Source: a virus
Virus record (IMG/VR): IMGVR_UViG_3300044645_001881
Location: 1-24,945 of that record
Length of the DNA stretch: 24,945 nt
Direction: 5' to 3' (one strand)
A model generated the notes under the pieces. That model did no database searches. It was not told the origin of the DNA and worked only from the letters and a program-made list of their open reading frames with translations. A program made the position numbers and the translations under genes. Each line of letters opens with the position of its first letter. Positions within the stretch are counted from its first letter, which is position 1. Below are positions 1 through 24,945 of this stretch, in pieces.

Positions 1-339
1 CGTATCGAGGCTATCGAAATGGCCCTCCGCGCCGCCGCCACCGTGCCCTCCGGCATGGTCAGGGTGGGGACGGAGGACATGACGCTGCTGGGGACGTTGC
101 CGGTGACCGAGGACCGATGCGTGATCGGCGAAGGCGCGACCGTCTACGGCGAGTGTTCGTGGAGAAACTACCCGAGCATTGTCACCTTCGACTACATCTT
201 CCTTGACATTTCCGATGGCGACCGCCTGAAGCCAATGTCTCACACAGAGGGATGCACGGCGACAAAGGCGCGCTCCCGCAAGGTGTGGTCAACCCCCGCC
301 GCCGCCCAAGCCGCACGCGTGAGGGGAGGGGAGGGATGA
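1..339 (+). CDS. hypothetical protein, 5' end probably outside the window
   Basis: The frame is open from the first base (Arg-Ile-Glu-Ala-Ile-Glu before the first Met at 19), so the gene may begin upstream. If it starts at 19 it is 106 residues. The middle is mixed and could form a small beta domain (VIGEGATVYGECSW, then SIVTFDYIFLDISDGD). The last 35 residues are basic and low complexity, which is often a sign of a tail with little constraint. The stop TGA (337-339) overlaps the ATG of the next gene (336), suggesting translational coupling. No family is recognised and no function is assigned. Confidence 0.45.
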   Translation, partial: RIEAIEMALRAAATVPSGMVRVGTEDMTLLGTLPVTEDRCVIGEGATVYGECSWRNYPSIVTFDYIFLDISDGDRLKPMSHTEGCTATKARSRKVWSTPAAAQAARVRGGEG

Positions 340-524
340 TGGAGAAGCCCGTAGCAGATGCGAACTCGATGTTCGTCATCGAAGTGGCGATCGTCGTGCT
401 GGTGCTGGTGGGATGCTTCGTGGGCGTCATCATCGGCATGGAGATCCGCGTGTTGCAAAACCGCCTAGACGCACTCGAAGCGTCGAAACAAGCCTCCACG
501 AAAGGATCGCCCGATGGGAAGTGA
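336..524 (+). CDS. small single-pass membrane protein with coiled-coil tail
   Basis: A 62-residue product. A purine-rich Shine-Dalgarno tract (GAGGGGAGGGGAGGG, 321-335) sits directly before tandem ATGs at 336 and 339. The upstream in-frame ATG at 252 is less likely because it would add an Arg-rich stretch and lacks a good ribosome site. Residues about 12-37 form a strongly hydrophobic helix (VAIVVLVLVGCFVGVIIG), followed by a short amphipathic helix (IRVLQNRLDALEASKQ). That shape resembles inner-membrane spanins and small holin-like peptides, but the gene is far from the lysis cassette, so the role is unknown. It overlaps the next gene by 11 bases. Confidence 0.6.
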   Translation: MMEKPVADANSMFVIEVAIVVLVLVGCFVGVIIGMEIRVLQNRLDALEASKQASTKGSPDGK

Positions 525-1242
525 AAAGAACTCCACCCCCGCCATTTCGACCACCTACGGACTCTGCCCGAAGTGCGGATCCGTCGGCGTCAACCGCGAG
601 CGACGACCCAGCGGTAACGACCGCTGCCTGAACGGGCACGAGTACCCGTCCGCCGAAGCCGTCACGCACCCGTTCGGCCCCACCCCCGCCAGCGTCGTCG
701 AGACGCATAGGCCGGAGGTGCCGAGCCATCACGCCCGAATGGAGAAGCTGCGATGGATGGCGTCCGAGTTTGATCGACAGTGCTTCAACCCCAACAAGCA
801 GCAACTTCAAGGCGCGACCGACGCCTTGTTCGGCACGCTCATGGCTATGGAGCAACGTATTCACGCGGTCGAAAGCCGCATCCCCGGAGAACCCCCATGC
901 TCAGACGAATCTGGTTCTGGATCGACAGAGTCCTCGAAACCGTCAACATCATCGGCATCTTCGGAATCACCGTCCTCCTGCTCTACTGGCTCGTCACCCG
1001 TTAAGCCCCCCGCGCAGGCGTGCGATGGGAGCGGTAAGACGCGAACCCATTCGGGCATGTTGGGAATCGACATCGAGGACCCCTGCCCCGGCTGCTCTCG
1101 GTGCAAGCCCGCCAAGCCCGACGACGCCGCGTTCAGGGAGAAGGTGCGCATCATGTGCCGAGTCGCTATCGAGACGACCGACAGCAACAGGTCCGTTCAC
1201 ATCCTGGCCCGCGAAGTCCTGACGATGTTGCAAAGCACCTGA
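514..1242 (+). CDS. zinc-binding protein with two Cys clusters and a Ser-rich middle
   Basis: A 242-residue product. AAAGGA (501-506) lies seven bases before the ATG. Residues 18-42 carry a zinc-finger pattern (Cys18, Cys21, Cys38, His42, with CPKCG and CLNGH). Residues about 75-123 are helical. Residues 130-161 are a nearly pure Ser/Thr/Pro/Glu tract. A second Cys cluster follows (Cys170, Cys191, Cys194, Cys197, with PCPGCSRC), then a C-terminal helix. Small treble-clef or zinc-ribbon proteins with this look are common accessory genes in high-GC phages, and their function is mostly unknown. The odd Ser-rich part coincides exactly with a second reading frame that encodes a transmembrane peptide (897-1004), which could explain its composition. 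Confidence 0.65.
   Translation: MGSEKNSTPAISTTYGLCPKCGSVGVNRERRPSGNDRCLNGHEYPSAEAVTHPFGPTPASVVETHRPEVPSHHARMEKLRWMASEFDRQCFNPNKQQLQGATDALFGTLMAMEQRIHAVESRIPGEPPCSDESGSGSTESSKPSTSSASSESPSSCSTGSSPVKPPAQACDGSGKTRTHSGMLGIDIEDPCPGCSRCKPAKPDDAAFREKVRIMCRVAIETTDSNRSVHILAREVLTMLQST
886..890 (+). promoter_or_regulatory. internal Shine-Dalgarno for the overprinted peptide
   Basis: GGAGA, six bases before the ATG at 897, inside the zinc-protein gene. The spacing is ideal, which is the main reason to take the nested 35-codon frame seriously. Confidence 0.4.
897..1004 (+). CDS. overprinted 35-residue transmembrane peptide
   Basis: A nested frame fully inside the zinc-protein gene but in another reading frame. 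It begins MLRRIWFWIDRV and contains one hydrophobic helix (VNIIGIFGITVLLLYWLV) followed by Thr-Arg and TAA. A charged N-terminus, an aromatic interface belt, a single TM helix, a good ribosome site at 886-890 and a natural stop all fit a real small membrane protein. In the host frame the same bases encode low-complexity Ser-rich sequence, the kind of linker that tolerates overprinting. The function is unknown; holin, antiholin or exclusion peptides are possible. A chance hydrophobic frame cannot be excluded by reading alone. Confidence 0.45.
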   Translation: MLRRIWFWIDRVLETVNIIGIFGITVLLLYWLVTR

Positions 1243-1259
1243 TACGATCGGAGCACTTG

Positions 1260-1922
1260 ATGCCACGGACGGCACCATCGGGTTCGTACCCCGCGATCCG
1301 GCTCGTCGGACTCACGACCAAGCCCCGTCGCAGTGGCCGCGTCGAGAACGCGAGCGTCTACCTGACCGGCGGCGGCATCGGCGATGCGGTCCGCGCGAAG
1401 GCCAAGCCCAACACGCGAAAGCGGATCGTCGATGTCGAAGTCGCCCGTGCGCTGGCACGCGCGAGGGAAGCGTGGGTCGCCACCGAGGACCCCGACGACC
1501 GGGCTCATTCGGTGTTCCAAGGCGACGACCTGGTTCCGGCGCGTGAACTGCCCGAAGGCCAGAAAGCCACGCCCCGGCGATACCCGGCGGCGATCATGGT
1601 CGAAGTGCTCGTCAAGGGCCGCATCCGCCGGTACTCGCCCGACGCCGCCTGCGAACTGCTCGGGGAGCGCGTCGCGGCGCTCGCCCGCGAAGGCGTGAAC
1701 GTCGGGTACATCGGGAGCGTTACCGGCGCGATTTCCAGCCGAAGCCGCCACGGCGCCGAAGGGCCGGCGGATCTTGGCACGGTCCACGCCCAGCTCGGCG
1801 ACGAGGGGTTCCGGAGCCTGACCCGGCAGAAGACCCGCCAAAGCCGCATGACCGAGGACGAGCGGCGGCTCACGCGCGAGGCGTCGGCGATGCTCGAAGC
1901 GGCCAAGGGGAAAGCCCGGTGA
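1260..1922 (+). CDS. hypothetical protein upstream of small terminase
   Basis: A 220-residue product. The ATG at 1260 follows CGGAG (1249-1253) with six bases between. The longer in-frame start at 1101 would run through the zinc-protein gene and is rejected. The sequence is basic and mixed alpha/beta. A central part (YPAAIMVEVLVKGRIRRYS, then DAACELLGERVAALAREGVN) could be a small folded domain, and the C-terminus is helical and charged. Its stop overlaps the GTG start of the small terminase (GTGA, 1919-1922), so it is probably translated together with the packaging genes. No family recognised. Confidence 0.65.
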   Translation: MPRTAPSGSYPAIRLVGLTTKPRRSGRVENASVYLTGGGIGDAVRAKAKPNTRKRIVDVEVARALARAREAWVATEDPDDRAHSVFQGDDLVPARELPEGQKATPRRYPAAIMVEVLVKGRIRRYSPDAACELLGERVAALAREGVNVGYIGSVTGAISSRSRHGAEGPADLGTVHAQLGDEGFRSLTRQKTRQSRMTEDERRLTREASAMLEAAKGKAR

Positions 1923-2461
1923 GCGACGACGGCACTATCTCGCAGGTCGAGCTCGCCAAGGTGCTCGGCGTCACCCGGCAGATGGTCGGGAAGTACGCCC
2001 GGCTCGGGATGCCCACCGCGGGCCGGGGCCGCTTTGACCGTGACGCGGCCGTTGCGTGGGTTCAGGCGGAGATCAGCGACCACGGCCACGGCGGCAAGGG
2101 ACGCGGCGGCGGGCGGCCCGCGGGCAAGCCTGGCCGGACACCCAAGCCAAAGCCGCCGGCCGAAGCCGAGGGGTACCGCAAGGCCAACACCCGGCGGATC
2201 GAAGCCCAGACCCAGCTCGCGGAACTCGAGATTAGCAAGATCGCCGGGAAGCTCTTGGACCGCGAATCGACGCTCACGGCGATCCGGGGCCATCTCGTCG
2301 TGGTCCGCCAGACGATCGAGCGGCAAGGGGCGGCCATCGCCAAAGCCATTGCGGCGGAGTTCGGGCTCGACACGGACAAGGCCGCGCGGGCAAAAGCGAT
2401 CGTCCGCGAGGGGCACGCGAAAGCGTTCAGCCGGATCGCGGCAAACCCGATGGAACTCTGA
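1919..2461 (+). CDS. terminase small subunit, Nu1-like
   Basis: A 180-residue product with a GTG start. Residues about 5-50 form a winged helix-turn-helix (ISQVELAKVLGVTRQMVGKY, then a wing with GRGRFDRDAAVAWVQAE), the arrangement of the lambda gpNu1 DNA-binding domain. A Gly/Lys/Pro-rich linker (about 55-80) leads to a long helical region (RRIEAQTQLAELEISKIAGK onward) expected to mediate oligomerisation and contact with the large subunit. In the family this protein recognises the packaging site on the phage genome and loads the motor. The position two genes before the GpA-type large subunit supports the call, although here another HTH gene lies between them. Confidence 0.8.
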   Translation: MSDDGTISQVELAKVLGVTRQMVGKYARLGMPTAGRGRFDRDAAVAWVQAEISDHGHGGKGRGGGRPAGKPGRTPKPKPPAEAEGYRKANTRRIEAQTQLAELEISKIAGKLLDRESTLTAIRGHLVVVRQTIERQGAAIAKAIAAEFGLDTDKAARAKAIVREGHAKAFSRIAANPMEL

Positions 2462-2480
2462 CCGCTACCGGGGGTGAACC

Positions 2481-2840
2481 GTGGAAAAGTCTGCACGCCG
2501 GACGGAATCCGCGAAGGCCGGGGCGGGGCTTGAAAAACAGGCCCGGCGCGGGCGGTGCGCCGTCGCGGCGGGATGTTCCTACCGGACAGTCCGGGTAGTT
2601 CGTATGGAGGCTCGCCAGATCGTCCGCGACGAGGTCAAGGCTTGCACCCGCGGGCTGGTCGCTCGCAAGGTGCGTGCGGTTGACGCCGCGCTCTTCGACG
2701 ATCGGCAGCCGTCGCTCAGGGAGATCGCCCGGACTCACCGGCTCCCTAGTTCGACCGTCCACGACCTGATCGGCCGCGTCAAGGCCCGACTGCAGACCCG
2801 CCTCACATGCCCGCATTCGCCCCGAAGCAACCCGCGATAG
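2481..2840 (+). CDS. helix-turn-helix protein, sigma region 4-like
   Basis: A 119-residue product. It starts at GTG 2481, a few bases after a GGGGGTG tract. Residues about 76-107 (PSLREIARTHRLPSSTVHDL, then IGRVKARLQ) match the general pattern of a sigma-70 region 4 or related HTH. The N-terminal part is basic with Cys residues and a helix (VRMEARQIVRDEVKACTRG). It overlaps the start of the large terminase by 34 bases. It may be a transcription factor for late genes or an accessory packaging protein; the sequence does not decide between them. No sigma region 2 is present, so it is not a complete sigma factor. Confidence 0.55.
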   Translation: MEKSARRTESAKAGAGLEKQARRGRCAVAAGCSYRTVRVVRMEARQIVRDEVKACTRGLVARKVRAVDAALFDDRQPSLREIARTHRLPSSTVHDLIGRVKARLQTRLTCPHSPRSNPR

Positions 2841-4888
2841 TCGCCTTCACGCTCGCCGCGCTTGGCGCGATGATGACCGAGGTGTGGACCGTTCGCGAGC
2901 CGATTTGGGCGGACCAGTGGGCCCAGCAGCGTCGGCGTATCCCCGCACGCGGCAACGCCGAGCCGGGCCCGTGGGACAACGAGCGGACCCCCTACAACGC
3001 CGAGCCCATGCGGGCGTGCTCAGACCCGAGCCTGACGCAGGTCTCGATGATGAAAGCGTCCCAGCTCGGTGCGACGGACTCCCTGATCTTCAACACGCTC
3101 GGATGGGCGATCGACGAAAGCCCCGGCCCCGAGCTCATCATCATGCCGTCGGACCGGCTCGCAAAGCGGACGGTCAAGATGCGGCTGATCCCGTCGATCA
3201 AGGCTTCGCCGACGCTGAGGGCCAAGTACGCCAGCGGCAAGGCTGAGAGCACGACCGAGGTCCTCGTCTTCTCGACGATGGACGTGGTTCTGGCCGGGTC
3301 GAACAGCGCGACGAACGTCCGATCGACGCCGTTCCGCAGGGTCAAGATCGACGACTTCGACCTGTGCGAGCCGTCAACAAAGGAAGAAGCGACGCAGCGA
3401 ATGGCGTCGTTTGAGAACGATTCGACGATGCTGGTGTGTGTTGGCACGCCGTCTTACGCGGACACCGGCATTCACGCAGAGTATGAGGCGGGCGACCGGC
3501 GGCGGTATCTGTGCCCGTGCCCGCACTGCGGGACGTTCCACGAGTGGATCTTCGACAACCTCGTCTGGTCGGGCGGAATCAACGCCGACCCCGGCAAGGT
3601 GCTGACGGCCGCGTACATGCGGTGCCCATCGTGCCTGTGCCGGATCGAGAACAACGTCAAGCCCTGGTGCCTCCACTGGGGATGCTGGCAGCCTGACGGC
3701 GTGAACGTCGAGCCACCGGCTGGAATCGCAAACGAGCCCGGAGCGTTCCGGGAGTGGACGAAGACGAAGGAAGCCCGCGACTTGCACGAAGTCGGCTTCC
3801 CGCACCCGGCGTACCGGATCACGGGCGAGGCGGACCACCCGGCCGAGCGGCATCGGTCCTACCGGATCAGCTCGCTTTACTCGCCGTTCAAGCCGTTCGG
3901 ATGGGTGGCTGAGGCGTTCATCCGCTCCGGCGGCAGACCGGAACGCGACTGGCGAAACGGCAAGCTCGGACTCCCCGAGCGCGGCCGCGGCGAAGATGTC
4001 TCGCTCGAAGCCGTCCGGGCCCTGTGCATTCCGGAGGATCAGGGCGGGTACAAGAGCGGCACGGTCCCGGCCGACATTGTGGTGCTGGTGACCGCGATCG
4101 ACGTGGGCGCGGATCACTGCCACGTCCTGACCGTCGGCTACACAAACAAGATGCAGGCCGCAGCGTGGATCGACGCCCGACGCATCGAAGCCCCGCGCGG
4201 GATGCTCAAGGCGATTGCCCCCGAGCTCCAGGCCCTGAGCTTCGAGCACGGCGCGGGCGGCAAGATGAGGCCGGTGCTGTTCTTCCCCGACTCGCGCCAC
4301 AGAACCGGCGAGGTCTACGACCTGTGCCTCGCGCTCGGTGCTCACCACGCATACCCGATCCTCGGTGTGGCGACCAAGAGCGGCGATCCCGTGACGGCCC
4401 ACACGTTCAGCAAGGGCCCCGACGGCGAGGCACTGCCCGGAACCCTCCAGCGGTACCGGGTCGATACGAACCACTGGTCCGAAGAAGTCTGGGCCCGGAT
4501 CTACAACGCCGCCGGGCTCGACCGCGACGAGAAGGTTGCGATCGACACGACGGGCGCAAAGACGCTTCGGATGCCCGAGAACGTCGAAGAGGCCCACCTG
4601 CGGATGTTCACCTCCGAGCACTGCGTCAAGGGCGTTTGGGAGAAGAAGCCCGGCCGCGAAGATAACCACCTCGTTGACTGCCTGCGGTACGCGGAGGCGG
4701 GCCTGTTCAAGAGCGGCGGGATGCTCATTACGCCTGAGTACACGAGAGAGATCCACGGGTGGGAGTTCTGGGGATGGACGCCGCCGGAAGGCACGCCGCC
4801 GCCCGCGATCGTCCGAGCACAGCGAGCGTTCAAACAGACCGACGACCCGCTTGTCCGCCGGGTGCAGAACCGCACGCGGCCAAGCTGA
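2807..4888 (+). CDS. terminase large subunit, GpA family
   Basis: A 693-residue motor ATPase/nuclease that pumps DNA into the prohead. The N-terminal signature AEPGPWDNERTPY (51-63) is typical of GpA proteins. The ATP site is a deviant Walker A (Lys83-Ala-Ser-Gln-Leu-Gly-Ala-Thr-Asp91), with the lysine at its front as in lambda gpA. The Walker B-like strand reads VKIDDFD (179-185), so Asp replaces the usual Glu. CVGTP (211-215) fits motif C. A zinc knuckle follows (Cys238, Cys241, Cys273, Cys276). The nuclease half shows Asp432 (AIDVGAD), Asp495 (FPDS) and Asp624 (NHLVDCLRYA) as likely metal ligands. There is no good ribosome site before 2807; ATGs at 2870 and 2873 are alternatives, or translation may be coupled to the overlapping upstream gene. 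Confidence 0.93.
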   Translation: MPAFAPKQPAIVAFTLAALGAMMTEVWTVREPIWADQWAQQRRRIPARGNAEPGPWDNERTPYNAEPMRACSDPSLTQVSMMKASQLGATDSLIFNTLGWAIDESPGPELIIMPSDRLAKRTVKMRLIPSIKASPTLRAKYASGKAESTTEVLVFSTMDVVLAGSNSATNVRSTPFRRVKIDDFDLCEPSTKEEATQRMASFENDSTMLVCVGTPSYADTGIHAEYEAGDRRRYLCPCPHCGTFHEWIFDNLVWSGGINADPGKVLTAAYMRCPSCLCRIENNVKPWCLHWGCWQPDGVNVEPPAGIANEPGAFREWTKTKEARDLHEVGFPHPAYRITGEADHPAERHRSYRISSLYSPFKPFGWVAEAFIRSGGRPERDWRNGKLGLPERGRGEDVSLEAVRALCIPEDQGGYKSGTVPADIVVLVTAIDVGADHCHVLTVGYTNKMQAAAWIDARRIEAPRGMLKAIAPELQALSFEHGAGGKMRPVLFFPDSRHRTGEVYDLCLALGAHHAYPILGVATKSGDPVTAHTFSKGPDGEALPGTLQRYRVDTNHWSEEVWARIYNAAGLDRDEKVAIDTTGAKTLRMPENVEEAHLRMFTSEHCVKGVWEKKPGREDNHLVDCLRYAEAGLFKSGGMLITPEYTREIHGWEFWGWTPPEGTPPPAIVRAQRAFKQTDDPLVRRVQNRTRPS

Positions 4889-4899
4889 AGGAACCACTC

Positions 4900-5142
4900 A
4901 TGCCCAGCGCCCTCGAAACCGCCGCCGCCAAGGCGACGCAGAAGCCGTCCGCCAAGCCCGACGCGGCGAAGAAGCCCGACCTTCAGCAGCTCCACGCCGC
5001 GCTCATGGCCGCGAACCGGCACGTCGCCGAACTGCGGACCAAGCACGCTGAGCAGACCGAGCAGATGGACAAGGAAGCACGCGAAGCCGAACGCGCGGCC
5101 CAGCGTGCGCACGACGCATACCACGCCGCCCGACGCGGCTGA
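4900..5142 (+). CDS. small coiled-coil protein between terminase and portal
   Basis: An 80-residue product. AAGGA (4888-4892) precedes the ATG, which lies 11 bases after the terminase stop. The N-terminus is Ala/Lys/Pro rich, and residues about 28-76 form one continuous, highly charged helix with heptad-like spacing (LQQLHAALMAANRHVAELRT onward). In lambda-type genomes the slot between TerL and portal holds a head-completion protein, but this protein has no gpW fold signature. It may be a packaging or head accessory protein. No family recognised. Confidence 0.6.
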   Translation: MPSALETAAAKATQKPSAKPDAAKKPDLQQLHAALMAANRHVAELRTKHAEQTEQMDKEAREAERAAQRAHDAYHAARRG

Positions 5143-5152
5143 AAGGTGACTG

Positions 5153-5422
5153 ATGGCCGCCCACTCATGGACATACGGCGACTGGCGGTCGCAGACGACG
5201 CAGGCCGCGAAGCGCGACCGGCTGGCGCTGCACCTCCAAGAGATCGAGGAGCGCAAAGACGCGATCAGCGCGTCCGGCGGTCAGATGTCCGCCGCGTACG
5301 AAGGGCTCGAAGCCAAGCTCGCGCGGCTTGAGCCGATGTTCGACGAACTCGACAAGCAGGTCCGCGACTCCCAGTCCGGCGGCCCGATGCTGGTGATCCG
5401 CCCGCGTCGCCGCCCATTCTGA
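5153..5422 (+). CDS. small helical protein in the gpW (head-completion) slot
   Basis: An 89-residue product; AAAGGTGA (5142-5149) gives the ribosome site. Two helices are separated by a short Gly-containing turn (HLQEIEERKDAISASGGQMS, then EGLEAKLARLEPMFDELDKQ), with a basic Arg/Pro end. The length, the position just before the portal and the helix-turn-helix hairpin recall lambda gpW, which seals the portal after packaging, but no diagnostic residue can be named. The assignment rests mainly on gene order. Confidence 0.5.
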   Translation: MAAHSWTYGDWRSQTTQAAKRDRLALHLQEIEERKDAISASGGQMSAAYEGLEAKLARLEPMFDELDKQVRDSQSGGPMLVIRPRRRPF

Positions 5423-5428
5423 GCACCC

Positions 5429-7054
5429 ATGACCAAAGCAGCCCGCAAACCCAAGCCGACGCCGCTCGCGCGTCAGGTCCAGGACGCACAGGACCGGCTC
5501 AAGCTCCACGCGCTGAACGCTCAGCTTGCGCTCGTGGAACGCTCCGGCCCCGGCGATCGGATCCCGCGCCGCAACACGCCGCCTGCGGGCGGTGGCCCGG
5601 CGTACAAGATCGTCAACGCGAAGGGCCTGTCCCAGTCCTACACGGCCACGCGCCGCGACCGGCTCAAGGGCGAGACGGCGGAGATCCTCGCCCCGGCTGA
5701 TTCGCACCTCGATCAGTATTCGCTCGACAAGCTCCGGCGCGACTCGCACCACCTCTACCGGAACAGCCCGCTCGCCCGCGCGGTGATCGGCGCGGTGAGC
5801 AACGCGATCAACGGCCCGCAGGGTCCGAACCTCTCGTTCGGCTCCGAGGACCGGGACTTCGCCCAGCAGGCCGGGGACTGGTTCTGGGCATGGGCGAACA
5901 ACGAAGACGGCCCGCAGGGCAAGTTCGACAGCCTGGGCCGGCAGACGCTCATGCAGGCCGTGCGGTCAGCCCCCGGCTCATGGCTCATTGACGGCGACTT
6001 CGCCGAGGTGCGGCTGACGGACGGATCGGTCCGGCTGTTCGAAGCGTCTGAGATCCGCTCCCCGTCCGGGCTCATGCTGACCGATGGCCGCACCGTCGCC
6101 AACGGGATCGAGTACGACCGCCGCGGCGCCCCGATGGCGATGCACGTCATGCCGTGGAAGCCCGGCCAACGCAACGGCCCGAGCATGCGCATCCCGTGGG
6201 ACGCGGTGACGCTGCTTTCCAACCCCGTCCACCGCCGACTGAACCAGACCCGCGGCGAGCCCGGACTCGCGGCACTCGCCCACTACATCGAGCTCATCGA
6301 CGACTCGATGGATTCGACGGTGCTCGCCCACCGGATGTCCACGTACGCCTCGCTGGTCCTGACGCTCAAGGACCCCGCGGCGACCCGAGCGGCGGCAATC
6401 GCCCAGACGGCCGCGATTGACGGCGGCATGGCGAACCCCTCGCCGACCGGCGCTCCGCAGGAAGTGGAATGGAACCCGGGCTCCCTCCTGACGCTCAAGG
6501 AAGGTGAGAGCGCGATGCAGGTCAAGCCCGAGCACCCGGGCGGGAACATCGAAAGCTTCCTCCGCTTCCTGATCCGGTTCGCCCTGTCGGACGTTGGCTG
6601 CCCGAGCGAGCTTGCGATCCTTGACGCCACCGAGACGAACTACCACGGCTTCAAGTCTGCCGTCGGCAACGCCTACCGCGGGTTCTCTTGGCAGCAGTAC
6701 GTGCTCTCGGAATGGCTGGTCAAGCTCACGACGTGGCGTGTCGGTCTGTGGATCCTCGACGGCTCGCTCAGCGCCCCGGACGACTGGAACAAGATCGAAT
6801 GGCGGTTCGCCGGTCCGCCGGTCATCGACCCCGTGCAAGAGATCATGGCCGCGACCCGCGCGTGGGACGGCAAGGTGAAGACCCGCACGCAGATCCTTGG
6901 CGATCTCGGGTACACCGGCAGTTACCGCGACTTCAACACGCAGCTCGCCGCCGAACAGCAGGACCTCAAAGACAAGCAGATCGACGTGAAGAACGCGGTC
7001 GGCATCAACGACCAGCCCCAGCAGACTTCCAAGCCCGCCGCACAGACGGCGTGA
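5429..7054 (+). CDS. portal protein, lambda family
   Basis: A 541-residue product that in this family forms the dodecameric ring at one capsid vertex through which DNA enters and leaves. The N-terminal region has the family hallmark SLDKLRRDSHHLYRNSPLAR (about 93-112), followed by AVIGAVSNAINGPQGPNL. A central region with GSWLIDGDFAEVRL and the later IESFLRFLIRFALSDVGCPS fits the stem and wing of lambda-type portals. The C-terminus is Gln/Lys rich and probably disordered. There is no strong ribosome site, and the start lies six bases after the preceding stop, so reinitiation is likely. Confidence 0.92.
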   Translation: MTKAARKPKPTPLARQVQDAQDRLKLHALNAQLALVERSGPGDRIPRRNTPPAGGGPAYKIVNAKGLSQSYTATRRDRLKGETAEILAPADSHLDQYSLDKLRRDSHHLYRNSPLARAVIGAVSNAINGPQGPNLSFGSEDRDFAQQAGDWFWAWANNEDGPQGKFDSLGRQTLMQAVRSAPGSWLIDGDFAEVRLTDGSVRLFEASEIRSPSGLMLTDGRTVANGIEYDRRGAPMAMHVMPWKPGQRNGPSMRIPWDAVTLLSNPVHRRLNQTRGEPGLAALAHYIELIDDSMDSTVLAHRMSTYASLVLTLKDPAATRAAAIAQTAAIDGGMANPSPTGAPQEVEWNPGSLLTLKEGESAMQVKPEHPGGNIESFLRFLIRFALSDVGCPSELAILDATETNYHGFKSAVGNAYRGFSWQQYVLSEWLVKLTTWRVGLWILDGSLSAPDDWNKIEWRFAGPPVIDPVQEIMAATRAWDGKVKTRTQILGDLGYTGSYRDFNTQLAAEQQDLKDKQIDVKNAVGINDQPQQTSKPAAQTA

Positions 7055-7079
7055 TCTTCCACACCTTCAGGAGCCTTCC
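7055..7079 (+). promoter_or_regulatory. short G-poor leader with strong Shine-Dalgarno
   Basis: A CTTCC/CACCTTC stretch ending in AGGAG (7069-7073), six bases before the ATG at 7080. It belongs to a set of similar leaders in front of structural genes. Confidence 0.5.
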
Positions 7080-7850
7080 ATGCACTCGACCGAGAATCAG
7101 CTCGACGACCTCAAGCCGCTGCGGCGGACCACGCTGCTCGCCCCGGACATCCGCGACGGGATCACCGGCGGCACGCAGTTTCAGGAGCTTCCCGCTGCGA
7201 CCACCGTCGCCGCCGGTTCGGACAACCTGACCGTCACCACGGGCACGGGTACCGAGGTGACTGGCCGCGACAGCAAAGGCCGCGCGAACTTCAAAAGCCA
7301 GGCCACCACGCCCGCCGACAACGACAACGTTCTGCTCGTCCCGGCGAACACCACGAACATCCTGAACCAAGCCGTGAGCGCCACGGCCGAATGGCGGTTC
7401 AACGCTCAGGTCACGATCAACACGATCACCGCCCTGTTCTTCTCGATCGGCCCCAACGAGAACATCACCGACGCGGACCCGACCGGAACCGCCGGCGACG
7501 GCGCGATGTTCTTCTTCTGCCCGACCGGCGCGGCAAGCGAAATGGCCGTCGATCCGGGTCTGGCAACCGCCGCGTACGCGAACTGGGCCCTCGCTCACAA
7601 GGTCGCCGGCGCGGACACCTTCGCCGCAACGAGCATCCCGGTTGTCGCGGGCCGCGAGTATTTCCTCCAGTGGGTGCTCGGCACCGATCGCAAGGTCCGC
7701 TTCTACATCGACGGCACGCTCGTCGGCATCGGCCCGGCGCTCACTGACGCCGCCGCCCTCCGCTTCATGGCGGGCCTCGAACTCACGGCGACGCCCGGCG
7801 GCCAGAAGGACTTCTCCGTTCGCGGCATCAGCGTCTTCCGTCCCTCCTAA
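7080..7850 (+). CDS. beta-rich ConA/LamG-like structural protein
   Basis: A 256-residue product with a strong AGGAG ribosome site. After a helical N-terminus (about 1-30) the chain is nearly all beta. The last 110 residues resemble a concanavalin-like jelly roll (AGREYFLQWVLGTDRKVRFY, then IDGTLVGIGPALTD and FSVRGISVFRPS), a pattern seen in LamG-type and phage surface domains. It has no signal peptide. It sits between portal and protease, where lambda-like phages normally have nothing, so it may be a head-bound surface protein such as a decoration or carbohydrate-binding protein. The exact role is not established. Confidence 0.6.
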   Translation: MHSTENQLDDLKPLRRTTLLAPDIRDGITGGTQFQELPAATTVAAGSDNLTVTTGTGTEVTGRDSKGRANFKSQATTPADNDNVLLVPANTTNILNQAVSATAEWRFNAQVTINTITALFFSIGPNENITDADPTGTAGDGAMFFFCPTGAASEMAVDPGLATAAYANWALAHKVAGADTFAATSIPVVAGREYFLQWVLGTDRKVRFYIDGTLVGIGPALTDAAALRFMAGLELTATPGGQKDFSVRGISVFRPS

Positions 7851-7915
7851 ACCATCCGCCGCCCGCGCCCCGGGCCTTCCCACCTTCACAGGCTACACCC
7901 ACCGGAATCCCCTTC
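7851..7915 (+). promoter_or_regulatory. pyrimidine-rich leader of the protease gene
   Basis: A C/T-rich spacer containing CACCTTCAC and GGAA (7902-7905) before the ATG at 7916. The ribosome site is weaker than those of neighbouring leaders. No terminator-like hairpin followed by a T-run is visible. Confidence 0.35.
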
Positions 7916-9349
7916 ATGCATCACTACATGCTCCACGCGACGGACCTCGTGCTCACGCCCGAGGGTCGCGCTACGGCAGAGCGCAATCGGGAAGCCGTCT
8001 TCAGCCAAGGATCCCGGGCGCGCGGCGGACGGCTGGCATCGTTCACGGGTCAGATCGGCGGCGTCTCCGGACGGATGCATGACCGCGAGAAGCTGACCAC
8101 GCGATTCGGTAACGTCGCGGTCCTAGACATCAACGGGGCGCTCTGCTCAGGCGACAACGACCTGATCTGCTGGATGCTCGGCGGCGTGCCGTCCCAGTGG
8201 ATCGAGGAAGACGCCAAGAGCCTCGCCGCCGATGAATCGGTCCGGTCCGTGATCGTCAGGCTCAACACGCCCGGCGGTGCCGTCGCCCGGTTCTCCGCCG
8301 TGGCTGCCGCACTCCGGGCGCTCGGTGACGCGAAGGAACTCATCGCCGTGGTGGACGACGCCGCGTATTCGATGGGCGCCGTGATCTCCGCCCTGTGCTC
8401 CAAGGTCTACGTCACCCCGTCGGGCGGCATGGGCAACATCGGCGTGATCGCGGGCCCGTTCATCGACCAGACCAAGGCCCAGCAAGCGGCCGGCGTCGAA
8501 GTCTTCTACGCCTGTGCCCCCGACGGCAAGGCCAGCGGCAACTACGGCACGGCACTCCCCGACGAGTTCCGCACGAACATGAACGCCGCGGCCCGGCGCT
8601 GGTACGAGACGTTTGCCGGGTACTTCGAGCGTCGCGGCCTGAGCATCGCGGACATCGACGGCATGAACGGCGCGGTGTACGCGGCCGAGGACGCCGTGAC
8701 GATGGGGCTTGCCGACAGCGTGGCGACGTTCGACGAAGTGATCCTCCCGCTCATCACCGGCGAGATGCCGGACCGCACCAACCAGATCCAACCGGCGGAG
8801 CCCCGTGGCAGGGTTTCGCTTTCCAACATCGCCACGAAGGAACAGACCATGAAGCTGACCGCCCCCCAGTGGGCCGGACTCACGGCGGAAGCGATCCGCG
8901 AGCACCGGCCGGAACTCCTCGAAGCCCTCGCCGCGACCGGCAAGGCCGCCGAACCCGAGCCCGCCGGGCTTGCGGAACTCGAGACGGCCTTCAAGGGTGA
9001 ATCGACGTTCATCCTCGACGTGCTCCGCGCGAAGGAAACGATGCCGCAGGCGCACGCCCGCTTCGCCGGGGTGCTCGCTGATCGCCTCACCGCCGCGAAC
9101 GCTCGCATCGCCGAGCTGGAGAAGTCCAAGCCCGCCGAGGGCAAGGGCGTCGCCACCGCGGCCCAGAAGGTCGCCGAAGTGAGCGTGGTCGATCCGGCCA
9201 AGCTCGAAGCGAGCGGCACGGTGGCCGACGCCGCCACGCCCGCCAGCAAGGAAGCCGCGATCGAGGCCATGCGGAAGGAACACCGCACGACCTACGCCCA
9301 GGCCGCGATCAAGGCCCGCGCTAAGTGGCCCGCGCTCTTCGCCGCCTGA
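7916..9349 (+). CDS. S49 capsid maturation protease fused in frame to scaffold
   Basis: A 477-residue gpC-like head protease. The S49 fold is clear: LNTPGG (116-121), the nucleophile region AAYSMGAV with Ser152, and GMGNIGVIAG (171-180). Lys205 in APDGKASG is the likely general base, matching the Ser-Lys dyad of SppA/gpC enzymes. The protease domain ends near residue 300. The rest (312-477) is Ala/Glu/Lys-rich helix with a coiled-coil segment (LTAANARIAELEKSK), as expected for a scaffold tail. In the family the enzyme processes the scaffold, itself and sometimes the portal during prohead maturation. Met5 (7928) is an alternative start. Confidence 0.92.
   Translation: MHHYMLHATDLVLTPEGRATAERNREAVFSQGSRARGGRLASFTGQIGGVSGRMHDREKLTTRFGNVAVLDINGALCSGDNDLICWMLGGVPSQWIEEDAKSLAADESVRSVIVRLNTPGGAVARFSAVAAALRALGDAKELIAVVDDAAYSMGAVISALCSKVYVTPSGGMGNIGVIAGPFIDQTKAQQAAGVEVFYACAPDGKASGNYGTALPDEFRTNMNAAARRWYETFAGYFERRGLSIADIDGMNGAVYAAEDAVTMGLADSVATFDEVILPLITGEMPDRTNQIQPAEPRGRVSLSNIATKEQTMKLTAPQWAGLTAEAIREHRPELLEALAATGKAAEPEPAGLAELETAFKGESTFILDVLRAKETMPQAHARFAGVLADRLTAANARIAELEKSKPAEGKGVATAAQKVAEVSVVDPAKLEASGTVADAATPASKEAAIEAMRKEHRTTYAQAAIKARAKWPALFAA
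8836..8841 (+). promoter_or_regulatory. internal Shine-Dalgarno for nested scaffold
   Basis: GAAGGA inside the protease gene, seven bases before an in-frame ATG at 8849. The spacing and strength equal those of true gene starts in this operon. Confidence 0.7.
8849..9349 (+). CDS. nested capsid scaffold protein, Nu3-like
   Basis: In-frame internal translation of the protease gene from Met312 gives a 166-residue protein (MKLTAPQWAGLTAEAIREHR at its start). The predicted product is almost entirely helical with an acidic/Ala-rich middle and a basic C-terminus, the usual make-up of scaffolding proteins that guide capsid assembly and are then degraded. The layout copies lambda, where Nu3 is translated from inside gene C. 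The internal ribosome site at 8836-8841 is the key evidence. Separate production is inferred, not shown. Confidence 0.75.
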   Translation: MKLTAPQWAGLTAEAIREHRPELLEALAATGKAAEPEPAGLAELETAFKGESTFILDVLRAKETMPQAHARFAGVLADRLTAANARIAELEKSKPAEGKGVATAAQKVAEVSVVDPAKLEASGTVADAATPASKEAAIEAMRKEHRTTYAQAAIKARAKWPALFAA

Positions 9350-9412
9350 TTCCTCCCGTCCGCACTTCACGCACTTCCACCACTTCACCCAACTTCAGAA
9401 GGACAGACTCAC
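9350..9412 (+). promoter_or_regulatory. CACTTC-repeat leader of the cement gene
   Basis: CACTTC occurs at 9363, 9372 and 9381 (nine-base period), and AACTTC at 9391. AGAAGGA (9397-9403) follows, nine bases before the ATG at 9413. The stretch is nearly free of G before the ribosome site and should be unstructured. Confidence 0.55.
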
Positions 9413-9799
9413 ATGGCAACTGGCATCAACAACATCGACGGCGGCCCGATCACCGTGTACAACGGGACGGGCTCGACGATCGCGATGGGCGCTCGTCTCA
9501 CCCTCGCCGTTCCGACCGCGATCGGCGCGGCTCAGTTCGGCGTCACCCTGACCGGCAACGCCGCGATCTGCGACGCCGTGGCGCTCGAACCGATCGCCGA
9601 CGGCGAGAACGGCGCGGCCAAGCTCCGCAACGACACCGGCTTCCTCCAGATGATCGCTGCGGCCGCCGTGACCTTCGGCGCGACCGTGACGGCGGCGGCG
9701 TCCGGCAAGGTTTCGACCGGCGGCGGCACGACCGAGGGCATCGCGTTCTCGGCTGCCGGCGCTGACGGCGACCTGATCCTCGTTCGCCCGGCCCTCTAA
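9413..9799 (+). CDS. capsid decoration (cement) protein
   Basis: A 128-residue, Ala/Gly/Thr-rich, all-beta product directly before the major capsid gene, the position of lambda gpD. Features shared with head-decoration proteins and the DUF2190-type cement family are GTGSTIAMGARLTL near the start, an IADGENGAAKL turn, and the closing TEGIAFSAAGADGDLILVRP. Such proteins bind as trimers on the expanded shell and stabilise it against DNA pressure. The CACTTC leader and strong ribosome site suit a protein needed in hundreds of copies. The family is judged from pattern and position. Confidence 0.7.
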   Translation: MATGINNIDGGPITVYNGTGSTIAMGARLTLAVPTAIGAAQFGVTLTGNAAICDAVALEPIADGENGAAKLRNDTGFLQMIAAAAVTFGATVTAAASGKVSTGGGTTEGIAFSAAGADGDLILVRPAL

Positions 9800-9866
9800 G
9801 CGGCTCGGCTGATCTCCTCTTCACACACCTTCCAGCACTTCAACACCACTTCCCCAAGGAGTCTTC
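9800..9866 (+). promoter_or_regulatory. CACTTC leader of the major capsid gene
   Basis: CACTTC at 9836 and 9847 within an A/C/T-rich run, then AAGGAG (9856-9861), five bases before the ATG at 9867. This is the strongest ribosome site in the window, as expected for the capsid gene. Confidence 0.55.
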
Positions 9867-10868
9867 ATGTACGCTTCAACCGCGGGCCGTCGGCCCCGTC
9901 AGGACCTCAACTCCGCCCTTGCGAACTTCGTGCAGGGCGGACACGTCGCCACGCAGATCCTGCCCGTCATGGGCACGGCCGAGCAGGCGTTCCAGTACGC
10001 CAAGATCAACAACGGCGACGCGATGCGGATCATCAAGACCCGCCGCGCTCCCAAGGCCAAGGCCACTCGCGTCGAAACCGCCTACGACTACGCCTCCGGC
10101 TACTGCGAAGAGCGGGCGGCCGAGGAAGCCGTTGACGTGACCGTCGCGGCTCGCGTCGGCGGCAACTTCGAGGCGTCCGAGGTTGCGGCCAACACCGCCG
10201 CCGCGACCGTCGCCAACGACCTTGAGAACGACGTGTTCTCGACGATCTTCAACGAGACGAACTACCCGGTCAGCGGGACGACCGGCCTCACCCCCGGCGC
10301 CCTCTGGACCGACGCGGCGTCGTGCGATCCCGTGGCTGACGTGAACGCGGTCAAGGCGTTCCTCGAAGCCCAGGGCACCCCCGGAAACGCGATGGTCATC
10401 AACAAGCTCCGGGCCCGCACGCTCTGGAACTGCGACCGGATCAAGAACCGCCTGACGCAGATGTACGGCCGCGTCATCCCCGGGGAATGCGACGTGGCGG
10501 CGCTCAGCCAGATCTTCGAACTCGAAGTCATCGTCGCCGGCGCGATGAAGAACACGGCCAACCCCGGCGCGACGAACGCCTTCGACTACATCGCCAGCTC
10601 GAACTACTGCGGCGTCTTCCGCAAGAGCACCGATATGGCCCTCCGCGACCCGCGTCTGGGCAACATCTTCGTGTGGACGAACGCCTACGCCAAGAGCAAC
10701 GCGGACATCCTCCCGGTCCCGGCGCAGATGCCGAGCAACATCATGGAGTTCGCCCGCGTCGAGACGTACGACGAGCCCGCGATCTCCTCCGAGGTCGTCA
10801 GCGTGAAGACCTTCACCGACGAGCTGCTCATCACCTCGAACGCCTTCAAGCTCATCAAGATCGCCTAA
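9867..10868 (+). CDS. major capsid protein, gpE-like HK97 fold
   Basis: A 333-residue product, close to the 341 of lambda gpE. The N-terminal arm precedes an E-loop-like region (KINNGDAMRIIKTRRAPKAK). The spine and P-domain helix (ANDLENDVFSTIFNETNYP) and the A-domain section (WTDAASCDPVADVNAVKAFL, then GNAMVINKLRARTLWN and the later SQIFELEVIVAGA) follow the pattern of E-type coats. Position after the cement gene and the strong leader agree. No N-terminal delta domain is present, consistent with the separate scaffold. Confidence 0.88.
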   Translation: MYASTAGRRPRQDLNSALANFVQGGHVATQILPVMGTAEQAFQYAKINNGDAMRIIKTRRAPKAKATRVETAYDYASGYCEERAAEEAVDVTVAARVGGNFEASEVAANTAAATVANDLENDVFSTIFNETNYPVSGTTGLTPGALWTDAASCDPVADVNAVKAFLEAQGTPGNAMVINKLRARTLWNCDRIKNRLTQMYGRVIPGECDVAALSQIFELEVIVAGAMKNTANPGATNAFDYIASSNYCGVFRKSTDMALRDPRLGNIFVWTNAYAKSNADILPVPAQMPSNIMEFARVETYDEPAISSEVVSVKTFTDELLITSNAFKLIKIA

Positions 10869-10947
10869 GCGGTCGGCGGCACCTTTCGGGGGCGCGACGG
10901 GCAAGGGCACGCGCGCCTCTCTTCCACCACATTCCGGAGAAACCTTC
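10869..10947 (+). promoter_or_regulatory. spacer and leader between capsid and secreted protein
   Basis: The first half is GC-rich (GGCGGCACC, GGGGGCGCG) without a convincing terminator hairpin. The second half is G-poor (CTCTTCCACCACATTCC) and ends in GGAGA (10936-10940), seven bases before the ATG at 10948. Confidence 0.35.
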
Positions 10948-11589
10948 ATGCGGCATCCGCGTTTCGTCGGACTGCTGATCGCCACGATCACGGTCCTTAC
11001 GTTCGGCGTGCTCATGGCGCAGACGGCAAGCCTCGAGTCTTCGGGGCAGCTTCTGTACCTGTCCAGCAACAGCACGCAGGCGTCCTTCTCGCTGACCGAG
11101 GGCCGGGCCGCGATGGCGTCCCCGCCGGCGTCCCCGCTCAACTTCTACTCGATGGGCCCGGCGTCGGGCAAACGCTACCGGGGCGTGACGATCACGTTCT
11201 TCGGTGCGGGCAGCGCGACGCAGACGTACGACTACAAAATCTGGTCCATTCGTCGCGGCTTGTCGGCCCCTGGCGGCGTGTCGGTCGATTACGAGAAGAT
11301 CCTGTACTGCTCGGGAACGGCCACGCTGGGCACGCAAACCGGCGCGGTGTCGAACGGCGGCATCCGCACGACGGACCTGATCGCCGACACGCTAACGGTC
11401 ACGGCGTCCGCGTACGCCACGAAGACCGTCTCGGCCTACGGCGGGGTTGCTCCCTTCGTGTTCTCGCCCGGCTCCAACGGCATTGCCCGCCTGTACGTGC
11501 CCGAACTGGGCAACTCCAGCGAGATCATCGTCGAGTTCGACATGACCGGCGCGACTTCGGGCAACTGCCTCATCGAAAAAGACGTTTGA
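10948..11589 (+). CDS. beta-rich protein with Sec-type signal peptide
   Basis: A 213-residue product. Residues 1-27 look like a signal peptide: basic start (MRHPR), a hydrophobic core (FVGLLIATITVLTFGVLM) and a small-residue cleavage zone (AQTA). The mature part is Thr/Ser/Gly-rich and all beta, with ITFFGAGSATQTYDYKIWSI in the middle and a last strand pair ending NSSEIIVEFDMTGATSGNCL. Virion proteins encoded just after the capsid often end in a similar way, but they do not carry signal peptides. It may be exported to the periplasm or surface, perhaps acting with the SGNH protein that follows. Function unknown. Confidence 0.6.
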   Translation: MRHPRFVGLLIATITVLTFGVLMAQTASLESSGQLLYLSSNSTQASFSLTEGRAAMASPPASPLNFYSMGPASGKRYRGVTITFFGAGSATQTYDYKIWSIRRGLSAPGGVSVDYEKILYCSGTATLGTQTGAVSNGGIRTTDLIADTLTVTASAYATKTVSAYGGVAPFVFSPGSNGIARLYVPELGNSSEIIVEFDMTGATSGNCLIEKDV

Positions 11590-11621
11590 TCTGACCCACT
11601 ACACACCCTTCGGAGCCTTCC
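11590..11621 (+). promoter_or_regulatory. leader of the SGNH hydrolase gene
   Basis: CACTACACACCCTTC followed by GGAG (11612-11615), six bases before the ATG at 11622. It is of the same type as the other structural-gene leaders. Confidence 0.45.
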
Positions 11622-13970
11622 ATGCGTCGATGGATCTCTCTTGCGTTGGCGGTTGTCCTTTCGGTGCTTACCGCGGCACCGGCGGCGGCGCAGCGGAACT
11701 CGCTGGCCGACGTGGTTCGCGCGTCTCAGTCCAAGCGGGTCGTCATCGACGGCATCGGCGACTCGACCTTCGGGCGTGAGGGCGCGGGCTGGGGTCAGGG
11801 CTTCGTCGATGCGATGACCGGCACTTCCCAGTCCGCGGGCATCCTGATGCCCCCCAACCAGGGCGCGGGCAACAACCTGACGCACAGCATGGCGTTCGTC
11901 CGCCGACGGCTTAACCAGTCAACGCTCGTCGGCCCGGTCGTTTCGTCGGATCTGGGGCTTCCGGGCTACCCGCAGGGCTGGAAGCAGTACGGCGTGACGG
12001 TTCCGATGATCGGGATTGACTCGCCCCTCACGACGACGATCACGGCTGACATCGCGTCGGCTGGTGCTACCTCGATGACGGTTGCCGATCGCGGGCTGCT
12101 TCAGGACCCGAACGGCACGTACACCGCGTACGGCAAGATCAACAACGAGATCATCTCGTGGACGGATATCACCGGCACGGGCGCGGGCACGGTGACCATC
12201 GCCCGCGGCACGCTCGGGACTACCGCCGCATCGCTCCACTCCAGCGGCTCGACGATCCGCCGGCTCATGGTGTGGGAGGGTCCGCAGTCCGCCGTTCTCG
12301 GCGTCGCCACGCTGACCGGGGCCATCGCGAGCGCCGTCTCTACCGCCGACATTGTGGTGGACTCCACGGTCGGGTTCACGGCGTCCGGCGCTCTGCGGCT
12401 GCCGTCCGGCGAGGTCGTGACGTACACGTCGATCACCTCGACGAACTTCGTCGGCATCGTTCGCAACACGATCCCGGCCGCAGGAACGGCCGCCGCCCAC
12501 TCGATCGGCGAGCGCGTCGTGCAGTGCTACACGCCGTCCGGGTTCGCGGGCATGATGGGGCCAGACCACCCCTTCGGCATCAACACGGCGATGACGAACG
12601 TCCTCTTTACCAAGAGCATGTTTGCCACGTCGCTCTCGCAGGCCACGATGCAGGGCGAGCTCTACACGCAGGCGACGTGGGTCAACACCGACAGCTCGTT
12701 CACGAACCTTGCCACGGGCACGGCGACGGTCGTCACCGGCTCGGCTCTTGGAACGCTCAACAAGATCATCAACACGCTCGCGGCCCCGGGCTCTGACCGG
12801 GCATCGGTGACGCTGAACTTCGGCACCAATCGCGGGTCCACGTACTACTCGGGGATCAACGGAGGCGCGGCCCTCCTCTTCCACGGCGTCTTCGGCACTG
12901 ACCGGCCGGTTGGGTTCGTGCAGACGATGGGCACCTCGCGCGGCGGGTTCACGCTGAACACGTTCCACCGCACGATGAACTACTACGACACGGTGAACAG
13001 CATCAACGAGCTGCGAGCCGGGATGGTCGAGCGGTACAAGGTCTATCGGTCCTGCGGCGACGTGGATGTCGGCGGCAACGGCGGGGCGGCGCTCGTTCAC
13101 TACACGGTCTTCGGCCACAATGAAACGGGCGGCCAGGGCTACGCGGGCGTCTACCAGCCGGGCTATCCGTGGACGGAATCGCCGCTCGCGTCGGTCGGGC
13201 TGCTTTCGAACGCTCCGGGCGTCGCGGGCACCACGATCGATGTCGATAACGGGTCGTCGCTCCGCAGCGCCAAGGGCTCGCTCTACATCTTCGACGGGGT
13301 CAGCGACTACGAGTACGTGACGTACGAGACGGCGACGCTCATCAGCGGGACAAACTACCGCCTGAACAACTGCGCCCGTGGCCAGTTCGGCACCGAGCCC
13401 CTCGACCTGGCGGTCGGGATGGAAGTGCGGCAGGGGTTCCTTCAGGTCAACCCCAAGGGCTTCGCGTCTGACATCCTCTTCGACTACCTCTGGCGGCGTG
13501 GCTGCTGGGTGTCGGCGGGCGGGTCGCTTGACGACTTCTACTACGTTTATATCCGGCCGATCCCGACGAGCGCGAGCCCTTCGACGGTCGCGGACGACTC
13601 GGCGGCGAGCGGCGATGCTCAACGCGAGTTCAAGCTCCGGGCGTACACCAACGCGATCGAGACGTACTGCGGCTCGCTGCCGGGGTTTATTGTCCTGGAC
13701 CTCGCAGACATCATCGGCGGCGGCGAAGCGGTGACGAACGACGACGGCGCAGGCTCGGCCGACAACGTGCATCACACCCGCGCGGCGTATCGCAAGTACG
13801 CACAGCGGGCGGTTCAGCACTTCGCGTACGGCTCGGGCGCTGGCCCGTACCCGGTCACGGGGCTCGACGGCATCCAGCCGCGTTCGGGCATCCGCGGCCG
13901 TCCCCGTCGCGTGGTCAAGGGCACCAAACGCAAGCGTCGGGCGGTCGCCCGGGGGAGGAACGGTCGATGA
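11622..13970 (+). CDS. secreted SGNH/GDSL-like hydrolase with three beta-module repeats
   Basis: A 782-residue product. Residues 1-23 are a textbook signal peptide (basic MRRW, hydrophobic core, APAAA cleavage region). SGNH blocks are visible: IGDST with Ser48 as nucleophile, GHNE (498-501) as the block III-like oxyanion Asn, and Asp714-Asn-Val-His717 as the block V DxxH. Three related beta modules are inserted (about 138-214, 228-302, 533-605), each with an E(I/V)(I/V)xxTxI-type strand and an R-G/N-x4-GT turn. The C-terminus is very basic (residues 757-782). SGNH enzymes remove acyl groups from polysaccharides or lipids, so a surface-glycan deacylase is plausible. The stop overlaps the next gene (ATGA). 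Confidence 0.65.
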   Translation: MRRWISLALAVVLSVLTAAPAAAQRNSLADVVRASQSKRVVIDGIGDSTFGREGAGWGQGFVDAMTGTSQSAGILMPPNQGAGNNLTHSMAFVRRRLNQSTLVGPVVSSDLGLPGYPQGWKQYGVTVPMIGIDSPLTTTITADIASAGATSMTVADRGLLQDPNGTYTAYGKINNEIISWTDITGTGAGTVTIARGTLGTTAASLHSSGSTIRRLMVWEGPQSAVLGVATLTGAIASAVSTADIVVDSTVGFTASGALRLPSGEVVTYTSITSTNFVGIVRNTIPAAGTAAAHSIGERVVQCYTPSGFAGMMGPDHPFGINTAMTNVLFTKSMFATSLSQATMQGELYTQATWVNTDSSFTNLATGTATVVTGSALGTLNKIINTLAAPGSDRASVTLNFGTNRGSTYYSGINGGAALLFHGVFGTDRPVGFVQTMGTSRGGFTLNTFHRTMNYYDTVNSINELRAGMVERYKVYRSCGDVDVGGNGGAALVHYTVFGHNETGGQGYAGVYQPGYPWTESPLASVGLLSNAPGVAGTTIDVDNGSSLRSAKGSLYIFDGVSDYEYVTYETATLISGTNYRLNNCARGQFGTEPLDLAVGMEVRQGFLQVNPKGFASDILFDYLWRRGCWVSAGGSLDDFYYVYIRPIPTSASPSTVADDSAASGDAQREFKLRAYTNAIETYCGSLPGFIVLDLADIIGGGEAVTNDDGAGSADNVHHTRAAYRKYAQRAVQHFAYGSGAGPYPVTGLDGIQPRSGIRGRPRRVVKGTKRKRRAVARGRNGR

Positions 13971-14251
13971 TCTACACACTGGCGGCGGAAGTCGAAACCT
14001 TGCTCAGCCCGTCGCTCCTCAAGGACTGGGGAACCGCCGGGATCATCATCGCAGTCCTGGTCTTCGGAGCGATCTACATCCTCCCCAGACTTGTCATCAT
14101 CGGCAAGGACTTCAACCAAGCGTCCGAGCGGCTTGCCTCTGTGCTCGGCCGCGCTGAGGTGGTGGTGAGGCGAGCCGAGGAGATGTACCCGGCACCCAAG
14201 ATCAAGACGAAGTACCAAGACGGCGACCCGCGAGGGGTTACCGAAAGCTGA
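13967..14251 (+). CDS. single-TM membrane protein, holin or spanin-like candidate
   Basis: A 94-residue product. Residues about 22-45 form one hydrophobic helix (WGTAGIIIAVLVFGAIYILP). It is followed by a cytoplasm-style amphipathic helix (GKDFNQASERLASVLGRAEV) and a charged tail. It is translationally coupled to the preceding gene (ATGA, 13967-13970) and lies directly before a better holin candidate. Single-TM proteins with coiled-coil tails occur as holins, antiholins or inner-membrane spanins. Topology and partner are inferred. Confidence 0.55.
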   Translation: MIYTLAAEVETLLSPSLLKDWGTAGIIIAVLVFGAIYILPRLVIIGKDFNQASERLASVLGRAEVVVRRAEEMYPAPKIKTKYQDGDPRGVTES

Positions 14252-14262
14252 AGGGATCACCC

Positions 14263-14586
14263 ATGAGCGCAATTACCGCCATCATCGCCAGTCCGGACGT
14301 GCGGTCCACAGTCCGAAAGGTGATCCTGATCGGCGCGGCGTACGTCTGTGCGAAGATCGGGATGAACGCCGAATCGACCGCCGCCGTGATGGGGCTCGTC
14401 GCGTCGGTCCTCCAAGCCTGGTCGCACTACGACGACGGCAAGATCGGAGCCAAGGCCGCGAAGGAAGTAGCCGTCGCGTTCAGCCTCCCGGCACAGCTTC
14501 AGCAGGAAGCCAAGCCCGCGCCGACCGAGCCTCAATCCACCAGCCGCATCGGTCCCGCCGACACCACGGAGAAGCCGGGAACGTGA
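14263..14586 (+). CDS. putative holin, Pam3-gp28-like
   Basis: A 107-residue product. AAGGGA (14251-14256) lies six bases before the ATG. The pattern STVRKVILIGAAYVCAKIGM, then NAESTAAVMGLVASVLQAWS, gives two short hydrophobic helices separated by a polar turn with a Trp near the end, which resembles the Pam3-gp28 type of small holin. The Pro/Glu/Thr-rich C-terminus (about 75-107) is probably disordered. It would permeabilise the inner membrane at the time of lysis. It is coupled by GTGA to the hydrolase candidate that follows, as expected for a holin-endolysin pair. Confidence 0.55.
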   Translation: MSAITAIIASPDVRSTVRKVILIGAAYVCAKIGMNAESTAAVMGLVASVLQAWSHYDDGKIGAKAAKEVAVAFSLPAQLQQEAKPAPTEPQSTSRIGPADTTEKPGT

Positions 14587-15443
14587 AACGCACGCTCTAC
14601 CTCTCGCTCTCGGCCGGCGGCGAGCACACCGCCGCACTGGGCAGGCTCGACACCCGCTTCGCGTCGTACCGCCGGGCGATCGTGGTCGGTGAGCACTTCG
14701 TCTGCACGGACAAGGTTCAGGGGCCTGATCGGATCCTGTCCGTCGATGAGAGCCTCCTCGCGGCCGAGCTTGCCCGGCTCGCCCCGCGCGTCAGGCCCGG
14801 CGACGTGCTCGTCGCCAACATGGAGGACGGGCACCCGTACTACGGGAAGGACTACGCGGAGGCGTGCGGGACCTTCGCCAAGGCCGTCCGATCGTTCGAG
14901 ACACCCAAGGGAGTACCGATCGGCTCGGGCTGCTACGGCGTGTTCAAGGCGAACCAGAGCGCAACCGGAAACGTGGTCTACCACTCGAAGCCCCCGTACC
15001 GCTCGCCGATGGTGGACTTTGACCGGCCGGCGGACATGCTCACACGCGAGGATGCGTACATCGTCGGCGAGTTCTACCTAGCCAACGTCTCGACCACCGA
15101 CGGCGCCACGCCCCAGCCGGGCCGCGTCAGGCTCTCGGATCAGCAGGCATGGATCCGCCGGGACCTGCAGCGCCTGCGGTACTACGCGAACGGTCGCCCG
15201 GTGCTCGCGATGGTGAACCCGCTCTACAGCGGGCCGCACAGCCGCAAGGGGCAACCGCTCACCGCCCGCGATGTCCGCCTGCTCTGCGATGAGATTGCGT
15301 CAACTCCGACGGCCATCCCGGTTCTGTGGATGCACTTGGACAAGGACAACTCGGACGAAGCGTCGGTCATCCAGGCCGTGACGCTCTGGACCCGTGAATG
15401 GTCGATCGCACTCGGACGGCTGCCAACGGCCGCCGCACTTTGA
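14583..15443 (+). CDS. TIM-barrel-like protein, candidate glycoside hydrolase/endolysin
   Basis: A 286-residue product with a GTG start overlapping the holin stop. Alternating strands and helices suggest a (beta/alpha)8 barrel. DVLVANMEDGHPYYGKDY holds adjacent acids Glu81-Asp82 at a strand end, followed by the strand VPIGSGCYGVF, then YIVGEFYLAN, RPVLAMVNPLYSG and IPVLWMHLDKDN. Paired acids after a strand and the late RPV...W pattern recall hyaluronidase-like and other retaining glycosidases. No known endolysin family is recognised and no signal peptide is seen, so export through the adjacent holin would be needed. The assignment to lysis comes mainly from gene order. Confidence 0.45.
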   Translation: MKRTLYLSLSAGGEHTAALGRLDTRFASYRRAIVVGEHFVCTDKVQGPDRILSVDESLLAAELARLAPRVRPGDVLVANMEDGHPYYGKDYAEACGTFAKAVRSFETPKGVPIGSGCYGVFKANQSATGNVVYHSKPPYRSPMVDFDRPADMLTREDAYIVGEFYLANVSTTDGATPQPGRVRLSDQQAWIRRDLQRLRYYANGRPVLAMVNPLYSGPHSRKGQPLTARDVRLLCDEIASTPTAIPVLWMHLDKDNSDEASVIQAVTLWTREWSIALGRLPTAAAL

Positions 15444-15454
15444 AAGGGACCCCG

Positions 15455-16066
15455 ATGAACGCACACACCCGCCGCCAACCCTTGGAGCTCGGCTTCGGCT
15501 GGCTCGTCTACCCCGTGCTCGGCATCATCGCCGTGATCCTCGCGCTCAGCCTCTTCGGCTGCTCGGGCTCGCAGGTCGGGCCGTCATGGGAGAAGGACCC
15601 CACCGGCGCGGTCAAGTCCCGGAGCACGGACGCTCCCAACCGCGTCAGCCTGTCCAAGGCGGGCGAGACGTGGGACACCGAAAGCTCGGTGCCCGGCTCT
15701 TACGTCGAGATGTTCGACGAGAACGGAAACGCCGTGGCGTCGCTTGGCCCCAAGTCCCGCGTGATGATCTTCCCCTTCTTCGGGAAGGAAGCCAAGATCG
15801 CCAGCGACACCGACGTGACTTTCACCGTGAAGAAGGCGATCATGCCGGACGGCACCCAGCTCGAAGGGTTCACCTTCTCGACGCTGGCCTCGCCCGTCGT
15901 CAAGGCTCAGAACGAAGTCTGGGACAGGCTCGGCCCGATCCTGATCGCGCGTGATGCACGGGCGGCGGAAACCCTGCTCTCGGACAACGAAGCCGTCGCC
16001 AAGATCGTTGAAGCCGTCGGGCCGGGCGTGATCGACGTGCTGAAGCTCATCGCCGGGGGGTTCTAA
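15455..16066 (+). CDS. lipoprotein, possible outer-membrane lysis factor
   Basis: A 203-residue product. The ATG at 15455 follows AAGGGA (15444-15449). Residues about 16-35 are hydrophobic and end in a lipobox (LFGC, Cys36), so the mature protein should be lipid-anchored at Cys36. The rest is soluble: a beta-rich part (SYVEMFDENGNAVASLGPKS onward) and a helical C-terminal part (EAVAKIVEAVGPGVIDVLKL). As the last gene of the membrane-active cluster it could play an outer-membrane spanin role, but it is much longer than typical o-spanins. The alternative is a surface lipoprotein affecting superinfection. Confidence 0.55.
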   Translation: MNAHTRRQPLELGFGWLVYPVLGIIAVILALSLFGCSGSQVGPSWEKDPTGAVKSRSTDAPNRVSLSKAGETWDTESSVPGSYVEMFDENGNAVASLGPKSRVMIFPFFGKEAKIASDTDVTFTVKKAIMPDGTQLEGFTFSTLASPVVKAQNEVWDRLGPILIARDARAAETLLSDNEAVAKIVEAVGPGVIDVLKLIAGGF

Positions 16067-16434
16067 TGACGGCCCTCCCGGATGTCCGGAGCATGATGGG
16101 CGACGTGATCGGCCTGCTCGGTCGATCCATCACCTACCGCCGCATCGTGCCCGGCGCGTACAACACGACGACCCTCGCCCAAGCCATCACCGCGACGGAC
16201 TGGACGGTCAACGCCGTCCGCAACCCGTCAGCCACCCGCACCGGCGGGCCCAAAGACGCTCTCTCACACGAATTCATCATCCGCGCGACGGACCTCAACA
16301 CAGCCGCGGGCTCCACGTATACCCCGGACGCGAACGACCGCATCGTTGACGACGCAACCGTCTTCAAGATCACGCGGGCCGAACGCTCGGCCGACGGGCT
16401 CGCGTGGGTCATCTCCGCCCAAACCCTGAAGTGA
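16066..16434 (+). CDS. neck / head-tail connector protein
   Basis: A 122-residue product whose start overlaps the previous stop (TAATG). The N-terminal helix (LPDVRSMMGDVIGLLG) is followed by a beta barrel-like domain with SITYRRIVPGAYNTTT. The closing pattern IVDDATVFKITRAERSADGL is common in head-tail joining (stopper) proteins, which carry a damage-prone loop and a terminal strand. The position before tail-terminator and tube genes fits. It would close the portal and attach the tail. No specific family name is claimed. Confidence 0.55.
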   Translation: MTALPDVRSMMGDVIGLLGRSITYRRIVPGAYNTTTLAQAITATDWTVNAVRNPSATRTGGPKDALSHEFIIRATDLNTAAGSTYTPDANDRIVDDATVFKITRAERSADGLAWVISAQTLK

Positions 16435-16438
16435 ACCC

Positions 16439-16939
16439 ATGCCAGTATCCGGCACCGTACATATCGACCTTGTGATCGTCCTGCGGATGTTCGCCGCGCG
16501 TCTGGCGACGGTCGCAAACGTGACGATGCTCCACCTCGGGCTCGCGCCGGCCGAGTCCGGCGACAGCACGCAGGTTGTCCGCGTCCAGAACATGACGCTC
16601 GACTGGGCAGACGGCCGGTCGATGGACGGCATGGAGGAATCGGCAACGCTCGGCATGGAACTGACGTTCATCGGCACCAAGGACGCGGAGGGCGGCGGGC
16701 TGAACACCGTCGCGATGATGTTCAACAGGATCAAACAGGCCCTTGACCGCGAACCGCTGACCGACGCAACGACCTCGCACCGGGCCGACGTGCAGATCGG
16801 AAACCTCACGATCATCGACGACGCGACGGCCGAGACTGACGGCGGCGGCGATCACGGCGCTCTGCGGTGCTCCTGCACGCTCCGGGCCCGCGTCATTCGG
16901 ACCAACTCGACCGCTCTCGAGACTTCACCGCCGGTCTGA
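16439..16939 (+). CDS. probable tail terminator / tail completion protein
   Basis: A 166-residue product, four bases after the preceding stop. The order connector, this gene, tail tube is that of many siphoviruses. The fold appears alpha/beta, with a helix (NTVAMMFNRIKQALDREPLT) and a last strand with alternating residues (GALRCSCTLRARVIRTN), typical of proteins that cap the tube. The N-terminal segment (GTVHIDLVIVLRMFAARLAT) is a mixed strand and helix. Called from gene order and general shape only. Confidence 0.5.
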   Translation: MPVSGTVHIDLVIVLRMFAARLATVANVTMLHLGLAPAESGDSTQVVRVQNMTLDWADGRSMDGMEESATLGMELTFIGTKDAEGGGLNTVAMMFNRIKQALDREPLTDATTSHRADVQIGNLTIIDDATAETDGGGDHGALRCSCTLRARVIRTNSTALETSPPV

Positions 16940-16974
16940 CCCGGCATCTTCACCACCTTCGAGGACTACAACAC
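16940..16974 (+). promoter_or_regulatory. leader of the tail tube gene
   Basis: CTTCACCACCTTC followed by GAGGA (16961-16965), nine bases before the ATG at 16975. It matches the leader type seen before cement and capsid genes. Confidence 0.45.
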
Positions 16975-17460
16975 ATGGCCGCGATCAATGCCAACAACGA
17001 GCAGCAGATTTCCTTTGCGCAGGACGGGGCAACCGTCGAAGTGACCATCGGCGCCGACACCGTGACGCTCCTGCGCCCGGTGCCCGGCGGCGGCGGGATC
17101 TCTTGGACCTACGGCGGGCGCGAATCCCGGACCGACTCGGATCAGGGCGTGCTTCAGCCGCCGCTGATGGGCAACAACCGCCCGACGATGCTGACCGGCA
17201 AGTTTCGCTTTACCTCGGACACCACCGCTCAGGCGATCGAGGCGATCCTGCTCACGGAGGGGTCTGGCGGGCTGGTTCAGGAATACACCTGGGTCATCCG
17301 CAACCCGACGACCCGCGGCGGCGCGGCGGGCATCATCCACACCTTCGCAACGTGCTCGCTGGTCCCCGGGTCGCTCAAGGTGACGGCGGGCGAGCAGTTC
17401 GACGACATCGAGTTCGAGCTCTACTGCCGCGCGACCAAGCCGACGAAGGCCACGTACTGA
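16975..17460 (+). CDS. major tail (tube) protein
   Basis: A 161-residue product with its own leader and strong GAGGA, as expected for an abundant protein. It is predominantly beta: ISFAQDGATVEVTIGADTVT at the start, and a last strand pair (EQFDDIEFELYCRATKP) typical of tube proteins, which polymerise as hexameric rings around the tape measure. The loop region TYGGRESRTDSDQGVLQPPL could be the inter-ring beta hairpin. The longer in-frame start at 16867 lies inside the previous gene and is rejected. The following gene is the assembly-chaperone candidate, which supports the call. Confidence 0.72.
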   Translation: MAAINANNEQQISFAQDGATVEVTIGADTVTLLRPVPGGGGISWTYGGRESRTDSDQGVLQPPLMGNNRPTMLTGKFRFTSDTTAQAIEAILLTEGSGGLVQEYTWVIRNPTTRGGAAGIIHTFATCSLVPGSLKVTAGEQFDDIEFELYCRATKPTKATY

Positions 17461-17476
17461 ACACCGGAAGGAATCC

Positions 17477-18142
17477 ATGAAGAGTTGGTCCAAGCAAGTC
17501 ATCACGCTGCCCCCGCTTCACGAAGGCGAGCCGACGCGATCCATCACCCTGCGCCCGCTGTGGGCCATCGAAACCGACGCGATCGACGAGGCGTATCCGC
17601 GCCCCGTCCCGCCGATGGTAAAGAACCCCGCGGCCGGAAGCCTCGCCCCGAAGGTGGCCGACGAAGCAGATCCCACGCACCAGCGAGAACTCCGCAAGTG
17701 GCTGAAGTGGGTGAAGCGGGCTCAGGTGTCCGTTTCGATGCAAGCCACCGAGGAATGGACCGGCGACAAGGTGAAGGCGCTGGCAGAAAGGGCAGCGAAG
17801 TCGTTCACAAACGATGAGATCGAGCTGCTCTGGGTTCGGCTGCGAGAGCTTTCCACTGGCGAGATGATCCGGAACGCCATGACCATCATCATCTCGCCGA
17901 GCGCCGACGGCGGCGAGTCCGACAAGGGCGATTCAGTTCAGGTCCCGGAGGCGTATGCGATCACCGAGGATGGATTGATGATGCGGGCGGCAGAGCGGTT
18001 CGGGCAGAACCCCGCGACGTGGCCGAAGACGCTCAGCCCCGAAGAGCGGGCCCTGACTCTCGCAAACGAGTTGGTCCGCCGCAAGGAAGAGAACGAGCGA
18101 ATGGACGCGATCCGCGCGGCCTTGGGGATGATGGGTGTATGA
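17477..18142 (+). CDS. tail assembly chaperone-like protein
   Basis: A 221-residue product; GGAAGGA (17466-17472) precedes the ATG. It begins with a short beta part (SITLRPLWAIETDAID) and is then mostly helical, with a long charged region (LRKWLKWVKRAQVSVSMQAT) and a helical end (NELVRRKEENERMDAIRAAL). Location between tube and tape measure is the classical slot of lambda gpG/gpGT, which coats the tape measure during assembly. No slippery heptamer or overlapping T-type extension was found, so only the short form is supported. The stop overlaps the next gene (ATGA). Confidence 0.55.
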   Translation: MKSWSKQVITLPPLHEGEPTRSITLRPLWAIETDAIDEAYPRPVPPMVKNPAAGSLAPKVADEADPTHQRELRKWLKWVKRAQVSVSMQATEEWTGDKVKALAERAAKSFTNDEIELLWVRLRELSTGEMIRNAMTIIISPSADGGESDKGDSVQVPEAYAITEDGLMMRAAERFGQNPATWPKTLSPEERALTLANELVRRKEENERMDAIRAALGMMGV

Positions 18143-18879
18143 CCGTCTCAATGACCGTGAACACCAGACCACTGAAGGCGGCACTGGCCAAGGCTCGCCA
18201 AGCCGTTCCGGCGGTGCGCAAGGAAACGCTTATCGCCATCGCCAACGTCTACGGAAAGATCGTCATGGAGACGGCTCCGATCGACACCGGAAGGTTCATC
18301 GCCGGAGAAGCCCAGGGACTGAATGAAGCCGGGGCCGGGCCGTTCCCGGTCCAGAAGGTCAAGGCGGCGGGCTACTCGCAGAAGCGGCGCGACGAGATCA
18401 CGCGGATGCTTGAGGCTCAGCTTGAATGGTGGCGATACCAGAAGAACCGACTCGAAGCAAGAGGCGTCCGATCAATCGCTACGGGCAAGCAGTCGAAGGA
18501 CTACACGCTGGCAGTCAAGAACTATCAGCGGTGCATCAAGTATCTGGCGGAGTGGCGAGCCTCCGAGGGCACCGGAGCGGTCATCGGGCTCCAGTTCTGG
18601 CAGCGTTTGAAAGAGGCCAAGCGTCGGAAAGACCAGAACCCGGACATGGTGCTGACTCGCGCGTACTCAAGGGTTTACGGAGGCAAGGGCCGACTCATCC
18701 AGTACAACGGTCGGGAGGTGCTTTCGCTTCGCAACCTCGAACCCCATGCCTACATCGTGGAGCACAACACGCGGGTTCGGGCCAACGCACTTAGGGCTAT
18801 GGCGGGAACGGTAAAAAAGGTTTCTCAGGCGTATACAAAGCAGATGGCAGCTGCTTCGGGATTGAGCGTCACGGGCTAG
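18139..18879 (+). CDS. HK97 gp10-like tail completion protein with a long insertion
   Basis: A 246-residue product. The hallmark TAPIDTGRFIAGEA (about 45-60) is the core motif of HK97 gp10-type proteins, and the end of that fold reappears near residue 210 (HAYIVEHNTRVRANALRAMA). Between them lie about 150 residues of basic, helical sequence (EAQLEWWRYQKNRLEARGVR onward), so the protein is much longer than the roughly 110-150 of ordinary members. The gene normally precedes the tube gene, whereas here it follows the chaperone. Base composition falls from about here on. The upstream in-frame start at 18019 lies within the chaperone gene and is rejected. Confidence 0.6.
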   Translation: MTVSMTVNTRPLKAALAKARQAVPAVRKETLIAIANVYGKIVMETAPIDTGRFIAGEAQGLNEAGAGPFPVQKVKAAGYSQKRRDEITRMLEAQLEWWRYQKNRLEARGVRSIATGKQSKDYTLAVKNYQRCIKYLAEWRASEGTGAVIGLQFWQRLKEAKRRKDQNPDMVLTRAYSRVYGGKGRLIQYNGREVLSLRNLEPHAYIVEHNTRVRANALRAMAGTVKKVSQAYTKQMAAASGLSVTG

Positions 18880-19309
18880 GCGTCAAAGTTGGGGATTTGA
18901 GTTCGATCCTCTGTCTCTCCAAATCGCGTTCAATCAGCGTGGTTGCACCGCGAACGATCGCCACAAGGACCCATGCGATGAGTGCCGCCCAAAGCGCTCC
19001 CGACAGGACGCCGTTTCTGATGGTCTTCCGCAGGCTAGATCGCGGCATGGTGTCAGCAAGAACAGACATCTGCCTTTCAAGCGATTGAGACAGGTTGTTC
19101 AAGTAAATCGAAGTGCGCTCGCTCGCTTCAGTGCTGCGATCAACAGCGGCGATCAAGTCAGGGTCAGCAGGAACAAAATGGTTCACGTCCCAGACCGTCC
19201 AACCTTGCGACTTCAGCTCCGAGGCGGCCTGCTCCGGAGTGTCGGCATAGATCGTCTGCCAGTGAGCTTTCGTCTGGCGGTTTGAAATCTCGGCGATCCA
19301 CTTTTTCAC
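18869..19309 (-). CDS. minus-strand moron: membrane-anchored protein of unknown function
   Basis: A 146-residue product starting at GTG 19309, six bases after GGAGGG (19316-19321 on this strand). The longer ATG start at 19366 lacks such a site. An N-terminal soluble domain (KKWIAEISNRQTKAHWQTIY, then ADTPEQAASELKSQGWTVWD) is followed by a helical linker, one TM helix (VLSGALWAALIAWVLVAIV) and a charged tail. It is the only reverse gene in the window, converges on and overlaps the gp10-like gene by 11 bases, and may have its own promoter. These are features of morons, which often serve lysogenic conversion or superinfection exclusion. Function unknown. Confidence 0.65.
   Translation of the reverse strand: MKKWIAEISNRQTKAHWQTIYADTPEQAASELKSQGWTVWDVNHFVPADPDLIAAVDRSTEASERTSIYLNNLSQSLERQMSVLADTMPRSSLRKTIRNGVLSGALWAALIAWVLVAIVRGATTLIERDLERQRIELKSPTLTPSP
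18897..18921 (+). other. tRNA 3'-end-like sequence (T-arm plus acceptor strand)
   Basis: TTGAG, then loop TTCGATC (fits TTCRANY), then CTCTG, TCTCTCC and A. Three of five stem pairs are canonical, one is G-T and one is mismatched. There is no matching 5' half and no D-arm, so this is not a tRNA gene. It may be a trace of a tRNA-targeted attachment site, or chance. Confidence 0.2.
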
Positions 19310-19337
19310 GAGTATCCCTCCGGCCCATCCCCGATCG

Positions 19338-19366
19338 AGCGTAACCGACCCGGCTGCCAAAGCCAA
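19338..19366 (-). promoter_or_regulatory. possible sigma-70-type promoter for the moron
   Basis: On the minus strand TTGGCT (four of six to TTGACA) and TACGCT (three of six to TATAAT) are separated by exactly 17 bases. A start near 19331 would leave a leader of about 20 bases containing the GGAGGG ribosome site. The match is weak and the host consensus is unknown. Confidence 0.25.
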
Positions 19367-19380
19367 GGGAAATCGTCCAC

Positions 19381-20481
19381 ATGCCCGACCTTCATACTAA
19401 CCTGATCCTGAACGACAAGCAGTTTTCGGACGGCCTTCGCCGTGCGGAAAGCGGGCTTGGGAGGTTCGCATCCCAAGTCAAAGGGTTCTCCGGCGGGTTG
19501 AAGTCTGCTCTGGGGTTGGCCGGTATCGGAACCACAATCGGAGCGGTGGTCGATGCGTTCTCGAAGATGAAGGACGCGCAGACCCGCGTGAACGCCGGCG
19601 TCGGCTCGTTCGAAGACAAGTGGACGACCTCGCGCGGAGCAGTGTCGAACATCCTCGCAGAACTCCCCCTCATCGGCCAGATGCTTGACCGCATTGACCG
19701 TTCGTGGGGTGGGTTTGAAGAGGGCCGAGTCCGCGATGACGCGACGAACCGCGGGCGTTCGGTAATGTCCGGGCTAAATGAACAGCTTGAAATTGCCCGC
19801 GCTCAAACCGACGAACGGCGCGAACAGATCCGGTTGCAACAGGAAGACCGGCAAATCGTCTCCGAGATTGTGCAGATTGAGAAGGCCTCGGGGGAGTATC
19901 AGGGCAAGCTTCGTTCTGTCTCTTACGAGCTGTTCAACCTTCGCATGAAGGATCTTCAGATCCGGCAACAGGCCGCCGCGATTGAGAAGCAAGCCGCCGC
20001 TGACCTCAAGATTCAGGCCCTAGAGAAAGCGAAGCTCAACTCGGAAGTCGGGTTTCAGGAAAGCATGTTTTCCGAACAGACTTCGATTTTGCGAGAACTC
20101 GGAAAGACCGACGAGGCCGACCGCCGCGAGATTGAGCAGCGCCGCCGCCAGATGCTGCGAAACATCTGGAACGACCCAACGCTTGAGCCGTACTCCGACG
20201 AAGTACGCCGGCGTTCAGACGAGGTGAACCGCATCGCTGCCGAAAGGCTTCAGATCCTCAATGAGAAGTCGGTCAAAGACCAGTACGCGCGAAGCGTTTC
20301 TGGTGCGGGCTTGGATTCTGGAACCTTGGGGCAGATGTTTTTCAGTCGAACGTCAGATTCGCAGGCAATCGCCAAGCGGGCGGCAGAGGCCGCCGAACGC
20401 CAGGCGAAGGAATCGGCAAGGCATACGGACATGCTTCGACAAATCGAGAGGAACACAGCAAGGAACAACGGTTACGCTTGA
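19381..20481 (+). CDS. short tape measure protein
   Basis: A 366-residue product. AAGGGA (19364-19369) precedes the ATG at some distance. The N-terminus (FSDGLRRAESGLGRFASQVK, then GFSGGLKSALGLAGIGTTIG with a hydrophobic helix) and the C-terminus (KESARHTDMLRQIERNTARN) are typical ends of tape measure proteins. The middle is one long Gln/Glu/Arg-rich helix. At about 1.5 angstrom per residue the tail would be near 55 nm. Its G+C is lower than that of its neighbours (28 of 60 in the line at 20041), suggesting a separate origin together with the moron and part of the gp10-like gene. Confidence 0.72.
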   Translation: MPDLHTNLILNDKQFSDGLRRAESGLGRFASQVKGFSGGLKSALGLAGIGTTIGAVVDAFSKMKDAQTRVNAGVGSFEDKWTTSRGAVSNILAELPLIGQMLDRIDRSWGGFEEGRVRDDATNRGRSVMSGLNEQLEIARAQTDERREQIRLQQEDRQIVSEIVQIEKASGEYQGKLRSVSYELFNLRMKDLQIRQQAAAIEKQAAADLKIQALEKAKLNSEVGFQESMFSEQTSILRELGKTDEADRREIEQRRRQMLRNIWNDPTLEPYSDEVRRRSDEVNRIAAERLQILNEKSVKDQYARSVSGAGLDSGTLGQMFFSRTSDSQAIAKRAAEAAERQAKESARHTDMLRQIERNTARNNGYA

Positions 20482-20547
20482 CCCGGCGATCCCGGTGCTG
20501 GCCGGATTCCTCTACCCCTCACTTCTTCGACTACGGAAACACGCGCG

Positions 20548-21408
20548 ATGCCGATCCAAGCCTTCGAGGTTGACGACGCCGACCACGCATCCACGCTCTC
20601 GCTCGGGCGTGAGGGACGCACCGGGCGGCGCTGGTTCCGCGTCAACACCGGGCGCGTCAAGGAAGCCGCCACCGCTACGGGCATCCCGAACATCGGGGAC
20701 CAGTGGGAGACGGTCGGGCCGCTCTCCAACCTGCTCGTCACGAACATCGGGCCGGTCGATGTCTGGTCGCACAAGGCCGGAGCGACGGACGACACCCGCG
20801 GCTGGTCCTACGTGCCCGTGGACTACGCCGAGCCTTCGGTGCTCGGATCCGCCGGCACGATGACGCCGCCGATCGGGGCCGCGATCAACTACACGCTGTA
20901 CCGCCGCTCGCTGAACACGGTGACCGTCGGTCGCGGCCTGAAGTTCGACGCCAACGACCCCAGCCCGACGGCGATGCCCGCATGGTCTGGCATCACGGTA
21001 GAGGCCGACACAAACGGCGCTCTCCGCGTGGCGCTCGGCGACGGGATGCCCAAGCAGGTCGCGGTACGAACCGCCGAGGTGCATCTCTTCAGGCCGCTGG
21101 TCAACCCGTTCGACGAAGACGCTCTTGATGCCCTTGCGGACGACACCGCCGTCAACTCCGACACCGTGGTTCTGCCCCCGGTCTACCCCTCCGCGCGGAC
21201 CCGCTCGTTCACGAAGGGCCGGCTTCTGTTCCTTGGATACGACCTCAGCTTCGAGAAAGACCTCTGGCACGCGACCCTTCAGTTTGAGATCGGGCAGAAT
21301 CACTTCTACTACTGGGCGAACGTGGACGAGAACGGCGTGCCCGAAGGCCAGAAGGTCTACGCATCCAAGCGGTACCGTAACGCGGCCATGACGGGGATAC
21401 TCGCATGA
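20548..21408 (+). CDS. tail tip protein, distal tail or hub candidate
   Basis: A 286-residue product that is mainly beta. It opens with a possible binding domain (DHASTLSLGREGRTGRRWFR) and has a central YTLYRRSLNTVTVGRGLKFD. The C-terminal domain contains FLGYDLSFEKDLWHATLQFE and FYYWANVDENGVPEG. The position directly after the tape measure is that of distal tail or hub proteins. No catalytic motif was found. The 66-base spacer before it includes CCCTCACTTCTTCGACTAC, similar to other leaders, but only a weak GGA ribosome site. The function is inferred from gene order. Confidence 0.5.
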   Translation: MPIQAFEVDDADHASTLSLGREGRTGRRWFRVNTGRVKEAATATGIPNIGDQWETVGPLSNLLVTNIGPVDVWSHKAGATDDTRGWSYVPVDYAEPSVLGSAGTMTPPIGAAINYTLYRRSLNTVTVGRGLKFDANDPSPTAMPAWSGITVEADTNGALRVALGDGMPKQVAVRTAEVHLFRPLVNPFDEDALDALADDTAVNSDTVVLPPVYPSARTRSFTKGRLLFLGYDLSFEKDLWHATLQFEIGQNHFYYWANVDENGVPEGQKVYASKRYRNAAMTGILA

Positions 21409-21938
21409 CGATGACACCGCCAAAACGAGTGCGCCCGAACGATCCGGTCCGCGCCGAGGATCATAACTCGATCGTGGAGTACCTTGAACAGCTCACCCGG
21501 CTTCGGCTGGGCACGGGCCTGTCCGGCCGCTTCGACGCGCAAGGCGGCTTGCAGCTCGCTCTCGCGTTCAATTCCCTCGCGTCGAACGTTCACCCCGCGA
21601 TCATTCTTCGCGTCAACGGATCAGCCACGACGCCGACGGGACCGATCGTCGCAAGCGGCGTGGTCTATACCGCAGGCGTCATCGGCCGGTTCAGCGAGCC
21701 AAGCCCAGGCGTCTTCACGGGGCAGGTTCTGAGCGACGTACTGCCCGCCTACGGCCGCCAGGTCAAAGGCCCCGAAGCCGATGTCCTCATGGTCCGCCCG
21801 GCCGAGGTGGGCTCCTTTTGCCTCATCATCACCACCATGCGACCCGAGGGCGAGGGCAACCCCGTCGGCGAGCTGTGCCTGATCCCCGGCGGCACTCGCG
21901 GCGAGACGCCGTACGCCGAATCCTGCTCCGCTTCCTGA
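21405..21938 (+). CDS. tail fibre adaptor-like protein
   Basis: A 177-residue product coupled to the previous gene by ATGA. The N-terminal segment PPKRVRPNDPVRAEDHNSIV is a widespread motif at the start of small phage structural proteins encoded among fibre genes. The remainder is beta-rich with a Gly/Pro-rich end and two Cys (SFCLIITTMRP, GELCLIPGG). It probably links the tail tip to the adhesin genes downstream. No enzymatic features. Confidence 0.5.
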   Translation: MTMTPPKRVRPNDPVRAEDHNSIVEYLEQLTRLRLGTGLSGRFDAQGGLQLALAFNSLASNVHPAIILRVNGSATTPTGPIVASGVVYTAGVIGRFSEPSPGVFTGQVLSDVLPAYGRQVKGPEADVLMVRPAEVGSFCLIITTMRPEGEGNPVGELCLIPGGTRGETPYAESCSAS

Positions 21939-21946
21939 GCCACACC

Positions 21947-22408
21947 ATGCCAACGCTCGTGAACCGCAAAGAGACTGTGACCGGCAACTTCCGGCTCGAC
22001 AACACCGTCGGGCGGCTGCTGATCCCCGTGACGGGCGCCGACGGCGTGATCGTCACCGCGTCTCGAGAGTTTGGCTCCGCGTGGTCCACGGTCGTCCTCT
22101 CGGTCAAGCGCGTTTCTGGCATCGGCAACGTCTCGCGGGACTTCGCCACGGCCAAAACCATCGCGGCGGGCGGCGGACAGGTCAGCCTGACGCCGGACGA
22201 CCTCGCGGGCGTGGACTGGATCGAGGTGGCGTACTCGTCGGGCGCGGCGGAAGCGTCCGGCACGACGGCGATGATCGGGGTGGCGACGAACGTCATGCTC
22301 GACGGGCACGTCTCACCCCCGCCGCCGGCAGAGTCTTCCAGTTCATCGTCCGGTATGACCTTTGACGAGGTCGCTTCCCTTGCGGCCTTCGCCGGAGACT
22401 TCGCATGA
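21947..22408 (+). CDS. small beta protein, paralogue A flanking the adhesin
   Basis: A 153-residue product; the ATG at 21947 lies eight bases after the previous stop, with no clear ribosome site. The in-frame start at 21818 would run through the adaptor gene and is rejected. It shares REFGSxWxTxVLSVKR and SSGAxEASGTTA with the protein at 23743-24198, so the two are paralogues. A Pro/Ser-rich linker and a short helix (MTFDEVASLAAFAGDF) end it. It is coupled by ATGA to the polyglycine adhesin. It may be a base or cap protein for fibres. Function unknown. Confidence 0.55.
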   Translation: MPTLVNRKETVTGNFRLDNTVGRLLIPVTGADGVIVTASREFGSAWSTVVLSVKRVSGIGNVSRDFATAKTIAAGGGQVSLTPDDLAGVDWIEVAYSSGAAEASGTTAMIGVATNVMLDGHVSPPPPAESSSSSSGMTFDEVASLAAFAGDFA

Positions 22409-23739
22409 TCCTGGCTTCCACCTCTGACCTGATCCAGCTCATAACCTCCGCCAGCGCGGACATCGCCGTTCAGGCGTCGTGGTCCGACAAAACCGCCACC
22501 TCTCTGACCCCGGGCCGAACCAACACGGCCATCGCGTCAGCCACGACGACGACAGTTGTCGGCTCCCCGGGCAGCTCCACGCAGCGGGCGGTGACATCGC
22601 TCAAGGTGTCGAACGTGCACGCCTCGACCGCGAACACCGTGACGATCACACACACCGACGGGACAACCGCGGTGAAGGCGTGGAAAGGCGTGCTCGCGGC
22701 GGGTGAATCGGTGGTCTACGACGGCCGCACGTTCATCGTCTTCAACTCGGCCGGTCGGCCCGTGCAGCCTCTCGGCGGCGGGCCCGGTGATATCCAGAGC
22801 TCGACCACGCCGGGGGCGGGAACGTGGACCAAGCCGACGCACTTTACCCCGACGTGGGTCATGGTGATCGCGTACGGCGCGGGCGGGGGTGGAGGCGGCG
22901 GAGCATCACAGACGGGCGCTGTGGTCCGAACCGGCGGGTGCGGCGGCGGCGGCGGATGCCGGGTGGTAGGCCAGTATCGAGCTGCTGACCTCGGAACTAC
23001 CGAGCCCTTCACCGTCGGCACGGGCGGCCTCGCTGGAACGGCGGGTGCAAGCGGGGCCGATGGCGGCGCTGGCGGCATCGGCGGATCGACGACATTCTCT
23101 TCGGGCGTGAACCTCCTCACGGCGTTCGGCGGCGGCGGCGGGGCCTTCGGCGACAACGCGGCATCGGCTTCGGCTGGCGGATCCGGCGGGGGCTCTGCGG
23201 CGGCCGGTATCACGGGGACCACGGCGGCGCAGTCAGGCGGCGGTCCCGGAGCCCCGGCAACCCCGAACGGGACCTGCGGGGCCAACAGCCTGGCGACGGC
23301 CGGGCAGCCCGTCTGTGCCGAATTTGGCGGGGGAGCGGGCGGCGGGCACACGAACGTCCCGGCCAACGGCATCGGGGGCGGGTCGCTCTTTGGCGGGACG
23401 GGCGGAGGGTGTGGGGCCGGGGCGACGGTCGCGCCGGCGCTGATCAACGCCACGGCGGGCGGGCCTCACGCGATCACCGGATCCGGCGCGGGTGCGGCGG
23501 GAACCTCTGGCGCGACACCAACGGCTGGCACGGCGGGCACTGCTGGCACCATGTACGTCGGCGGGCTGGGCGGTGGCGGGGGCGGCGGGACGATCACGGC
23601 CAACACCAACGGAGCGGCCGGCGGGGCGGGCGGCTCTGGCGGAGGCGGAGGCGGCGGCGGCGGCGTGGGCTCGAACACGGGCACCGGCGGGCCCGGAGGC
23701 GTCGGCGGCTCGGGCGCGATCTACATCATCACGTGGTAA
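22405..23739 (+). CDS. polyglycine-rich tail adhesin
   Basis: A 444-residue product. Residues about 1-130 are a beta-rich attachment region (VSNVHASTANTVTITHTDGT). From about 140 the signature TWTKPTHFTPTWVMVIAYGA introduces a long glycine-rich domain with many GGGGG blocks separated by variable loops, ending in the GAIYIITW strand. This is the arrangement of Gly-rich receptor-binding domains in phage tail tips, where polyglycine II helices present variable loops as in the S16 gp38 adhesin. Host recognition is therefore the likely role. Cys residues in several loops could form disulfides. The gene lies between two paralogous small proteins. Confidence 0.7.
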   Translation: MILASTSDLIQLITSASADIAVQASWSDKTATSLTPGRTNTAIASATTTTVVGSPGSSTQRAVTSLKVSNVHASTANTVTITHTDGTTAVKAWKGVLAAGESVVYDGRTFIVFNSAGRPVQPLGGGPGDIQSSTTPGAGTWTKPTHFTPTWVMVIAYGAGGGGGGGASQTGAVVRTGGCGGGGGCRVVGQYRAADLGTTEPFTVGTGGLAGTAGASGADGGAGGIGGSTTFSSGVNLLTAFGGGGGAFGDNAASASAGGSGGGSAAAGITGTTAAQSGGGPGAPATPNGTCGANSLATAGQPVCAEFGGGAGGGHTNVPANGIGGGSLFGGTGGGCGAGATVAPALINATAGGPHAITGSGAGAAGTSGATPTAGTAGTAGTMYVGGLGGGGGGGTITANTNGAAGGAGGSGGGGGGGGGVGSNTGTGGPGGVGGSGAIYIITW

Positions 23740-23742
23740 GCC

Positions 23743-24198
23743 ATGAACACCCTCAACCGCTCCGACATCTCCGCATCGCTCTCGCTCTCCTCGGTGACCT
23801 CGAGGCTGGTGCTCAACACGCGCGACGCAAACGCCGTCACGATCTACGCCGACAGGGAGTTCGGATCGTCCTGGGGGACGTTCGTGCTCTCGGTCAAGCG
23901 TCTGGCGGCCCTCGCGCCGGCCGCGGTGGACTTTGACACCCCGCGAACCATCCCCGCAGGCGGCGGCGTAGTGACGATCGGCCCGTCCGAGATGCTCGGG
24001 GTTGAGCGCATCGAGCTTGCATGGTCCTCCGGGGCCACCGAAGCCTCTGGAACGACCGCCCGCATCATCGCCACGATCGAGACACGCAACGGTCCGGCGA
24101 CGCCCGGACAGGCGACCGCGGCCCCCAGCATCGGCGTGAGGCAGCTCACCCTCGGAGACCCGATGACCGACTCGCCCGACCCCGGCGGCGAAAGCTGA
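23743..24198 (+). CDS. small beta protein, paralogue B flanking the adhesin
   Basis: A 151-residue product starting three bases after the adhesin stop. The core (TIYADREFGSSWGTFVLSVK, later AGGGVVTIG and SSGATEASGTTARII) aligns over about 85 residues with the protein at 21947-22408. The two differ at both ends; this copy ends in a Pro/Asp-rich tail. Duplication followed by divergence is the simplest explanation. No known family. A role in fibre attachment or adhesin trimming is possible but unproven. Confidence 0.55.
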   Translation: MNTLNRSDISASLSLSSVTSRLVLNTRDANAVTIYADREFGSSWGTFVLSVKRLAALAPAAVDFDTPRTIPAGGGVVTIGPSEMLGVERIELAWSSGATEASGTTARIIATIETRNGPATPGQATAAPSIGVRQLTLGDPMTDSPDPGGES

Positions 24199-24250
24199 GC
24201 CACACTTACCCATACAGACCCACACTTACCCACACTTCTAAGGACTACGC
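24199..24250 (+). promoter_or_regulatory. CACACTTACC direct-repeat leader
   Basis: CCACACTTACCCA occurs at 24200 and again at 24220 (20-base period), followed by CCACACTTC at 24230. Then comes AAGGA (24240-24244) before the ATG at 24251. It contains almost no G ahead of the ribosome site. It resembles the CACTTC leaders of the head genes. Confidence 0.5.
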
Positions 24251-24945
24251 ATGGCAACCTTCAACAACGACGTGATCTCCACGAACCTCCTGACCGCCAT
24301 CGGCGGCGCCGCACCCTCCGCCGGCGACGAGGTGGTTCTCCGCCAGTACGACATCGACTACACCGCGGGCCTGACCTTCGCCAACGACCTGCTCCTGATG
24401 CACCTCCGCCCCGAGTGGAAGGGCAGCATCCCGACGACCGACCTGATCTTCACGGCCAACCGCTCCGGCGCGGGCAAGGTGATCGTCGAATGGTCCGGGC
24501 GGCTGGTCCGCATGGCGTCGGCCGCCGCCGCGAACGTCTGGGGCACGCTGGATTGGAACCCGGTCGGCGGAGGCACGGGCTTGATCTCGACCGTCACGCC
24601 GACCCTGACGTTCTGCAGGTCGGGCACGCTGATCTTCGCCGACACAGTGATCCCCGGCACGGTCCGAGTCTTCGGCGGCCAGATGGAACTCCGCGAATCG
24701 GCCTCGAACACGTTCACGAGCCTGATCTGCTCGGGTGGCGTGACCAAGATCCAGCGAGACGGCGGGACCTTCGAGGTGAACGGAACGGGCTTGGCCGAGA
24801 TCGACTCCACCGCCTTCAGCCCGGCCAACACGTACATCCGAGGCGGAACAGCCCGCTACCGCAACGCCGGGGCATCCGGCGGCAACCTCTACGCCTACGC
24901 CGGGGTCATCGACTTCACCGGGTGCGCGTCGGCGATCACCTTCGG
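24251..24945 (+). CDS. beta-rich fibre or tail protein, 3' end outside the window
   Basis: The frame stays open from ATG 24251 to the window end (231 codons read). The N-terminus (MATFNNDVISTNLLTAIGGA) is followed by repeating short strands and Gly/Asn turns (GTVRVFGGQMELRESASNTF, later KIQRDGGTFEVNGTG and NTYIRGGTARYRNAGASGGN), which looks like a right-handed beta-helix. Such proteins serve as fibres or glycan depolymerases. No catalytic residues can be assigned in the visible part. Strong leader and AAGGA site suggest high expression. Confidence 0.65.
   Translation, partial: MATFNNDVISTNLLTAIGGAAPSAGDEVVLRQYDIDYTAGLTFANDLLLMHLRPEWKGSIPTTDLIFTANRSGAGKVIVEWSGRLVRMASAAAANVWGTLDWNPVGGGTGLISTVTPTLTFCRSGTLIFADTVIPGTVRVFGGQMELRESASNTFTSLICSGGVTKIQRDGGTFEVNGTGLAEIDSTAFSPANTYIRGGTARYRNAGASGGNLYAYAGVIDFTGCASAITF

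Follow-up and report, generated by a model that had tools for sequence, protein, structure and literature searches.

The two-gene locus and its surroundings

The window analysed here, a stretch of 24,945 nucleotides, forms part of the IMG/VR virus record IMGVR_UViG_3300044645_001881. Downstream of genes for a GpA-type terminase, a portal, an S49 protease, a decoration-like protein and a phrog_1005 major capsid protein, two adjacent genes encode a small beta-sandwich-like protein (the beta protein) and a large SGNH-like protein, each with a predicted Sec signal at its N-terminus (Table 1). An earlier note on this DNA had drawn attention to the second gene, describing it as a secreted SGNH-like hydrolase of 782 residues lying between capsid and tail genes. 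The reading frame is open as described. The placement is correct on the capsid side; on the other side, however, a membrane/lysis-like cassette comes first, and the connector and tail genes follow it. No promoter-like site was seen around the two genes, which lie inside the late operon.

The downstream cassette is a mosaic (window 13967–16066; L006:9977–11765; L015:6789–8546, where L-numbers denote related loci). Its genes are 98–99% identical to those of the sister phage L002. The protein with one transmembrane (TM) segment and a coil resembles that of L004, and the lipoprotein-like protein resembles those of L006 (73%) and L015 (76%). The 286-residue protein had no family match in family searches and is unrelated to the 231–302-residue family found in the same slot, which makes this a candidate endolysin slot occupied by two families. 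Farther downstream in the window, a glycine-rich tail-fibre-like protein (22405–23739) lies between two similar proteins of ~152 residues (21944–22408 and 23743–24198) that seem to have arisen by duplication. In two otherwise different phages, calcineurin-like phosphoesterase-like proteins (L024:7709–8575, from the L002 record, and L004:8001–8864) sit downstream of tail or cassette genes.

Table 1. Features of the two-gene locus and of the adjoining cassette (positions in the window)
Feature	Positions	Strand	Basis or remark
Allelic divergence island, exactly the beta and SGNH-like genes	10951–13965	.	Flanks compared with L002
Beta protein gene, 213 aa, small beta-sandwich-like partner with N-terminal signal peptide	10948–11589	+	Open reading frame; 85% to L002
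Beta gene signal-peptide segment MRHPRFVGLLIATITVLTFGVL, 66 nt	10948–11013	+	Absent from L002; same ribosome-binding site
SGNH-like hydrolase gene, 782 aa	11622–13970	+	Open from ATG 11622 to stop 13970
Predicted Sec signal peptide MRRWISLALAVVLSVLTAAPAAA, cleavage before Gln24	11622–11690	+	Rule-based scan and alignment
Ser48 codon, block I (GDST)	11763–11765	+	Invariant in five homologues
Inserted beta domain copy 1, aa ~131–217 (..NEIISW..ARGTLGT..)	12012–12272	+	Only in signal-bearing SGNH forms (window, L015)
Inserted beta domain copy 2, aa ~221–303	12282–12530	+	Repeat of copy 1; phrog_2885 match
Asn500 codon, block III (GHNE)	13119–13121	+	Invariant in five homologues; GHN[E/D] across homologues
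Inserted beta domain copy 3, aa ~520–606	13179–13439	+	Pfam PF23666 Rcc01698_C match
Asp714 to His717 codons, block V (DxxH; DNVHH)	13761–13772	+	Invariant in five homologues
Protein with one TM segment plus coil, 94 aa	13967–14251	+	ATG overlaps SGNH-like gene stop (ATGA)
Holin-like candidate, 107 aa	14263–14586	+	Inferred from position and small size; L015 counterpart has two TM segments
286-aa protein, possible endolysin	14583–15443	+	Slot of 231–302-aa enzyme-like family in L004/L006/L015
Lipoprotein-like protein, 203 aa, conserved GC	15455–16066	+	L015 form has canonical lipobox (VLAGC)

An SGNH-type signature split by tail-type domains

A simple gene caller chose the internal TTG at 11664 as the start of the SGNH-like gene; we favour the ATG at 11622, because a Shine–Dalgarno sequence (GGAG, 11612–11615) lies 6 nt 5' of it and the other signal-bearing loci support it. 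Ser48, Asn500, Asp714 and His717, the residues proposed in the earlier note, were placed correctly, and all four are invariant in the five homologues that we found. These homologues, with identities down to 30%, all keep the ordered GDS..GxN..DxxH signature, and no all-invariant, ordered signature arose in 100,000 shuffles of the invariant residues. Gly441 (SxG) is the candidate for the block II oxyanion glycine; it is invariant, as are many other glycines. Neither the full-length protein nor an insert-free core matched a Pfam SGNH/GDSL profile, contrary to our expectation for the core, and a PDB profile search gave no match with the inserts removed or retained. We therefore call the protein SGNH-like on the strength of a signature that stays invariant at 30% identity, and limit the name to this because the curated SGNH/GDSL profiles do not match. 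As a prediction from sequence, ‘secreted SGNH-like hydrolase’ is well supported by the catalytic signature and the Sec-type signal; the searches with SGNH HMMs and PDB profiles gave no confirmation of the fold. The protein is probably an SGNH-like, carbohydrate-cutting enzyme.

Copy 2 of the inserted beta domains matches the phrog_2885 baseplate wedge family (E 6.7e-5, aa 244–285), copy 3 exceeds the cut-off for Pfam PF23666 (Rcc01698_C; 37.6 bits against 27), and domains homologous to copy 3 match phage tail families. An AlphaFold2 model of the L002 homologue had a mean pLDDT of 35.8, with core values below 50, and was unusable for the fold of the core. Foldseek searches with segments of this model matched phage tailspike depolymerases and a phage capsid chain; the probability was 1.0 for the two best matches, yet the E-values were just 0.009–0.03. 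Most likely, the confident parts of the model, which are the inserted beta domains, underlie these matches. Tail-type structural domains, one of the marks by which tailspikes and receptor-binding proteins are recognized, are thus present as inserts. Because the inserts match phage tail, tailspike and capsid-surface proteins, a role in adsorption, on the virion, is at least as likely for this family. The model of the beta protein (pLDDT 61.6, pTM 0.66) consists mostly of strands and had no match below E 0.001 among PDB structures.

Signal-bearing SGNH-like forms end in a long Arg/Lys-rich tail (RGRPRRV.., window aa 754–782, 13881–13967) that is much shorter in signal-less forms. Part of the sequence encoding this tail also contains the ribosome-binding site for the gene that follows; a conserved C-terminal RGR(N)G(R) was considered as a functional motif and dropped because of this overlap.

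A sister phage with a swapped, signal-less pair

The sister phage L002 (39 kb) is ~98% identical to the window over 17.6 kb (97.9% at 678–10950 and 98.9% at 13966–21330). Between these flanks, the beta proteins share 85% and the SGNH-like proteins 35% of their residues, against about 98–100% for neighbouring genes. Divergence concentrated in two genes between ~98% flanks fits the expectation for a host-range or surface locus, and such allelic diversity at an otherwise conserved locus is another mark of tailspikes. Intact frames, matching flanks and the existence of independent signal-bearing loci argue against an assembly chimera. Elsewhere in the conserved part, a 128-residue decoration-like protein (phrog_673, 9413–9799) is only 84% identical to that of L002 amid neighbours at 98–100%; this unusual variability suggests that it is surface-exposed on the capsid.

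In L002, neither the beta gene nor the SGNH-like gene carries a signal. The signal peptide that had been proposed for the SGNH-like protein (MRRWISLALAVVLSVLTAAPAAA followed by Q) combines a basic n-region with a hydrophobic core and an AxA site in our rule-based scan, and the prediction gains support from its recurrence on L015 and L034. Predicted cleavage would leave a protein beginning QRNSL, which aligns with (M)ARNTL, the native N-terminus of the homologues that lack a signal. Two observations absent from the earlier note extend this picture: the preceding gene also bears a signal, and the sister phage has an allele without one. The L002 beta gene lacks the first 22 codons of the window gene: L002 reads ..ccggagaacacttc ATG GCG CAG ACG, and in the window the additional segment lies between the common upstream region and ATGGCGCAGACG, a clean, 66-nt in-frame insert directly behind the ribosome-binding site common to both phages. 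The predicted mature beta protein, cleaved before Gln25 and starting QTASLESS..., aligns with the natural L002 start MAQTGNLESS.... We considered a mis-called start, with the window gene beginning at the internal MAQT as in L002, and rejected it because the ribosome-binding site in front of the insert is the one that L002 uses, and because L015 and L034 show the same arrangement. Signals were predicted by a crude rule, not SignalP, combined with comparison between loci; the rule fires on 10 of the 219 called genes of five contigs, including at least one false positive (a terminase); among all open start codons, it fires on 3%.

Signals on both genes or on neither

Besides L002, homologues of the SGNH-like protein were found by IMG/VR scans in L004, L006 and L015/L014, and a scan with the beta protein as query added L034 and L035. 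L004 encodes a 1121/1146-residue internal-virion-like protein upstream; L006 is T7-like, with a phrog_267 capsid; and L015 and L014, independent assemblies that are 99.99% identical, are represented by a 45.7-kb contig that carries a 124-bp terminal repeat, encodes a phage-type RNA polymerase and has a phage-integrase match among its proteins. The search of related phages for the same secreted gene, which had been proposed as a check, thus returned a signal-bearing SGNH-like homologue in L015. By sequence, the window protein had no match in viral contigs, INPHARED phages or the PDB, two scans of genome contigs were likewise negative, and the family, known from a few environmental contigs, had no member in the annotated phage and bacterial collections searched.

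Across seven pair loci with unrelated capsid types, both genes carry a signal in the window, L015 and L034, and neither does in L002, L004, L006 and L035, where the L035 partner (830 residues, upstream of the beta gene) was assigned by position and weak motifs only. Seven loci make a small sample: perfect concordance of this kind has a chance of ~1 in 35 if the kinship of the loci is ignored. A tree of mature beta proteins, with signals removed, requires at least two changes of signal state. Moreover, the window beta protein is far closer to its signal-less L002 counterpart than to those of signal-bearing L015 and L034 (40–48%), whereas its SGNH-like partner is nearest to that of signal-bearing L015 (43%, with L002 more distant). 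The beta signal therefore follows the partner rather than the ancestry of the beta protein, as expected if both proteins must share a compartment. Recurrence on the distant L015 and L034, always in common with the beta neighbour, indicates a genuine signal rather than a fluke. No signal is present in most SGNH-like relatives (L002, L004 and L006), so the default role of the family must work without Sec export.

Two further loci vary the theme. At L034:6569–7684, next to the signal-bearing beta protein, the enzyme slot holds a right-handed beta-helix protein that scores above the cut-off for Pfam PF13229 and carries the signal peptide MIRALFSALLLVVFGSCASPAAA followed by Q; the contig end cuts this gene. 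At L035:3481–5973, the 830-residue protein upstream of the signal-less beta protein has weak SGNH-like motifs (SNSRG.., DGVSHLTSEG) and an Arg-rich C-terminal tail, as in the window protein.

Discussion

In the usual view, tailed phages assemble their adsorption enzymes in the cytoplasm and carry them on the particle. Our comparison suggests that some phages export an enzyme of adsorption type, together with its partner, from the infected cell rather than incorporating the two directly into the particle. The explanation that we favour, to which we give a probability of roughly 0.55, is that the two genes form one swappable host-surface module whose products, in some alleles, are exported by Sec as a pair. 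The module (10948–11589 and 11622–13970) would combine a beta-sandwich-like partner with an SGNH-like esterase or deacylase, active on a carbohydrate ester. Alleles without signals would yield cytoplasmic proteins, most likely destined for the virion as a spike for adsorption or with depolymerase activity. In alleles of the window, L015 and L034 types, cleavable Sec signals on both partners would yield mature N-termini resembling the signal-less forms; the pair would be exported late in infection, and the partners could meet and form a complex outside the cytoplasm. There, the enzyme might deacylate the cell-envelope or capsule polysaccharide of the producing cell. Alternatively, it could be released at lysis, either free or able to attach to virions. 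A role at carbohydrate surfaces is our best guess by analogy, because SGNH and pectin-lyase-like beta-helix folds dominate capsule-specificity predictions for Klebsiella prophages. A point against this reading is that, in a diderm host, export to the periplasm would leave the enzyme still having to reach surface glycans. More tentatively, and with less confidence than in the module itself, we propose that gain or loss of Sec signals on both genes at once may convert a virion part into a secreted enzyme, which could destroy receptors in the manner of a neuraminidase or clear a path.

A rival possibility, which we regard as unlikely, is that the pair forms an ordinary adsorption spike of the virion, at the tail or on the head, in all alleles, with the hydrophobic N-termini serving as docking peptides or uncleaved anchors. 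The tail-type inserted domains and the absence of signals from most relatives are consistent with such a spike, as is gene order: the pair adjoins capsid or connector genes, and in L035 it lies directly 5' of a tubular-tail gene. There is also a precedent in the head fibre of the gene transfer agent RcGTA, which docks a hydrophobic N-terminus (IALGLGLGL) into a jellyroll base pentamer (PMC7296036). Against it, six proteins carry basic n-regions followed by hydrophobic cores, and three enzyme partners have AxA-type sites followed by Q. The segments come in pairs, one on each protein, and stop near the point at which homologues without a signal start, and L002, with a capsid protein 98% identical to that of the window, does without them. 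Spike proteins would be expected to be synthesized in the cytoplasm without an export signal, as in L002, L004 and L006; the window pair has predicted signals.

The earlier note had proposed that the enzyme may deacylate surface glycans of the infected cell or lysogen, for example to alter receptors or prevent re-adsorption. As a receptor-destroying or lysogenic-conversion enzyme in this strict sense, we consider the protein a rather improbable candidate. The predicted signals on enzyme and partner would suit such a function, SGNH deacetylases acting on phage receptors are known from E. coli phage G7C according to a citation in PMC13123978, and Phage_integrase matches in protein sets G005 and G001/G002 suggest temperate relatives. 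However, the genes sit within the late operon and lack a promoter-like site of their own, which speaks against their expression in a lysogen; the enzyme would also have to reach surface glycans; and closely related phages manage with signal-less alleles.

That the pair instead belongs to the downstream membrane cassette and helps to break the envelope, with signal-bearing forms leaving by Sec and signal-less forms through the holin, in the manner of SAR/Sec and canonical endolysins, is very unlikely: the cassette does follow the pair, with an overlapping or abutting start codon, in the window, L002, L004, L006 and L015, and no other lysis domain appears among the families listed for the G005 (25 of 34), G001 and G002 protein sets, but in L035 a tubular-tail gene comes straight after the pair and the membrane cassette is missing, tail-type domains and beta-helix swapping are unexpected for lysis proteins, and the allele swap ends exactly at the nearly identical cassette, which fits a change of host range rather than of lysis.

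If a swappable module exported in some alleles is the correct reading, adsorption enzymes could be put to work outside the cell. The two near-identical phages, distinguished chiefly by export marks on an enzyme and its partner, would then constitute a natural experiment, and two alleles in one background would allow a direct test of whether phages secrete depolymerases or receptor-destroying enzymes. We found no precedent for exported virion enzymes in the literature that we searched, and the nearest known systems each share only part of the arrangement.

SGNH receptor-binding enzymes of phages, including G7C gp63.1, Klebsiella prophage fibres (PMC13123978) and Acinetobacter fibres (PMC11058221), resemble the present family in their SGNH-type signature, their late genes, a locus that varies between near-identical phages and a beta-helix protein that alternates in the slot. 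In Klebsiella prophages, most predicted capsule-specificity proteins have either an SGNH or a pectin-lyase-like beta-helix fold, and SGNH tail fibres of these prophages have been reported to be functional esterases (PMC13123978). The present family differs in a core that is split by two or three tail-type beta domains and has no SGNH HMM match, and in having alleles in which both enzyme and partner carry Sec signals; tblastn of the family against annotated phages found no similarity. Pfam PF23666 (Rcc01698_C) and PHROG families 2885, 1101, 11439 and 4406 match the inserted beta domains alone, not the SGNH-like core.

The RcGTA head spikes, composed of a jellyroll base (Rcc01079) and a head fibre (Rcc01080), likewise combine a small beta-sandwich with a larger, polysaccharide-interacting protein (PMC7296036). 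We found no sequence relation between these proteins and the window pair. To our knowledge, no signal-switching alleles of RcGTA head spikes have been described. The closest parallel to such switching comes from Sec/SAR-type and holin-dependent endolysins (PMC7312051, phage HP1), in which the same class of protein occurs with and without export signals. In contrast to these lysis enzymes, the window has an adsorption-type enzyme accompanied by a partner protein, and the two switch together.
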